Origin: Acaryochloris sp. CCMEE 5410
Lineage (GTDB): Bacteria > Cyanobacteriota > Cyanobacteriia > Thermosynechococcales > Thermosynechococcaceae
Reading direction: 5' to 3'
Length of the DNA stretch: 64,000 nucleotides
Assembly (NCBI RefSeq): GCF_000238775.2
Contig: NZ_AFEJ02000001.1
Location: 3,534,001-3,598,000, forward strand
Shown here piece by piece: positions 1-64,000 of this stretch (the first letter of the stretch is position 1; the number at the start of each line of letters is the position of its first letter). The translations under genes were made by a program, and so were the position numbers. Below the pieces are notes generated by a model, which saw only the letters and a list, made by a program, of their open reading frames with translations, made no database searches and was not told the origin of the DNA.

Positions 1-1
1 T

Positions 2-2314
2 GATGGTTTAGGGCTCGCCCATCACCTGGCCGATCTCCATTTGCCAGCCATGGTGGTCATGCGCGAGCCTGTGCCTGACCAAGTGGCTCAGTATTTTCTC
101 AAGTACTTCTTAACTGCTTTTTCTAAGGGCAAACCCTTTCATTTAGCCGTCCGCGAAGCCCGGGAACGACTCCATGACCTAGAGCCTCATTTTCCCTGTG
201 CCACATGGTTGCCGATTATTTGCCAAAATCCAGCCGAACCGCCTCCAACATGGCAACAGCTCCATCAAAACGGTGGGGACGACTATTCTTTATGGCGCCA
301 TGATAATGATGCGGCGGCTCAAATTGTCACCATTGTCTTCACTGATCTAGTCAGCTCTACTGCCATTAAACAGGCGATGCCTGGCCTGGATGTCACCACT
401 CGGAACCAACAGTACTACGACACAATCCTCCAACCTCACCGCCAACGCGTCACTGATAGTTTAAAAACCTTTGGCGGTCGTCTGGTTAAAACCGAAGGGG
501 ATGGCTTTTTGATGAGCTTTCCAGGAGCCATGCAGGCTGCGCAGTGGTCCATTGCCCTGCAACAGCACCATGAACAAGATCCCATTGAGACACCGTTTGG
601 CCCCTTGCAGGTCAGGATTGGCATGCATACAGGCAGCCCCTTATTGAATGCTGAAGATCATGACTATATTGGTCAAGAAGTCGACTATGCCTATCGCATT
701 TCTGACCTAGCTGAAGGTGGACAAATCTTACTATCAGAAGTCTCAGCGGTGTTACTGCGCAATGCTGGTCTAACAGATATTACCGTATATGACCATGACC
801 ATTGCCCCCTCAAAGGCATCGGCTCTGTCCCTATTTTCGAAATTCTTTGGGATAATCGGCAACCGCGCCCACTGCGGGGGAGTAAACCATCCACAGTCTC
901 TAACGCTCTCAATACAGATCAGCAGCCTGCGAACAAAACACTCTCTGAGCCCATTGCTATACCGCCAAACGATGCAGAACCGCCTCCTGAAAAAGTCTCT
1001 CTGTTTTCTAAAGTTCATCGTTTTTGTCGCCGTCCTCTATGGTCCGTTTTGCCCACCAGTCTGTGTTTGACGGCAGCCATGTTAGGTATGCGAGGACTAG
1101 GCTTGTTACAACCCATGGAGTTTTGGGCGTTTGATCAGTTACTACGCCTTAGACCTAACGAAGGACCAGATCCCAGGCTCCTAATTGTATTGGTCACGGA
1201 TAAAGATATTCAGGTCCAAGGAGATCAGGCCCGGCGCAGTTCTTTAAACGATCCAACTCTGACGCAACTTCTCACCAAATTAGACGAGGCCAAGCCAAAA
1301 GCCATTGGCCTAGACATTTACCGAGATTTTGCCGTTGATCCTAACTACCCCAAGCTAACGACCCAACTCAAAGACAATGAGCGCTTAGTGGTTCCTTGTA
1401 AAGGGAGTGACTCATCCGGTGATAGCGATCCAGTCGGCATCGCCCCTCCATCTGAAGTTAAAGCACCTAATCGCATCGGCTTTACAGATTTTATCGAAGA
1501 TGGAGATGGGGTGTTACGTCGACATATTCTTCATATGAACCATGAGCCCGCTTCTCCCTGTCGAGCGTCTTTTTCCTTCGGGGCTTTATTAGCCTTTCAC
1601 TACTTGGAACAGCAGTCAAAACAGGCGTTTTCATTAAAGTTTGCGGAACCCAATGGTCAACCTTTGCAATTGCAGGTTCAAACGGCTCAACCAGGCACTG
1701 ACGCGACTCGAACCACAATCTTTAAACAACTACAACCCCATGGCGGCTATCAAGGGATTAATGATGACCGCATGAAGGGCTTGCAATTACTGCTGAATTA
1801 TCGAGCATTGCAGAAACCGACCGACATCGCCAAAACGGTAACTTTGGAGCAAGTTCTAACAGGTCAAGTTAATGCCAATGCTATTAAGGACAAGGTTGTT
1901 TTAGTAGGGGTCCAATCTAGTGGTTCTGGAGATTTTTGGTCCACGCCCTATGGTGCCGGCCCCACGCAGAAAGTTGCCGGTGTCTTTGTCCAGGCCCATA
2001 TGGCTAGCCAAATCATGAGTGCCGTTGAAGATCAACGCTCTTGCTTCAAAATATGGCCTCAATGGGCGGATGGCCTGTGGATATGGGGTTGGGCAATGAT
2101 GGGCGGCATCGTCGCCATTGTCTTCAAATTCACCACTCGTGCTGGTATGGTCAGCGCGGTTCTAGTGGGTGGATTGTTCAGCCTCTGTTTATGGGGCATC
2201 GTCCAGGCCATCTGGATGCCGTTCATTCCAGCTCTAATGGCTTTTATCATCACGACGCTTGCGGTGCTCTTAGTGCGTACGCAACAAATTGACCCTGATC
2301 ATAAAGCTTCTTAA
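2..2314 (+). CDS. CHAT - class III nucleotide cyclase - CHASE2 signalling protein (5' end outside window)
   Basis: The reading frame is open to the left window edge, so the true start lies outside; the first internal ATG is at 41. About 85 visible codons are the end of a CHAT (caspase-like) domain (MREPVPD, REARERL, WLPII). A class III adenylate/guanylate cyclase domain follows at about residues 95-240 counted from position 41, with the metal-binding FTD near 100-102 and a second EGDGF acidic motif near 150. A predicted membrane helix near 340-360, a CHASE2 sensor domain (about 365-660, with FDQLLRLRP and VTDKDI) and three C-terminal hydrophobic helices complete it. In known CHASE2 proteins the domain senses an extracytoplasmic signal; here it may control cAMP/cGMP synthesis. 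The DUF928 gene follows 41 bp downstream. The catalytic dyad of CHAT is not visible because the domain is cut. Confidence 0.85.
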   Translation, partial: DGLGLAHHLADLHLPAMVVMREPVPDQVAQYFLKYFLTAFSKGKPFHLAVREARERLHDLEPHFPCATWLPIICQNPAEPPPTWQQLHQNGGDDYSLWRHDNDAAAQIVTIVFTDLVSSTAIKQAMPGLDVTTRNQQYYDTILQPHRQRVTDSLKTFGGRLVKTEGDGFLMSFPGAMQAAQWSIALQQHHEQDPIETPFGPLQVRIGMHTGSPLLNAEDHDYIGQEVDYAYRISDLAEGGQILLSEVSAVLLRNAGLTDITVYDHDHCPLKGIGSVPIFEILWDNRQPRPLRGSKPSTVSNALNTDQQPANKTLSEPIAIPPNDAEPPPEKVSLFSKVHRFCRRPLWSVLPTSLCLTAAMLGMRGLGLLQPMEFWAFDQLLRLRPNEGPDPRLLIVLVTDKDIQVQGDQARRSSLNDPTLTQLLTKLDEAKPKAIGLDIYRDFAVDPNYPKLTTQLKDNERLVVPCKGSDSSGDSDPVGIAPPSEVKAPNRIGFTDFIEDGDGVLRRHILHMNHEPASPCRASFSFGALLAFHYLEQQSKQAFSLKFAEPNGQPLQLQVQTAQPGTDATRTTIFKQLQPHGGYQGINDDRMKGLQLLLNYRALQKPTDIAKTVTLEQVLTGQVNANAIKDKVVLVGVQSSGSGDFWSTPYGAGPTQKVAGVFVQAHMASQIMSAVEDQRSCFKIWPQWADGLWIWGWAMMGGIVAIVFKFTTRAGMVSAVLVGGLFSLCLWGIVQAIWMPFIPALMAFIITTLAVLLVRTQQIDPDHKAS

Positions 2315-2355
2315 AATCCTCAAAATCCTCATCCCCAGTAAAGGAGATTTCGTTT

Positions 2356-3204
2356 ATGCTGACTGACCAACCTTTTTCTCGATCAATGCTGCTCACCCTA
2401 GCGGTTGTTACTGTGGCAAGTGCAGGACTTTCTGGGCGCACCCCTCATGTCATAGCTATGCATCAGCACAACCCTATGACCTTTTCCATGCCAACTCCCC
2501 CCAGCGATCCTGGAGCGCCAACAGGTCGGCGTGAAGGTGGAAGTAGCCGTGGCGATAAAATTTACACGCTATGTAAAACGGTAGAAGAAGCTGCGAACAA
2601 ACAATGTGCAACGTCTCGTTTAACCGCTCTAGTCCCTGAAGTTGATGCTGAAAAACAGATATGGGGCCTGACTGGAGCGGATCATCCAGAATTTCTGTTC
2701 TATTTATCGAAGTTCAGAACCCCCGAGCAACCCAAAACCACACGCCTAAACATTGAATTCGTTTTGCAAGATGAGGATGATAAATACGTCCACAAAACCA
2801 GTTTTGTCTTACCGTTAACGGAAGGCGGTATCATTCGTATTCCTATTCCTGAGAATCGAGATCCTTTACAGGTCGGCAAGCGATATACCTGGACGCTGTT
2901 GACAAAATTTGGACCAAACGAGACCAATTATGTTCACGGCAGAATTTACCGTAAGCAGATGGACAGCCAACGCCAGCAAGAACTGAAAACCGCCTCTCCC
3001 TTGAAGCGATTGGAAATCTCTTTAAAAGAGGGGTTATGGTTTGATGCGATTGCGATGCTCGTTGATTTAAAACAGGATGCCCCTCAAGATCTAACCATTC
3101 TCTCAAGATGGAACAGTTTATTAGACGACATTAATCTTAAAGAGCTGGCCACGGAACCCATGCTGTCTTGCTGTACCCCAGACCCCCACTTATCGCTCAA
3201 GTAA
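2356..3204 (+). CDS. DUF928 domain protein, exported
   Basis: A 282-residue protein with an N-terminal hydrophobic segment (about residues 10-25) that looks like a signal peptide. The DUF928 hallmarks are present: a GRREGGSSRG-type stretch near 55, then LTALVPE near 90, GLT, and FLFYLSKF near 117. Family members are cyanobacterial, of unknown biochemical role, and often sit next to CHAT or CHASE2 proteins, exactly as here. The start is supported by AAAGGAG eight bases upstream of the ATG. The close spacing suggests co-transcription with the cyclase gene upstream. The tail ends in a CC pair. A periplasmic role linked to the CHASE2 sensor is inference only. Confidence 0.8.
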   Translation: MLTDQPFSRSMLLTLAVVTVASAGLSGRTPHVIAMHQHNPMTFSMPTPPSDPGAPTGRREGGSSRGDKIYTLCKTVEEAANKQCATSRLTALVPEVDAEKQIWGLTGADHPEFLFYLSKFRTPEQPKTTRLNIEFVLQDEDDKYVHKTSFVLPLTEGGIIRIPIPENRDPLQVGKRYTWTLLTKFGPNETNYVHGRIYRKQMDSQRQQELKTASPLKRLEISLKEGLWFDAIAMLVDLKQDAPQDLTILSRWNSLLDDINLKELATEPMLSCCTPDPHLSLK

Positions 3205-3260
3205 TCTACGGCTGTATGTCTAGCTGGGGCGTGGTTTCAAGATGGCCATTTTATCAATGG

Positions 3261-4556
3261 CTAGGCATAAGAAAGCGTTTGAGTGGTTTGATTCCATTGC
3301 CAGCAGGGCTGATCGGGCCGAATTAATACGCCGCCTAACCAGCGATCGCAAGTTTGTAGCGATCGCCAATGTTGCGTTTGAGCAAGGAGCGCTAGCCCGA
3401 GAGGTGTAATGTCGAAGTGGCGTTGCGACCACGGTAACGCCATGGTTTCTGGCTGAACGGTAAGCAGTGGATGCGGGCCATTCAGGAGCTGTTGCAACAC
3501 AAACCAATACATGGTGTCTCCCAAATAGGGGAGTGGCTCTCGCTCATTGACTAGCGTCTGAAACAGATCCTGACCCAAGCATGGCCCTTCAGCCAAAATC
3601 GTCAATGTCAGACGCTCCGTTAGGCTAAGACCATCTTCCGCCCAAGGGAGCTCTTGTAAGTGACGTAGGAGTGCAGGGCCAAGAGCAGGTAATTGAGAGG
3701 TATCCTCCGTGGCGATGGACCACAGATCTTCTGGAGAGGGAGCCGTCAAGGCTTGCCAGGTGCGATCGCATAAGTGCATCTGCTCAGCAGTCACAGGCTG
3801 ACGTTGGGACCAAAGCAGCGGCAAGGCTTCCAAGGGCAACTGCCCCAAACCTCGAAAACCTCGAAAACCCGGAAAGGAATCAATGCAGATCAAGTCTAGT
3901 TTTTGGGAATCCCCTAATTCATACCTAAAATAATGTAATAGGTAGGATAGGCTAAGCTGGTCATAACTATCGGCCTCAAACCACAACAGAATTCGAGGGT
4001 AGCAGTGGCTGGCTTGCAGCTGATGGTATTCGTCACGAAGGCGATCGTGGATGACCTCTAGTTCCATTTCATAGGCTGTGGCCATAAACTCAGCCCGTCG
4101 TTGAATGTACTCTGACCGATGGGTCAGCGACTGCACCGGCCCTTGGCAAAACGGATCAGTAAACGCTAAATAATCCCCCACAAACCCGGCTTGTTGTAGA
4201 CGCTGTTCCAGATCAGAACCACAGCGGATATGCAGCGTGGAACAATCGGCATCTGGTGGCGGGAGTTGCTGGGCTTTCAGTTGAGACCGAATCAATTCCA
4301 TTTGGTCAATGTGAGCTTTCATTTGCGACCAGCTGGAAAACTGATTTTCTCGAGCAATGACCAACTGCGCATCTGCTAATTGCAGCAGACTCATAAACAT
4401 GACCTGTCCAGGTTGACAGTCCGGATGATATTTCTGAAAGCGATCAATGGATACAGGATCCCCAGCTTTTGCCTTTTTCAAAATATCTTTAGCGCGCTTG
4501 CGTTGTTGCTCAAGATTTAAGCGGCCATCATTTTTTGAATCAGGGTGTTGGAACAT
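3261..4556 (-). CDS. DUF1835 domain protein
   Basis: A 431-residue soluble protein. Residues about 1-95 are a charged helical region (RAKDILKKAKAGD) and residues about 105-230 match DUF1835: LHIRCGSDLEQRLQQAGF followed by the typical DPFCQGPVQ motif. The rest is the usual C-terminal extension with many Leu-rich helices ending near CWQW. The family function is not established. The gene is convergent with the DUF928 gene (56 bp between stop codons), so it is a separate transcription unit. There is no membrane segment or signal peptide. The family assignment is firm; no enzymatic role is claimed. Confidence 0.75.
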   Translation of the reverse strand: MFQHPDSKNDGRLNLEQQRKRAKDILKKAKAGDPVSIDRFQKYHPDCQPGQVMFMSLLQLADAQLVIARENQFSSWSQMKAHIDQMELIRSQLKAQQLPPPDADCSTLHIRCGSDLEQRLQQAGFVGDYLAFTDPFCQGPVQSLTHRSEYIQRRAEFMATAYEMELEVIHDRLRDEYHQLQASHCYPRILLWFEADSYDQLSLSYLLHYFRYELGDSQKLDLICIDSFPGFRGFRGLGQLPLEALPLLWSQRQPVTAEQMHLCDRTWQALTAPSPEDLWSIATEDTSQLPALGPALLRHLQELPWAEDGLSLTERLTLTILAEGPCLGQDLFQTLVNEREPLPYLGDTMYWFVLQQLLNGPHPLLTVQPETMALPWSQRHFDITPLGLALLAQTQHWRSLQTCDRWLGGVLIRPDQPCWQWNQTTQTLSYA

Positions 4557-4920
4557 GCAGCTCAGAAAATCACCTGCGTTCGCTCCTCAGGAAAAGGTTT
4601 TTAGCGTAACTAATGATGGGCGCAGCCCTTTCCGCGAACGTGGTGGTGCTCACAACACTCTATTGAGTAAATATACCAGCAATATTTTTATTTGCACAAG
4701 ATTTTTTTATGTTGAGCCATAGTAAGAAACTAGCGTTAATCCGATGCCCGAAAATATCTTAGATGCATCATTTTTCGGAAAAAAGCAAATATTTGCTCTT
4801 CTCATAAAGATTATGAGGTATGAGTTATGGAAATATTTAGGCGATACTGAGAACAACCAATTTGAGTACTTAAATTATCAACCAATCAGGCGAACTTCCA
4901 CATGGTTTTTCAACCTAAAA

Positions 4921-4957
4921 GACAATGTTTTCTATAGGAAATATGGAAAACATTGTC
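4921..4957. repeat. Perfect 12-bp inverted repeat (hairpin)
   Basis: GACAATGTTTTC at 4921-4932 and GAAAACATTGTC at 4946-4957 are exact reverse complements with a 13-base loop. No U-run follows directly on either side, so it is not a standard intrinsic terminator. It lies about 230 bp from the tRNA-Cys fragment and could be a recombinase or protein binding site. Function unknown. Confidence 0.7.
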
Positions 4958-5188
4958 TACAAAAAAGAAAACTATAACTACTCAATTAAGGTAAACAACC
5001 AATACAACATTCACCTACACATCCAAAATTTCAAGGATTCACTATGCTTAAAATTGCTTGAACGGTTGACAATACCTCAGCACCTCCGTCTGATCAGCCA
5101 CTCAACCATCCTTGGCGAAAGACGCTATACAAAATGGCGTCTCTGCCAATACAGCGGAGAACACTCTTATACTTTGTTTCTTGATTCA

Positions 5189-5235
5189 AGGCGGCACCCA
5201 GATTCGAACTAGGGATAAAGGCTTTGCAGGCTCTT
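5189..5235 (-). pseudogene. 3' fragment of tRNA-Cys(GCA)
   Basis: Read on the minus strand, the segment gives CTGCAAA (anticodon loop, GCA), a 3' anticodon half, variable loop, a T-arm with TTCGAAT loop and CTGGG 3' stem, and the 3' acceptor half TGCCGCC plus discriminator T. This matches the 3' half of the cyanobacterial tRNA-Cys. The 5' half (acceptor GGCGGCA and D-arm) is absent where it should be, around 5237-5262, and the 5' anticodon stem does not pair cleanly. Such 3' tRNA fragments are typical attachment-site scars left by integrative elements. A functional tRNA cannot be formed. Confidence 0.75.
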
Positions 5236-5386
5236 GCTCTTCAGATCCAAACTCTTTTCAGACAACAGTTTCAAAATCAGAATCTCAAAGTGTCCTTAAA
5301 AATGTCCTTAATTTTTTGCAGTCGATAAACCCCTGTAGTGCAAGACCATTACTCGATACATCAATATTTGTGACATTGTGATGTTG

Positions 5387-5776
5387 TCAGCTGGTATGTT
5401 CTTGCAGCCATGTCGTCAGATCCGCAGTGCTGGAGAAATCTAAACAGGCATCTGCTAGTGTTTCAAGCTGATCACTAGAGAGATCCTGGATCTGGGCCTC
5501 AATCTCAGGGGAAATAGGCCCAAGCTTACGAGCTAATAGTCTTAACAGGATCGAGGCTTCCCCTTCCTGTAACGCTTCTTGGTAGACCTTGGTTTGTTTG
5601 AGTTCGCTGAGGCCCAGCATCATTTCCATCTCCCGTCTCGTTAACTCTGGAGACTTATAAATAAAAACGGTCTTTACTAATTGTAGGAACTTCTCTTGGG
5701 TCCTCGCATCCGTGATCTCTGTGCGGACCCGATCGATAAACTGTCTTCCTCGTTCTGGTGCAATTGTGTTTTTCAT
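5387..5776 (-). pseudogene. Truncated Rpn-family (DUF2887/DUF4351) nuclease remnant
   Basis: The 129 residues match the C-terminal half of cyanobacterial Rpn/PD-(D/E)XK transposase-like proteins: the helix FLQLVKTVFIYKSPELTRREMEMMLGL-type region (written here only in outline), the KQTKVYQEALQEGE linker, and a DUF4351 tail (LLARKLGPISPEI, about residues 75-125). Full-length relatives are about 250-300 residues and carry the PD-(D/E)XK nuclease domain at the N-terminus, which is missing here. The frame stops being recognisable at the edge of the adjacent IS1-like element, so that insertion probably removed the nuclease half. An ATG at 5776 could still give a C-terminal peptide. Confidence 0.7.
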
Positions 5777-5791
5777 ACCAATTAGCTGAAT

Positions 5792-6653
5792 GATTGTGCG
5801 TCAACAAAGTGTGGGATAGGTGGCTAAGTCTCGCCATTCCCACGCATGCTCTGTCAGCCCAGCACGTTGGGCAGCTGTATTCTTGAATCGAGAGTGGCAC
5901 CAGATCCAGTTGAAATAGGTCAGTATCAGTCTTAACGTCACTGCACTCTGTTGCCAGACTTTACCAAATTTATTCTGCCGCCGATGCCAGCGCCCGGTCT
6001 GTTGGCGTAGTATGCCATTGGTCCGCTCTAAGCGCTGTGTCAGAGCTTTACTCACTTGATGGATCACCTCATCGGCTAATTGTCGTGAATACCCTTCCCA
6101 GCCATCGGTTTGCCAATGGTGACAGGCAGTTTTGCCTTCGGTATTCTCAATTAATTCTTGAGCGAGTTCGTCGGTATGTTTGCCAATACGGCCACTGAGC
6201 ACCAAGCCACTGTCTTTGGCGAGACTCAACGCTATCCAGCAATCACCGACGCTCAACTCTTCCGGGTCACAGGGCTTTTGCTTTTTTGACAAAGGACCAC
6301 AACTCATCTGCATTGATGACGTCAGTCGAAACGGCCTGAACGTCTTGGTTGTGAATCATTTGGGCTTTATGGCTCGCTGAACGAATCACACTCACACAAG
6401 GGTTGTAAGCCACACCTGTGATGCGGGATAGGCCTCTGAGGTTACTGCCTTCAGCATGAGATTGAAGGATGGTCTGGATGGTTTCAGAAGAAATCTGACG
6501 GCGATAATAAAGGGTATCAAAGGTCTCACTGAAGGTTTGGTGACAGTGGGGGCAACGGTAACGTTGGCTGCCTTTACTGGTTTTACCGTCAGAAGATAGG
6601 ATAACTCAACTCCCTATAGGTTTAACAAACCCACACTTTTTTGATGCACGACC
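5792..6653 (-). mobile_element. IS1-like insertion sequence, decayed
   Basis: About 860 bp bounded by imperfect inverted repeats: 5792-5815 and 6630-6653 match at 20 of 24 positions (shared core GTGTGGG and TCAA). Similarity may extend a few bases outward (TAGCT on both sides). It holds one IS1-type transposase reading region on the minus strand. No clear target duplication was found, which fits an old or rearranged insertion. Confidence 0.7.
5801..6618 (-). pseudogene. IS1-family transposase, frameshifted and N-terminally damaged
   Basis: The C-terminal catalytic part (5801-6313) has the IS1 InsB pattern: GDCWIALSLAKDSGLV, a DGWEGY motif, RLERTNGILRQ and RQNKFGK. The preceding N-terminal part (YRCPHCHQTFSETFDTLYYRR, then a helix-turn-helix) is in a different frame; the two join at an A6 run at about 6285-6291 and need a +1 (or -2) shift. 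Upstream, the first zinc-finger cysteine pair is lost: the frame meets a TGA at about 6615 and lacks a normal start. IS1 elements often use a programmed -1 shift, but the direction here differs and the N-terminus is broken, so I call it inactive. Confidence 0.7.
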
Positions 6654-6743
6654 AAATTGAGCTATGTCCACTGTTTATAATCGATATCCCACACCGCTCA
6701 AAAAAAGAGATGAGGGAACTCAAGATTTTCAGCAAGAACAAAC

Positions 6744-7424
6744 TTAGGACACTACGGGAGCATCTTCAGTGGTCAATGCGGGGGGAGTATGTGGACTGAG
6801 AAGGGCTTGCTGGGCTTCAGGTTGCTGGCAGGCCACCATTGTTTTGACATGTTCCATCTCATCATCGCGGATGGCCACAAATACGTCATATAGTGTATCA
6901 ACCTGAGGACGGCGTTCTGCTGCTTGATGTGCAGTTTGGAATTCATCAAACATGTAGAGATCACCATCTCGGTAATACTGAATCGCGATGTCTGGGGCTG
7001 GTAGGGTTTTGAGGTGTTCAGCTTCTGCCTGCAAGAACTTGTCGTAGGAGGCATAGGCATGCTCTTCCACTAGCTCCATAAAATGGTAGGCCGAGCGGGG
7101 AGAAACTACGTATAACGCCGCAATCACCCAGTAGTAAATCAAGGCGGTGGTTTTGGCCAAGAGGCGATCACCCCAAAATTCGGCACCCCCTAGAGATTCC
7201 ATAATCAGGAGGTGATGAAGCTCATTCCAAGATTCGGCAAAGTGAATTTTGAGCCAGTCCGCCTTACGCCAGAGGCCTAGCGTTTCGTACAAGTGGAGAA
7301 CGGATAGATAGGAAAAGTAGGGGACACGGGCAACAGTTTCAAGTACGTAAAACCGGGGATAGGGACGATTGGCATAGATCTTATTGATGACAAACACCAA
7401 AATGCCAACTAAAACACGAGTCAT
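6744..7424 (-). CDS. ptox: Plastoquinol terminal oxidase (alternative-oxidase family)
   Basis: A 226-residue di-iron quinol oxidase that transfers electrons from plastoquinol to oxygen without pumping protons. The diagnostic motifs are all present: RVPYFSYLSVLHLYETLG, HFAESWNELHHLLIMESLGG (first Glu ligand and ExxH), EEHAYASYDKF, and RDDEMEHVKTM (last Glu/His ligands). Length fits cyanobacterial PTOX. Two hydrophobic segments allow interfacial membrane binding. The start has AGGAG upstream. It is the last gene of a norB-glbN-ptox run on the minus strand, so it may act as an oxygen scavenger and an overflow valve of the plastoquinone pool alongside NO detoxification. Confidence 0.9.
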   Translation of the reverse strand: MTRVLVGILVFVINKIYANRPYPRFYVLETVARVPYFSYLSVLHLYETLGLWRKADWLKIHFAESWNELHHLLIMESLGGAEFWGDRLLAKTTALIYYWVIAALYVVSPRSAYHFMELVEEHAYASYDKFLQAEAEHLKTLPAPDIAIQYYRDGDLYMFDEFQTAHQAAERRPQVDTLYDVFVAIRDDEMEHVKTMVACQQPEAQQALLSPHTPPALTTEDAPVVS

Positions 7425-7513
7425 TGGTTGTTCTCCTGGTACGGTAGATGATTCCTAGATTTAGACCATTGCAATACTTCAGAATGAGCCGAATGGGCAT
7501 TGCACATTGATTT

Positions 7514-7888
7514 TTACTGGTTCAAGACATCTTTTTGATGTTGAGGGGCTGCTGCTACCGCTGCGACTTCTGCCATCAGCTCCTCAGGAACTCCCATGTC
7601 TTTAAGAGTTACCATGAGATTCTCCGCTACGGCGTCAAAATGCTCTCCCTTTAAGCCTTGTTTCTCTACTAGCTCTTTATGGGCTGCTCGCATATGGCGA
7701 CCATCATATTTATCGGTGCCGCCAAAAGCGTAGGTCAGAAAGGCTTTTTGATGTGCTCGCTGTCTCACCATATCGGTGTTAGCAAAAAAGTGATTGATGC
7801 GCTCATCTTGTAAGACGCGCTCATAAAACTTGTCCACTGCTAAGTCAACGGCGGCTGAACCACCAAGTTTGTCAAATAAAGTTGGCAT
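7514..7888 (-). CDS. glbN: Group I truncated hemoglobin
   Basis: A 124-residue 2-on-2 globin, typical in length for GlbN. It begins TLFDKLGG, has the E-helix region with AHQKAFLTYAFGG, the proximal F-helix His in MRAAHKELV, and a C-terminal GH region. In cyanobacteria GlbN binds oxygen and NO and protects against reactive nitrogen species. It sits between norB and ptox, 69 bp after the norB stop and 89 bp before ptox, in the same direction, so an NO-detoxification operon is likely. AGGAG lies a few bases before the ATG. Confidence 0.92.
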   Translation of the reverse strand: MPTLFDKLGGSAAVDLAVDKFYERVLQDERINHFFANTDMVRQRAHQKAFLTYAFGGTDKYDGRHMRAAHKELVEKQGLKGEHFDAVAENLMVTLKDMGVPEELMAEVAAVAAAPQHQKDVLNQ

Positions 7889-7957
7889 ATTGCTCCTGCT
7901 TCGATTGAGTTTAAGTGTGATTCAACTCGTGTTTATTGGGTGGAGTTCTTCAGGTTT

Positions 7958-10252
7958 CTAGGGATCTCTTAAAGGTTGTGTTTGAGTGGGCTGTTGCCAA
8001 ATGGCAATCACAGCTCGGCCAACGCTCATCACCAGTACCAAAGCACCCACCGCAAAGACCATATCGCCAGGAATTCTCAGCCAGACAGTCCAGTGCATCC
8101 AGGGGGAGTTGATTACCTCTGCGCTGCGGGCATACCAAGTGCCATGATTGATGGACTGTACCAGTTGATAGAAGCCATTGGGAATCAAGCCAAAGACCAT
8201 CATGATCCCTAGTCCTCCGTTAATCCACCAGAAAGAGAAGTTGAAGTTTTTCTCATCCCAGGCATGATCTGGCGTGATTTCTCGCAGGGCAAATAGCATT
8301 AGGGCAATCGCTAGAGAACCATACACCCCATACAGGGCAGAGTGGGCATGAATAGGGGTGGTGTTTAGTCCTTGGGAATAATAGAGAACAATTGGCGGAT
8401 TGATCAGAAATCCAAACACACCCGCTCCCACTAGATTCCAGAAACAAGTAGCGATAAAAAACTTGAGGGGCAGCCGATAAAACCCTTGGGCCTCTTTCGA
8501 GAGCTTCAGGGACTTAACGACTTCAAACCCGATTAAGGTAAGGGGAACCACCTCTAGAGCCGAAGCTACGGACCCCATGGCCGTAATAAAGACCGGGGTG
8601 CCCGCAAAGTAGAGATGGTGAAGGGTGCCAATCACACCGCTCCCTAGATAGAGAATCGTGGTTAAATAGGTGGCTCTCAGAGCAGTCGATCGTTTCAAAA
8701 AGCCCAGTTCGCTACAGAGGTAGGCGATGGCCACTGTTGCAAACACTTCAAAGAATCCCTCAACCCAAAGGTGAACCACCCACCAGCGCCAATATTCGGC
8801 AATACTCAGGGGCGTATGGTTGGAATACATGAGGCCGGATGCATAGAACAGGGGAATAGTGATGGCGCTATAGAGAAAGAAATGATTGAGTCCCGTTTTG
8901 TTGCCTTCTGCTTTGAGGGCGGGTTTCAGGGCTCGGAACATTAGCCATAGCCAAAACACCATGCCGCCAATTAACAGTAATTGCCAGAGCCGACCCAGCT
9001 CTACATACTCATAGCCTTGGTGACCGAACCAGAAACTTTTGTCTCCTAGCCAGCCCTGGACGCCAGCCCAAGTACCCAACAAGGAACCAACAACCACCAC
9101 GGTGAGGGCGGCCAATAGTCCGCCATTGCCCCAGGCTTGAAACTTGGGTTCATGCTTACCAAAGCGAGGGCCAAAGTACAGCCCTGCAGCCAGCCAGCAG
9201 GTGGCAATCCAAAAGACAGCAAGCTGCAAGTGCCAGGTGCGGGAGGCAGCGTAGGGCAGATATTGCTGAATGGGAATGCCATAGAACCCCTCTCCCTCGA
9301 CAGCATAGTGAGCCGTCACCATGCCCATCAGGATTTGAACCAAACAAAGGATCATCGCCACGCCAAAAAAGAGGGTTGTGACTTTCTGGCTGGGGGTGGC
9401 GAGGCGGATGGCGGGGCAGGTAGTGACGGGCTGCACGTCTTCTGCATCTTCTTGGGTAATGTAGACGAACAAGAAAAAAGCAATGGCTGCAATTAAGACC
9501 ACCACTGACACGATCGACCAGATCAGAAATTGCCCTGGGGCTTGATTGCCAATCAGATCATCGTGGGGAAAGTTAGCGGTGTAAGAGAAGGGCGCATTGG
9601 GACGGTTGGCCGAGGCCGCCCAGGCTGTCCAGCTAAAAAAGGCCGTAACCGAGCGAATTTGTCCCTTATCAGTGAACCAGCCACTGGGAATGGAATGAAT
9701 CGAAGATCCTTGGGAAAGCAGGGTTTGATAGTCTTCAAAAACCTGTTGTAGCCCTTGGGTTTGGGCCGAGGTGAGGGCCAGGGTGTCCGAGTTGGCATCG
9801 TAACGATTAGCCTTAAAATCCTGCTGGACTTGGACGCTCAGGGTGGCGCGGTCGATATCTGATAATTGCTCGAAATCCGCTTGACTGAAGTCAGAATCAC
9901 CGTCATACAGGACGCCCGCAGTGGCTAGTCCCCAGCGATGGAGGACATCTGCGGTCCAGTCTGGGGCTAGATAGCTGCCATGTCCCCAAATACTGCCAAT
10001 ATGCTGGCCGCCTCGGGCGAGGTAGGTTTCTTGGCCCGCTTGAATATCGGCCTGGGTGAGGATCGTTTCCTGTTGAGGCGAAACGATTCTGGCAGGAATA
10101 GGCGGTGCATTTTTATAAATGGCTGCCCCCGCCGTGAGTAGAACGGTAAAGGTGACGATACAAATCAGAGCTAACCATGCGGGTAAGCCCATAGAGGGGC
10201 GACGCGATCGCAAGTTCGTCGCTACAGTGGTATCTAAAGCTGGGTTGGCCAT
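7958..10252 (-). CDS. norB: Quinol-dependent nitric oxide reductase (qNOR)
   Basis: A single-chain NO reductase of about 764 residues that reduces two NO to N2O with quinol electrons. The N-terminal part has one membrane helix and a periplasmic domain (QETYLARGGQHIGSIWGHG, APDWTADVLHRW) characteristic of qNOR; the rest has about 12 more helices of the heme-copper oxidase fold. His ligand motifs are seen in VVHLWVEGFFEVF, TLHHLYFAG and IHAHSALYG. I chose ATG 10252 with GGGGAT upstream rather than the TTG at 10267. It heads the norB-glbN-ptox run and diverges from a Crp/Fnr regulator; a perfect palindrome (10398-10411) lies about 145 bp upstream. No cytochrome c subunit is present, as expected for qNOR. 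Confidence 0.93.
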   Translation of the reverse strand: MANPALDTTVATNLRSRRPSMGLPAWLALICIVTFTVLLTAGAAIYKNAPPIPARIVSPQQETILTQADIQAGQETYLARGGQHIGSIWGHGSYLAPDWTADVLHRWGLATAGVLYDGDSDFSQADFEQLSDIDRATLSVQVQQDFKANRYDANSDTLALTSAQTQGLQQVFEDYQTLLSQGSSIHSIPSGWFTDKGQIRSVTAFFSWTAWAASANRPNAPFSYTANFPHDDLIGNQAPGQFLIWSIVSVVVLIAAIAFFLFVYITQEDAEDVQPVTTCPAIRLATPSQKVTTLFFGVAMILCLVQILMGMVTAHYAVEGEGFYGIPIQQYLPYAASRTWHLQLAVFWIATCWLAAGLYFGPRFGKHEPKFQAWGNGGLLAALTVVVVGSLLGTWAGVQGWLGDKSFWFGHQGYEYVELGRLWQLLLIGGMVFWLWLMFRALKPALKAEGNKTGLNHFFLYSAITIPLFYASGLMYSNHTPLSIAEYWRWWVVHLWVEGFFEVFATVAIAYLCSELGFLKRSTALRATYLTTILYLGSGVIGTLHHLYFAGTPVFITAMGSVASALEVVPLTLIGFEVVKSLKLSKEAQGFYRLPLKFFIATCFWNLVGAGVFGFLINPPIVLYYSQGLNTTPIHAHSALYGVYGSLAIALMLFALREITPDHAWDEKNFNFSFWWINGGLGIMMVFGLIPNGFYQLVQSINHGTWYARSAEVINSPWMHWTVWLRIPGDMVFAVGALVLVMSVGRAVIAIWQQPTQTQPLRDP

Positions 10253-10397
10253 CGTTGCTATCCCCAAAATAGTTTTGCTCCTAACAGCCCATCTTTTGAG
10301 TGGAGAGGAGTCGAACCCTAAGAGCTAGGTTCGTCCAATACTGAGCTGTTCTGGAGGAGATGCCTCCCACTGTAGGAGACTCGACTCGATTCATTCT

Positions 10398-10411
10398 TTG
10401 ACTTAAGTCAA
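10398..10411. promoter_or_regulatory. FNR/DNR-like palindrome TTGACTTAAGTCAA
   Basis: A perfect 14-bp palindrome in the norB/crp intergenic region, about 145 bp from each start codon. It resembles FNR/DNR boxes (TTGAT-N4-ATCAA). The identical 14-mer recurs at 61543-61556. Probable operator for the adjacent Crp/Fnr protein. Confidence 0.7.
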
Positions 10412-10550
10412 GCGGCCAATTAAAAGATGCTTAAATCTAAGTCCTGGCTATTAAAAGTTGCAGCGTCTAAGCCAGGGGCTAATGTGGTGTGGAGGTTGCT
10501 AATAGATCGTAGTCTTCATATTTTTTGGATTCCTGGCAGAGTATAGGTTG

Positions 10551-11243
10551 ATGATAGACACCGCTAACGTGGCAGATTGGTTGGAGACAACCGTGATTTT
10601 TCGCGGCTTATCCGCAGAACAACGCCAGGCCCTGACCCAAATTGCTCAAATTCAATCCTTTAAAAAGAGTGAGCAAATCTTCCGCCAAGACCAAGAGGCG
10701 ACGGGATTTTATGTGGTGAAGTCGGGGCGAGTCAAAGTCTTTCAGATGTCTGCCAATGGCAAAGAACAGATCCTCAATATTTTTACCGAGGGTGATAACT
10801 TTGCAGATGTCCCTGCTTTAGATGGCCAAGCCTTTCCGGCTTCTGCTGCAGCCCTGGAACCTGCCGACCTAATTTTTTTCCCGCGCTACCCGTTTCTGGA
10901 GTTTCTCCACCACAACCCCGATGTGGCGGTGCAAATGTTGATTAGCCTCTCTAGCCACCTGCGCCATCTGGCCCAACTGGTTGAGCAATTGTCATTTAAA
11001 AGTGTGCCGCAGCGTTTGGCAACCTACCTGTTAAGTTTGGGTGATACGGCCAGCGATACGGTCTATCTGGACTTAACCAAAAGCCAACTGGCAGCAAGGC
11101 TGGGAACTATTCCAGCAACCCTGTCTCGGGCGTTTTATCAACTCGGTAGTGATGGCATGATTGCGATCGCAGGCCCCAAAGTGACAATACTGGATCGCGA
11201 TCGCCTCACAGCTTTAAGTCAATCCCCAGAATCCTCCGAATAG
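10551..11243 (+). CDS. Crp/Fnr-family transcriptional regulator, DNR/NNR-like
   Basis: A 230-residue regulator: cNMP-binding-like beta barrel at about 20-135 (FYVVKSGRVKVFQ, GDNFADVPALDG), dimerisation helix, and a C-terminal winged helix (LTKSQLAARLGTIPATLSRAF, about 175-200). The recognition helix reads PATLSR where E. coli FNR has VETISR, so the Ser and Arg are kept but the Glu is Ala. There is no N-terminal cysteine cluster, so it is not an oxygen-sensing Fe-S FNR; DNR-type heme/NO sensing is possible. I chose ATG 10551 over TTG 10548. Its place opposite norB and the shared palindromes suggest that it controls nor, feo and the fermentation block (inference). Confidence 0.85.
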   Translation: MIDTANVADWLETTVIFRGLSAEQRQALTQIAQIQSFKKSEQIFRQDQEATGFYVVKSGRVKVFQMSANGKEQILNIFTEGDNFADVPALDGQAFPASAAALEPADLIFFPRYPFLEFLHHNPDVAVQMLISLSSHLRHLAQLVEQLSFKSVPQRLATYLLSLGDTASDTVYLDLTKSQLAARLGTIPATLSRAFYQLGSDGMIAIAGPKVTILDRDRLTALSQSPESSE

Positions 11244-11283
11244 ATGCCTTAGACTTTTGGAGGCAAGGTACCAAAACTCATCT
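11199..11283. repeat. Copy A of a diverged 85-bp duplication (crp 3' end plus CDF 3' end)
   Basis: Aligns without gaps to 13357-13441 at 64 of 85 positions (75%). The first part is the coding 3' end of the Crp/Fnr gene; the part after its stop resembles, in antisense, the 3' end of the CDF transporter gene. So this copy is intact crp plus a CDF scrap, and copy B is the reverse. Confidence 0.7.
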
Positions 11284-11308
11284 ACGCTGATGAAATAGCC
11301 GAAGGTAT

Positions 11309-12640
11309 TTACGCTTTTTTGCTCAACTCAAAAGCTGCATTGGGCAGAAGGCGGCGAATAAAATTACCCTCATGTTCTTCGCCTTTAAGCATCCGATTCC
11401 AGTAAACCCAGGGCAAGACATAGCGTTTTAATAACCACATACTCGTGCGTTCTTTGGTCGCGTCCAGGGGGAAACTGGGATAAGGTTGAGCCTCATAATC
11501 AAACTCTGCCAGAATCGTTTTGTCATATCCGGTGATGAGGGGGCAACAACTATAGCCATTGTATTGACCCATCAATGGGGTTTGATTCATATGGGCTAGC
11601 AAATTCTGCACGAGCACAGGGGCTTCTCTGCGAATAGCGGCTGCCGTTTTAGAGGTGGGCAACGAGGATGCATCCCCTAGGCTAAAAACATTTGGATACC
11701 GATTATGTTGGGTTGTGAATTTATCCACATCAACCCAGCCTCCCGGTCCTTCCACCGCAAGTGGACTGTGCTTGAGTACATCAGGGGCACTCATGGGTGG
11801 CGTCACATGAATCATGTCATAGGGCAAAGAGATCGTTTCTGTTTCGTTGCCGTTACTAACTTCAAAGAGGGCAACTTTTTGATCTGGATGAATTTCAGTC
11901 AAATTATGCTGAGTTCTTAGATCAATGCCTTTACGCTCTACAACCTGCATCAACGCTGGAACAAACGCATCAACGCCAAAGATTTTTCCGGTTGCTGTGC
12001 AATAGCTAATTTGGGTTTGCTGTCGAACGCCGCTTTTCCCAAAGGCTTCATCAGCAAGATACATAATTTTTTGGGGAGCCCCTGCACACTTGATGGGGGT
12101 TTCAGGATACGTGAAAATGGCGTTTCCGCCCTGGAACTGTTTAATCGTTTCCCAGGTGTGAGTTGCGCCACCGATAGCATAGTTACTACATACTCCTCCT
12201 TTGCCTAGCGCCTCTTGGAGCCCTTTGATCTGACTCCAATTGATCTGAATACCAGGGCAAACCACTAGATAGTCATAGGTCACCTGAGTACCATTTTGGG
12301 TGTGGAGGCAATTTTGATCAGGATCAAACTGCACGACCTTATCTTGAAGCCAGGTTGCATCCTGAGGAATAAGTGTTTGCTGAGGTTGAACGGTGGCCTC
12401 AAAGGGAATACAGCCACCCCCAACTAGCGTCCATCCGGGTTGATAATAATGCTGCTCAGAGGGCTCAATAATTAGAATATCGAGGGACCGCATTTGCTTT
12501 AGTAACTGAGCTGCGACGGTAATTCCCGCAGATCCACCCCCAACAATGACGATTTGATGAGATATGGAGTGTTGATCAGTCGTATCTGCAGCAGGTTGAG
12601 TTGCAGTCATTACATTAGGTCTCTTGGATTGTTCTCCCAT
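11309..12640 (-). CDS. sqr: Sulfide:quinone oxidoreductase, type II-like (SQR1)
   Basis: A 443-residue flavoprotein oxidising sulfide and passing electrons to the quinone pool at the membrane face. It has an N-terminal Rossmann FAD motif (IVIVGGGSAGITVA, about 30-43), the SQR loop YYQPGWTLVGGG, a conserved Cys in TPIKCAGAP, and a second in YSCCPLITGY; FSLGDASSLPTSKTAAA near 320 is the C-terminal FAD motif. The pattern resembles type II enzymes, including mitochondrial SQOR. The start may be 12640 or ATG 12610. A 17-base palindrome (12649-12665) sits just upstream of 12640. It is convergent with the Crp/Fnr gene. Confidence 0.85.
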   Translation of the reverse strand: MGEQSKRPNVMTATQPAADTTDQHSISHQIVIVGGGSAGITVAAQLLKQMRSLDILIIEPSEQHYYQPGWTLVGGGCIPFEATVQPQQTLIPQDATWLQDKVVQFDPDQNCLHTQNGTQVTYDYLVVCPGIQINWSQIKGLQEALGKGGVCSNYAIGGATHTWETIKQFQGGNAIFTYPETPIKCAGAPQKIMYLADEAFGKSGVRQQTQISYCTATGKIFGVDAFVPALMQVVERKGIDLRTQHNLTEIHPDQKVALFEVSNGNETETISLPYDMIHVTPPMSAPDVLKHSPLAVEGPGGWVDVDKFTTQHNRYPNVFSLGDASSLPTSKTAAAIRREAPVLVQNLLAHMNQTPLMGQYNGYSCCPLITGYDKTILAEFDYEAQPYPSFPLDATKERTSMWLLKRYVLPWVYWNRMLKGEEHEGNFIRRLLPNAAFELSKKA

Positions 12641-12648
12641 GCATTATC

Positions 12649-12665
12649 TGGGAAAAATTTTCCCA
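12649..12665. promoter_or_regulatory. Palindrome upstream of SQR1
   Basis: TGGGAAAA and TTTTCCCA flank a single A, giving a perfect 8-bp inverted repeat nine bases before the 12640 start codon. It could be a repressor operator overlapping the translation start region, or it may shift the true start to 12610. Not a known consensus to me. Confidence 0.45.
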
Positions 12666-12892
12666 AGTTATGAGAGCTAATTAATTTTTAAAAAATCTAA
12701 TTTTACTCAGGCTCTAGTTTTGAGGGATTTCTCTACTATGTATTGCTAGGCCTAGTAAGAGACCACCAAAGACGAGATGATTGGTAATCTCTGCACTTGC
12801 TACTTTTCCATAGAAGAATGGTTCCACTTCTCGATCAGTATCATTAGCGTTGAGGCTATTTGAACAATTCAAATAATTGTCGGGAGTAACGA

Positions 12893-13303
12893 ATGATGAA
12901 ATATTCACCTGATGAGATCCGTAAAGCAGCTATAGCAATCCAGCCATATATAGCAAAACTTCTTGATGCTCCAAACGCTCAGCGACTAGAGAGACAGCTA
13001 GAAGGGTTACTGTCCCAGTCTTCACTAAAACAAGGAAGCCATACTCAACTTTCCCAGCTTTTATCAGAGCATGAATCGACCCGGGATTGGATCAGGTTAT
13101 ATCTGGAGGAACAATATCCTGCTGAAGATATTCTCAAGGCTCTCAGAGTTTATTATCCCCTTCCAGGAATCGAGAATTCCGTTGAAAGTCCTCGATATAT
13201 CTGTCCGGTCGAAAAATGCAACCAGGATTGGTATCGCAAGAATCGGGAAGATGAAATTCCTGTTTGCCCAGTCCATGGCTTAAAACTCATTATCGATAGC
13301 TAG
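12893..13303 (+). CDS. Conserved-looking zinc-ribbon hypothetical protein
   Basis: A 136-residue protein. Residues about 1-100 are predicted helical (two to three helices, RLERQLEGLL, WIRLYLEEQYPAEDILKALRVYY). The C-terminal 35 residues form a putative zinc ribbon: CPVEKCNQDW, then CPVHG, giving CxxxxC...CxxH. Similar C-terminal ribbons (CP...W..R......CP.H) occur in cyanobacterial effector-associated proteins of conflict-type systems, but I cannot assign one here. It stands alone between SQR1 (divergent) and the CDF remnant. The double ATG at 12893/12896 gives the start; upstream RBS is weak. Confidence 0.6.
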   Translation: MMKYSPDEIRKAAIAIQPYIAKLLDAPNAQRLERQLEGLLSQSSLKQGSHTQLSQLLSEHESTRDWIRLYLEEQYPAEDILKALRVYYPLPGIENSVESPRYICPVEKCNQDWYRKNREDEIPVCPVHGLKLIIDS

Positions 13304-13356
13304 GGCTGTGTCGCAACGCTGTCTCAGAGGGGGATCAATATTGATGGCCTGATTTC

Positions 13357-13441
13357 GATCGCCTTATAGCCTTAAGTCAATCCCCAAACTCTTCGGATTA
13401 GACGCCTTGTTCTGTGGCAGGCACTTCACCAAAACTAATTT
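13357..13441. repeat. Copy B of the diverged 85-bp duplication
   Basis: Partner of 11199-11283 (75% identical, ungapped). Here the left part is a decayed crp 3' end (still reading toward ALSQSP-like codons on the plus strand) and the right part is the 3' end of the CDF gene. It shows that a crp-CDF convergent pair once existed in two copies or was split. Confidence 0.7.
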
Positions 13442-14297
13442 GTTCGGAGGAATAAGACCGGGGCTCAATGTGAATGGTGGCCCGGACAGGGGCATATTTT
13501 TGCTCCAGAATGGCTTCCACCTCTTCCGTGATGTTATGGGCCACTTCAACACTGTCTGAGTCAACCACCAGATGCATCTCGATAAAAGCTTGTCGTCCCA
13601 ACAACCCCCGAGAAGCAATATCGTGACAGTTGAGGACCCCTGGCACATTAATGACGGCGTCATGGATGGCTCGGCCATTTCATCTACCAACCAGAGCAAA
13701 TTGCGTTGCAATACTGACTAGCCACTGGCAAACACCAAAACACAAACGGGAAAGGCCAGCAACACATCAACCCACTGATAGCCAAACCCCACGCCGACTA
13801 AGCCAAGCATGACCATGGCGGTTACCCAAATATCGCTCATCGTCTGTTGCGCATCCGATAGCAGAATACTGCTGCCAACCCGCTCACCCACGCGGCGTTC
13901 GTACACCGCCACCACAATATTGATGCCCAACACCACCAGCAATAGCTCTAAGACTTGGGGAGACATCTGCACGGGAGACTCATGGTTGAAGAGGTGCCCC
14001 ACCACCCCTTCTAAAATTTCAAAGCAGGCAATTCCTAAAAATGCAGCAATACCTAAAGCGCCGATAGCATCAAATTTCTGATGTCCATAAGGATGTTCTC
14101 GATCTGGTTCGGGGGATGCCAATCAATTCATCGTCAATCCCAGGACATTATTGGCACTATCTGTAATGCTATGGAGGGCACCGGCAAATAAGCTAAGGGA
14201 CCCAGTCCACCATCCGCATCCGAGTCCAGCCTTAATTAACATCACCGTCACATTTAAAAACAAGACTGTGACGAGCACATTGCGCACATCTTGGCGA

Positions 14298-15460
14298 GGG
14301 AGCGTGTCACTTTTTCAGGAGAAAAATAGAGTCAAGTTGTCGATTGAGATAGGCACAGCGATGAGCTAGGACTTTGGGGATATGTTTTTCTTGCCATTGC
14401 GCACCTGAAATCTTTGTCCTTCGGTCAATTTGCTTAACAAGCGACTCAACGGCACCAGAGCCAATGGGTATTCCCTCAGCTTGATAGTAACCATAGTTGG
14501 GAATCCGCTCTCGGTGGTCTCGCAAATACTGACAGAACCGTTTAGCCTGAGGTTTGCTCAAACCACAGAACAAATCGATGGCCTCATCAATCTTCCCTCT
14601 CCACAAAAAGGTTTCAGCTTGCTGCAGCCGTTTGAGTGACCCACCGACTTTATGTAAATTCTCCATCAAGTGGAACCAGTCTAGGATCTGCTCCTGTTGA
14701 GTTGGCAGTCTCATCTGTCGGTAAAGCTTCCAAATCCCAACATGACCATCCCCAAGACAGTAAACCCTTGCAGCAAATCTGAAGCGGTTCACCGCCAGGC
14801 AGAGGGAAGTATGGTCTTGATAGTAGGCCAAGCCAACCCTATCGCCATTGATGCGAACTGCTTTATAACCACGCCAGTGGCAGGGTTCCCCTTTTGGAGT
14901 AATCAACCGAATATTGCCCCCATCTAAGCTGAGCTGAGTGACTCCTTGCGTCAAAGAGGGTGGACTGAAGGTTTGACGATGAACGAGACGCTGCTGCGTT
15001 TTGGAGCTGACTGTGATACCCGTTAAAACTGCTAGATCCTCTGATGCATGGGCATAGGAAACATTGGCACTAATACGCAGGGCGCACATCTCTAAGTAGG
15101 GGCTTAACTGACTGTTGGGCTTGACCTTGAGGGCTGTTGCTTGGGTCCGAGTGAGGTTGAGTTTGCCCAGAATGCTTTTTAAGGTCCGTCGATATTCTCC
15201 GACATCTGGCGGGCTAACTTGGTCGATAAAAAAGACCCATTTGAGGCGACACATGAGTTTGCAGTTGAGTCCGAACGGTGCATTCAATCTCTGCCAAAGT
15301 CTTCATGGGCAGAGACTGGGATTGGGAGTCTTGATACAGCAGTTCTGAAATGCGTGTGACGCAAGCATTGAATTCTTGTTCTTCTTCTGGTGTCATAGTC
15401 AATAAGAGGGATCATCTAAGATCAATTATCATTTTCCTCTCAAAGAAGTGACACGCTCCC
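14298..15460 (-). mobile_element. ISKra4-family insertion sequence, 1163 bp
   Basis: Perfect 15-bp terminal inverted repeats (GGGAGCGTGTCACTT at the left end; reverse complement at the right end, one mismatch-free core of 13 at the left) and an 8-bp target duplication CTTGGCGA on both sides (14290-14297 and 15461-15468). The target is the 5' end of the CDF gene. The clean duplication indicates a fairly recent insertion. Confidence 0.9.
14307..15402 (-). CDS. ISKra4-family transposase in two overlapping frames
   Basis: Frame 1 (15402-15214) encodes the N-terminal domain MTPEEEQEF...ISELLYQD...TLAEIE; frame 2 (read from about 15287 to 14307) carries the rest: the DDE-type core with LSLDGGNIRL, CLGDGHVGIWKL, LDWFHLMENL, IPIGSGAVES and KISGAQW. 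The two join at an A6/T6 run (15228-15233) with a +1 shift relative to frame 1. This could be a programmed or transcriptional slippage site or a mutation; homologs I know are one continuous protein of about 360 residues. Everything downstream of the joint is intact, so activity is possible. Confidence 0.8.
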
Positions 15461-15585
15461 CTTGGCGATTATCGATGGTCATGGAGCTACTGAGGCTGCT
15501 TTTATTTACGAACTGCTATTGAGATCAATCATCAGTCATCAATATGGCTTACTGCAACTTTGGAATTAAGTAGAACGAGTATTTT

Positions 15586-15599
15586 TTGATTTAAATCAA
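15586..15599. promoter_or_regulatory. FNR/DNR-like palindrome TTGATTTAAATCAA
   Basis: Perfect 14-bp palindrome differing from the 10398 box by one symmetric base pair (C/G to T/A) and matching the classical TTGAT-N4-ATCAA consensus. It lies 345 bp upstream of feoA and 104 bp upstream of the former CDF start, so it could have served either. Confidence 0.65.
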
Positions 15600-15835
15600 A
15601 AAAATTATTTGTTGTTATAGAACCCCAAAAACTCCCTTTCCGAGATGAATTGATTGTGGTGAAAGCATTTCTACGGTCTTAACGAGCAATAACTTTGTTA
15701 AATCAGTCTTAAAGGGGTAGACACAAAAAAGCAGCTTATTGATAATTTCTATTAATTGAATAAGCCGTAAATCTAACGTTTCACCATACAGCTTGTGAGT
15801 TAGTTAGAAATAGCTATCAAATTTCACATAGCTTG

Positions 15836-15908
15836 CTGCTGTGATCAGCAGTAATTCTTTGATCTTTTCAAAATTATATTTTTTCTGCTGATACGAATGG
15901 TCAGCAGA
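15836..15908. promoter_or_regulatory. Array of CTGCT/AGCAG inverted repeats before feoA
   Basis: CTGCT-N6-AGCAG (15836-15851) and TCTGCTGA-N9-TCAGCAGA (15884-15908, perfect 8-bp arms). The second ends 35 bp before the feoA start. The repeated half-site suggests an operator pair; an attenuator hairpin is also possible. The cognate regulator is unknown. Confidence 0.45.
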
Positions 15909-15943
15909 CCGTTTCTGATTCGCTTGTTGAGGAAATTCTGGTT

Positions 15944-16498
15944 GTGACGATTAATCTATATGGCCCCACCGATTCTTGTCAGAGCTTGGCAAATATGCAA
16001 CCGCCACAACAACTGTGGATTGTGGGCTATCGAAACAGTGCCAAGACGAATCAACTAATCGGCATGGGGTTAGCACCTGGGACTGCCATTGAAGTCTTAC
16101 AGATGGTCGCTGGAAATTTGGTGGTTCGCATTGGCGAAACCCGCATTGGCCTAAATCAGAATATTGCTGAGCAAATTTTAGTGTCGGATCAGCCGTTAAC
16201 AGCTCCAGAAAACGTCATGGGAGACCCTGCCAACATGGAACAAACCGCCCCCATAACCCTTAAAGATTTCCAGCTTCACCAAACAGGCAAGGTCAAAGGT
16301 TTTGCCGCTACGGATACCCCAGACCTTAGAGCCTATAAAAAAAAGCTATTGGCCATGGGCCTTACCCCGGGCACTGAATTTACCGTCACCCATATTGCTC
16401 CCCTCGGTGATCCCGTAGAAATCAAAGTTCGAGGGTTTCGGCTTAGCCTTCGTCAAGCGGAAGCCGCCTTATTGCTTGTTCAAGAGGTGCAGGAATAG
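15944..16498 (+). CDS. feoA: FeoA, two-domain (ferrous iron transport accessory)
   Basis: A 184-residue protein with two SH3-like FeoA domains in tandem: about 20-85 (IGMGLAPGTAIEVLQMVAGN, VVRIGETRIGL) and about 105-180 (LLAMGLTPGTEFTVTHIAPLGDP, IKVRGFRLSLR). Usual FeoA is about 75-85 residues with one domain, so this is a duplication/fusion. FeoA is a cytosolic regulator of FeoB. GTG start with GAGGAAA upstream; the stop is 2 bp before the feoB ATG, so the pair is translationally linked. Confidence 0.88.
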   Translation: MTINLYGPTDSCQSLANMQPPQQLWIVGYRNSAKTNQLIGMGLAPGTAIEVLQMVAGNLVVRIGETRIGLNQNIAEQILVSDQPLTAPENVMGDPANMEQTAPITLKDFQLHQTGKVKGFAATDTPDLRAYKKKLLAMGLTPGTEFTVTHIAPLGDPVEIKVRGFRLSLRQAEAALLLVQEVQE

Positions 16499-16500
16499 TC

Positions 16501-18861
16501 ATGTCAACACCGACCATTGCCTTAATTGGCAACCCAAACTGTGGTAAAATCACTCTTTTTAACGATTTAACGGGAACAAACCAGCGAACGGGTAATTGGC
16601 CAGGGGTGACCGTTGATCAGAAAACGGGACACTATCACTACAATGGCACCAAAACGACGGTGGTGGACTTGCCCGGAGTGTATTCCCTAGATGGCGAAGA
16701 TGACAGTACGGGTTTAGACGAAGTGATTGCCCGCGACTATCTACTGTCCACCGAGGCCGATTTAATTTTGAATATTGTCGATGCCTCTAACTTGGAGCGA
16801 AATCTCTACCTCACCACCCAAATCATGGAAATGGGACTGCCCATGGTGGTTGCCCTAAACATGATGGACATTGCTCAAGATCACGACTTGGACATTGATG
16901 CGCAGGTGCTATCCCAACGTATGGGCTGCCCCGTAAGTACCATGAGTGCGTTTCTAGGAGAGGGCATCCACGAAATCAAAGATATTATTAACAGCTATGT
17001 TGATGATCCGAAAAATCATCCTACCTTTGTCACTTACCCTGCAGTGATTGAGGATGCCATCCATCAGCTAGAGCCGATCGTCCAGCAGCAGGGGCATAAT
17101 TCCAAAATTGCGCCTCGCTGGACTGCCTTGAAGTTGCTGGAATATGAAAATCGGGTGGCCCCAGAGTTGCAGGGGCAGCAGATTGAGCAAATCATTGCCA
17201 AACATCGCCGCCAAGTTCACCAGTTGTTGCATGAAGATATCGATATTTTGGTGGCGGATACCCGCTATGGTTATATCCGTAGTCTGATGCAAGCGGCGGT
17301 TCAACAAACCCATCAAGTCAGCCACTCCAAATCAGATCAGATTGATCAGGTCGTCCTCAATCGCTGGATTGGCATTCCCCTATTTTTGGTGGTGATGTAT
17401 TTGATGTTTTTCATTGCCATCAATATGGGTGGAGCCTTTATTGACTTTTTCGATATTGCCGTGGGGACATTGTTTGTTGATGCGCCTCAAACCTGGCTTG
17501 AGTCCGTCGGTACACCGGGCTGGCTTACAGGTATCGTCACGGCAGCGGGGAGTGGCATCCAAACTGTCGCGACGTTTATCCCCCAAATTGGCCTGCTATT
17601 TCTAATTCTGGCGTTGCTGGAAGATTCAGGCTATATGGCTAGAGCCGCGTTTGTGATGGATAAGCTGATGCGATTTGTCGGCTTGCCGGGTAAATCGTTT
17701 ATTCCCATGCTGGTGGGATTTGGCTGTAATGTACCGGCAATTATGGCGACTCGAACTTTGGAAAACCGCCGCGATCGCCTGATGACGATCATGATGAATC
17801 CGTTTATGTCCTGTGGGGCCAGACTGCCCGTTTATGCTCTGTTTGCAGCGGCCTTTTTCCCCCGCAATGGTCAGAATTTGGTGTTTGGTCTCTATCTGAT
17901 TGGGATTACCGCCGCCGTATTTACCGGGTTTGTGATGAAAAACACGATTATGCAGGGGGAGACCTCCCCGCTGGTGATGGAATTACCCCCGTACCATATT
18001 CCTAAAATCAAAGGGGTTTTTCTACGGGCTGGAGACCGACTCAAGACCTTTTTGCTGAAGGCCGGAAAGATGATTGTGCTGATGGTGATGGTTCTGGCCT
18101 TCTTAAATTCTGTCGGCACTGATGGCTCCTTTGGTCAGCAAGATAGCCAAAACTCGGTATTGTCAGCTAGCAGCCGAACCATTACGCCTGTGTTTGCTCC
18201 CATGGGCGTTCAAGCGGAGAATTGGCCAGCAACGGTGGGCATTTTTACAGGTGTCTTTGCCAAGGAAGCCATGGTGGGATCGTTAGATTCTCTCTACGGT
18301 CAACTGGCTGAAGAAGCGACACCCAGCGAGGCAGATCCTCCCTTTAATTTGGGTGAGAATATTCGAGCTGCCTTGGTTAGCATTCCAATCAATATGGTCA
18401 GTTTGGGAAATCAATTGCTCGATCCATTGGGGTTGAATATTGGCGATGTCCAAGATCAGAGTGCAGTGGCTGAGGAACAAGAACTGTCTACGAGTACCTT
18501 TGGTCAAATGGCTCAGCGGTTTGGTACTTCAACGGCGGCTTTTGCTTATCTCTTGTTCGTGTTAATGTATTTCCCTTGTGTCGCAGCAACTGGAGCGGTT
18601 TACCGAGAAACCAATTTAGGGTGGACAGCCTTGGTCGCGGCTTGGACGACTGGATTGGCCTATTGGGTGGCGACCATGTTTTACCAAATGGCTACATTCG
18701 CCCAGCATCCTGGATTCTCGACTGTTTGGATTGGAAGCGGAGTAGTGGTGATGGTTGCAGTGATTGGTCTTTTGAAAAGCTTCGGTACTCGGCGAAATAC
18801 CGTCTCCATGAGTCCAATCAAAAGCACTAATAGACCAAAAGTAACCGCAGGTAGGCGTTAA
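16501..18861 (+). CDS. feoB: FeoB, ferrous iron permease with altered G1 motif
   Basis: A 786-residue inner-membrane ferrous iron transporter with an N-terminal G-protein domain (about 1-170), helical GDI-like spacer (about 180-270) and two Gate halves with about 10 membrane helices (GFGCNVPAIMATR, EDSGYMARAAFVMD, PCVAATGAVYRE). The G1 loop reads GNPNCGKI rather than GKT/GKS: residue 17 is Ile in place of the Mg-coordinating Thr, a change explained by one C-to-T base. The DLPG (G3) and NMMD (G4) motifs are intact. Whether transport survives is unclear. It is followed by feoC 36 bp downstream. Confidence 0.93.
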   Translation: MSTPTIALIGNPNCGKITLFNDLTGTNQRTGNWPGVTVDQKTGHYHYNGTKTTVVDLPGVYSLDGEDDSTGLDEVIARDYLLSTEADLILNIVDASNLERNLYLTTQIMEMGLPMVVALNMMDIAQDHDLDIDAQVLSQRMGCPVSTMSAFLGEGIHEIKDIINSYVDDPKNHPTFVTYPAVIEDAIHQLEPIVQQQGHNSKIAPRWTALKLLEYENRVAPELQGQQIEQIIAKHRRQVHQLLHEDIDILVADTRYGYIRSLMQAAVQQTHQVSHSKSDQIDQVVLNRWIGIPLFLVVMYLMFFIAINMGGAFIDFFDIAVGTLFVDAPQTWLESVGTPGWLTGIVTAAGSGIQTVATFIPQIGLLFLILALLEDSGYMARAAFVMDKLMRFVGLPGKSFIPMLVGFGCNVPAIMATRTLENRRDRLMTIMMNPFMSCGARLPVYALFAAAFFPRNGQNLVFGLYLIGITAAVFTGFVMKNTIMQGETSPLVMELPPYHIPKIKGVFLRAGDRLKTFLLKAGKMIVLMVMVLAFLNSVGTDGSFGQQDSQNSVLSASSRTITPVFAPMGVQAENWPATVGIFTGVFAKEAMVGSLDSLYGQLAEEATPSEADPPFNLGENIRAALVSIPINMVSLGNQLLDPLGLNIGDVQDQSAVAEEQELSTSTFGQMAQRFGTSTAAFAYLLFVLMYFPCVAATGAVYRETNLGWTALVAAWTTGLAYWVATMFYQMATFAQHPGFSTVWIGSGVVVMVAVIGLLKSFGTRRNTVSMSPIKSTNRPKVTAGRR

Positions 18862-18897
18862 AGCCCAGCTCGTATCACACATTGCAGGATGACCGTT

Positions 18898-19182
18898 ATG
18901 ATTTTGCAGGACGTTCAAGACTTTATCCATAACGGTCATCTGGTGTCTTTGGCTGAGATGGAGCAACATTTCCATATTGAAGGCCAAGCCCTACAGGCGA
19001 TGATCCATAAACTGATTCGTAAGGGGCGGGTGCGGCAAGCCCCTGTTCCTACAAAATGTCATGGCTGTACCTTTTGTGATGGTCATGCCCTGACGTTTTA
19101 TGAATGGGTAGATGAGCAAAACCGACCTGAACCGCATCATGGGTCCCGATGCTCTATTCCCTGCTGCCAAGATCAAATCTAG
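18898..19182 (+). CDS. feoC: FeoC-like winged-helix protein
   Basis: A 94-residue protein from ATG 18898 (an upstream ATG at 18889 is also in frame). The N-terminal winged helix (LQDVQDFIHNGHLVSLAEMEQHF, IHKLIRKGRVRQ) matches FeoC. The C-terminal part carries several Cys (KCHGCTFCDG, then CSIPCC), compatible with Fe-S or metal binding as proposed for other FeoC proteins. The location directly after feoB supports the call. It may sense oxygen or Fe-S status and control FeoB stability (family knowledge). Confidence 0.78.
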   Translation: MILQDVQDFIHNGHLVSLAEMEQHFHIEGQALQAMIHKLIRKGRVRQAPVPTKCHGCTFCDGHALTFYEWVDEQNRPEPHHGSRCSIPCCQDQI

Positions 19183-19189
19183 ACTTCCA

Positions 19190-22100
19190 CTACGGCAATG
19201 TTTGCTCACAAAGCAGCTTAACTTCTGCTGTTATGGGTCGGTGAGACTGATCAGGATTCCGACACTCACCGTAATACAGGAGTGGAATCACCACTAAAGT
19301 CAACAGGGATGACGCTAACATGCCACTGAGCAGTGTCCAGGCCAGACCCGACCAAACCGGATCACCGAGGATGGAGAGGGTACCCAACATCGTGGTGACG
19401 CTGGTGAGGAGGATGGGACGGAAACGGGTTGCCCCGGCTTCGAGAATAGCCAGCTTCAAGTCAGCCCCTTCCCGTAATTTGTCGCCCACGAACTCTAGCA
19501 AGACGATGGCATTGCGAACCACAATTCCCGCTAAGGCAATCACCCCAATCATGGCTGTGGCACTGAAGTAGACGCCATTGAGGGAAAAACCAATCAAAAT
19601 TCCAATTAAGGCGAGAGGAATGCTGCCCAGAATAATCAAGGGCACCTTAAAGCTGCGAAACTGACCGACGAGAATCAGATAAATCAGCAGGACTGCCACC
19701 AGCATGGCTAAGCCTAAATCTCGAAACACATCGAGGGTAAGCTTCCATTCTCCATCCCATTGGATCGAATAGCCCTGGGGTAACGGATGCTGCCAAAAAT
19801 AGATCAACTGATCGAGAACTGCATATACAGACGATCGATCGCCCATTTCCCCCATCACGTAGGTCACAGGTCGCTGATCTTTATGAAAAATAGGTTGATC
19901 GACCGTAGTGGGTTGAAACTGAACCAGTTCTGAGAGGGACACTAAAGAGCCGTTGGCAGTGGGCAGTTGAATCCGACGCAGGTCATCCATACTCTGGCGA
20001 TTAGCATCTGCAAAGCGGACTTGGATGCCGACGGGACTCAGTTCATCGGCAACCTTGAGGGTAGACACTCGGGCACCTGCGATCGCAACCCGTAGCGTTT
20101 GGGCAATGTCTTGGGTCGCCAAGCCTGCGCGCTGGGCTTTTTCTCGATCCACGACCAGCCGCATCTGGGGCATTTGATTTTTGACTGAATCGTCAATATC
20201 CACCACGGTATCGGTTTGGGCAAAGACCTGTCGTACTTGCTTGGCTAAGGCTCGCAGTTGCCCATAGTCAGGACCATACACTTCCGCCAACATCGTCGAA
20301 CGGACTGGGGGACCGGGGGGATCTTCGACAAGTTTTACTAGAGCATTATGGCGGGTCGCCGCCTGCTCCAATTGGGGACGCAGGGCAAAGACAATGGCTT
20401 CCGATTGCCGAGACCGAACGTCTTTATTCGTGAGATGGACCCGAATATCGGCAAAATGCTCCGCTTGGCGATCCGTAGCCCCTCGCAACATGCCATTGAA
20501 GTCAATCGGTGACCCTGTACCCACATAGGTTTCGAAGTGAGTAATGTCAGTCTCTTGTTGGAGGACGGCCTCCAAATCTTCGACGATGCGATTGGTGGTT
20601 GCCAACTCCGTGCCCAAGGGGGCATCCACTTGCACCAGAAAGGTATCTTTATCCGCTTTCGGTAGCATCCGAAACCGCACCGCCTGAGTGAGGGGCAAGA
20701 TCATCGTTGCCAAGAGTAATCCCGTTACCCCCAGTAGGACAAATCGTCGTCGTGAGGCGGAGTCGAGGAGGGGAGCCATTACCCACTGATAGCCGCGATA
20801 AATGCGGGTCTGCTGGATACTGGGCAATGTCTCTGAGTGAGGCTGCAGCTTAATCAAACGCAGCGCCAGAAAAGGCGTTACCGTCAGGGCCAGGGTTGTA
20901 CTAATCAGCATCGCCACGGGCACATTGAAGGGAATCGGTCCCATATACGGTCCCATCATCCCGGTTACAAACCGCATGGGTAAGAACGCCAAGATAACGG
21001 TGATCGTCGATAAAAGGATTGGGGTACCGAGTTCATTGACAGCGCTGATGGCGGCAGCCGTTTTCTGTCGTCGGTCAGATGGCGGCACGGATTCAAAGTG
21101 GCGATGAATATTCTCGGTGACTGCGATCGCATCATCCACCAACGTCCCTAAGGCCAAGATCAGGGCAAATAGAGTAATGCGATTAATCGTCTGTCCCGCC
21201 ATCCAGCCCACCGCCAGCGTCCCCGCTAAGGTCAGGGGAATCACAAAGGCAACAATGGCTGCTTCTCGCCATCCCAAAAACATCACCAGCAGCCCGACCA
21301 CAGTGGCAATTGCCATCAGCAAACTTTGGTAGAGATCACCGACGGCTCTGGCAGCGGTCTGACCATCGTTACGAGTGACGGCAATTTGCACCCCCGGAGG
21401 CAGTTGGGATTGGAGGGTATCCACCCGGTCAAAAATCTGTTGGGCGACGGCAACCGCATTTGTTCCTTTTTTCTTGGCAATGCCAATCGTCATGGCAGGT
21501 TGGGTGACAAATTCTCCTTGGGCCTGACGGCTAGGGTCTGGATAGGGATTGGCAATGTCCCAATCTGGTCGATAGTGAATGCGCGATACCGTGGTGCGAT
21601 CGCCAAAATCATCCACCACCATCGCCACATCCTTTAGGTAGATAGGACGGGGATGGCCCTGCGCTGTGGCAGTACCAAAGCCCACCATAATCTCCCCCAC
21701 ATCTGCAGCAGACTGAAACAGATTGCCCCCCTCTAAAAATAGGCGGGTTTCTCCAACAGATACATCCCCCGTGGGCAGTTGGACATTCTCCACCTGGAGT
21801 TGCTGACTAATCTGAGCAGGGGAGAGGCGATAACTAGCCAGTTTATCGGGGTCCAAGTCCACCCGAATGGCACGGGGTTTCCCACCCACCATCGTCAAAT
21901 TGGCGGTGTCTGGAATACTACGTAAATCATTGAGGAGTCGCTCTCCCACTCGACGAAGCTGGTTATCGGTATAGCCTTTCCCTGTCAACGTCAGGGTCAC
22001 AATAGGAACATCATCGATAATCACGGGTTTGACAAGATAGGACGCGCCTTGGGGCAGTAAATCTTGATGATTGTAGAGATGATTTTGCAGTTTGAAGAGG

Positions 22101-22456
22101 GAATCTTCCCAGTCTTCCCCCACAAAATACTGCACGGTAATTTTGGCCCCTGAGTTTTGGGAGACGGAATAGAGATGTTCCACTCCTGTAAGTTCTCGCA
22201 ACTTCGCCTCTATCGGGTTAGTGACAATATTCTCGACCACTTCTGCAGGTGCCCCCGGATAGGGCAGGATGACCTCAGCCGCAGGAACGACAATTTGAGG
22301 ATTTTCTTCTTGCGGGGTGAAGACGGCTGCCCCAACCCCAAACAGAACAAGGGCCGCAATCAGCAAAACCGTCACTTGAGAGTTGATAAAGTAAGCCGTA
22401 ATCCGACCCACAAGGCTCAATTTAGGAGACAGAGCAACAACAGAGAAGTTAGCCAT
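19190..22456 (-). CDS. RND-superfamily efflux permease
   Basis: A roughly 1089-residue inner-membrane pump with the RND layout: TM1 near 30-50, a large periplasmic loop, TM2-6, a second loop, TM7-12. TM4 has the paired proton-relay aspartates in LGTLVDDAIAVTENIHRHF, which is the hydrophobe/amphiphile type rather than the single-Asp heavy-metal type. PYPGAPAEVVENIVTNPIE is the typical porter start. ATG 22456 is preferred over 22474. The cognate adaptor is not adjacent; a HlyD-type protein is 17 kb away at 39887-41233. A/T-rich ATAAC repeats (22494-22517) lie just upstream of the start, suggesting ArsR control. It converges on feoC. Confidence 0.85.
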   Translation of the reverse strand: MANFSVVALSPKLSLVGRITAYFINSQVTVLLIAALVLFGVGAAVFTPQEENPQIVVPAAEVILPYPGAPAEVVENIVTNPIEAKLRELTGVEHLYSVSQNSGAKITVQYFVGEDWEDSLFKLQNHLYNHQDLLPQGASYLVKPVIIDDVPIVTLTLTGKGYTDNQLRRVGERLLNDLRSIPDTANLTMVGGKPRAIRVDLDPDKLASYRLSPAQISQQLQVENVQLPTGDVSVGETRLFLEGGNLFQSAADVGEIMVGFGTATAQGHPRPIYLKDVAMVVDDFGDRTTVSRIHYRPDWDIANPYPDPSRQAQGEFVTQPAMTIGIAKKKGTNAVAVAQQIFDRVDTLQSQLPPGVQIAVTRNDGQTAARAVGDLYQSLLMAIATVVGLLVMFLGWREAAIVAFVIPLTLAGTLAVGWMAGQTINRITLFALILALGTLVDDAIAVTENIHRHFESVPPSDRRQKTAAAISAVNELGTPILLSTITVILAFLPMRFVTGMMGPYMGPIPFNVPVAMLISTTLALTVTPFLALRLIKLQPHSETLPSIQQTRIYRGYQWVMAPLLDSASRRRFVLLGVTGLLLATMILPLTQAVRFRMLPKADKDTFLVQVDAPLGTELATTNRIVEDLEAVLQQETDITHFETYVGTGSPIDFNGMLRGATDRQAEHFADIRVHLTNKDVRSRQSEAIVFALRPQLEQAATRHNALVKLVEDPPGPPVRSTMLAEVYGPDYGQLRALAKQVRQVFAQTDTVVDIDDSVKNQMPQMRLVVDREKAQRAGLATQDIAQTLRVAIAGARVSTLKVADELSPVGIQVRFADANRQSMDDLRRIQLPTANGSLVSLSELVQFQPTTVDQPIFHKDQRPVTYVMGEMGDRSSVYAVLDQLIYFWQHPLPQGYSIQWDGEWKLTLDVFRDLGLAMLVAVLLIYLILVGQFRSFKVPLIILGSIPLALIGILIGFSLNGVYFSATAMIGVIALAGIVVRNAIVLLEFVGDKLREGADLKLAILEAGATRFRPILLTSVTTMLGTLSILGDPVWSGLAWTLLSGMLASSLLTLVVIPLLYYGECRNPDQSHRPITAEVKLLCEQTLP

Positions 22457-23186
22457 AACGAAGAGGAATTGCAATTCAGTCTAATTAAATTATATAACCA
22501 TATAACTATGTAGTTATGTAAAGAGCGTTATGCACACAGACTGATAGCGAGTTGGCTGCAGGTAGGATAATTCAAAGCACCGTCGGCTTGAAGACAATGA
22601 TCAGCTGCTCAATATTTACAGAGCAATCAGGTGCTCAACGTTTTAGGAATAAACCAGACAGCGTGATCCTAGAACGTGACAACGCCTGACAAATGCATGA
22701 AATCTCAAAGGCTGATACTTCGTTAGCCACCAGATCTTGAAATTTCACTCACTGTAATTATCAATAACGATAAATTCGGATAAACCGAAAAAACCCGTTT
22801 TCTGGCTTTGATCAGTATTTTGATGATTATTCAATGTAATTCAAGCCCTTTTTAAGACCTTATTTGGCGTTTATTGCACCTGCAAAAAGTAGGTTGCAGA
22901 TGCAAGTGGATGTCGTCAGCATCCAAACAGCAATCTTCATTGGAGCTGTGGCTGGATCTCGTGCCATATCCAAAAGCAGATCCATCATAATTATGTCTAA
23001 AACGGACATTGAGGAAAGTCTCAACGTTTTACCAGGCCGCTAGGATATTCGGGTTCACTCAGTGTTGGGTATTCTGTGCATTCTATATTCTGACACCCAG
23101 AACAGCTCAGCAATGCTCACAGATTTTCCCATTGTTAGATTTTGTTGACCCGCGTAGTCCCTGACCCAAGGTTGGCACGTCGTTAA
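22457..23186. other. Intergenic region without a recognisable gene
   Basis: About 700 bases. Apart from the ATAAC-repeat operator candidate at 22494-22517 I see no coding frame with a domain, no RNA gene and no strong hairpin. Short A/T-rich stretches with TTGATGATTATTCAA near 22814 only weakly resemble the FNR-like boxes. Confidence 0.5.
22494..22517. promoter_or_regulatory. ATAAC/GTTAT repeat, candidate ArsR operator (RND pump)
   Basis: Contains ATAACTA-TG-TAGTTAT (22502-22517), a perfect 7-bp inverted repeat, preceded by an overlapping direct repeat ATAACC..ATAAC. It is 40-60 bp from the RND start. Related motifs occur at 28837, 31354, 42909 and 43170. Confidence 0.55.
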
Positions 23187-25493
23187 CTATCTCAAAACCG
23201 CTTGAGCCTTCTCCATAATGACGTCATATTGATAAGTGGCCATTAGATACTCCAAAGAAGATTTAAGGGAGTGCTGGTCATCAGGAATGTCTCTAAGCAA
23301 GAGATCAAGCATATCTTCATCCAACATAATGGCCGCATCATACAGAAGCTGTATCCAGGAAGGGGGCATGTTGGCTAACTCATCTGCCGAGAGAGAAATC
23401 GGATCTGCTGAAGCATGCGATGGATTGGAAATTTTATAACGATAGGTGATATCTAAATGCTGAGCCATTTTCTCAAAAACTTGAGCGGCTTGATAGGGTT
23501 TACGAAGATAGTCATCGCACCCAGCTTTGAGCGCTTTCACTTCGTCAGATTCCAGCGCCTGGGCGGTGATGGCAATGATGACAGGTGGATTTGGATCCTG
23601 GGATTTGATTAATTGAGTAGCCTCCAGGCCATTTAATAAAGGCAGTTGTAAATCCATCCAAATTAAATGGGGTTGCCATGTTCGGTTAAGGTCCACAGCC
23701 TCTTGGCCGTTCTCTGCCTCTTTGACCTCAAACCCCACTGCTTCAAGCATCATGAGCAAAATTTCGCGGTTATCAGGATAATCTTCTACGACTAAGACGC
23801 GATAGGGGGGAGTATTCTCTGCAAGACCCTCAACGGTTGCCTCGGACGTTGAAGGTTCTAGTACAGGCTCGCCAACTTCAACTTGAATATAAAAACTAAC
23901 GGTTGTTCCCTGACCCTCAACACTCTCAATGGAAATGTCCCCCTTCATCAGATGGACAAATCTTTGGCAAATGGTTAGCCCCAAGCCAATGCCACCAAAT
24001 GTCTCACGATTCAAAGGGTCTTGAGCAAAGGGTTCAAAGAGTTGAGGCAGTAAATGCCCAGGAATCCCTGGACCTGTATCTTGAATGATGAAATGTAATT
24101 CATTGAAGGAGCGCTCCGGTGCTGGGGGCTGCCACTGCACCTGACACACGACACTGCCTCGTTTCGTAAACTTCAGGGCATTACCCAGTAAGTTAATCAA
24201 GATTTGCCGCAGTTTTTTAGCATCTGTTCTCACGTATTGAGGAACGTCAGGAGCGATATGAATTTGAAACTGAATGTCTTTGGAGCTAGCCTGTAGGGAT
24301 AATAAGTCTTCCACCCCCTCACAAAGATGGTGCAGATTTACATCTTTGGACTCATAGGCAAGCATTCCTGCTTCAATCTTGGAGAGGGTAATGACTTCGT
24401 TGACCAGCGAGAGTAAGTGCTCACCACTGCGATGGATGACATTGAGACTAGATTGCTGATCTGACGTAATGCGACGATCTTGAAGCAAGAGTTGACTAAA
24501 GCCCATGATGCCGTTGAGGGGAGTGCGAAACTCATGGCTCATATTGGCGATAAATCGGCTTTTGGCTTGATTGGCAATTTCAGTTGTTTCAATCGCTTCT
24601 CTGAGTTGGCAAGTCCGTTCCTCAACCAGTTGTTCCAGATTAGTGTTGAGGCGCTGGAGTTGTGCTTCTGCTTGTTTGCGCTTGGTAATATCTTGCACTT
24701 GGACAATGCAGTAGGGAGGGTAAACCTCTTGGCCATTGACCAGAGATACATTCATCAAAACCCATACCTCATTCCCCTGCTGATGCAGACAGCGTAGCTC
24801 TAAGCAGTAGTTGCCAATCTCTCTTGCAACAAGTCGTTGTCGGTTCGTTTCTTCTATGGATCGATCCTTGGGATGGATCATCTCAGTGAGGGTGAGATCA
24901 ATCAGTTGGGTTTTGGGATATCCGAGTAAATGAGCTAGGGCATTATTTCCTCTCAGACACTGACCACTGGGAGACACTAAAGCCATGCCAATAGGAGCAT
25001 TTTGAAACGCGGCTGAGAATCGAGCTTCGCTTTCGACTAGAGAGGCTTCAGCAGCTTGTTGCGCAGTAATATCTTTGCCAATCCCGAGAAACCCTGTTAA
25101 ATGGCCTAAATCATTCCTGAGTGCAGTAACAGATAAGCGAACGGGGAACCGACTTTGATCTTTGCGAATCAAAGTCCAGACATTTTCATCAACCATCCCC
25201 ATTCGTGCTTTGACGATAAGGGTCTCCATGTCTGGTTCAATGGCACGGCCCAACTCATGGGAGAGGACTTGCGCTCGCTGCTCGACTTCTACTGGGTCAT
25301 GAAAGATGATTGGGGTGACTCTATCAATGATTTCCTCAGGTGAATAGCCAAATTGTTTTAATGCCCCTGCATTTAGGGTTTGAATTACCCCATTAATATC
25401 TGTTGAGACAATAACGAAATCGGCACTATCTAGAATGGCTTGCTGCCAGGACTGTGAATGCTGAGGTGATGAGGTTACAAAGTCTTCAGTCAT
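23187..25493 (-). CDS. Hybrid sensor histidine kinase (PAS-PAS-HisKA-HATPase-REC)
   Basis: A 768-residue soluble kinase. Two PAS domains (about 15-145 and 155-275, with GIGKDIT and IVQVQDITKRKQAEA PAC ends), a coiled coil, HisKA with the phospho-acceptor in MSHEFRTPLNGIMGF (about 322), HATPase_c with N-box NLLGNALKFT, DTGPGIP and GIGLGLTICQ, and a C-terminal receiver domain with VVEDYPDNRE, phospho-Asp in WMDLQLP and the KPY lysine. No membrane segment or signal peptide is visible, so it senses an intracellular signal. No response regulator lies next to it. A short acidic tail after the receiver is common in cyanobacterial hybrids. Confidence 0.9.
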   Translation of the reverse strand: MTEDFVTSSPQHSQSWQQAILDSADFVIVSTDINGVIQTLNAGALKQFGYSPEEIIDRVTPIIFHDPVEVEQRAQVLSHELGRAIEPDMETLIVKARMGMVDENVWTLIRKDQSRFPVRLSVTALRNDLGHLTGFLGIGKDITAQQAAEASLVESEARFSAAFQNAPIGMALVSPSGQCLRGNNALAHLLGYPKTQLIDLTLTEMIHPKDRSIEETNRQRLVAREIGNYCLELRCLHQQGNEVWVLMNVSLVNGQEVYPPYCIVQVQDITKRKQAEAQLQRLNTNLEQLVEERTCQLREAIETTEIANQAKSRFIANMSHEFRTPLNGIMGFSQLLLQDRRITSDQQSSLNVIHRSGEHLLSLVNEVITLSKIEAGMLAYESKDVNLHHLCEGVEDLLSLQASSKDIQFQIHIAPDVPQYVRTDAKKLRQILINLLGNALKFTKRGSVVCQVQWQPPAPERSFNELHFIIQDTGPGIPGHLLPQLFEPFAQDPLNRETFGGIGLGLTICQRFVHLMKGDISIESVEGQGTTVSFYIQVEVGEPVLEPSTSEATVEGLAENTPPYRVLVVEDYPDNREILLMMLEAVGFEVKEAENGQEAVDLNRTWQPHLIWMDLQLPLLNGLEATQLIKSQDPNPPVIIAITAQALESDEVKALKAGCDDYLRKPYQAAQVFEKMAQHLDITYRYKISNPSHASADPISLSADELANMPPSWIQLLYDAAIMLDEDMLDLLLRDIPDDQHSLKSSLEYLMATYQYDVIMEKAQAVLR

Positions 25494-25875
25494 ATCTTCA
25501 ACCTTGCCCTTCTCTAAAGATGCGAATGGACAGTCATTGAGCTATTCCTATGCCTTATGATTTTCCAAACTTTTGTGAGGTTGAGGCAGCTGAAATTGAT
25601 ATCTCAATAGGCTGCAAGCACAAAATAGGTAGATTTATTGACAGGCCGCTATCTATCTATTATGCAAAAGTTCTACATATTAGATCTTTCAAATATTTTT
25701 GGAATAGGTGTAATCTCACATATTTAAAAATTTTATTTTTTTTGATGAAATAGATGATTTATATGGCAGCTATTTTAGGAGGGCAAGGCATAGGTCAGTA
25801 TAGTGTCCTGCATTAAGTTAATTCCTTCCAACTATCCAAGAGCATTCAATGGTTTATTCCAGTTTTTGTGGATTC
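25494..25875. other. A/T-rich intergenic region
   Basis: About 380 bases between the kinase start and the Nudix stop. A 67-codon plus-strand frame exists (25550-25753) but has no domain or ribosome-binding site. I see nothing else here. Confidence 0.5.
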
Positions 25876-26418
25876 TTATATCGGCTGATACAAGGACCAC
25901 TCTAGGAGAATAGCCCGACATTGGAGGCAAAGCAGAACATCTAGCAACGATTGCAGACCTGCACGAGAAACATCATAAGTGGCCCCCACATACTCAGGAT
26001 CCAGCTGAGTTTGGGGATGCAGTTCAGCCACAACCCCATAGAGATATTGATTCGAGAAAGAACTATTGATTGCCCATCCCTGGTGATTCACAGGCGTGAT
26101 AGACCTTAAATCGTGGGCATCAATTCCCAACTCTCGTTGGAGAATAACCATCGCTGCATCCTTCGGCGACTGTCCCTCAGCAACCCGTCCTCCAGGAAAA
26201 TCTAGGGTCTGAGTGTGCACTCCTGGGCGATACATCGGCGATGCCAAAATCAGCTGCTGATTCAGCAAGGGCAACACAATGACTGAATCTGCTTTTTCAA
26301 TCCGCCAATATTCGAGCCGTTGTCCCTGGTCAGTTTGCCATCGTTCGCTGATCAGGGTGAGCCATTTAGATCGCAATTCCAAGGTGAGATCGCAAACCTG
26401 CCAATCGTGAGATGCCAT
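25876..26418 (-). CDS. Nudix-fold protein with degenerate catalytic box
   Basis: A 180-residue protein with the Nudix arrangement: strands ahead of a box beginning GGRVAEGQSPKDAA and ending RELGI (about residues 75-98). Against the consensus Gx5Ex7REUxEExGU, the first Glu is Gln, the RE pair is Val-Ile and one of the EE pair is Arg; only the final Glu and Gly remain. So hydrolysis of a nucleoside diphosphate derivative by the classical metal mechanism is doubtful. The same pattern (ILxRELG) seems common to a cyanobacterial subfamily. It lies 90 bp downstream of hemN in the same direction. Confidence 0.65.
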   Translation of the reverse strand: MASHDWQVCDLTLELRSKWLTLISERWQTDQGQRLEYWRIEKADSVIVLPLLNQQLILASPMYRPGVHTQTLDFPGGRVAEGQSPKDAAMVILQRELGIDAHDLRSITPVNHQGWAINSSFSNQYLYGVVAELHPQTQLDPEYVGATYDVSRAGLQSLLDVLLCLQCRAILLEWSLYQPI

Positions 26419-26507
26419 TTATGAGGGTCCATCAACTGGATCAGCCTATATTAGCGCCATATCTCCTGAAAGCACCAGCCGCTCTGAAATCCCATCGGGA
26501 TGGTTCA

Positions 26508-27902
26508 CTAAATCGATTGTGAGAAACGTTGATCAGCGTGAGATTGTAAATAGGTATCGAATACCGCTGCAATATTGCGAATTAGTAAGCGTCCAGTGGG
26601 TGTCACCTGAATCTGATTGGGGGATAACGCCACAAGACCATCCGCTGCCAAAGCTTGTAGAGCAGTCTTTTCGGATGCGAAATATTGATCAAACTCTGGG
26701 TCAAATTTCAAATGGTACTTCTCTTCAAGCGCTGCCTGCGAAAGCTGAAACTGGCACATCAACTCCATAATCACGGCTCGGCGCACTTGATCGTCATCAC
26801 TTAACCCCACCCCTTTGGCAATGGGGAATGGGGTGGTGTCTAGGGCTTGGTAATAATCCTTGAGGCGTTTATGGTTTTGGGTATAAACATCCTGGAGCAT
26901 GCTGATGGCCGAGAGCCCAAACCCCAGTAAATCCGACTCCGGTTTAGTCGTATATCCCTGGAAATTTCGGTGTAGCTGTCCTGCTTTTTGGGCTAAAGCC
27001 AATTCATCATTGGGTTTAGCAAAGTGATCCATCCCAATAAAGCGATATCCATTGCCCTCCAACTGGGCGATGGTCTGCTGCAACATCGCTAGCTTCTCCG
27101 CTTTGGGGGGAAGGGCATGGGCAGGCAATTGTCGCTGGACGGGAATTAACTGGGGCATATAGGCAAAGTTAAACACAGCAATTCGGTCAGGATTAAGCTG
27201 AATCGTTTTTTGTACTGTGTTGGCAAAGGTGGTCACCGTCTGATGGGGCAAGCCGTAGATTAAGTCCACATTTACACTGTCAAAGTCCGATTCTTGAATC
27301 CAGCTGATCACGTTAAACAGCAGTTCCTCAGACTGAATCCGGTTGACGGCAATCTGAACCTGCGGATCAAAATCTTGAATGCCAAAGCTAATCCGGTTGA
27401 ACCCCAACTCCCGCAGGAAAAATACCGTGTTGCGATCGATATAGCCAGGATTCACCTCAATAGATATTTCTGCCGCCGGATCGAAAGAGAAGGCATCCTG
27501 CAAGGCATTCCAGAGCAGCTCAATTTGGGGCCAACTTAAATAGTTAGGTGTTCCTCCCCCCCAGTGGAGTTGGTGAACGTTGCGATCGCCCCCTACTTGT
27601 TCAGCCACTTGCCGAATATTCCGAATCAGGTATTGCAGATAGGGATCCGCCACCTGTTTACGCTGAGTGATCACCGTATTACACCCACAAAAAAAGCAAG
27701 GGGTTTCGCAAAAAGGAATATGGCAATAAAGGGATAGGGGAATTTGCTGATCATTGCCCTTTACCAGGGCTTGCCGAAACCGCTCAGGGGTCAATTCGGA
27801 GCTAAATTCTGTGGCGGGTGGATAGCTGGTATAGCGAGGCAAGGATTGATCATACTTATTCAGTAATCCGAGATCGCAGCGAACAGAAGACAGTAATTCC
27901 AT
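26508..27902 (-). CDS. hemN: Oxygen-independent coproporphyrinogen III dehydrogenase
   Basis: A 464-residue radical SAM enzyme converting coproporphyrinogen III to protoporphyrinogen IX without oxygen. The N-terminal PRYTSYPPATEF and the cluster motif YCHIPFCETPCFFCGCN (about 59-75) are HemN hallmarks, followed by WGGGTPNYLS and GIQDFDPQVQIAVNRIQ. The C-terminal HemN domain is complete. It lies 98 bp after the heme oxygenase gene on the same strand, giving an ho2-hemN unit facing acsF. In Synechocystis the low-oxygen set chlAII-ho2-hemN is one operon; here the same three genes are arranged divergently. Confidence 0.94.
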   Translation of the reverse strand: MELLSSVRCDLGLLNKYDQSLPRYTSYPPATEFSSELTPERFRQALVKGNDQQIPLSLYCHIPFCETPCFFCGCNTVITQRKQVADPYLQYLIRNIRQVAEQVGGDRNVHQLHWGGGTPNYLSWPQIELLWNALQDAFSFDPAAEISIEVNPGYIDRNTVFFLRELGFNRISFGIQDFDPQVQIAVNRIQSEELLFNVISWIQESDFDSVNVDLIYGLPHQTVTTFANTVQKTIQLNPDRIAVFNFAYMPQLIPVQRQLPAHALPPKAEKLAMLQQTIAQLEGNGYRFIGMDHFAKPNDELALAQKAGQLHRNFQGYTTKPESDLLGFGLSAISMLQDVYTQNHKRLKDYYQALDTTPFPIAKGVGLSDDDQVRRAVIMELMCQFQLSQAALEEKYHLKFDPEFDQYFASEKTALQALAADGLVALSPNQIQVTPTGRLLIRNIAAVFDTYLQSHADQRFSQSI

Positions 27903-27999
27903 AGGGGACTGACCTTATTCAGTAATAGTGGAGGACGGTAGCCCACCCCTCCCAACAATGGGCGGCGGGTCTGGTATGTCGCGGTTTGCTTCCTGTCAA

Positions 28000-28728
28000 T
28001 CAAGCCACGGAGGGGCGGGCAGGATGGAGGGGAGGACGATTCCCTTGAAGAATGGACTGGAACGCTTCTTCTCCCAGAGCTGCTTGCAAATCGACTTCCA
28101 GGGACTGCATCAGGTCGCAATTCAGCCGAAAGGCGAGATTCGCTTCCTCCACAATCTGCTGAACTGTCTCTGGTCCAATGGGTAAATGATTTAAAACATC
28201 CCGATAGCGCTGTTTAAATCGCCTTTTGGCCTCTACGGAAGGCAAATCCTCAAAATCGTATAATCGTGTCCCTTGTTTGAGGGGTAACGATAAGGCGGTT
28301 CGAGCAATTCTTTGAAGCTGTTGTCCTCCCGATAAATCTCCCATATAGCGAACATAGGCATGAGCAACCAACCGTTCTGGGGCCGTGAGACCTACAACGC
28401 CAATGCGAGCCGCATATTGCAAACCCGCTGTCCGAGGACGGATATGCTGCTGCCAATCCTGGCCGTAAAAATACACCAAGTCCTGACGCAGATTATCCTG
28501 ACGATTCAGAGAAGGCCAGTAAATCTGACCCAAGACTGGATGAGTTTGATGGGAATAGAGCTGCTGCTCCAAACTGCCATAGACAAAATAGAGGTTCACC
28601 AGTAGCTCTCGAAACGCGTCTAAGGCGACCATGCCCTTCATCCAGGCCTTCATCAGGACTGTGTTCTCAGCAAGAACGTGGGCATGCTGGGTTCCTTGGC
28701 GGAGGGCAAAGGCTAAATTACAGCTCAT
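28000..28728 (-). CDS. ho2: Heme oxygenase (HO2-type)
   Basis: A 242-residue heme oxygenase opening heme to biliverdin for bilin pigments. The proximal-His region is LRQGTQHAHVLAENT (about 7-21), the distal helix is YVRYMGDLSGGQQLQRIA (about 120-138), and FYDF-like LYDFEDL follows. The start at ATG 28728 has CAGGAGGT upstream; an in-frame ATG at 28782 lacks this. Placement with hemN and acsF argues for the low-oxygen isoform. The intergenic region to acsF has an ATAAC/GTTAT repeat (28837-28852). Confidence 0.92.
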   Translation of the reverse strand: MSCNLAFALRQGTQHAHVLAENTVLMKAWMKGMVALDAFRELLVNLYFVYGSLEQQLYSHQTHPVLGQIYWPSLNRQDNLRQDLVYFYGQDWQQHIRPRTAGLQYAARIGVVGLTAPERLVAHAYVRYMGDLSGGQQLQRIARTALSLPLKQGTRLYDFEDLPSVEAKRRFKQRYRDVLNHLPIGPETVQQIVEEANLAFRLNCDLMQSLEVDLQAALGEEAFQSILQGNRPPLHPARPSVA

Positions 28729-28836
28729 AACGAATTTGACCTCCTGGGCAAATGAGTGTGCACTAGGCACCCCTGTCATCACAAGGGTTTGAAACCTAAA
28801 TTACTCAAGGAATAGTTCAACAAGAGCAATTCAATA

Positions 28837-28852
28837 ATAACTATATGGTTAT
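28837..28852. promoter_or_regulatory. ATAAC-N6-GTTAT box between ho2 and acsF
   Basis: ATAACTATATGGTTAT has inverted arms ATAACTA/TGGTTAT (6 of 7 matching) and lies 108 bp from the ho2 start and about 200 bp from the acsF start. It is a relative of the boxes at 22502, 31354 and 43170; the arsR gene is 2 kb away. The rest of this 320-bp divergent region shows no gene. Confidence 0.6.
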
Positions 28853-29049
28853 TTAATTAAAATAGCAAAAACTTTTACTAAAATATTATGCATCCACACT
28901 ATGAGTTTTTACTGAAAGACTTTTAAACCATGTCTCTTTTCATTAAAAAACCGCAATGTAAGGTGTTTATTGTATTCACCCTTATAAACTACTCCATAGC
29001 TATAAAATTATTTAGCACCCCACTTTAAAGCATAAGAGAGCAGATTCCC

Positions 29050-30117
29050 ATGGTTCAAACCGCCCCTCAGCCCAGCTCACCGTCTGTTGTCAAGCAGGAT
29101 GTTCAAGAGAATATTTTGACTCCTCGCTTCTACGTCACTGATTTTGAAAAGGCCGCAGCGTTAGATTTATCCGCCCAAGCAGACGGTTTAGAAGCAATGT
29201 TAGCGGAGATGAAGGCCGACTATAACCGTTTCCACTTTGTTCGGGATGACGCCTTTGAGCAATCTTGGGATCACATCACAGGTGAAGAGCGAGAAGCATT
29301 TTTAGACTATCTGGAGCGATCCTGCGTCTCTGAATTTTCAGGGTTTTTGCTTTTTAAGGAACTATCCCGGCGATTAAAAGGGAAAAGCCCGTTGCTAGCA
29401 GAGATTTTTAGCTTAATGGCACGGGATGAAGCCCGTCATGCTGGATTTCTCAATAAGTCCATGGGGGATTTTAAGCTCTCACTGGATTTAGGCAAGCTCA
29501 CAAAACAGCGGACTTACACCTTTTTCCCCATTGAATGGGTGCTCTATACGGTTTATCTCTCTGAGAAAATTGGTTACTGGCGCTACATTATTATTTATCG
29601 ACATTTAGAACAGCACCCCGAACATCACTTTTATCCCCTGTTCAACTACTTCGAAAGCTGGTGTCAGGACGAAAATCGTCATGGCGATATCTTTAAGGCA
29701 TTGGTGCGATCGCAACCTCAACTGTGGAATACCTGGAAATCGAGATTGTGGAGTCGCTTCTTTCTTCTCACGGTATTTGTCACCCATTCATTGACCGTGC
29801 AGGAGCGTCATACCTTCTATGAAATGTTGGGCCTCGATCCCACGGACTTTGATACGGAAGTGATTCGAAAAACCAATGAAACCGCCGCGCGTGCCTTCCC
29901 GGTGTACCTCAACGTGGACCATCCTCAGTTTTTTCCTCGACTGCATCGTTGTAGCGATCGCAACCTTCAACTCAAAGCCATTGACGCAACGAATCCCCCC
30001 AAACTACTCAAGTGGTTCCGTAAAGCTCCCCACCTATTGGGCATCATTGGGGATTTTCTAAGTCTCTATCTGATAGCACCCCTCAATGCGGAACAACTGC
30101 GTGACGAAATTCACTAA
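29050..30117 (+). CDS. acsF: Mg-protoporphyrin IX monomethyl ester oxidative cyclase
   Basis: A 355-residue di-iron enzyme forming the chlorophyll E ring. Di-iron motifs: a first Glu/His region near EFSGFLLFKEL, ARDEARHAGFLNKS (about 134-147) and CQDENRHGDIF (about 209-219). The length and the NEAARAFPVYL-type region match AcsF. It is presumably the low-oxygen paralog (ChlAII-like), since it faces ho2-hemN across a shared control region; the oxygen-rich paralog is not in this window. AGAGAG lies before the ATG. Confidence 0.92.
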   Translation: MVQTAPQPSSPSVVKQDVQENILTPRFYVTDFEKAAALDLSAQADGLEAMLAEMKADYNRFHFVRDDAFEQSWDHITGEEREAFLDYLERSCVSEFSGFLLFKELSRRLKGKSPLLAEIFSLMARDEARHAGFLNKSMGDFKLSLDLGKLTKQRTYTFFPIEWVLYTVYLSEKIGYWRYIIIYRHLEQHPEHHFYPLFNYFESWCQDENRHGDIFKALVRSQPQLWNTWKSRLWSRFFLLTVFVTHSLTVQERHTFYEMLGLDPTDFDTEVIRKTNETAARAFPVYLNVDHPQFFPRLHRCSDRNLQLKAIDATNPPKLLKWFRKAPHLLGIIGDFLSLYLIAPLNAEQLRDEIH

Positions 30118-30136
30118 ACCTCAAACGTTCCAGCGC

Positions 30137-30853
30137 TTAGGTATAAGTCCGCCCATCTGGCATAATGGCCCCTGTCAATTGGGCACCCCCTAAATCGGTC
30201 CCCGTTAAATCAGCCTGACGGAGGTTGGCCTCTTGTAGCCAAGCACCACGCAAGTCTGCATAGCTCAAATCGGCCTGTTGGAGGTCAGCCCCCCTTAAAT
30301 CCGTTGGCACCTGTCCCCCCCATCCTTGCTGGCTCAAGTTTGCTCGGCAAAGTCGAGCACCCACTAAGATGGCATGGGCCAACGTGGCTCCACTCAGATG
30401 GGCATAATTCAACGCTGCATTAGTCAGATCGGCCTCCCCCAAATCGGTTCCCTGATCCAAGGAAGGTCTTAAATCCACCTCATACAAAATGGCCTCCGTG
30501 AGATTAGCCTGCCTTAGATTAGTCCCACACAGGCTGGCTTTGTAGAGGTTGGCCTTGGCCAGATTAACCTGGACTAATTTAGCCCCACTCAAATCGGCTT
30601 CTCGTAAAATTGCGCTGCTAAGATCGGCTCCGCTTAAATCCGCCCCCCATAGCAGGGCTTCACTTAAATCTGCCTCCCTAAACGTTCCATGACTGAAATT
30701 GGTACGTCCAAGCCGAGCTTGCCGTAGATCCGCCCGACTCAGATCAATACCTGACAAATCAGCCTTGACAATTTCTGCTTCTATCAGTTGGCTGTGGGCA
30801 AAATCTCGCTGTCCGGCGGCATAAGACTCTATCAGCTGGTTAAGGGACTGCAT
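30137..30853 (-). CDS. Pentapeptide-repeat protein
   Basis: A 238-residue protein built almost wholly of A(D/N)Lxx repeats from about residue 30 (LSGIDLSRADLRQARLGRT) to the end, predicting a right-handed beta helix. The N-terminal LIESYAAGQRDF resembles the start of the other pentapeptide protein at 46480-46878 (FVAQYASGKRDF). Functions of such proteins are varied and mostly unknown. CAGGAG precedes the ATG. It follows arsR on the same strand but a terminator-like hairpin (30900-30923) separates them. It converges on acsF (20 bp). Confidence 0.88.
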   Translation of the reverse strand: MQSLNQLIESYAAGQRDFAHSQLIEAEIVKADLSGIDLSRADLRQARLGRTNFSHGTFREADLSEALLWGADLSGADLSSAILREADLSGAKLVQVNLAKANLYKASLCGTNLRQANLTEAILYEVDLRPSLDQGTDLGEADLTNAALNYAHLSGATLAHAILVGARLCRANLSQQGWGGQVPTDLRGADLQQADLSYADLRGAWLQEANLRQADLTGTDLGGAQLTGAIMPDGRTYT

Positions 30854-30899
30854 AAATTACGGTTCTCCTGAGCTTCACGAATAGGTCAACAAGAGAAAG

Positions 30900-30923
30900 C
30901 CCTCACAGTTTAAACCGTGAGGG
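30900..30923 (-). terminator. Probable intrinsic terminator after arsR
   Basis: On the minus strand CCCTCAC...GTGAGGG form a 7-bp G/C-rich stem (the interior GGTTT/AAACT extends the symmetry), followed by CTTTCTCTT. It lies 33 bp after the arsR stop and upstream of the pentapeptide gene. Confidence 0.65.
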
Positions 30924-30955
30924 TTGGACGCAGTTAATCCCTTGCGTGTTCAGTA

Positions 30956-31318
30956 CTATGACGATTTGCTGAAGGATTTAAATTGATTAAATTTCTGTGC
31001 CTGCTGCAATAAGCGATCGCTAATGGAATCACACACCGATTCACATAGTTCAAACACCAACGGATCAACAATCTCATAATAAGCACTGACGCCACTGGGG
31101 GTGCGGGAGAGAAGACCCGCCTGAGTCAACACCTTTAAATGCTTGGAAAGATTGGCCTGTCCAAGCCCTGTCGCATCCACTAGATCATTAACCGTCATGG
31201 GGCCTGATCTAAGGTTGCTGAGGATCTGCAAGCGGCTGACCTCTGAAAGAACCTTAAAATAGTCAGCCACAGCCACGAGTACTTCTGGCGAAACTTGTTT
31301 ATCAACAATGTCGGACAT
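30956..31318 (-). CDS. ArsR/SmtB-family transcriptional regulator
   Basis: A 120-residue winged-helix repressor: dimer helix, then LSEVSRLQILSNLRSGPMTVNDLV and the recognition helix GLGQANLSKHLKVLTQAGLL (about 50-72), wing SAYYEI. The classical metal motif ELCVCDL is absent; the only cysteines are a CESVC pair in the C-terminal helix (about 92-96), which could sense thiols, persulfide or a metal. Related ArsR proteins (BigR/SqrR, and the regulator near plasmid sqr in Synechocystis) respond to sulfide or arsenite. An ATAAC/TTATAT palindrome upstream suggests autoregulation. Its place near acsF/ho2/hemN and shared boxes near SQR2 and psbA point to a wider regulon (inference). Confidence 0.88.
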   Translation of the reverse strand: MSDIVDKQVSPEVLVAVADYFKVLSEVSRLQILSNLRSGPMTVNDLVDATGLGQANLSKHLKVLTQAGLLSRTPSGVSAYYEIVDPLVFELCESVCDSISDRLLQQAQKFNQFKSFSKSS

Positions 31319-31353
31319 GAGGAAATTAAACTAAAAGAAGGCTATCAGTACAA

Positions 31354-31370
31354 TTATATAACTATATAAC
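31354..31370. promoter_or_regulatory. TTATAT-N4-ATATAA / ATAAC repeat before arsR
   Basis: TTATATAACTATATAA (31354-31369) is a perfect 6-bp inverted repeat with a 4-bp spacer and includes two direct ATAAC units. It lies 36 bp from the arsR start, a typical autoregulatory position. Confidence 0.6.
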
Positions 31371-31528
31371 CTTTTATGTATAAATCTTCCTCTCAGGTGA
31401 TGAACAGTATTTTGATCTTTTGTCGATTCTCGATCCGCCCCTACTCCTTTCGCATCTTAGGAAGATGCAGGGCCATCTGAGGAAATCTCATCCGCATTCT
31501 GGTCATCAATTGTGAGCACTTGAAATTG

Positions 31529-32017
31529 TCATCCTTGCCCATTCAAATAACTCACAATCTGAGAATGCTGGTTCATTTCAGCACAGCTTAATGCCGTTTC
31601 TTCATCTTCTGTTTCAAACTGCACATCAGCTCCAGACTCAACTAGCAGCCTAACCACATCCAAGTGCCCCCCAGCGGCGGCAGACATAAGTGGAGTCAGT
31701 CCATCAGAACTTCTGATATTGACATCAGCGCCTGCTTCAATCAGCAATTGTACAATTCCCAAGAAACCCTCTCCTGCTGCGCAATAGAGTGGCGGATCTG
31801 TATTCCCTGCATCTGGCGAAAACCCTGCAGAGAGAAGGATAGGAACAATTTTATCTCTCCCTTTCTCTGCAGCAATCTCTAAAGGGGTTTCACTGTTAGG
31901 CCAGATCGTTTTATTGATATCAATTTCTCCTCTGACCAGGTAGTCGCTGACTTGGGTTAAGCTCCCTACTCTAACGAAGTCTTGGAATGTTTCATACCGA
32001 TCATCTGTATCTGACAT
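31529..32017 (-). CDS. Ankyrin-repeat protein
   Basis: A 162-residue protein with about four ankyrin repeats: ETPLEIAAEKGRDKIVPILLSAG, PPLYCAAGEGFLGIVQLLIEAGAD, LTPLMSAAAGGHLDVVRLLVESGAD and ETALSCAEMNQHSQIV, plus a degenerate first repeat. It is cytosolic, with a protein-protein interaction role by family. An ISAzo13-type element begins 4 bp upstream of its ATG, so the native promoter and ribosome-binding site have been displaced; expression may depend on the element. Confidence 0.85.
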   Translation of the reverse strand: MSDTDDRYETFQDFVRVGSLTQVSDYLVRGEIDINKTIWPNSETPLEIAAEKGRDKIVPILLSAGFSPDAGNTDPPLYCAAGEGFLGIVQLLIEAGADVNIRSSDGLTPLMSAAAGGHLDVVRLLVESGADVQFETEDEETALSCAEMNQHSQIVSYLNGQG

Positions 32018-32021
32018 GATA

Positions 32022-33323
32022 GGGACTTGCCAAGAAATAAAGTACCTGCGAATCTAAGAAACAAGTCAATACATGATTGACCGATTGTTTTGAGGATATC
32101 TGATGCTAGATGCCCCTATAAAAGAGACGTTTCGAGATGCCGCCAAGAAACTGACAGGCCCACACAAGCGAGCATTCATGGCAAAAGTGGCTGAAGACTA
32201 CCTGGACGGCTCTGCCCGCAAAGCTGAGCGTCATTTAGGTTGGAGACGTACCAGTGTTCAACTGGGCCTTGATGAACGACGGACTGGCATTAGATGCGTT
32301 GACAACTATCAAGCCCGAGGTCGTCAGCTTAGCGAAACGAAACTACCCCATTTAGCAACTGACATTCGGGATTTAGTTGATGGTGAAGCCCAAGCTGATC
32401 CGAAGTTCAAATCAACGTTGTACTACACCCGTATCAGTGCCAGGGCCGTGCGTGAGGCATTGATTGAGGAGAAAGGCTACAGCGATGAGGCATTACCAAC
32501 CCGTCAAACCATCGGCAATCTATTGAATCGAATGGGTTATCGCTTAAAAAACCCAAAAAGTTAAACCCCTGAAAAACTGCCGCAAACCGATGCGATTTTC
32601 GCAAATGTCGCTCAAGCCAATTATGCTGCCGATGCGGCCCCCAACCTATTGCGCATCTCGATTGATAGCAAAGCCAAAGTTAAAATTGGCAACCTCTCTC
32701 GTGGCGGCAAAGCTCGTACCCTAGACGCGACAAAAGCCAATGACCATGATGACCATTGGGACGCTATTTTGGTACCCTTCGGGATTCTCGATGTGCTCGC
32801 AGGGCAACTGTCAATTTACTTTGGTCAGTCTGCTGAAACTACTGATTTTATTGTTGATTGTTTAGAGGCTTGGTGGCGCGAACATCACGATAACTATCCT
32901 CAGATAGAGGGATTAGAAATTAACCTTGATGGCGGCTCTGCAGTGCGCAGTAACCGCACACAATTTATCAAGCGTATGGTTGAGTTTGTCCAAATGACAC
33001 GATTATCGGTTCATCTGATTTACTATCCGCCCTATCACAGCAAATACAATCCGATTGAGCGATGTTGGGCAGCCTTGGAACAATATTGGAATGGCACTAT
33101 CCTCAACTCCATTGATACGGCTGTCCAGTGGGCATCGAATATGACCTGGAATGGATTGAAGCCTTTGGTTCATTTGATTGAGGGCACCTATGAAAAGAAC
33201 ATTACTGTGCCCTCAGATGAGCTAGAAGCCTACAAACAACAATGGCTATGTTCTGAAGCGTTACCCAAATGGGATATCAAGATTGTGCCCAATTGATGGG
33301 TACCTTATTTATTTGTAGATCCC
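32022..33323 (+). mobile_element. ISAzo13-family insertion sequence, about 1302 bp
   Basis: Imperfect 25-bp inverted ends (32022-32046 and 33299-33323; 18 of 25 match, with terminal GGGA and inner GGTACC/AGTACC). The flanks share ATA (32019-32021 and 33324-33326), a possible 3-bp target duplication. It inserted between the ankyrin gene start and an istB remnant. Confidence 0.7.
32103..33296 (+). pseudogene. ISAzo13-family transposase with local frameshift pair
   Basis: The N-terminal half (32103-32564: KLTGPHKRAFMAKVAEDYLDG, VREALIEEKGY, TIGNLLNRMGY) and the catalytic half (to 33296: LRISIDSKAKVKIGNLSRGG, INLDGGSAV, HLIYYPPYHSKYNPIERCW) are in the same frame but separated by TAA at 32562-32564. 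Reading the patch about 32545-32575 in the next frame restores QKVKPLKKLPQTD, which relatives have. So two compensating single-base indels (about 25 bases apart) created the stop. The transposase is probably inactive. Confidence 0.75.
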
Positions 33324-33690
33324 ATAGCTCTCAGCCTTGATCTCAATAATAAAGGCATGATGAACAAGGCGATCTACAGCAACTACCATCATCATTGAGT
33401 CACGGAAGATAATGTCCCACTCCGAGAAAGGATAGTTAGCGATGATCAACAATGAGCGCCGCTTATACTGATGAGCAATCTACTCAAACAGCACTGATGA
33501 TGAAACATCAGTGCTGTTTGACATCGCCAACATTATCAAGAAAAAGTAAATCAAAGCGATCAATTTTGGCCAGCGTCACTGGGAGTTGCAGCTGTTGCTT
33601 TGCTGCCTGGAGCTGCTGCACCAAGGTGATAGCACTGAAGAATTTCACTCGTTTATTCAGACCAATCATTGCTCACCTGTCGAAATCGAT
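33324..33690 (-). pseudogene. istB (IS21 helper ATPase) remnant
   Basis: Minus-strand pieces read LNKRVKFFSAITLVQQLQAAK, IDRFDLLFLDNVGDVKQ, then SVLFE, then IAHQYKRRSLLIIANYPFSEW, FRDSMMMVVAVDRLVHHAFII and EIKAESY, the C-terminal two thirds of IstB. A frameshift lies at an inverted duplication (33484-33521) and TAG replaces a Leu codon just after. The 3' end is cut by the ISAzo13-type element. No istA remains. Clearly non-functional. Confidence 0.8.
33484..33521. repeat. Perfect 16-bp hairpin inside istB remnant
   Basis: TCAAACAGCACTGATG and its exact reverse complement flank ATGAAA. Only one arm matches the expected istB coding sequence (SVLFE); the other looks like a templated inverted copy. 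Confidence 0.8.
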
Positions 33691-33757
33691 AAATGAGTCT
33701 TGGTTCAACCAGTAGGGCCTTAACCTATACATTGAGACGACAATTTATTCAAGCCAT

Positions 33758-34756
33758 CTATACCGAAAGCTTGAGATTCTCCAGCCATTTTCTAGGACCA
33801 ATATCTTTACGAATCTCTCGCCAAATCTGAGTAGCGGCCAGAGCACCATCCCCTGCTGCGACTACCACTTGATTCAAACCAACTTTTAAATCTCCGATCG
33901 CAAAAATCCGAGGATGGGAGGTGCGACCCAATTTATCAGTGACTAAGTTACCGCCTTTCATCTCTAAGCTCAATTCCTGAAGATAGGTGTTGTGATAGCG
34001 AGCCCCCATTGAGATTAGCCCCGTTTCCAATTCAATGACTGAACCGTTCACCAACTCTACACCTGTCATTTGGTGGTTCTCACCTAAAAACTTCTGGATG
34101 GGGGTTTCTACCAAACGATATCCATACTCTTGTAATTGGCTGCGCATCTGGCCGCTCACTTCAAATAGGCCGTGGGTAAAGATGGTGATTTTGGGCGTAA
34201 ACCAACTGAGGTTGAACACCATTTCTTCAATGCTGGCTTCACTACCTGCAAAGAAGCCACAAAGTTTGTCGGTCATTTCATAGCCATCACAAATCATACA
34301 GACATGGAGGTTGTACCCTGCGTAGTCATAAACATTTTGCATATTTTCCAAGGGCAACAGATGATCAATAATGCCGCTGGCGACGATCAGATATTTAGAA
34401 TAGAACTTGACGTTGCGACTGTTTTGACGACCCACCTTAACTTGGATCTCAAAGATGTTCTCTGCGTCAGTGACCTCTTCAACATAACCATCGAGGAAAT
34501 CTCCCGCCAAGGAGTCATAGTGTTTTTTCCCCTGTTGCAGCAGTTTTCGTCCGGACGTATCCGGTGGCAGTCCCAAATAGTTGTGTAATGACTGCATCCA
34601 AGATGAACGAGCCTTACCTTTGTCAATAATCAGACTGGAGAGGCGAAATCGCTGTAGATAGATTCCTGCAGATAGGCCGCCTGCCCCACCCCCCACGACA
34701 ATGACATCATAGAGATGGTCTAAACGTTGTTCAAGGTTGGTTCTATTGAGCTTCAT
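33758..34756 (-). CDS. Thioredoxin-reductase-like FAD/NAD(P) oxidoreductase
   Basis: A 332-residue flavoprotein with FAD motif VIVVGGGAGGLSAGIYL (about 18-34), the redox motif CMICDGYE (about 152-159; CxxC as in thioredoxin reductase CATCDG), and the C-terminal IFAIGDLKVGLNQVVVAAGDGALAA. The NAD(P) segment GFFAGSEASIEEM departs from the usual GGGDSA, so nicotinamide binding may be altered or replaced by a ferredoxin. It follows the nitronate monooxygenase-like gene with a 49-bp gap, and GAG lies before ATG. The exact substrate is unknown. Confidence 0.8.
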   Translation of the reverse strand: MKLNRTNLEQRLDHLYDVIVVGGGAGGLSAGIYLQRFRLSSLIIDKGKARSSWMQSLHNYLGLPPDTSGRKLLQQGKKHYDSLAGDFLDGYVEEVTDAENIFEIQVKVGRQNSRNVKFYSKYLIVASGIIDHLLPLENMQNVYDYAGYNLHVCMICDGYEMTDKLCGFFAGSEASIEEMVFNLSWFTPKITIFTHGLFEVSGQMRSQLQEYGYRLVETPIQKFLGENHQMTGVELVNGSVIELETGLISMGARYHNTYLQELSLEMKGGNLVTDKLGRTSHPRIFAIGDLKVGLNQVVVAAGDGALAATQIWREIRKDIGPRKWLENLKLSV

Positions 34757-34804
34757 CGATCTCTTTAGTTATGAGTGCAATCGGACTAAGGATAAGGAAC
34801 GGAG

Positions 34805-35905
34805 TTAAAGGGATGCTGTTAGCTCTTGCATCAACTCAGCGATGGGAATGATCTGCTGAGCACGTCCGGCATTGGATCCAGCAAAAATTAAGCCATTTTC
34901 GACATCACCCTGAGAAGCCCTATCTAATGCCCTCACAATGCAGTAGGTCTCTTGGGTATCTCGACAGCGGCAAACATGCAAACAACTGGTCAGACAACGC
35001 TTCTCTAAATCAGGAGAATTGGCTATTGCTCGTTCAGCAAAAGAATTTCGCAACGCTCGTCCCGGCATTCCTACGGGACTAGGCACTAAGACTACATCTT
35101 CAGGGTGAGCGTGAAGGTGAAACTCTTTGTAGCGGCGATCGGCATCGCATTCATTAGTGGTAATAAACCGCGTTCCCATCTGAACGCCACTGGCTCCCAA
35201 CGCCAGCATCCAGTCAATATCCGTTCGGTCCCAGACACCGCCCGCAGCAATTACGGGAATCTCTTCACTAATTTCCGCTTGGAGATAATTTGTAAGTTCA
35301 GGAATCACCTGTTTCGCGGCTAAGCGAGGGCTATTGAGATCTTCTAGTTTGGCCCCGAGGTGCCCCCCTGCCGTCTGGGGATTTTCGACAATGAAAGCAT
35401 CGGGTAGGCGGTGATGTTGGCGCTGCCACTTTTGACAGATCAGTCTAGCGGCTCGTGTAGTGGACACAATTGGCACCAGCGCTACTTCGGGATGAGCCTG
35501 GGTATAGGCAGGCAATCCGAGGGGCAAGCCTGCGCCCGCAATAATTAAATTGGCTCCATGTTCAATGGCGGTACGAACCAGGGTCTCGTAATCCTGGGCA
35601 GCGACCATGATGTTGATGCCAATGATGCCCGCTGGGCTGAGGGAGCGGGCAAGGTTTAATTCGTCAATAAGGGCCAATCGATTAGCTTCGAAAAATTGTT
35701 CCCTTCTGTTGCGTCCCGCTTTCTGGCTGGGGTCAAAGTAGGGGGAGTTTAGTCCTAAACCCACTGCGGAGATAATGCCGATACCACCTGCATTGGCAAC
35801 AGCAGCGGCCAGTTTAGCCCCAGAGATACGGATTCCCATCCCTCCTTGAATAATGGGATAGCGAGCTGTATATTGACCAATACGAAGGGGGGGAAGTGTA
35901 TTCAT
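34805..35905 (-). CDS. Nitronate monooxygenase-like flavin enzyme
   Basis: A 366-residue TIM-barrel FMN protein of the 2-nitropropane dioxygenase/YrpB family: PIIQGGMGIRISGAKLAAAVANAGGIG, then IGINIMVA, GAGLPLGLP, VENPQTAGGHLG, PVIAAGGVW and GASGVQMGTRFITT. The C-terminal region has a Cys cluster (CLTSCLHVCRC) before GLIFAGSNAGRA, a variant typical of anaerobic or ferredoxin-linked members and possibly binding an Fe-S cluster. I chose ATG 35905 (GGAAAAAGAC upstream) over 35917. A 112-bp gap follows the NrdG-like gene on the same strand. It may detoxify nitronates or act in lipid chemistry. Confidence 0.8.
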   Translation of the reverse strand: MNTLPPLRIGQYTARYPIIQGGMGIRISGAKLAAAVANAGGIGIISAVGLGLNSPYFDPSQKAGRNRREQFFEANRLALIDELNLARSLSPAGIIGINIMVAAQDYETLVRTAIEHGANLIIAGAGLPLGLPAYTQAHPEVALVPIVSTTRAARLICQKWQRQHHRLPDAFIVENPQTAGGHLGAKLEDLNSPRLAAKQVIPELTNYLQAEISEEIPVIAAGGVWDRTDIDWMLALGASGVQMGTRFITTNECDADRRYKEFHLHAHPEDVVLVPSPVGMPGRALRNSFAERAIANSPDLEKRCLTSCLHVCRCRDTQETYCIVRALDRASQGDVENGLIFAGSNAGRAQQIIPIAELMQELTASL

Positions 35906-36017
35906 GTCTTTTTCCAAATCAGTTTAGAAGTAAGTGCGTCGTTTCTAGGGTTGGAACCTGCATTTGAACGAATCGAGAGTGAGATTCCCGTTACCAGAGA
36001 TTCTGTCAGGATATTAA

Positions 36018-36647
36018 TTAAGGTCCGAGTAACTGGCCGTGGTACCCCGTAAAGGTTCGGCTCCCGTCTGGTTGAATATGAATCTCAAGTTGGTCACTCG
36101 CCCAAGTGATTTTGTCTTGGAAAGATGGATTGAAGATATGGACCTGCTGATTGCTGGAAGCAACAGGAGAATTAGGAGAGTGAATTTTTAGGGCTTCTAC
36201 ATATGGGCCATCAATGAGGATATCCAACTGGTCCAGCAGATTTTGGGCACCAACGGGTGCAGAGTCTGCTCGCAACTGAGCCAGCGTAAATCCTGTAAAT
36301 GACATCACATTTAACCCAGCAGCTTTAACCTGATGAGCCAATTCAGTGAGGGCAGGAGCTTGCCAGAAAGGCTCTCCACCAGAAAAAGTGACGCCTTCAT
36401 GGCGCGGATTGCTGAGAATCTTCTGGGCCAAAGTTTTCACATCAATTAACTGGTTAATTTCAAACGACCATGAGTCAGGGTTGAAACAACCAGGACAGGC
36501 CCGATGGCACCCTTGCATCCAGACAACAGCTCGACAGCCGGGACCATTCACTTCCGATTCATCAACATATCCCATGATGTTCAGATATCCGGGAGGAATA
36601 TCCAAGAGATCTAATGATGGCAGGTTATTCAGAGTATTCATTGGCAT
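36018..36647 (-). CDS. NrdG-like radical SAM activating enzyme
   Basis: A 209-residue radical SAM protein with motif CHRACPGCFNP (CxxxCxxC, about 46-56), the SAM-binding FSGGEPFWQ (about 88-96) and IDGPYVEAL. This matches activases of class III ribonucleotide reductase and related four-domain-less activases. No nrdD-type glycyl-radical reductase is in this window; the only glycyl-radical enzyme, PflB, has its own PflA. So the target may be encoded elsewhere. Start could be 36647 or ATG 36641. It fits an anaerobic theme. Confidence 0.78.
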   Translation of the reverse strand: MPMNTLNNLPSLDLLDIPPGYLNIMGYVDESEVNGPGCRAVVWMQGCHRACPGCFNPDSWSFEINQLIDVKTLAQKILSNPRHEGVTFSGGEPFWQAPALTELAHQVKAAGLNVMSFTGFTLAQLRADSAPVGAQNLLDQLDILIDGPYVEALKIHSPNSPVASSNQQVHIFNPSFQDKITWASDQLEIHIQPDGSRTFTGYHGQLLGP

Positions 36648-36690
36648 TGATCTTGAGTAGATGATTACTAATGAGAATTGAGAAACAGCT

Positions 36691-37229
36691 TTAGGCGTAG
36701 CTCAATACCCGCCCCATAACGGCAAAAGATTTGAGAAAGGGACCAACCATGCGAGGATCTTTGATCATTGAGGCATAATCGCCCACCTCAAACTTGAGCT
36801 TGCCGCTCATATAGACCATGCTCAGCCCTATCATGTTTAAACCCTTGGCTTGCCATTTTTGCCAGTCCGCTGGGTTGGCCCGCAAGTCCCAGTTCAGAGT
36901 TTGATCGGTATAGGAACCAGCTGCGATCGCTCGTCCATTTTCAATGGTCAACACCCCTTTGGGTGTGGGCGCATCCTTAAATCCATAAGCGATTGTGGAA
37001 TTAAAATAGACCTTATCGGAAATAAAATGGGTGAGAATAACTTCAAACGTCTATGTCGTAAGTCTTTGAGGTCGATTTTTATTCAAAAATAAAACGCTTT
37101 CCCAGTAAGGTTTTCAGCTATTTCCGATAAGGTCTCATGAATGGTTGCTAAGGCATCCGCCAATTCGGGTTCAGCATTCCACTGATTGAGATAAGTTTGC
37201 ATCCACGCAGGAGAAAAAAGTTCAATCAT
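36691..37229 (-). pseudogene. SCP2-type sterol-carrier-like protein split by a MITE
   Basis: The frame starts at ATG 37229 (MIELFSPAWMQTYLNQW), reaches LATIH, is interrupted at about 37136-37007 by a 128-130 bp palindromic insert, and resumes FNSTIAYGFKDAP, ending at 36691 with NWDLRANPADWQKW and MIKDPRMVGPF. Without the insert it would be about 135 residues, the normal length of this cyanobacterial SCP2-like family. The insert brings stop codons, so only a 5' peptide of about 45 residues plus a possible internal-start C-terminal peptide (TTG/GTG near 36954) can be made. Family members bind lipids; no role is claimed. Confidence 0.8.
37007..37136. mobile_element. MITE-like palindromic element, about 130 bp
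   Basis: Terminal inverted repeats AGACCTTATCGGAAAT (37008-37023) and its exact reverse complement (37120-37135), 16 bp. The interior has no coding sequence. AT flanks both sides in the way expected for a 2-bp target duplication: removing element plus one AT restores the SCP2 codons CAT TTT AAT. Confidence 0.8.
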
Positions 37230-37285
37230 GGGTCAACCTCTCTTTCAAAACAGTTTCAAAAGTTCAGTTCAGTACTTGCGCCCCT

Positions 37286-37822
37286 TTAGCTTTGGGTCGC
37301 AACAGTGTGCCATTCTTGAATCGCCTCCGGCGAGATATCAAGGGCTACAACAGAGCCATCGGTAGTCGGCAAAGAGAGCTGTACCGGAACTACGTCAGAG
37401 AGCTGAGGCAAAATCGGCTGCAAGTTATACTGACCGATATTGGGACTGGTAGGGGTACCGGTATCGATCTCTTGGGAAACATCTACGGCGGTGAACGTTT
37501 GGCCCATAGAGGTTGCGATCGCCAGCAGATGAGGATGTTCTAGTTCCACCTCACCGGGGAACCCCACCAGCCGCAGGTTTAGGGTGACTGCGCCGTTGGG
37601 ACGGATGCGCTTGAATGCGATCGCCTGCCAGCTCATCCCATTCCGATCTTTGAGAGTCTGGCGAGACTGGTAGAGCATTTGGTTTGTGCTCTCTTCCTGC
37701 TGTGTAATCATAGCCGCAGCGGGTGGGGTTGCAAATCGTCCCATACCAAACAGGAACAATAGGACCAAAGCTCCTAATAGTAGAAGCCAAGAAAATGATT
37801 GACGAATATGGCACCAAATCAT
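37286..37822 (-). CDS. DUF3122 family protein, membrane-anchored or exported
   Basis: A 178-residue protein with an N-terminal hydrophobic helix (about 9-28) serving as signal or anchor, then the DUF3122 region: AAMITQQEESTNQMLYQSRQTLKD, SWQAIAFKRI, LRLVGFPG (about 85-92), and a beta-rich tail. The family is mainly cyanobacterial with unknown function. AAGGAG lies before the ATG. It follows the MBL/reductase pair on the same strand with a 78-bp gap. Confidence 0.78.
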   Translation of the reverse strand: MIWCHIRQSFSWLLLLGALVLLFLFGMGRFATPPAAAMITQQEESTNQMLYQSRQTLKDRNGMSWQAIAFKRIRPNGAVTLNLRLVGFPGEVELEHPHLLAIATSMGQTFTAVDVSQEIDTGTPTSPNIGQYNLQPILPQLSDVVPVQLSLPTTDGSVVALDISPEAIQEWHTVATQS

Positions 37823-37900
37823 CGTGATTCTCCTTAAGCAATACTGGTCTAGCTCAACGACGATGAAGTCGGGCTAGGCATCTTGAGAACATATCGAACG

Positions 37901-39070
37901 CTATGTCATTTGAAGACTAACTTTGACGCCAAGTCTGTTGATATCTTTAAAAAACTGCTTGGGTTCAACGAGGTTCGCCTGAAACCATAAGCCAGGATGT
38001 CGAACACTTCCGTTTAAATACTGCAGCAGACAGGCCACCACAGGAATTGCGGTTAACACATACGCATCATCATGGGCTAGCCTCATCTGGATGCTTCTAT
38101 TCTGTCCAGCTTGCAAGCCTTGCCCCTCTAACTGAATGACCGCGCCAAAAGGAGGCTTGCTGAAATTTCTAAGACTCCAGACAAACAATGTCTTCATCAG
38201 TGTCTTCGCCTTTTCTTTGAATACTCTCAAGACAGCCAAGTTTATCGGGATAATGATGTAGTCTGTCATCCAGTTGAATCCTGAGATGTAAAATCCAGTT
38301 TCGCTCAAAGACGGAATAGAATCTGGCAGAGACTTTAGTTCTTCTAAATACATGGGGAGGCAATATCGTTCACCGAAGCGCTCACCAAAATTGAATTTCG
38401 GAAATTTATTCATCTTCATTTCCACCCACTCCCTATTTTTCAAGATCGTCGAATTGAAGTTCATCATTTCATCCACCAATTCAAAGGTCGTGGACTCTGA
38501 GAATAATAATGTTTGCCAATCTAATTGAAAGGCGGCACTGACGTTCGCGACCTCTAGGGCATCCAATTGTGTAGCTGCATACCGCACCATCGCAGCCGGA
38601 ACACCCGGATGAAAGCCACCATCGGTCATAAAGCATCTGCCTTTTTTAGCTATTTCTTCGCGGGAAGCGTTAAGTACAGCTAACTTTGTCGGGGAAGAAA
38701 GCTGTAAATCTAGATAGTCGATGACTGTATCAAGCGCTGTCCTCACAAGATTGTGGGTATACGCCATCGTGCTGGATGCGACAACCACTAGGTTTACACC
38801 AGCGAATGCTACTGCTAAGCTCTTCGGGTCAGCCGCATCAACTTGTTGACTGGAAACACGATCTGTATGGAATTCGTGATTTAAGTCAGCGGCTGATCGC
38901 TGCGCTCGACTTAGATCTCTGCCCGCCAGGATCAGTTTTAAATTGCTCTCTTGTAACAGCAATCTAGCGATTAAGAGGCCAGTGTTTCCATAGCCTCCCA
39001 GAATGATTATTTTTGTTTCCATCTTCAAATCCGATTGTGATGCCAAAGGAACGGATTCACGCCATACCAT
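37901..39070 (-). CDS. Saccharopine dehydrogenase-like NAD(P) protein
   Basis: A 389-residue protein with an N-terminal Rossmann fold (KIIILGGYGNTGLLIARLLL, about 18-38) and the saccharopine-reductase/trans-acting enoyl reductase layout (AGVNLVVVASSTMAYTHNLVRTALD, then a long catalytic-like domain). The substrate is unknown. The ATG at 39070 overlaps the stop of the MBL gene (TAATG), suggesting translational coupling; an internal ATG at 39022 just before the Rossmann strand is the alternative. A hydrophobic patch near 265-285 may touch membrane. Probably co-functional with the MBL protein upstream. Confidence 0.72.
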   Translation of the reverse strand: MVWRESVPLASQSDLKMETKIIILGGYGNTGLLIARLLLQESNLKLILAGRDLSRAQRSAADLNHEFHTDRVSSQQVDAADPKSLAVAFAGVNLVVVASSTMAYTHNLVRTALDTVIDYLDLQLSSPTKLAVLNASREEIAKKGRCFMTDGGFHPGVPAAMVRYAATQLDALEVANVSAAFQLDWQTLLFSESTTFELVDEMMNFNSTILKNREWVEMKMNKFPKFNFGERFGERYCLPMYLEELKSLPDSIPSLSETGFYISGFNWMTDYIIIPINLAVLRVFKEKAKTLMKTLFVWSLRNFSKPPFGAVIQLEGQGLQAGQNRSIQMRLAHDDAYVLTAIPVVACLLQYLNGSVRHPGLWFQANLVEPKQFFKDINRLGVKVSLQMT

Positions 39071-39804
39071 TAATAGTTAAATAGCTGACCCAGCTTTACA
39101 TAAGTTGCTTGAGAATCTAGGGACCGATCTTTACTGTGATCGTGCATGAACTGCTCTATTGGAAACGGCTGTCCATGTCCGGGGTAAACCGTATTAATCG
39201 GTAAGCTGTCTAGCTTTTTGACACTGGTATGGGCCGCTCCAGGATCATCAACAATGGTCCAAAGCTCAGGTTTGTCTGTATTGCCGAGTAAATCACCGCA
39301 AAACAGGTCGCCAGTCGACATTAAGACACCGATAGATCCCTTTGAATGGCCGGGAAGATGAATGGCTTCAGCATCTAGCCCATATTCAGATAGAGTGGAT
39401 CGATCTTCTAGGTATAGATCGGGCGTGAATTGATCTGCTTTGTGTAGACCGAAAAACAATCTAAATAGAACTTTAATGAGTAGATTAGGATTTTTACGAT
39501 TCCAGAACATATCGCCGCGTTCGACCATACCGACATCGTCAGCGTGCATAGTGATTGGTGCATCAAATTTCTGACGGAGATATGCCGCATTACCGCAGTG
39601 GTCAATGTCACCATGAGTGAGAATAATCAGCTTTAGGCTGCCAATCTGACAATTTGCCTGTTCGAGAGCATCTTCAATAGCTTGCCGCTGATTTGGCATT
39701 CCCGTATCGATCAAAATATACCCATCATCAGTTTCAATTAGATAGCAGTTGACAGTGATGTTAAACGCAAAGGATGTTGCAATGGTTTGAATGGGTGCAG
39801 TCAT
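39070..39804 (-). CDS. Metallo-beta-lactamase-fold hydrolase
   Basis: A 244-residue MBL-fold protein with LTHGDIDHCGN (about 61-71), later HLPGHSKGSIGV, GDLLGN and YPGHGQP. The motif is HxDxDH, with Asp in place of the second His of the standard HxHxDH, as in one large MBL subgroup, so metal binding may be altered. Relatives hydrolyse thioesters, lactones or persulfides, but I cannot choose. GGGAG is seen before ATG. Its stop overlaps the next gene's start. Not closely like ETHE1-type persulfide dioxygenases. Confidence 0.8.
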   Translation of the reverse strand: MTAPIQTIATSFAFNITVNCYLIETDDGYILIDTGMPNQRQAIEDALEQANCQIGSLKLIILTHGDIDHCGNAAYLRQKFDAPITMHADDVGMVERGDMFWNRKNPNLLIKVLFRLFFGLHKADQFTPDLYLEDRSTLSEYGLDAEAIHLPGHSKGSIGVLMSTGDLFCGDLLGNTDKPELWTIVDDPGAAHTSVKKLDSLPINTVYPGHGQPFPIEQFMHDHSKDRSLDSQATYVKLGQLFNY

Positions 39805-39886
39805 CTTTTTCTCCCGCTTTTGAGTGATTTAGACTCTCGTTCTCATTGGGTAGACCGAGTAAAAATTGAGTTGCGAATTGCCCCCA

Positions 39887-41233
39887 TTAGCTCACTTGCA
39901 GGGCTGTACCGTTTTGCAGTGACGGACTGGGATTGATGATGACGCTATCCTTCCTCTCCAATCCTGAATAGACTTCCACTGTTTTGCCCTGAATCTGACC
40001 CGTGGTAATGGGCTGAAACTGAGCCTGCTGGTCTACAACTTTGAACACTCCCGTGACTCCAAATTGTTTGACTAGCGCATCTTCAGGAATCATGAGGCCC
40101 TGGCGTGAAGCCGTATCTTGACTAGCAATGGACCCCATCTGCAACCGACCAAACATCCCTGGCAGCAAGTCTTGGGTCGTCTTCAAGGCAACCTTAACGG
40201 TAAAATTCCGAGATCTCGGATCGGCAGCAGGGATGATTTGGCTAATGCGACCTGCGATCTGGCGATTGAGTGCATCGATTTGGACTGAGACGGATTGGCC
40301 CCGTTGAATCTGGCCTACTAGAGATTCAGGGACATCAACGCTCAACCTCAAGTTTCCACTCCGTTCCAACTTCACAATCGATTCGCCGGGACCCGCCATT
40401 GCCCCCACCTCGGTGTACTTATGCGTGATTACACCCGCGAAGGGAGCTATCACCGTGCCATAGTCAAGGTTGGCTTGAGTTTGCTTAACTTCGGCCTGGG
40501 CTTGTTCAACTTGGGCTTGAGCCTGACGGATTTGAGCTTGGGCCTGAACCACTGCAGCTTGGGCTTGCTTCACCGTCGTGCTAGATTGAGTCAGTCCTGC
40601 TTTTGCTTGACTGATGCGGGCCCGAATCATTGACAAGCGGGTATTCGCTTCATCTAGACGAGACTGACTGACGGCTCCCTCGCGTCGCAGCATAGCCATC
40701 CTTTTTTGATGGAGTTGGGCATCCGCGAGTTCGGCTTGCGCTTCGGTCAGCTGGGCTTGAGCCTCTTGAACACGGGCCTGGGCCTGATTTTTTTGAGCTA
40801 GGGTAGCCAGTTTCGCTGAGTGGGCAATACTGACGGCTGATTGAGCTTGAGGAATCGCGGCAATGGCTTGCTGCTGTTGGGCTTGAATATCGCGGACGTC
40901 GATTTCAGCGATCCGTTGTCCCGCTTGAACGACATCACCTTCACGTACCGTCAGTTGACGAATTTGGCCCATCACTCGACTGGTGAGGGTGACGGCTTCA
41001 GCCGATTCAACGGTGCCCGTGAGGGTCCGATCTGTAGCTATCGGTTGCCGAGTTGCGATCGCAGTCTTCACGACCATCGGCGAAGGCGCAGCAACCGTCG
41101 GCGTCTCTCGGGATAGACGTAGATTAAAAACCCACCAGGCTGCCCCACTGGATACCGCTAATAGCAATGCTAAAGCGCTCCAGCGTGGAAGTCTCGGCCA
41201 CGCCCCTATTCTTTGAGTCAAAACATCGATCAC
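39887..41233 (-). CDS. RND/MFP periplasmic adaptor (HlyD family)
   Basis: A 448-residue membrane-fusion protein. N-terminal anchor helix at about 19-37, a lipoyl half-motif (VMGQIRQLTVREGDVVQAGQ), a long alpha-helical hairpin rich in Gln/Ala (about 105-255, with many QAQA repeats), a second lipoyl half with YGTVIAPFAGVITHKYTEVG, and beta-barrel domains. It would bridge an inner-membrane RND pump to an outer-membrane channel. No pump is adjacent; the only one in the window is at 19190-22456. GTG start with GGAGTC upstream. No TolC gene is seen. Confidence 0.85.
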   Translation of the reverse strand: MIDVLTQRIGAWPRLPRWSALALLLAVSSGAAWWVFNLRLSRETPTVAAPSPMVVKTAIATRQPIATDRTLTGTVESAEAVTLTSRVMGQIRQLTVREGDVVQAGQRIAEIDVRDIQAQQQQAIAAIPQAQSAVSIAHSAKLATLAQKNQAQARVQEAQAQLTEAQAELADAQLHQKRMAMLRREGAVSQSRLDEANTRLSMIRARISQAKAGLTQSSTTVKQAQAAVVQAQAQIRQAQAQVEQAQAEVKQTQANLDYGTVIAPFAGVITHKYTEVGAMAGPGESIVKLERSGNLRLSVDVPESLVGQIQRGQSVSVQIDALNRQIAGRISQIIPAADPRSRNFTVKVALKTTQDLLPGMFGRLQMGSIASQDTASRQGLMIPEDALVKQFGVTGVFKVVDQQAQFQPITTGQIQGKTVEVYSGLERKDSVIINPSPSLQNGTALQVS

Positions 41234-41397
41234 AATGACTCCATACCCTCCATATCAGCAGTATTGGTAAAAAATCCGCCTTTCTTAGATTCTGAGATAG
41301 CGCCAGAAATCAAAAGCATAAAGCGCTAGCTCGCTGAGTAAGTTGATCCATCCCAGGGGAATCAACATGCATGCCTGTTGAAAGAGCGCGCCAGCCC

Positions 41398-42708
41398 TCA
41401 GTGGCTCAGGACGTCCTCGCGTACCGGGTCAGGTTCCGTCGAAGGAACGGCCTCTAACAAAGACAAACCCGCGGCCCGAAGCCCCAAGCGTTCAAACCAA
41501 GGGACGGCAGCTCCCCAACGCATTTTGGCTAGAAAATAGCGTTCAAATGCTGTTTTCAACCAACCCACCCAACGCCCCCCTAGGGTAATGGCGCGGCGTC
41601 GCTGGCCTGTTTCTGGATCGGGCAACACGGGGTCGGCCAAAAAGAGTAATCCTGTATCTCCAAAGTCTGCAAAGCAGATGGCTTCCAAGGTGGGGGTAAC
41701 AGGCTGATCTGAGATGGCCCCTAAGGCCAGGGCAATATTGTGAGCCACTGCCATCCCCATTGCTTCAACCATTTGTCCAGTTTTTGGCACTCCGATTGCA
41801 ATCGGAGTGACCTCTGGTGGAGCCAATTGAGTGACGACACCTGCACTAAACACTGAGGGAAAAACAGGATGCTGATAGGTGGGCAATACGGGCAGAAACC
41901 CCTTGGCATCCCCTAACCCCACTGTCTCACGAACAAAGCCAGGTCCTCGAAACGAAGGCAGCAACATAGCGTACTGGAAGGGCACCGCATCGCCATTGGC
42001 CAGAATAATCTTCTTGGGTGTGACGGAGTCGATAGCGGTATTCTCCAAAACTGCCACGTCTCTGGCCGCCATCAACTCCGTCACGAGCTGGCTAGAATTT
42101 GCCATGCCGCCAATCCCCAAATGCCCCGCATAGGGTTCCGGCGTCACAAATGTAAGGGAAACTTGATCCCGCAACCCTTGCTGGCGAAGGGTGTAATCGG
42201 CCAATAAGGCAAACTCATAGGCAGGACCAAAACAGCTTGCCCCCGGCACTGCCCCCACCACTAAAGGACCCGGATTCTGTAAAAAATTTTGCCAAGCACT
42301 GTTGGCCATTAAAGCATGGTGAGGATTGCAAACCGACTGGGTAAAGCCCTGCTCTGGTCCCAGGCCGGATACCGTATCCAAGGCTAACTCAGCTCCGGTG
42401 GCAATGACGACGTAGTCATAGACCAAAGACTGAGAATCTGTATAAACAGTTTGAGTCCGAGGATTCAGGTTAACCACCGCTTCAGGGAGCCATCTTATTC
42501 CCTGTTGAATCACCAACTCTTCCAGTTCTAACTGAATCTTGGCCAGGGGAGTCAACCCCAGCGCGACCCAAGGGAGGGATGGAATAAATGTGAATTTAGA
42601 GGTATTGGAGATCAGGGTAATTTGGTGCTGGCTAGGTAACAGGTACCTCAACTCATAGGCAGTCGGTAATCCTGCCAATCCTGCTCCAATGACAACAATA
42701 TGAGCCAT
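41398..42708 (-). CDS. Sulfide:quinone oxidoreductase-like flavoprotein (SQR2)
   Basis: A 436-residue FAD enzyme, start ATG 42708 (GAGAGG upstream). FAD motif HIVVIGAGLAGLPTAYEL, then FIPSLPWVALG and YDYVVIATGAEL. Three Cys are placed as in bacterial SQR: QSVCNPHHA (about 128), PGASCFGPAYEFA (about 160) and AICFADFGD (about 352). A C-terminal amphipathic region follows (FERYFLAKM). It should oxidise sulfide and reduce plastoquinone. It differs from SQR1 in type, so the window has two non-redundant SQRs. It diverges from the DUF2892-Rieske-rhodanese-psbA genes over a shared control region. Confidence 0.8.
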   Translation of the reverse strand: MAHIVVIGAGLAGLPTAYELRYLLPSQHQITLISNTSKFTFIPSLPWVALGLTPLAKIQLELEELVIQQGIRWLPEAVVNLNPRTQTVYTDSQSLVYDYVVIATGAELALDTVSGLGPEQGFTQSVCNPHHALMANSAWQNFLQNPGPLVVGAVPGASCFGPAYEFALLADYTLRQQGLRDQVSLTFVTPEPYAGHLGIGGMANSSQLVTELMAARDVAVLENTAIDSVTPKKIILANGDAVPFQYAMLLPSFRGPGFVRETVGLGDAKGFLPVLPTYQHPVFPSVFSAGVVTQLAPPEVTPIAIGVPKTGQMVEAMGMAVAHNIALALGAISDQPVTPTLEAICFADFGDTGLLFLADPVLPDPETGQRRRAITLGGRWVGWLKTAFERYFLAKMRWGAAVPWFERLGLRAAGLSLLEAVPSTEPDPVREDVLSH

Positions 42709-42908
42709 ATATAAGCCTCTCAAAGGTCAGTCTGAAAAGGATTTCAATTAATTAAGTTGCACAGGTTGAAGGGGGCTAGCCTCCTTCTAAATCTCCATAG
42801 GCTTGCAGCAAGCTGGTTGTACTAGATAGGTCACTGCAAGCAGCACTTGAGATAAAACAAGACCTGAGCTTTGATATTAAGCATTCGATTTAAGCTGATC
42901 TTCAATAT

Positions 42909-42921
42909 ATAACTAAATAAC
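42909..42921. promoter_or_regulatory. ATAAC direct repeat (weak ArsR-type box)
   Basis: ATAAC-TAA-ATAAC, the same direct-repeat spacing as before arsR. It lies about 200 bp upstream of SQR2. Weaker than the others because no inverted arm is clear. Confidence 0.35.
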
Positions 42922-43169
42922 AATATAGTCAAATTTACTTTCATCAAGCCATTCCTACTTGCAGCATCAACTCCGCTTTCACCAGAGGATGCTGTTGATG
43001 ACCCTACAGAAGACTGATCTAGATTTAGAGAGGTCTTGAAGGTCATAAAAGATACGCTTAGAGAATTTTCTTTGGTCCAAACAGCCGCCAAATACAACGT
43101 CTAAACCGCTCAATAAAGAATAGAGCTAGTAAGACTTACAGGATGTTATTCAAAAAATATATTGCCTTA

Positions 43170-43185
43170 ATTACTGTATAGTTAT
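43170..43185. promoter_or_regulatory. ArsR-type box before DUF2892/Rieske/psbA operon
   Basis: ATTACTGTATAGTTAT: arm TAGTTAT is identical to the RND-pump box arm and the opposite arm matches at 5 of 7. It lies 55 bp before the first start codon of the operon. Confidence 0.5.
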
Positions 43186-43188
43186 ATA

Positions 43189-43202
43189 TTGATTAATATC
43201 AT
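43189..43202. promoter_or_regulatory. FNR-like box TTGATTAATATCAT
   Basis: Matches TTGAT-N4-ATCAA at 9 of 10 defined bases and sits next to the ArsR-type box, 38 bp from the DUF2892 start. If both are real, the operon is under dual control. Confidence 0.45.
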
Positions 43203-43239
43203 CTTACTTCTCACTCTACAAATCTAGGAGGCAAAAAAG

Positions 43240-43452
43240 ATGACCAAAAATCAGGGTCTAATGGATCGCCTGTTTCGAATAGGTTTGGGTGGATTACTAC
43301 TTTATTTAGGATTAGGCACCTATAGCGGCTTAACCCTCGGTATGGGGTTAGCGATCGCAGCCGCAATTCCAACCTTTACCGCCCTACTGGGGTTCTGTCC
43401 GATTTATCGATTGTTGGGGATTCACACTAATGCTCGTCAACTTTTCCGATAA
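43240..43452 (+). CDS. DUF2892 (YgaP-like) small membrane protein
   Basis: A 70-residue protein with two predicted membrane helices (about 15-30 and 34-55) and the DUF2892 features RLFRIGLGGLLLYLG and GFCPIYRLLGI. DUF2892 is also the membrane tail of YgaP-type rhodaneses and occurs in sulfur and persulfide operons. A strong AGGAGG lies before the ATG. First gene of a plus-strand run (DUF2892, Rieske-DUF442, rhodanese, psbA) with gaps of 30, 51 and 34 bp. The rhodanese here is separate; together they could reconstitute a YgaP-like unit (inference). Confidence 0.85.
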   Translation: MTKNQGLMDRLFRIGLGGLLLYLGLGTYSGLTLGMGLAIAAAIPTFTALLGFCPIYRLLGIHTNARQLFR

Positions 43453-43482
43453 CTCTGCCCACCCTCAGCTCGGAGAATCTCT

Positions 43483-44514
43483 ATGAACGAGAGTTTATCT
43501 ATTGCTCAGCCCTCTCTCTCCCGGCGACGGTTTCTCAATTTCTTGACCGGGTCGGCGGTAGCCATCACGGCAGGTGCAACCCTCTATCCCATCAGTCGTG
43601 TTTTTGTACCCCCAAACTCCAGCAGAGGGGATGGTCGGGTTCTAGCAAAGGATGCCCTAGGCACCCCCATCCCCACTAGTCAACTCTTGGCAGAACCGCC
43701 TGGTACTCGTGCCCTCGTGGCAGGACTAGATAGTGAACCGACCTATTTAACCCTGACGACCACAGGTCAAATTGAGGAGCGGGGCATTGTCGATAACTGC
43801 ACCCATTTAGGCTGCACATTTCCCTGGAATGGTGCTGCCGATCAATTCCAATGCCCTTGCCACGGATCTCGCTTTGCAGCCGATGGTGCTGTGGTGCGCG
43901 GTCCTGCCGATCGGCCCCTCAAGTTGGTGCATGTCCAAGTTGAAGGTGAACAAATCTGGATTCTGCCTTGGACCGAGCTTGACCCACGCACCGGCATCCG
44001 CCCCTGGTGGGTCAAGGCGGATACCTTCGATGACCACCCTACACCGGAAAATCTCATGCAATATACCCTTCAAATCAGTGAGCAGCTCACCGTCGCTATG
44101 ATTCAGCCAACCCCGGACCAGATTCAAGATGCGGCCCAACTGGGGTTTAAGGCTGTATTGAATTTGCGATCGCCCCAGGAAGACGGCTTTCTCATCAATG
44201 AGTCCCAACTCGTGCAAAGCGCAGGTATGAACTATGCCAATCTACCCATTCATCCAGCAGACCTCTCAGAGGCCACGGCTGAGCAAGTGTTGATGATCAT
44301 GGATCAGCTATCCAAACCCATTCTCTTGCATTGCAAAGGAGGGTTGCGCTCTGGTGCGATGGCATTACTCTATGAAGCTGTTCATCAGCGATGGACCACA
44401 GACCAGCTATTGGCCCAAGTCCACAAACTGGACCTGCCCCTAGCCGCACACCCCCAACTGCTGCACTTTATCCAAGACTACGTTGACGCCCAACCCCTTG
44501 GCACCGTGGCCTAG
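43483..44514 (+). CDS. Membrane Rieske 2Fe-2S protein fused to a DUF442 sulfur-transferase/phosphatase-like domain
   Basis: A 343-residue fusion. Residues 13-36 form a Tat-like signal/anchor ([11 protein letters not shown] then a hydrophobic helix). Residues about 45-175 are a PetC-like Rieske domain: ligands C106/H108 in CTHLGC and C124/H127 in CPCHGS, with C111 and C126 able to form the usual disulfide. Residues about 195-335 are DUF442 (tyrosine-phosphatase fold, TIGR01244 type): [31 protein letters not shown], and the Cys loop HCKGGLRSG (Cx4R). DUF442 elsewhere is fused to persulfide-oxidising MBL domains. The fusion suggests coupling of persulfide chemistry to membrane electron transfer; if Tat-exported, the DUF442 part would be lumenal. 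Confidence 0.88.
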
Positions 44515-44565
44515 ATCCATCACCACTGACCATTCATTTCTCACCCCAATTCTATTCCTACGATT

Positions 44566-44997
44566 ATGAATAACTATCATCCACGCCGCGCTTCAGTGAC
44601 TCAGATTTCGCCCTTAGCCTACACCAAACTCACGCCAACCCCACTTCTACTGGATGTTCGCAGTGCCGGAGAATACCGAGCAGAACATATCCCTAATGCC
44701 ATTAATCTCAGTTTATTACGCCTGCTCATCGGCCAACTCCCCATCATCAGCCGCTGGGTCCTTCCTAATTGGTTTCAAGCCTTATCTAAGGACCAGCCCA
44801 TAGGGGTGGTGTGTCTAACATCCCATCGTAGTCCCCTGGCAGCAGCCCAATTGCTCAGGGCTGGGTTCACTCAGGTATTCAATTTATCGGGTGGCATGCA
44901 GCGTTGGCGTCAGTGCAGTTTAAACACGATTTCGGGTTATCCATCTGGCTTTACAGTTACGACTCAAGGACATTTAGGGCCAAAACCCAATACTTAA
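44566..44997 (+). CDS. Rhodanese-like sulfurtransferase
   Basis: A 143-residue single-domain rhodanese: [22 protein letters not shown] (about 30-51), active-site loop CLTSHRS with the catalytic Cys (about 84), and [10 protein letters not shown] (about 105-114). No signal peptide, so it is cytosolic. It would carry persulfide sulfur produced by SQR or glutathione persulfide to acceptors. It lies 51 bp after the Rieske-DUF442 gene and 34 bp before psbA, supporting one transcript. Confidence 0.88.
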
Positions 44998-45031
44998 TCT
45001 CAACTCCATCACGCTAACAGGAGCAATAACT

Positions 45032-46123
45032 ATGTCTACTACGTTTCAGACTCCATCGAGATTACCCACTATTTCAGCCTGGGACCAATTTTGTGAGTGG
45101 ATTACCAGTACCCACAATCGACTCTATGTTGGTTGGTTTGGCCTACTGATGATTCCATCCTTATTCGTCTCAGCCATAACCTTTATGCTCGCCTGGGTGG
45201 CAGCCCCTTCTGTTGATATGGAAGGTATTCGTGAACCTATTATCGGTTCACTTCTGGGTGGGAGTAATGTGATTACTGCTGCGGTGATACCTACTTCAGC
45301 CGCAATTGGTTTACACTTATACCCTTTATGGGAAGCTACATCAATTGATGAGTGGCTCTACAACGGAGGGCCTTATCAACTGATTATCTTGCATTTTTTG
45401 ATCGCTATTTGGACCTACCTGGGGCGACAGTGGGAGTTGAGCTATCGTCTGGGTATGCGGCCCTGGATCGCGATGGCTTTTTCTGCCCCAGTTGCTGCTG
45501 CCACGGCAGTGCTATTGGTGTACCCAATGGGACAAGGAAGCTTCTCCGAAGGGTTACCCCTAGGCATTTCCGGCACCTTCCACTTTATGATGGCAGTTCA
45601 AGCGGAACATAATATCTTGATGCATCCGTTTCATATGTTGGGAGTAGTCGGTGTCTTTGGTGGAGCCTTCCTCAGTGCCATGCATGGCTCTTTAGTCACC
45701 TCCAGTTTGGTTCAGGAAACCTCTAGCCTGGAATCTGTAAATACAGGGTATAAATTTGGCCAACAGGAAGCCACCTATAATCTACTCGCAGGACATACTG
45801 GGTATCTAGGACGCCTGTTTATCCCTGATATCGCCTTTCGCAATAGCCGTTCCATTCATTTTCTATTGGCGGTACTGCCCACGATCGGTATCTGGTTTAC
45901 CGCTTTAGGCATCGGCACGATGGCATTCAATTTGAATGGGTTTAATTTCAATCACTCTCTGCTCGATAGCAGTGGACGACCCATTCGCACCGAAGCTGAT
46001 CTCCTGAATCGGGCCACGATGGGACTACAGGTGATGCATTCTATCAATGCCCATAACTTCCCCTTAATGCTAGCTTCAACTGAGTCTATGGAAATTCCTA
46101 CGATTCCGACAATGAAGAGCTAA
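45032..46123 (+). CDS. psbA: Photosystem II D1 protein, rogue/sentinel type
   Basis: A 363-residue D1 with five membrane helices. Kept: TyrZ Y161, H190, P680 H198, iron ligands H215/H272 (standard D1 numbering). Mn-cluster positions: E189, H332 and H337 are kept, but D170 is Glu (SFSEGLP), E333 is Ser (VMHSINAHN), D342 is Met (FPLMLA). Nearby D61 is Glu, N181 His and the QB-site S264 Ala. The C-terminal Ala344-Ser is kept with a 15-residue tail. Rogue D1s lacking Mn ligands are thought to assemble PSII that cannot evolve oxygen. It is not the chlorophyll f synthase, since GRQW lacks the D131 of that family. AGGAG precedes the ATG; last of four sulfur/Rieske genes. Confidence 0.93.
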
Positions 46124-46479
46124 GAGCACGTTGAGAAGGAGATTGCTTCAGTCTCAATCTGCTGATCAATCTCCCTCTGTGCTTCAGAATATAGTCAATC
46201 TGTCTAACGATGCCAGGGGACACTTTCTAGCAGCCGAAAGAATCTTAAACCCTTGCCTAAAAGTGGCTCTCAACACTTGTCCTCCCAGAAAAGTGTCGCC
46301 CTTGTTTGGACTGTGACATATTTCATGGATGACCTACAGCGAGAACTACAAGCTGGCAAGGTTTACACGAATTCAAAAAATCAAACGCGCAACTTTCTGT
46401 TCAAATGCGACTGCTGGTCTATGATCAAAGTAGAGATCACTTTGCCTTGAAATCGATCCATCTAGATAGGGGTGAAGCC
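46124..46479. other. Intergenic region after psbA
   Basis: About 356 bases. It contains an inverted repeat GGAGATTG...CAATCTCC (46138-46174) just after psbA. Short frames here (for example 46253-46450 +) have no recognisable domain. No other feature seen. Confidence 0.5.
46138..46174 (+). terminator. Possible hairpin terminator after psbA
   Basis: Perfect 8-bp arms GGAGATTG and CAATCTCC with a 21-base loop, 15 bp after the psbA stop. The stem is moderate and no U-run follows, so a transcript-stabilising 3' hairpin is equally possible. Confidence 0.4.
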
Positions 46480-46878
46480 ATGATGACAGTGATGAATCGA
46501 GAGGATTTTGTTGCTCAATACGCTTCAGGAAAACGAGATTTTACAGGAGTCAATTTGCGCGGTATTTCCCTCAGCGAGATGAATTTGAGTGCAGTGAACT
46601 TCCAGGATGTCTACTTAGCAGGGGCAGATCTAGAGTCTGTAGATCTGGGCGAAGCTAATTTGCAAGGATCTAACCTTAGAGGTGCAGACTTAAGCGGAGC
46701 TTTTTTGCAAAATGCCAATCTCAAAGGAGCGGATCTACGAGGGGCTAATCTGATGGGGGCAGACCTCAGGGAAGCTGATATAGGCGATGCCCGTTTAGCT
46801 GCTGCCGATTACGATCACAATACCCATTTCCCCACAGGATTTCACCCCGAAACGGCAAAGATGCATTTAGTTTCTTAG
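46480..46878 (+). CDS. Pentapeptide-repeat protein
   Basis: A 132-residue protein, start ATG 46480 with GGGGTGAAG upstream; the frame is open further 5' (to 46405) without support. The N-terminal REDFVAQYASGKRDF is followed by about 14 A(D/N)LxG repeats (VNLRGISLSEMNLSAVNF to ADLREADIG) and a short tail HFPTGFHPE. A beta-helix fold is expected. It resembles the N-terminal cap of the pentapeptide gene at 30137-30853. Being downstream of psbA may reflect shared low-oxygen control; no role is known. Confidence 0.85.
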   Translation: MMTVMNREDFVAQYASGKRDFTGVNLRGISLSEMNLSAVNFQDVYLAGADLESVDLGEANLQGSNLRGADLSGAFLQNANLKGADLRGANLMGADLREADIGDARLAAADYDHNTHFPTGFHPETAKMHLVS

Positions 46879-47033
46879 GGGTGAATGCCTAGAAGCCCTG
46901 ATTTAGATTGGGCTCAGGATTCAGTTAGTTTGACTAGGGGATGGTATTGCAGGTGCGATACTCAAAGAGTGGCCTTCAGCCATCGCATACCCCTCAGCCT
47001 GCTCCCTAGCATCAGCAACATCTCCCTGTAGAC

Positions 47034-48230
47034 TCAACTACAATGTTCATAGCAAGACTGAGCAATGGCCCAATCTTCCTGGGTCGTAATCACCAATACC
47101 CTCACTTTTGAGTCAACCGTCGCAATATCTTGATCTTCTGAAGAATTTTGATTCAGGCTCAGATTTAGCTTTAGCCCCAAAAAATCGAGCGCTTCACAGG
47201 TTTCAGCTCGTACTGAAGCAGAATGCTCTCCAATCCCCCCCGTAAACACTAAGGCATCAACTCCACCTAAGCTCATCAGCATGGACCCCAAACAAGCTTT
47301 CAAGCGATGGAGATATAAGTCTCGCGCTAGCTTAGCTTGGGCATTGCCTTGAGCAATAGCCTGCTCAATCTCCCGCAGGTCATGGGAAATCCCGGATATT
47401 CCCTTTAAACCAGAGGCTTTATTAAGCATGTGATCGAGCTGATCGGCATCATATCCTTGCCGCATCAGATGAATCAAAATTCCTGGATCAATCGACCCCG
47501 ATCGCGTGCCCATCATCAATCCTTCTAGGGGGGTGAAGCCCATCGAGGTGTCGATACTCTGACCCTGCTTGACTGCCGTTAAGGACGCCCCATTTCCTAA
47601 ATGGCAAATAATCAGGCGGTCCACCCCTCGGCCCAGAATTTCAGCCGTTCGCTGCGTGCAGTATTGATGACTAATGCCATGAAACCCATACCGACGAATG
47701 CCTTGTTGTCGCCAATCATAGGGACCGGGATAGATGGCCGCAACCTCGGGAAGATGACTGTGAAAGGCAGTATCGAAAACGGCTACTTGTCGAACATTGC
47801 CCAACAACTGATCGATTAGTTCAATGCCTTCTAAATTGGCTGGATTATGGTTGGGGGCTAACGGAATCAGATCTGCGATCGCAGTTTTAACCTCCGATGT
47901 CACCACCACACTGGACTGATAGTCTTGCCCCCCATGCACCACACGATGACCGACGATATTAATGTCCTGTGCCGTTTGGACGACTTGGGTAGGTCCATGC
48001 CATAGGGTGGTTAATAGATGGAAGAGCGCGTCGGAACGTGACACATCAGATAGGTCTTGCTCCAGTTTTTCTCGTTTGGTGTTGACTTTTAACGCGGCAT
48101 GATGGGGGTCATGCCAATCCAGCTGCGCTTCCCAAAGGGAAGGCGGTGGATGGTCGGGGAGAGACCCTTCAATCGCGTACAGGCAACATTTGTGGCTGCT
48201 AGAACCGGCATTGAGAACTAAAATCTTCAT
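47034..48230 (-). CDS. ackA: Acetate kinase
   Basis: A 398-residue ASKHA-fold kinase making ATP and acetate from acetyl phosphate. Motifs: KILVLNAGSSSHKC (start), VGHRVVHGG, FDTAFH, RYGFHGISH, HLGNGASLTA, GLMMGTRSG and VFTGGIGEHS. ATG 48230 is chosen over 48242. It is the last gene of the fermentation run, 52 bp after pyk. No phosphotransacetylase is present, so its acetyl phosphate most likely comes from the phosphoketolase three genes upstream; the acetyl-CoA route is covered by AdhE and the ADP-forming synthetase. Confidence 0.93.
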   Translation of the reverse strand: MKILVLNAGSSSHKCCLYAIEGSLPDHPPPSLWEAQLDWHDPHHAALKVNTKREKLEQDLSDVSRSDALFHLLTTLWHGPTQVVQTAQDINIVGHRVVHGGQDYQSSVVVTSEVKTAIADLIPLAPNHNPANLEGIELIDQLLGNVRQVAVFDTAFHSHLPEVAAIYPGPYDWRQQGIRRYGFHGISHQYCTQRTAEILGRGVDRLIICHLGNGASLTAVKQGQSIDTSMGFTPLEGLMMGTRSGSIDPGILIHLMRQGYDADQLDHMLNKASGLKGISGISHDLREIEQAIAQGNAQAKLARDLYLHRLKACLGSMLMSLGGVDALVFTGGIGEHSASVRAETCEALDFLGLKLNLSLNQNSSEDQDIATVDSKVRVLVITTQEDWAIAQSCYEHCS

Positions 48231-48281
48231 GATCTGGCCCACAGATGGCTGGTAACGAGCAAACTGGGCGTGAGGACGAGA

Positions 48282-50168
48282 CTACTCCGCTTCAATCTCG
48301 GAAACCCGGAGTTTGCGAAGGGTGGCCATATTCTTTGCCACATTTCCCTGCATCCGCTGAAGAATATTGTTGAGAAATTCCATCGCCCGCTCAATATAGG
48401 GGCCTTTGTTAAGCATGACGCATTCGGCTCGACTGCCCATCGCTGCATCCGTAACCTCTGCCCGTGACGGTAGGCCTCCCTTCGCCAGAGACTCTAGGAC
48501 CTGGGTTGCCCAGATGACGGGAACATGGGCTGCTTGGCACAACAGCAAAATTTGCTCCTGCACTTCCGACATCCGCTCAAAGCCTACCTCAACCCCCAAA
48601 TCGCCCCGCGCAATCATCACGACTACAGACCGACGCTGCATGGCAGCCAGCAATAGCTTGGGTAAATTCTCAAATCCGAGTCGGGTTTCAATTTTGAGAA
48701 TAATGCCTAAGTCTGTTGCCCCCAATTGATCGAGCTTTTGCACCAGCTGTTCTACATCCTCTGGAGACTGGACAAAGGAGAGGGCCACTAAGTCTCCCTG
48801 TTGGGCCACAAAGCTGAGATCGTTGATATCCTTGGGGGTAAGGGCTGGCAGGTTAAGCTGGGTGTCAGGCAGGTTGATGCCCTTTTCTCCCTTGAGCTTG
48901 GCGATTCCTTTGGCCGCCGAGACAATTTCCACCCTTAGTTCAGTCTCACTAACCGTTTGAATCAGCCCCTCAATCTTGCCATCATCAAAAAAGATCCGTT
49001 CTCCCGGCTTCACATCCTGGAACACTTGGGGTAGGGTGCAGCCCACCTGGGCAGGCTGCATGATCTGTCCGGTGGCATCTAAGATAGCGGGCTGGCCTAG
49101 AATGTCACCCCTTAGAATGCGCAGGACATCTCCGGGTTGGAGGGTGAGGGTGTTTTCAAGGGCAGGAAGCTGATCAATCTTGCCCGTTCCTACTACGGTC
49201 TGATGACGTTGAATGTCAAAGGGCAGTCCTGAAGTGATATAGCCGGTGCGATCGCATTCACAGAGACAGCCATTATCCCTCACCTCCACCACCAATAAGC
49301 GGCGGCGACGGTGACGGGCATCCGTAAGCTGAATCATATCTCCCACTTGGACAGAGAGAGGGGACTGAATCGGAATGGTAGTGGCATCTAAGTCAACGGT
49401 CTGGGAGGGCGTTGAGGTCAACCAGAGGCGTGCCGGTTGCACTATACGCCCCAGTCGATCTCGCTGGGGCTGCCATTTGATCACCTCCACATCAGGGGCC
49501 AAGGCCTCAGTTCTCAGTTTGGGACCGGCCAAATCAAAAGAGACCTTGCAGGATAGTCCCAATTCCGCTTCCGCTTGTCGCAGATACTGAATCATTCGCA
49601 GCCAAGCCTCAGGAGCATCATGGGCGCAGTTAATCCGCATAATATCCATCCCCGCAGCCAAAAACCGACGAATCAGAGCTGGGTCCTCTGCTGCTGCCGT
49701 GGGCATCGTCACCATAATTCGAGTGGCCCGCTGTTCGGGTTTAGGCCCTAGGGCCGTGAGGGTATGTTCCACCAGGAGAGCCTGACCATTGGCAAAGGTC
49801 ACAGGGGTCGGGGCTTGAAGTTGAGGAGGCACCGCTCGTTCCACTAGTCGATGCAAAGCAATCAGAACGGCATTGAGAGAGGCCATCACATGAAGTTCGG
49901 TCAGCCCTAGGGAACTAAGGCCCAGGTGGCTGAGTTCAAGCTGTAACTCGCGGATATCATGGCGGCGCAGTGCTAGATAGTGGAGAAGGTTACGAGCACT
50001 GTTGCGATGAGAGGGAGCGGTGCGCTGGAGGGGAATTTTGAAATCCTGCTCGATAGCTAGGGCAAGCGTTTTGAGCTGCTCCAGTGCCCGAATAGCCCCA
50101 TCAATGCGCGGAGCATCGATATTATTCGCAGACGCCAACATAGGGCCAGGTCCAGTTAACAATCTCAT
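48282..50168 (-). CDS. pyk: Pyruvate kinase-like protein with N-terminal extension
   Basis: A roughly 628-residue protein. Residues about 1-140 are a helical extension ([32 protein letters not shown]) not found in standard pyruvate kinase. The catalytic barrel follows: [18 protein letters not shown] (usually NFSHG), [79 protein letters not shown] and MLNKGPY. The usual C-terminal regulatory domain is absent: the protein ends soon after the barrel. ATG 50168 has AAGGA upstream; it overlaps the xfp 3' end by 47 bp. Making pyruvate for PFL would give ATP. ALAMG-type substitutions (NCAHD, CVMLNKG) suggest altered kinetics. Confidence 0.83.
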
Positions 50169-52542
50169 CTTGATCCTTACCATGCTCATGGGCATAGGCT
50201 AAGCATTCGATGATCTTATTGCGCATGCGTTCCTTGGCATGACCCGCTGCCGACCCCAGCTTTGGCACCCGATCAATCACATCAATCACTAGGTTAAAGC
50301 GATCCACCTCATTGTTAATCGCTAACTCCAGGGGGGTATTGATATTGCCCTGCTCCTTATAGCCCCGAACATGAATCCGTTCTTGGTGAGAGCGGCGATA
50401 GACCAGCTTATGAATCAGCCAGGGATAGCCATGAAAGTTAAAGATGATCGGTTTGTCAGGTGTGAACAGGGAGTCAAAGTCCCGATCAGATAACCCGTGG
50501 GGATGTTCGCCTTCAGACACTAACTTAAACAGGTCCACCACGTTAACAAAGCGAACTTTGAGCCAAGGAAATTCTTCCCGCAGGATGGCCGTTGCCGCTA
50601 GGGCCTCCATGGTGGGAATATCGCCACAGGAAGCCATTACCACATCTGGCTCATCGGGTTCAGTGCCACAGTCATCATTGCTGGCCCAGTCCCAAATGCC
50701 AATGCCCTTCGTGCAGTGAGCCACTGCTTCATCGATGGACAGATACTGTAAATGTTTTTGTTTATCCGAGATGATCACATTGATATAGTCCACACTCCGA
50801 AAGCAATGATCGGCGACCGACAGCAAACAGTTAGCATCCGGTGGAAAGTAAAGCCGCACCACATCTGGACTTTTGTTGGTGACCAAGTCCACATAGCCTG
50901 GATCCTGGTGACTAAAGCCATTATGGTCCTGACGCCAAACCAGGGAGGACAGCAAAATATTTAATGACGACACCGACCGTCGCCACGGGACATGATTACG
51001 GCAGATATCTAACCACTTGGCATGTTGGTTAAACATGGAGTCCACAACATGGGCAAAGGCTTCATAGGTATGAAATAGGCCATGGCGTCCGGTTAATAAA
51101 TAGGTTTCCAGCCAGCCCTGTAGCGTATGCTCACTGAGCATTTCCATCACCCGACCATCCCGAGACAGTTCAGTCCCATCTTCGTCTTCAGGATATAGAT
51201 CGGCCATCCAAACTTTCTTCGTGACTTGATATACATCTTGAAGGCGATTGGAGGCCGTTTCATCGGGCCCCATTAACCGAAAGTTATCAGGATTCTTGCG
51301 GATAATTTCCCGCATAAAAATCCCCAAGGCCTTGGTATTCTCAAAGGTGACGGTACCATGCTGCTCCCCAATATCAATTGCTAGATCGTAAAAACTGGGG
51401 AGCTTTAGGGCCTTCCGCAATAAGCCCCCGTTGGCATGGGGATTCGATCCCATGCGCCGATCACCGATCGGAGCCAAGGCTTTTAGCTCGGGAATTAAGG
51501 TTCCGTTTTCGTCAAATAACTCCTCCGGTTTGTAGCTGCGCATCCATGCTTCCAGCTTTTGCAGGTGGTCGGGGTTGTCCTGCATACCCCCCATGGGAAC
51601 TTGGTGCGATCGCCAAAAATCCTCGACTTTTTTACCATCTACTTCTTTGGGACCGGTCCAGCCCTTGGGGGTGCGTAGGACAATCATCGGCCAGCGGGGG
51701 CGCTCCAGGGTGCCGTTGATACGGGCCTCTCTCTGCACCTTTTTAATCGTGAGAATGCATTCCTCCATCACGGCGGCCATCTTTTGATGCATTTCCGCTG
51801 GATTCTTGCCTTCGACAAAATAAGGAGTGTAGCCGTAGCCTCGGAATAAATATTCCAACTCTTCATGGGAGATGCGGGCCAAAAGGGTGGGGTTGGCAAT
51901 CTTGTAGCCATTGAGGTTGAGTACAGGCAACACTGCCCCATCCCGAGCAGGATTGATAAATTTATTAGAATGCCAAGACGTTGCTAGGGGGCCGGTCTCG
52001 GCTTCACCATCCCCCACTACACAAGTCACAATGAGATCGGGATTATCTAAGACAGCACCATAGGCATGGGAAACACTATAGCCCAGCTCTCCCCCCTCAT
52101 GGATGGAACCAGGGGTTTCAGGGGTGACATGACTGCCGATAAAGCCAGGGAAAGAAAATTGCTTAAAGAACCGCCGCATCCCTTCTAAATCTTCACTTTT
52201 ATCGGGATAAATTTCGGAATAGGTCCCTTCCAAGTAGACAGGCCCCAGGACACCCGGTGCACCGTGGCCTGGACCCGCCATAAAGATCATATCCAGAGCA
52301 TATTTTTTAATCAGTCGATTGCAGTGAATATAGGTAAAGCTCAGGGCTGGAGAGGCACCCCAGTGTCCCAGTAAGCGATGCTTGACATGGGCAGATTGGA
52401 GCGGTTCTTTCAACAAGGGGTTATCGCGTAGGTAGATCATGCCCACGGCCAGATAGTTGCAGGCTCGCCAGTAGGCATCAATATTGTGCAGCTCTAATTC
52501 GCTGAGGGGTCTGGATGTGGGGGCAACAGGAGTGTGAACCAT
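50122..52542 (-). CDS. xfp: Xylulose-5-phosphate/fructose-6-phosphate phosphoketolase
   Basis: An approximately 806-residue ThDP enzyme splitting sugar phosphates to acetyl phosphate plus glyceraldehyde-3-P or erythrose-4-P. The N-terminus [29 protein letters not shown], the ThDP site [22 protein letters not shown] (about 190-211, part shown), and [29 protein letters not shown] are family signatures. ATG 52542 is favoured by homology, with GGAGG 11 bp upstream. It sits 81 bp downstream of adhE and overlaps pyk. It feeds AckA directly. Confidence 0.94.
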
Positions 52543-52623
52543 CTTCTTGGAATCCTCCGAGAAATACGTTAGGGGTTGGCCCAGATTGAGCAGGGGCATC
52601 AGTGCGGGACACCCCTCGATGGC

Positions 52624-55332
52624 TCAACTGTTCTCTATAGATGTGAAGTTAATGTTTTTACCGAGCAGGGCCTGATTGTGTGCTGCCGCTTCTAGGGCAA
52701 TTTCGGTAGCTAAAGTCGTCGCCTGCGAAGAATTCTGGTAAGCCTCAAGGTAGAGGGCTTTTAAATCGCGAATCAATGGATAGCGAGGATTGGCCCCTGT
52801 GCACTGATCGTCAAAGGCTTGTTCCGACATCAGATCTAGGTGCTCAAAAAAGGTCTGCTCATCGACGGATAAGACTTCACGAATCGAGGATGGAATATCC
52901 AACTCTAGCTTCAGGTTTTCGATGGCTGTTATCAAGCGCTCTACTTTTTCATCGGCGGTGGTTCCCCCTAAGTTGAGGGAATCTGCGATCGCAGCGTAGC
53001 GACCCTTAGCCTGGGGATATTCGTACTGGGGAAAAATAGCCTGCTTAAAGGGGGCATCCGTGGCGTTATAGCGAATTACATGGGAAATCATCAACGCATT
53101 CGCCAACCCATGGGGGACATGGAACGTAGATCCCAATTTGTGGGCCAGAGAGTGGCAAATTCCTAAGAAGGCGTTGGCAAAGGCCAAACCAGCAATCGTT
53201 GCCGCGTAGTGGACCTTTTCTCGGGCTTCTGGATCAGCACTGCCCTGATGATAGGCTCTGGGCAAGTAAGTCATTAATAAACTAATGGCTTCTAAGGCCA
53301 GTCCATCCGTGAACTCCGTTGCCAAGACCGATACATAGGCTTCCAGAGCATGGGTCAGGGCATCAACCCCACCATAGGCCGTCAGCTTTTTGGGCATATT
53401 GAGGACCAGCTCTGGATCAACGATGGCCATCGTCGGAGTCAGGGCATAGTCGGCCAAGGGATATTTAATGCCCACCCGATCATCCGTGACCACGGCAAAG
53501 GGGGTGACCTCCGACCCGGTGCCTGAGGTGGTGGGGACAGCCACCAGGATGGCTTTATTTCCCAAGGGAGGCAGTTCATAGACGCGCTTGCGGATATCCA
53601 TAAACCGCATGGCTAGACCGTCAAACTCGACTTCGGGATGTTCATACATCAGCCACATCACCTTAGCTGCATCCATGGGTGAGCCACCGCCTAAAGCAAT
53701 AATCACGTCCGGTTGGAAAGTATTAATTACGTCTAACCCCCGTTTCACCGTGGACAGGTCTGGATCAGGTTCGACATCGAAAAACAGATGATGCTCGATG
53801 CCCAGTTGATCTAAAGTCTCGGTGATTTCCTTGGTTAGCCCCAAATCAAATAGAGGGCGATCGGTGATGATAAAGGCCCGCTTTTTCTCGGCTAAATCTC
53901 TCAAAGCCACGGGAATACAGCCATATTTAAAGTAGATTTTAGGGGGCACCCGGAACCACAGCATATTTTCCCGGCGCTCGGTCACAGTTTTGATATTGAG
54001 CAGATGCTGAACGTTGACATTACCGGAGATGGAGTTACCACCCCAAGTGCCACAGCCTAGGGTCAGAGACGGATCCAGCTTGAAGTTATAGAGGTCGCCG
54101 ATGGCCCCTTGGGAAGAGGGAGTATTGATCAAGACTCGGGCCGTGGCGAGTTCAGTTTCGAAAATGCGGATGCGATCGCAATTGGATGCCGCCGTGTATA
54201 ACACGGAGGTATGGCCGCGCCCCCCAAAGTTGACCAACTGTTTGGCTTGGTCCACAGCATCCGTAAAATCCGTGGCCCGATACATGGCCAAAATCGGTGA
54301 CAACTTCTCATAGGCAAAGGGTTCGCTACTGCCAATAATGGAGACTTCACCAATTAAGACCTTATGGCCCTGGGGACCTTCAATCCCCGCTAAGTTAGCC
54401 AGTTCTGAAATAGGCTGACCCACAATAGCCGGGTTTAACTTGCCGTTCTTGAGGATGGTCTGAGCGACTTTATCCTTGTCTTCAGGGGTGAGGAAGTAAG
54501 CCCCTCGCTTACAAAACTCCTGTTTAACCTGCTCGTAGACGGCTTCTGTCACCACCACCGACTGCTCGGAAGCGCAGATCATGCCGTTGTCAAAGGTTTT
54601 ACTCAGCAAGATGGAGCTAACGGCGACTTGGATATCCGCCGTTTCATCAATCACAGCAGGGGTATTCCCGGCACCGACCCCTAAGGAGGGATGCCCTGAC
54701 GAGTAGGCCGCTTTGACCATACCGGGACCACCCGTGGCCAGAATCAGCTTAATATCGGCATGTTGCATTAGGGCTTGGGAAAGGTCCAAGGTGGGTTCGT
54801 CAATCCAACCGACGATATCTGGGGGAGCCCCAGCTTTTAGAGCAGCATCACGAATAATTTCAGCGGCTCGCACCGTACAGTGCTTGGCCCGAGGATGGGG
54901 AGAAAAAATAATGGCGTTGCGGGTCTTGAGACAGAGCAACGCCTTAAAAATAGCGGTTGAAGTGGGGTTGGTGGTGGGGATAATCCCCGCCACAATGCCC
55001 AAGGGTTCCGCCACTTTTTGGATACCGTAATGGGCATCCGCTGATACGACGCCGCAGGTTTTTTCCTGTTTGTACTTGTTATAGATATATTCGGACGCAA
55101 AGTGGTTTTTGATCACCTTGTCCTCAATCACTCCCATGCCCGTCTCAGCCACGGCTTGTTTAGCTAGGGGAATGCGCTCGGCATTGGCTGCGATCGCAAC
55201 TTGCTTAAAGATATGGTCCACCTGCTCCTGGGTATAGGTGGCATAGGCCTCCTGGGCTTGCTTCACTCGGGCAATCAGATCTTCTAGGGAAGGAATATCG
55301 GTGACTTGAGGCTGGGTTTGAGTCGTCATCAT
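52624..55332 (-). CDS. adhE: Bifunctional acetaldehyde/alcohol dehydrogenase
   Basis: A 902-residue fusion of a CoA-acylating aldehyde dehydrogenase (about 1-440; catalytic Cys in DNGMICASEQSVVV) and an iron-dependent alcohol dehydrogenase (about 460-870; IALGGGSPMDAAK, GTGSEVTPFAV, His ligands in GVDALTHALEAYVS and ICHSLAHKLGSTFHVPHG). It reduces acetyl-CoA to ethanol, regenerating two NAD+, and forms spirosomes in E. coli. AAGGAG precedes ATG 55332. It follows pflA with a 42-bp gap, which fits a PFL-based mixed-acid pathway. Confidence 0.96.
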   Translation of the reverse strand: MMTTQTQPQVTDIPSLEDLIARVKQAQEAYATYTQEQVDHIFKQVAIAANAERIPLAKQAVAETGMGVIEDKVIKNHFASEYIYNKYKQEKTCGVVSADAHYGIQKVAEPLGIVAGIIPTTNPTSTAIFKALLCLKTRNAIIFSPHPRAKHCTVRAAEIIRDAALKAGAPPDIVGWIDEPTLDLSQALMQHADIKLILATGGPGMVKAAYSSGHPSLGVGAGNTPAVIDETADIQVAVSSILLSKTFDNGMICASEQSVVVTEAVYEQVKQEFCKRGAYFLTPEDKDKVAQTILKNGKLNPAIVGQPISELANLAGIEGPQGHKVLIGEVSIIGSSEPFAYEKLSPILAMYRATDFTDAVDQAKQLVNFGGRGHTSVLYTAASNCDRIRIFETELATARVLINTPSSQGAIGDLYNFKLDPSLTLGCGTWGGNSISGNVNVQHLLNIKTVTERRENMLWFRVPPKIYFKYGCIPVALRDLAEKKRAFIITDRPLFDLGLTKEITETLDQLGIEHHLFFDVEPDPDLSTVKRGLDVINTFQPDVIIALGGGSPMDAAKVMWLMYEHPEVEFDGLAMRFMDIRKRVYELPPLGNKAILVAVPTTSGTGSEVTPFAVVTDDRVGIKYPLADYALTPTMAIVDPELVLNMPKKLTAYGGVDALTHALEAYVSVLATEFTDGLALEAISLLMTYLPRAYHQGSADPEAREKVHYAATIAGLAFANAFLGICHSLAHKLGSTFHVPHGLANALMISHVIRYNATDAPFKQAIFPQYEYPQAKGRYAAIADSLNLGGTTADEKVERLITAIENLKLELDIPSSIREVLSVDEQTFFEHLDLMSEQAFDDQCTGANPRYPLIRDLKALYLEAYQNSSQATTLATEIALEAAAHNQALLGKNINFTSIENS

Positions 55333-55374
55333 GTGTGCTCCTTAGGTAAAGGCAATCCTGTTCAAATAGCGGGG

Positions 55375-56202
55375 TCAGCGGACCGATACCCCATACTCAC
55401 GAAACTGTAGGCGAACCCGCTCAACTAGCTCAGGTGAGGGGGACTGAGTCTCCTTTAAAAGATAGTCATAGCCCAGTTCTTCCCATTTGTAGGCCCCCAT
55501 TTGGTGGAACGGCAGAACCTCCACCCGTTCAATATTGGTGAGATGGGCTACGAACTGGGCGAGCGCAGCCACATTCTCAACGTCATCTGTTAAGCCCGGC
55601 ACCAACACAAACCGAATCCAGGTGGGTTTGCCTATTTGATGCAAATAACGGGCAAGGCAAAGCGTAGGTTCCCGTGAAACTTGGGTCACTTGGATAAATC
55701 GTTTAGGGTCGTAGGATTTGATATCTAATAGCACCAAATCGGTATATTGCAGTACCCGCTGAGCGCTGGTGAGATCAGAAAAGCCTGAGGTATCTAAGGC
55801 GGTATGAATGCCTAGGGCCTGACATTGGCGCATGAGTTCCGCAACAAATTCGGGCTGAAGTAAGGGCTCACCCCCACTCACAGTGATGCCGCCACCAGAT
55901 GCCTGCATATAGGATCGATAGCGTTGAATCTCTGCTATCAATGCCTCGACGGTCGTCACCTGTCCACCTGTTACATCTCGGCAGTCTGGGTTATGGCAGT
56001 AGAGACAGCGCAAGGGACAGCCTTGCATAAACACTACAAATCGCAGCCCTGGGCCATCGACACTACCACAAGTTTCTACAGAATGGATGCGACCTGTCAG
56101 ACCAGAATTGGGAGAGGAAACCGCAAGGAGAGAGGCAGGAGCTGAGATTGTTTCACCAGACGGTGACCGTTGATCTCGATGGGGCACAGAGTGATATTGC
56201 AT
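55375..56202 (-). CDS. pflA: Pyruvate formate-lyase activating enzyme
   Basis: A 275-residue radical SAM activase that installs the glycyl radical on PflB. Residues 1-35 are a low-complexity extension not present in E. coli PflA; then GRIHSVETCGSVDGPGLRFVVFMQGC and the cluster motif CPLRCLYCHNPD (about 64-75), GGGITVSGGEPLLQ and ALDTSG. AAGGAG lies before ATG 56202. It is separated from pflB by ppsA, an unusual order. Confidence 0.94.
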   Translation of the reverse strand: MQYHSVPHRDQRSPSGETISAPASLLAVSSPNSGLTGRIHSVETCGSVDGPGLRFVVFMQGCPLRCLYCHNPDCRDVTGGQVTTVEALIAEIQRYRSYMQASGGGITVSGGEPLLQPEFVAELMRQCQALGIHTALDTSGFSDLTSAQRVLQYTDLVLLDIKSYDPKRFIQVTQVSREPTLCLARYLHQIGKPTWIRFVLVPGLTDDVENVAALAQFVAHLTNIERVEVLPFHQMGAYKWEELGYDYLLKETQSPSPELVERVRLQFREYGVSVR

Positions 56203-56249
56203 CTGGTCTCTCCTTACAGTTTTGTGACGTCCGGTCCATAGACTAGCCG

Positions 56250-58775
56250 TCAGTTCTGAACGACACCCGTCGATTGGTCTTCAACTTGGGCAATGGCCAA
56301 CCGAGTTTTGAGCACCGTATCTGGATTAAGGCTGATGGAGTCAATCCCTTCCTCCACCAAGAACTGGGCAAACTCAGGATAGTCACTGGGGGCCTGACCA
56401 CAGATGCCAATTTTGCGCTCCTTAGCCTTGGCAACAGCAATTACTTGGCGCACCAACTTCTTCACGGCAGCATTACGTTCATCAAAAATATGGGCAACGA
56501 GGGCAGAGTCTCGGTCTAGTCCTAGGGTGAGTTGGGTTAAGTCATTGGAGCCGATGGAGAAGCCATCGAACACCTCAGCAAATTCCTCTGCCAGCACCAC
56601 ATTGCTGGGTACTTCGCACATCACATAAACCTGCAAGCCGTTTTCACCCCGTTTCAGACCATGCTGGGACATTTCCTTGAGGACCTGCTGGCCTTCTTCA
56701 GGAGTACGACAGAAGGGAATCATGGGAATGAGATTCCGCAGTCCCATCTCATCGCGAACCCGCTTCAGGGCCTGACATTCCAGGGCATAGGCTTGGCGAT
56801 AGTTGGGGTCGTAATAGCGAGAAGCTCCCCGCCAGCCAATCATCGGGTTTTCTTCTGTGGGCTCAAACTGGCGTCCGCCGATTAAGTTGGCATATTCATT
56901 ACTCTTAAAGTCAGACATGCGAACGATCACGGGATTCGGATAAAAGGCCGCCGCAATCATGCCTACCCCTTGGGCCAGCTTATCCACAAAGAAATCTGGC
57001 TTGTAGGCGTAATTAGCGGTCAGTTGAGCAATGGCCAACTTGGCTTCTACATCCGTCAACTCGTCATACTTCAGCAGCGCCAAAGGATGGGTCTTAATCT
57101 GATTGGCGATAATAAACTCCAATCGCGCTAGCCCCACCCCATCACAGGGGATGGCTGCCAACCCAAAGGCTTCATCGGGGTTGCCCACATTCATGAGAAT
57201 TTGGGTTCGGGTGGGAGGCAGTTCATCTAAGGCGGTTTCTTCCACCACAAAGGGGATTAAACCGGGATAGACCTGTCCCGTTTCACCTTCAGCACAGGAG
57301 ACGGTGATATTCTGACCTGTTTTCAGGACTTCGGTAGCGGTGCTGCAACCAACAATGGCGGGAATACCCATTTCCCGAGCGATAATCGCGGCATGGCAGG
57401 TGCGTCCCCCTTGATTGGTGACAATGGCACTGGCCTTTTTCATAATTGGTTCCCAGTCGGGGTCCGTGCGGTTGGTCACCAAGACCTCTCCCGCCTGGAA
57501 TTCCTTAATCCCTTGCACCGAAGCAATCACCCGAGCTGCCCCCTGGCCAATGCGATCACCCACAGCTCGACCCTCAATAAACGGGGTAGGCAAAGTATCC
57601 ACCGTCATTCGATAGGCAGAGAGTCGATTGGCGACCTTCTGGGACTGGACCGTTTCTGGTCGGGCTTGGACAATAAATAAGACTCCCGTTTGGCCGTCCT
57701 TGGCCCATTCGATATCCATGGGGGTGTCCATCCCCCGGACCTGGGAATAATGGTCTTCAATAATGCAGGCCCAGCTGGCTAAGGTGAGGATTTCATCGTC
57801 GTTGACGGCAAACTTGGTCCGGTCTGCTTCTGGAACGGCAATATTTTTGGTAAGTTTGCTACCCCCCAAATCGTAGACCATTTTGATCTCTTTACTGCCC
57901 AGATGTTTGCTCAAAATGGGACGAAAGCCGTCAAGTAAGGTCGGTTTAAAGACTAGAAATTCATCGGGGTTGACTGCGCCTTGAACCACATTTTCTCCCA
58001 GACCGTAGGCGGCGGTGACCAAGGCTGCATTCTTAAACCCCGTTTCCGTATCGATGGAGAACATCACTCCAGAAGCGGCTAGATCCGATCGCACCATTTT
58101 CTGCACGCCCACGGATAGGGCCACCTGGAAATGGTCAAAGCCTTTAAGGGTGCGATAGGAAATCGCCCGATCTGTAAAGATGGAGGCAAAGCATTTGTGG
58201 CAGGATTCCAAAACCTGTTTAACACCATGGACATTGAGGTAGGTTTCCTGTTGTCCCGCAAAGCTCGCATCGGGTAGGTCTTCTGCTGTGGCACTGGAGC
58301 GGACGGCGACGTCAACGTTGTAGTGATAGGCCTGCAGGCGTTCTTGCTCTTTGGAAGCTTGCCCTTCGGAAGCGGCATTGCCTACGCCATATTGTTCGCA
58401 CAGTTGGCAATAGGCAGTGGAAATCGCTAACTCCAGATCCTTGGGAAAGGGGGTGTGGAGAATGAGCGATCGCGCTTGCCGACCTCGCTGGCGTAAATTA
58501 TCAACATCCTCAACATCTAGATCGGCAAAAATCTGCCGCAGTTGGGCTTCAATCCCTGCCTGCTGAACAAAATACCGATAGGCATAGGCGGTGGTAGCAA
58601 AGCCATTAGGGACATTCACGCCTAGAGGAACTAAATGCTGAATCATTTCCCCTAGGGAGGCATTTTTGCCACCGACTAGGGGAATATCGGCAATGCCGAC
58701 TTCATCAAAACCTAAGATTAATGCCTGGTCACGACTGGTTTCAGGGGTGGGACGGGGAGCAATACGAATATTCAT
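56250..58775 (-). CDS. ppsA: Phosphoenolpyruvate synthase
   Basis: An 841-residue enzyme converting pyruvate plus ATP to PEP, AMP and phosphate. ATP-grasp N-terminus (LVGGKNASLGEMI, VAVRSSATAEDLPDASFAGQQETYLN), central phospho-His in GGRTCHAAIIAREMG, and the PEP-binding barrel (RMSDFKSNEYANLIGG, GSNDLTQLTLGLDRD, ICGQAPSD). GGAGG precedes ATG 58775. Its place between pflB and pflA beside a pyruvate kinase is odd, since the two reactions oppose each other; PpsA could recycle pyruvate when oxygen returns, or salvage fermentation products (inference). Confidence 0.95.
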   Translation of the reverse strand: MNIRIAPRPTPETSRDQALILGFDEVGIADIPLVGGKNASLGEMIQHLVPLGVNVPNGFATTAYAYRYFVQQAGIEAQLRQIFADLDVEDVDNLRQRGRQARSLILHTPFPKDLELAISTAYCQLCEQYGVGNAASEGQASKEQERLQAYHYNVDVAVRSSATAEDLPDASFAGQQETYLNVHGVKQVLESCHKCFASIFTDRAISYRTLKGFDHFQVALSVGVQKMVRSDLAASGVMFSIDTETGFKNAALVTAAYGLGENVVQGAVNPDEFLVFKPTLLDGFRPILSKHLGSKEIKMVYDLGGSKLTKNIAVPEADRTKFAVNDDEILTLASWACIIEDHYSQVRGMDTPMDIEWAKDGQTGVLFIVQARPETVQSQKVANRLSAYRMTVDTLPTPFIEGRAVGDRIGQGAARVIASVQGIKEFQAGEVLVTNRTDPDWEPIMKKASAIVTNQGGRTCHAAIIAREMGIPAIVGCSTATEVLKTGQNITVSCAEGETGQVYPGLIPFVVEETALDELPPTRTQILMNVGNPDEAFGLAAIPCDGVGLARLEFIIANQIKTHPLALLKYDELTDVEAKLAIAQLTANYAYKPDFFVDKLAQGVGMIAAAFYPNPVIVRMSDFKSNEYANLIGGRQFEPTEENPMIGWRGASRYYDPNYRQAYALECQALKRVRDEMGLRNLIPMIPFCRTPEEGQQVLKEMSQHGLKRGENGLQVYVMCEVPSNVVLAEEFAEVFDGFSIGSNDLTQLTLGLDRDSALVAHIFDERNAAVKKLVRQVIAVAKAKERKIGICGQAPSDYPEFAQFLVEEGIDSISLNPDTVLKTRLAIAQVEDQSTGVVQN

Positions 58776-58844
58776 CTCAAACCTCCAGAGAACTCGAAAG
58801 GGAGGGAAGCTTCCCCTTAGTCAGGTAAGGGGAAGCAGGGGTAG

Positions 58845-61073
58845 CTAGAACCGACTGTGAAAGGTGCGGCTGACCACGTCTCGCTGTTGTTCGCGAGTCA
58901 GCTTGATAAAGTTGACGGCATAGCCAGAAACCCGAATGGTCAGTTGAGGATACTTCTCGGGATGTTCCATGGCATCCAGTAGGGTGTCACGGTTGAGCAC
59001 ATTGATATTGATATGCTGGCCCGTATTGTGGAAGTAGCCATCCAGTAAGCCGACGAGATTGCGGTCTTGGTCAGCATCCCCTTTACCCAAGGCCTGGGGC
59101 ACGATGGAAAAGGTATAGGAAATGCCGTCTTGGGCATGCTCATAGGGGAGCTGGGCGACGGATTCGCAGGCTGCGATCGCACCCTTGGTATCACGACCAT
59201 GCATGGGGTTCGCCCCTGGCCCGAAGGGTTCGCCCGCCTTGCGGCCATCGGGGGTACTGCCCGTCTTTTTGCCATAGACCACGTTGGACGTAATCGTCAG
59301 AATGGATTGGGTGGGTACTGCATCCCGATAGGTTTGATGCTGACGAACATGATTCATAAACCGCCGCACCACATCCTGGGCAATCGAATCCACCCGTTCG
59401 TCATTATTGCCAAAGGCCGGGTAGTTGCTCTGCAGCTCGTAATCTACAGCGAGTCCCGCGTCATCGCGAATCACCTTGACTTGGGTATGTTTGATCGCGG
59501 AGAGAGAATCCGCCACCACAGATAACCCGGCAATGCCGCAGGCCATAGTGCGATACACATCCCGATCATGGAGGGCCATTTCCAAGCGTTCATAGCAGTA
59601 CTTGTCATGCATATAGTGAATGACATTGAGGGTGTTGACGTAGAGCTTGGCTAACCAACCCATCAACACGTCAAACTTAGCCATCACCTCGTCGTAGTCC
59701 AGGATGTCTGCGGTAATCGGTGCATAGGCGGGGGCAATTTGCTCCCCAGATTTTTCATCCTTGCCACCGTTAATGGCATAGAGCAGTGCTTTCGCCAGAT
59801 TCACCCGAGCCCCAAAGAACTGCATTTGTTTACCAATGCGCATGGCGGACACGCAGCAGGCAATACCATAGTCATCTCCATACTCGGTTCGCATCAAGTC
59901 ATCGTTTTCATACTGGATGGAGCTGGTATCGATGGACACTTGAGCACAGAAGCGCTTAAAGTTGTCGGGCAGTTGTTCTGACCACAGCACGGTGAGGTTG
60001 GGCTCTGGTGCAGGGCCGAGATTGTAGAGGGTATGGAGGAAGCGGAAACTGGTGCGGGTGACCAAGGTCCGTCCGTCCAGCCCCATGCCTCCAATGGATT
60101 CTGTGACCCATACGGGATCACCGGAAAACAGTTCGTTATAGGCCGGGGTGCGCAGAAACCGGACCATCCGCAACTTCATCACAAAATGGTCAATCAGTTC
60201 TTGGGCCTCCGCTTCCGTTAAGGTGCCTTGGTTCAGATCCCGCTGAATATAGATATCCAAAAAAGTGGAGACCCGGCCTAGGGACATGGCCGCCCCATTT
60301 TGCTCTTTGATTGCCCCGAGGTAGCCAAAGTAGGTCCACTGCAAGGCTTCTTGGGCGGTGGTAGCGGGCTGCCCCATATCAAACCCATATTGCTCCGCCA
60401 TCTCTTTGAGCTCTTGCAGGGCGCGGATCTGCTCCGAGAGTTCCTCCCGCTGCCGAATCACCGTTTCGTTGATCGCGTCGACTTCCAGAGACTGCAGCTG
60501 TTGCTGCTTATCCTTTATCAGAAAATCAACCCCATACAGGGCTACCCGGCGATAGTCACCAATAATTCGGCCCCGGCCATAGGCGTCAGGCAAGCCTGTG
60601 ATAATGCCAGAGTGACGGGCTAACCGCATCTCGCGGGTATAGGCATCAAATACCCCATCATTATGGGTTTTGCGATATTGGGTAAACGTTTTCAGGGTGT
60701 CTGGATTGAGCTGATAGCCATAGGCTTCTAAAGATTTCTGCACCACCCGAATTCCCCCCAGGGGCATAATGGCTCGCTTAAGAGGCTGATCCGTTTGTAA
60801 ACCTACAATTTGTTCAAGGTCGGGAGCAATATAGCCCGGTGCATGAGCCGTAATCCCCGCCGGAACTTGAGTATCGGCATCCAGAATGCCTTGTTGCCGC
60901 TCCACATCCATCGAAAAAGAGACTTTGTCCCAGAGTAACGAGGTGCGATCGCTCGCTGCTGCTAAAAAAGTCTCATCCCCGACATAAGGGGTGTAGTTAC
61001 TTTGAATAAAGGCACGGACGTTTACTTCTTTCATCCACTGCCCGGCCTGAAAACCTGTCCACTGTTTAAACAT
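58845..61073 (-). CDS. pflB: Pyruvate formate-lyase
   Basis: A 742-residue glycyl-radical enzyme splitting pyruvate and CoA to acetyl-CoA and formate. Catalytic Cys pair in [19 protein letters not shown], glycyl radical motif [17 protein letters not shown] close to the C-terminus. ATG 61073 with GGAGGT nine bases upstream is preferred over 61097. First gene of the minus-strand fermentation run; it must be anoxic to work. A palindrome identical to the norB box lies 470 bp upstream. Confidence 0.96.
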
Positions 61074-61864
61074 CGTGCAGGCACCTCCAGTTATCACACC
61101 TAAGTGATCGTAAATAGTGAATTATTGTTGCTCACGACTTTTCGCAAATCGTGCATTTATCCTTGCTTTTAATATACAAAATTCAACTCTAAAAATCCGT
61201 GATCTGAGCAACAAAACCCTACTTTAAACTATTTCTTAATTAACAACTTTATTGTTTGAAAATGATCGATTAAAACAATCGTTTTGTTGTTTTTATAGCC
61301 AGATTTTCATGTGAGAAAGAGAATATAATCATTTTGTCGAGCCATATTTCAGAACGAGAGGAAACCCTTCTATCTCTTACATAGAGATATCTGAGGAGAT
61401 GGCATCTCACAAGTATTGAGAAAGAGCAGCTTAAATAGATTTGATTATGATATGGCGATACAACTTCTATTAAGGACCTATGAATGATAGATCTTAACCT
61501 CTTTTTTTAAAAGGTTGATCTATATGTAAATTAGTGACTTAATTGACTTAAGTCAAAAGTGCTTTCGTCTAATATTTACTTATTCTTTGAAATCGCAGGA
61601 GCGATTGTATTTTTGTTGACACTCAATCTGACTAGCAGCGATTATAATTCGGCCCATCTGTAGCAATCGCCATGAAATAGACTCTAGACTCACTGATGCT
61701 CCACAACGTTTTCACCCAGTATCCATTGAGGTAGCCATCACCTCTATAAGTTGCCTATCCCTAGCTCCTGAAGTCGATCCAATCAAAGCTTCAGTCCAGG
61801 CCACACTCAGCCCATCATTCCTTTAACTAACCTCACCGACCTCTTCATTTCGTGACATAAGCCC
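61074..61864. other. Divergent control region of pflB and the acetyl-CoA synthetase gene
   Basis: About 790 bases, strongly A/T-rich on the pflB side, without a gene. The only clear signal is the FNR/DNR-like palindrome at 61543-61556. The 5' leader of pflB would be long (over 400 bp) if the box lies near its promoter. Confidence 0.6.
61543..61556. promoter_or_regulatory. FNR/DNR-like palindrome TTGACTTAAGTCAA
   Basis: Identical over all 14 bases to the box between norB and the Crp/Fnr gene (10398-10411). It lies 470 bp from the pflB start and 309 bp from the acetyl-CoA synthetase start, so it may serve one or both. Confidence 0.7.
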
Positions 61865-64000
61865 ATGATGACAACGCCCTCCGTTGATCCGGCCCATGAT
61901 ATTCTTCGCTATGACTACACCCCCCTACAGCCTTTTTTTGCCCCCCGACGGGTTGCTGTGATTGGCGCCACAGAAAAACCCAATAGTGTCGGACGCACCC
62001 TTCTGTGGAATCTAATTAGTAGTCCCTTTGGCGGCACTGTATTCCCTGTTAATCCCAAGCGCTCTAGTGTGCTTGGGATTAAGGCTTATACAGATATTCT
62101 CTCGATCCCTGAGCAAATTGATCTGGCTGTTATTGCCATCCCTGCCCCCCGAGTACTGTCTGCAGTCCAGCAATGTATCCATGCTGACGTCAGAGGAGCG
62201 ATCATCATTTCTGCGGGTTTTAAGGAAACTGGTGAAGCGGGACAGCAATTAGAGCAGGAAATTTTGCAAACGGCTCGTCAGGGCAATTTACGAATTATTG
62301 GACCAAATTGTCTGGGTCTCATGTGTCCACCCTATGGTTTGAATGCCACCTTTGCCAGTACGATGGCGCGTCCAGGAAACGTTGGGTTTTTGAGTCAGAG
62401 TGGCGCATTATGCACCTCAATTCTGGACTGGAGCCTGCGGGAAAATGTGGGGTTTAGTGCCTTTGTCTCCATTGGCTCCATGCTAGATATCAGTTGGGGA
62501 GACTTAATCTACCATCTGGGTGACGACCCTCACACCCACAGCATTGTTATCTATATGGAAGCGATTGGGGATGCCCGATCTTTCCTCTCGGCAGCACGGG
62601 AAGTTGCCCTCAGTAAGCCCATTATTGTGATCAAAGGGGGGCGAACCCAAGAAGCTGCTAAAGCAGCTGCCTCCCATACAGGAGCGCTGATGGGCAGTGA
62701 CGATGTTTTAGACGCTGCCTTCCGTCGATGTGGGGTGTTGCGGGTGAATACCATTGATGAACTCTTTAATATGGCCGAGGTGTTGGCGAAGCAGCCGCGA
62801 CCTCAAGGCAATCGCTTGACCATCGTCACCAATGCAGGGGGACCCGGTGTCCTAGCGACAGATTCCTTAATTCGCGGAGGTGGGCATCTCACCCCCCTGT
62901 CACCCGAAACCCACCAGGCTTTAGATCGCTTTTTACCCGCTGAATGGAGTCACCATAATCCCATTGATATTTTGGGAGATGCTACCCCCGAACGCTATGC
63001 CCAAGCCCTTGAAGTTGCCGCCCAAGACCCAGGCAGTGATGGCCTGTTGGTGATTCTCACACCTCAAGCCATGACCGATCCCCAGCAAACTGCCCAAACC
63101 TTAATCCAAACTGCCCAAGGTATTACCCATAAGCCCCTCTTGGCAAGCTGGATGGGCGGTGAAGATGTCGCGGCAGGGGAAGCCCTGCTCAATCAAGCGG
63201 GTCTGTTTACGCTGCCCTATCCCGATACAGCGGCTCAGGTCTTTAACTTAATGAGTCAATATAGCTATCGGCTGCGGTCCCTTTATGAAACCCCTGTCAT
63301 TGAAGACGCGGAGGAGCTGGATCGGCAGCACATGGAGCAGATATTAGGGGATGCTACGGCATGTGATCGCACCCTCCTGAGCGAATGGGAATCCAAGCAA
63401 TTCCTCCAGTCCTACGGCATTCCGACTGTGCCCAGCCATTTGGCCCAAACCCCAGAACAAGCCGTCGCGTTTGCGGAGACCCTCGGTTATCCCGTTGTCC
63501 TCAAACTCCACTCCCACACCATTACCCATAAAACGGATGTGGGGGGTGTCCATCTCAATCTCCCTAATGCTGCCGCAGTGCAAGGGGCCTTTGCTTTGAT
63601 TCAGCAGAATATGCAGTCCTATGGTGAGCAAGCCTTTTTAGGCGTAACCGTCCAACCGATGTTAGACCACAATGGCTATGAACTGATTCTCGGCAGTAGT
63701 CCCGATCCTCAATTTGGCCCCGTCATCCTCTTTGGGTTGGGTGGACAGTTAGTAGAAGTCTTCCAAGACCGGGCCTTAGGATTACCGCCTCTTAATTCCA
63801 CACTAGCTCGTCGCCTGATGGAACAGACTAAAATCTATCAAGCACTACAAGGAGTGAGGGGACACCAATCCGTTAATTTGGATCAGCTGGAGCAGATTTT
63901 AATTAAGTTTAGTCATCTTATCGTTGAGTATCCCCAGATCAAGGAAATTGATATTAATCCTCTGCTTGTCTCAGAGCATCACATCGTAGCCTTAGATGCC
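61865..64000 (+). CDS. ADP-forming acetyl-CoA synthetase (3' end outside window)
   Basis: The frame is open from ATG 61865 to the window end (712 codons) with no stop. Order: CoA-binding domain ([20 protein letters not shown], about 30-50), succinyl-CoA-ligase-like domain with IGPNCLGLM and FLSQSGALC, the phospho-His motif [12 protein letters not shown] (about 278-289), and from about residue 500 the ATP-grasp domain ([31 protein letters not shown]). It interconverts acetyl-CoA and acetate with ADP/ATP. Relatives of this type often add a GNAT acetyltransferase domain at the C-terminus, which would be beyond the window. It diverges from pflB, consistent with ATP-yielding acetate formation during fermentation. 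Confidence 0.88.

Follow-up and report, generated by a model that had tools for sequence, protein, structure and literature searches.

Within a 64,000-nucleotide stretch of Acaryochloris sp. CCMEE 5410 (contig NZ_AFEJ02000001.1, positions 3,534,001 to 3,598,000; hereafter the window), a PetC-like membrane Rieske protein and a DUF442 domain are encoded in one frame. This raises the questions of whether the join is genuine, how it may have arisen, and what a DUF442 domain could do on a Rieske protein of the cytochrome b6f type. The reading proposed here, to which we give a probability of roughly one half, is that the product of this gene is an alternative Rieske subunit of b6f, of the PetC2 type, which carries a lumenal DUF442 sulfurtransferase for use under micro-oxic or sulfidic conditions. 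Published work is cited from the passages of each paper that were available to this study.

Domain make-up of the fused gene

The original prediction, made from the letters of the sequence, was of a membrane Rieske protein with its cluster boxes followed in frame by DUF442, and this was borne out by Pfam and by an open reading frame that runs from its ATG to its stop without an internal stop (Table 1). All three domains exceed their curated cut-offs, namely, TM_PetC (58.8 vs 37.1 bits), Rieske (residues 102-147; 33.4 vs 20.3 bits), and BLH_phosphatase/DUF442 (PF04273; 35.7 vs 26.1 bits). The NCBIfam equivalog of the b6f Rieske subunit, NF045928, is narrowly passed (255.9 bits vs a cut-off of 250), and the TIGR01244 sulfurtransferase cut-off is missed (42.9 vs 85.85 bits). 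By sequence as well as by Foldseek, the best solved relatives of the Rieske half are b6f Rieske chains. The best Foldseek matches of the DUF442 half are the DUF442 proteins 3gxg/3gxh and also 2f46, followed by tyrosine and dual-specificity phosphatases among others. In the anchor, the stretch SRRRFLNF is presumably a twin-arginine-like motif, as read against the Tat consensus.

Table 1. Features of the fused gene and of its neighbours, in positions of the window
Feature	Position	Strand	Evidence or remark
SQR	41398..42723	-	divergent; phmmer to 3hyv (1.8e-98) and 3sz0
YgaP-like transmembrane protein (DUF2892)	43240..43452	+	Pfam PF11127, 63.7 bits; first gene of probable operon
Fused gene, PetC2-type Rieske + DUF442	43483..44514	+	343 aa; Pfam and NCBIfam
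N-terminal anchor (TM_PetC, residues 8-52)	43504..43638	+	PF25471; low-confidence model helix 12-39
Rieske cluster boxes CTHLGC (106-111), CPCHGS (124-129)	43798..43869	+	aligned with solved b6f Rieske proteins
Junction/linker, residues 178-196, right behind conserved Rieske C-terminus PWWV	44014..44070	+	
DUF442/BLH_phosphatase, Pfam residues 198-293, folded to about 336	44074..44361	+	Pfam, model, Foldseek
Active-site loop HCKGGLR (His283-Arg289), C-x4-R	44329..44349	+	
Rhodanese, 143 aa, loop CLTSHR	44566..44997	+	Pfam PF00581
psbA variant, D1 Glu170/Ser333/Met342 (rogue-D1 type)	45032..46123	+	

The Cx4R loop that had been foreseen is likewise present, reading HCKGGLRSG from residue 283 with Cys284 and Arg289, and loops of this type are common to all 47 DUF442 rows compared. 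Each of the six fused sequences considered below (five intact and one with a stop) contains four Rieske-box cysteines and one DUF442 cysteine, a count that fits a persulfide carrier, not a disulfide relay. An AlphaFold model built on a 54-row alignment (mean pLDDT 86.5, pTM 0.56) predicts two folded domains with a short loose linker between them; at this pTM, the position of one relative to the other is undefined. In blocks of ten residues, the pLDDT is 81-97 for the Rieske head (51-180) and 89-98 for DUF442 (191-340); it is 45-65 over the first 50 residues, where the anchor is poorly modelled, and falls below 50 at residues 182-187.

Copies, relatives and origin of the join

The join of Rieske and DUF442 is real and conserved. 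PF04273 matches twice in the 8.09-Mb source genome (G000), and both places are Rieske-DUF442 fusions; the second fused frame, on contig C6, is 374 aa long and 55% identical to the window copy. PetC anchors occur three times in this genome, i.e., in one 180-aa frame of the housekeeping type and in the two fusions. Three further intact fusions were found in the same-genus genomes G001 and G004. Fusions are thus present in three of the seven same-genus genomes searched, the four genomes without one being 82-92% complete.

A sequencing error that fused two genes, which had been named beforehand as an outcome that could overturn the finding, is rejected as very unlikely, given that the three genomes together contain these five intact fusions. 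A sixth copy, G001:C101 (L026; Acaryochloris sp. IP29b_bin.137), is 94% identical to the window copy and is interrupted at the junction by one in-frame TAG, at L026 3831-3833. Draft errors are possible in this locus, as its psbA also matches as two overlapping pieces. In the second island of the source genome (L136 14591-15786, contig C6), psbA matches in two pieces that lie in separate frames; the Rieske-DUF442 gene there is intact.

The fused genes fall into two lineages whose proteins are 54-55% identical. According to our own Nei-Gojobori script, dN/dS within the second lineage ranges over 0.04-0.11 in the Rieske half and over 0.11-0.28 in DUF442, and between the window copy and G001:C101 it is 0.26 and 0.16, respectively. 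Between the lineages, DUF442 gives 0.17-0.31, while the synonymous sites of the Rieske half are saturated and yield no value. On these ratios, purifying selection appears to act on both halves. The linker is variable and looser than either half, over a number of sites too small to weigh.

In wider searches, 114 of the 388 genomes of the class had a PF04273 match, and among the matches listed, places outside the genus lay in frames of at most 278 aa. With query P0001 at E <= 1e-78, 16 of the 388 genomes matched, and among the matches listed, full-length ones free of stops occurred only in the genus. The survey outside Cyanobacteria covered one other phylum, plasmids, and a pattern scan that reaches close relatives. 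In that phylum (301 genomes, that of G388), at least 29 genomes had a PF04273 match, and in the seven places inspected, out of the eight with the longest frames listed, no frame contains a Rieske box pair. Among plasmids, none of the 162 matching records covered 80% of the query, and the operon DNA of the window had no match. Outside Cyanobacteria, the loci L171 and L172 give weak PF04273 matches below the cut-off; both resemble two-domain rhodaneses and have a CRIGER loop, which indicates that the loop region of the PF04273 model also catches rhodaneses.

A Rieske paralogue present in 78 other, non-Acaryochloris cyanobacterial loci shares 58-69% identity with the Rieske half; these loci come from a single pattern-based scan, and some genomes contribute two of them. 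The same scan over all species genomes gave 80 loci, one of them non-cyanobacterial, and it reaches close relatives only. Between the Rieske half and the housekeeping-type PetC of the source genome, the identity is about 46%. In a tree of 96 rows, 87 PetC2-type rows (the fused ones included) and nine housekeeping-type rows are split at 100/100, and a reduced tree keeps the split with 42 and three rows. On these trees, the Rieske half is placed in a separate clade and not with housekeeping PetC. The clade is apparently the petC2 of the literature, a name that rests on neighbours and papers: a low-oxygen isoform linked to sqr has been named petC2 and lies beside sqr (PMC11304991). A change of the Rieske proline loop from GPAP to GPAD or GPAN was considered as a mark of the fusion and rejected, as unfused PetC2-type rows have the same change.

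On the plasmid pAQ7 of PCC 7002 (L165 8001-9793), a petC2-type gene annotated with 163 codons overlaps an IS4-like element, and a gene for an FAD-dependent oxidoreductase lies beyond it. The overlap matters for the interpretation of petC expression in PCC 7002; a petC that responds to polysulfide has been described in this strain, and which petC copy is meant could not be told from the passages at hand (PMC12466478).

Unfused homologues end their Rieske frame with PWWx and a stop in 74 of the 78 loci (PWWV in 60), whereas the fused proteins continue past PWWV into the linker. A separate DUF442 gene follows petC2 directly on the same strand in seven of the 78 loci. All six DUF442 halves of the fusions group in a single clade (97/86). 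The DUF442s behind petC2 in L027, L028, L029, L035, L051, and L064 make up a second clade (99/100), separate from the first, and that of L081 falls without resolution. This tree is to be read with the program's warning of long branches, and the DUF442s of L027 and L028 are identical. On this tree, petC2 and DUF442 seem to have met more than once. Since a DUF442 of another lineage stands behind petC2 in six loci (two of them with identical DUF442s), a chance meeting seems unlikely. For the fusion itself, a single origin is favoured by the DUF442 tree, and the Rieske tree (p-AU 0.35) decides neither way. In four loci (L027, L028, L029, and L154), the separate DUF442 downstream shares the reading frame of petC2 and is parted from it by stops, and a fusion could arise if stops of this kind were lost.

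Gene neighbourhood and published expression

The fused gene stands second in a row of plus-strand genes, in the order YgaP-like transmembrane protein, Rieske-DUF442, rhodanese, and psbA, with a gene for sulfide:quinone reductase (SQR) on the opposite strand before them. Three cysteines of the SQR align with those of 3hyv. Compared with a housekeeping D1 of the same genome, the psbA product has the changes D170E, E333S, and D342M, at manganese-ligand positions, and by these residues it is of the rogue-D1 type. Near petC2 in other loci, similar D1 variants occur, or D1 with intact ligands but Ala80/Leu158. The YgaP-like piece and the rhodanese that flank the fused gene resemble a split YgaP, which is a membrane rhodanese.

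Across the 78 loci, the YgaP-like gene occurs in 40, SQR in 33, psbA in 23, and a rhodanese of at least 40% identity in 27; 40 loci have at least two of these neighbours, and 21 have none. These counts are lower bounds, as the flanks are full in 42 loci and short in 36. In L139 (6504-6869), which is the island of one relative, an open reading frame beside SQR may encode an ArsR-type regulator.

The region around the fused gene is a low-oxygen region, a cluster for life with hydrogen sulfide and little oxygen. At 26508-30114 and 50122-61097, the window contains HemN, heme oxygenase, and a rubrerythrin-family gene, which may be AcsF as judged by its place, together with a fermentation set (phosphoketolase, alcohol dehydrogenase, pyruvate formate-lyase, and a radical-SAM gene). 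An NrdG-like gene is also present. At 32103-33296, two open reading frames match separate portions of a single transposase family and seem to belong to a broken insertion element.

A counterpart has been reported in A. marina MBIC11017, where AM1_0450 is listed as a 'Rieske iron-sulfur (cyt b6f) fusion protein' (Table 2 of PMC5295598). The architecture had been thought not to have been described before; the listing takes away from that claim, and what stands is that the second domain goes unnamed in the passages of that paper at hand. AM1_0450 shares with the window gene its rhodanese, DUF2892, and psbA1 neighbours, with heme oxygenase and HemN (AM1_0467) in the same stretch of locus numbers (PMC5295598). 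Since the gene sets match, it is very probably the ortholog, as judged by gene neighbourhood. Under micro-oxia, AM1_0450 rises about 16-fold, from 16 RPKM in the control to 276, psbA1 from 40 to 251, AM1_0449 (the rhodanese in the table) from 31 to 281, and AM1_0451 from 3 to 276 RPKM; the text of the paper swaps the labels of AM1_0449 and AM1_0451 (PMC5295598). Co-transcription of the AM1_0450 region was suggested there, and the same paper cautions on co-expression within a similar Synechocystis cluster, a caution that counts against our reading (PMC5295598).

PetC2, the low-oxygen Rieske isoform of cyanobacterial b6f (Synechocystis slr1185, PMC5295598; petC2 beside sqr, PMC11304991), has in common with the fused protein the Rieske half and anchor, the sqr, psbA, and rhodanese neighbours, and low-oxygen expression in print; the membership of slr1185 itself in the clade is assumed from neighbours and papers. 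It also counts against our reading that slr1185 (petC) is among the genes responsive to sulfate starvation, with psbA1 unchanged (PMC2491639).

Within the open library searched, no literature on a Rieske protein joined to DUF442 was found, nor any biochemistry of the present protein. For DUF442 on other proteins, sulfur transfer has been described. The DUF442 of Xylella Blh transfers sulfane sulfur from thiosulfate to cyanide or GSH (PMC5823870), and that of the Cupriavidus pinatubonensis SQR is a sulfurtransferase that requires the loop Arg (PMC8533005). Both loop residues, Cys284 and Arg289, are present in the fused protein. The tie of DUF442 to sulfane-sulfur enzymes that had been foreseen is upheld by these reports; the adjoining SQR and rhodanese add a sulfide setting, which had not been part of the prediction. 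The kinship with Blh stands in part. Blh (DUF442-ETHE1, from a BigR operon) shares the DUF442 domain and a sulfide and low-oxygen setting (PMC5823870), but the fused protein has no MBL (ETHE1 dioxygenase) domain, misses the Blh model NF040641 by a wide margin (50.7 vs 625 bits), and is related to Blh through a single domain. The C. pinatubonensis SQR likewise has DUF442 on a quinone-linked enzyme, with the loop CRTGTR vs CKGGLR here (PMC8533005); that SQR feeds electrons to quinone, whereas the Rieske type here takes them from quinol.

Possible roles at cytochrome b6f

In b6f Rieske proteins, the C-terminal side faces the lumen, and a C-terminal DUF442 would therefore face it too. By a simple hydropathy scan, 12 of 13 stand-alone DUF442 proteins have no hydrophobic N-terminus (L129 is ambiguous), which suggests that they work in the cytosol and that the fusion probably relocates the activity. 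Given this topology, the sulfur transfer described in the available passages on DUF442 proteins, the kept loop, and the single cysteine, we favour a lumenal sulfurtransferase tethered to b6f that deals with sulfane sulfur while SQR feeds the quinone pool. We infer the assembly into b6f, the lumenal side, the substrate, the acceptor, and the protective role of the protein. SQR would pass electrons of sulfide to plastoquinone, b6f with PetC2-DUF442 would oxidise plastoquinol as usual, and the neighbouring D1 would make a photosystem II without water splitting. DUF442, carried on the lumenal side by the Rieske head, would take sulfane sulfur (from thiosulfate, persulfide, or polysulfide) on its single cysteine at the lumenal b6f face. 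By handing it to an acceptor, it may protect lumenal metal centres (Rieske, cytochrome f, plastocyanin) or clear the SQR product. A bolder proposal, to which we give a low probability, is that b6f senses or clears lumenal persulfide via the mobile Rieske arm during SQR-fed, non-oxygen-evolving photosynthesis.

Several results count against a lumenal sulfurtransferase. The PTP-NADK model is just passed and TIGR01244 is missed, one copy has a stop at the junction, fusions occur in three of seven genomes, and the structural model defines neither the placement of the domains nor, with any confidence, the anchor. The shift of DUF442 across the membrane would also move it to a new setting, perhaps with a changed or lost role.

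Among the alternatives, DUF442 could be a sensor of sulfane sulfur in which persulfidation of Cys284 alters the motion of the Rieske head and throttles b6f. The single reactive cysteine on a short loose linker and the low-oxygen regulation of the A. marina gene (passages of PMC5295598) would fit, but the model predicts no confident contact between the domains (pTM 0.56) and the whole catalytic loop, perhaps needless for a sensor, is kept; we consider this unlikely. A mostly neutral read-through fusion, in which stops were lost and DUF442 gained no special role at b6f, would agree with the same-frame DUF442 genes behind stops in four loci, with the poorly conserved linker, and with the stop in one fused copy. 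The low dN/dS of both halves within the second lineage, the loop and single cysteine kept in six of six fused sequences, and the fusion of both PetC2-type copies of the source genome make it improbable.

It is also quite doubtful that DUF442 acts as a phosphatase of the DSP/PTP fold on a phosphoprotein or nucleotide. The fold matches include PTP and DSP enzymes, and over nearly the same stretch as PF04273 (residues 208-305) PTP-NADK (PF22741) passes with 27.7 vs 27 bits, Tc-R-P falling narrowly short at 26.3 vs 27. However, PF04273 scores higher, the best structures are DUF442 proteins (although the PDB title of 3gxg/3gxh reads 'putative phosphatase'), the neighbours are sulfur genes, and the loop is C-x4-R, the spacing of rhodaneses, whereas classical PTPs have C-x5-R. 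Least probable by far is the direct passage of persulfide electrons from DUF442 into the Rieske centre, as first proposed for this gene: both centres lie on one chain, but the single DUF442 cysteine leaves no resolving thiol, DUF442 is not known to have a redox cofactor, and the Rieske centre is already supplied with electrons by plastoquinol. The DUF442 chemistry in the available passages in print, i.e., sulfur transfer, speaks against it as well, as does the Geitlerinema site, which is not inducible, unlike the A. marina operon (passages of PMC5295598).

The reading of a lumenal sulfurtransferase on an alternative b6f subunit touches the open question of how cyanobacteria switch between oxygenic and sulfide-based photosynthesis. 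One low-oxygen region brings together a core electron-transfer subunit, a D1 whose water-splitting ligands are altered, SQR, and a pair of sulfur-transfer enzymes, and two of these are now a single protein. The fusion suggests that sulfane sulfur is handled at cytochrome b6f, and if b6f does carry a sulfane-sulfur enzyme in its Rieske arm, sulfur handling and electron flow would be physically coupled.
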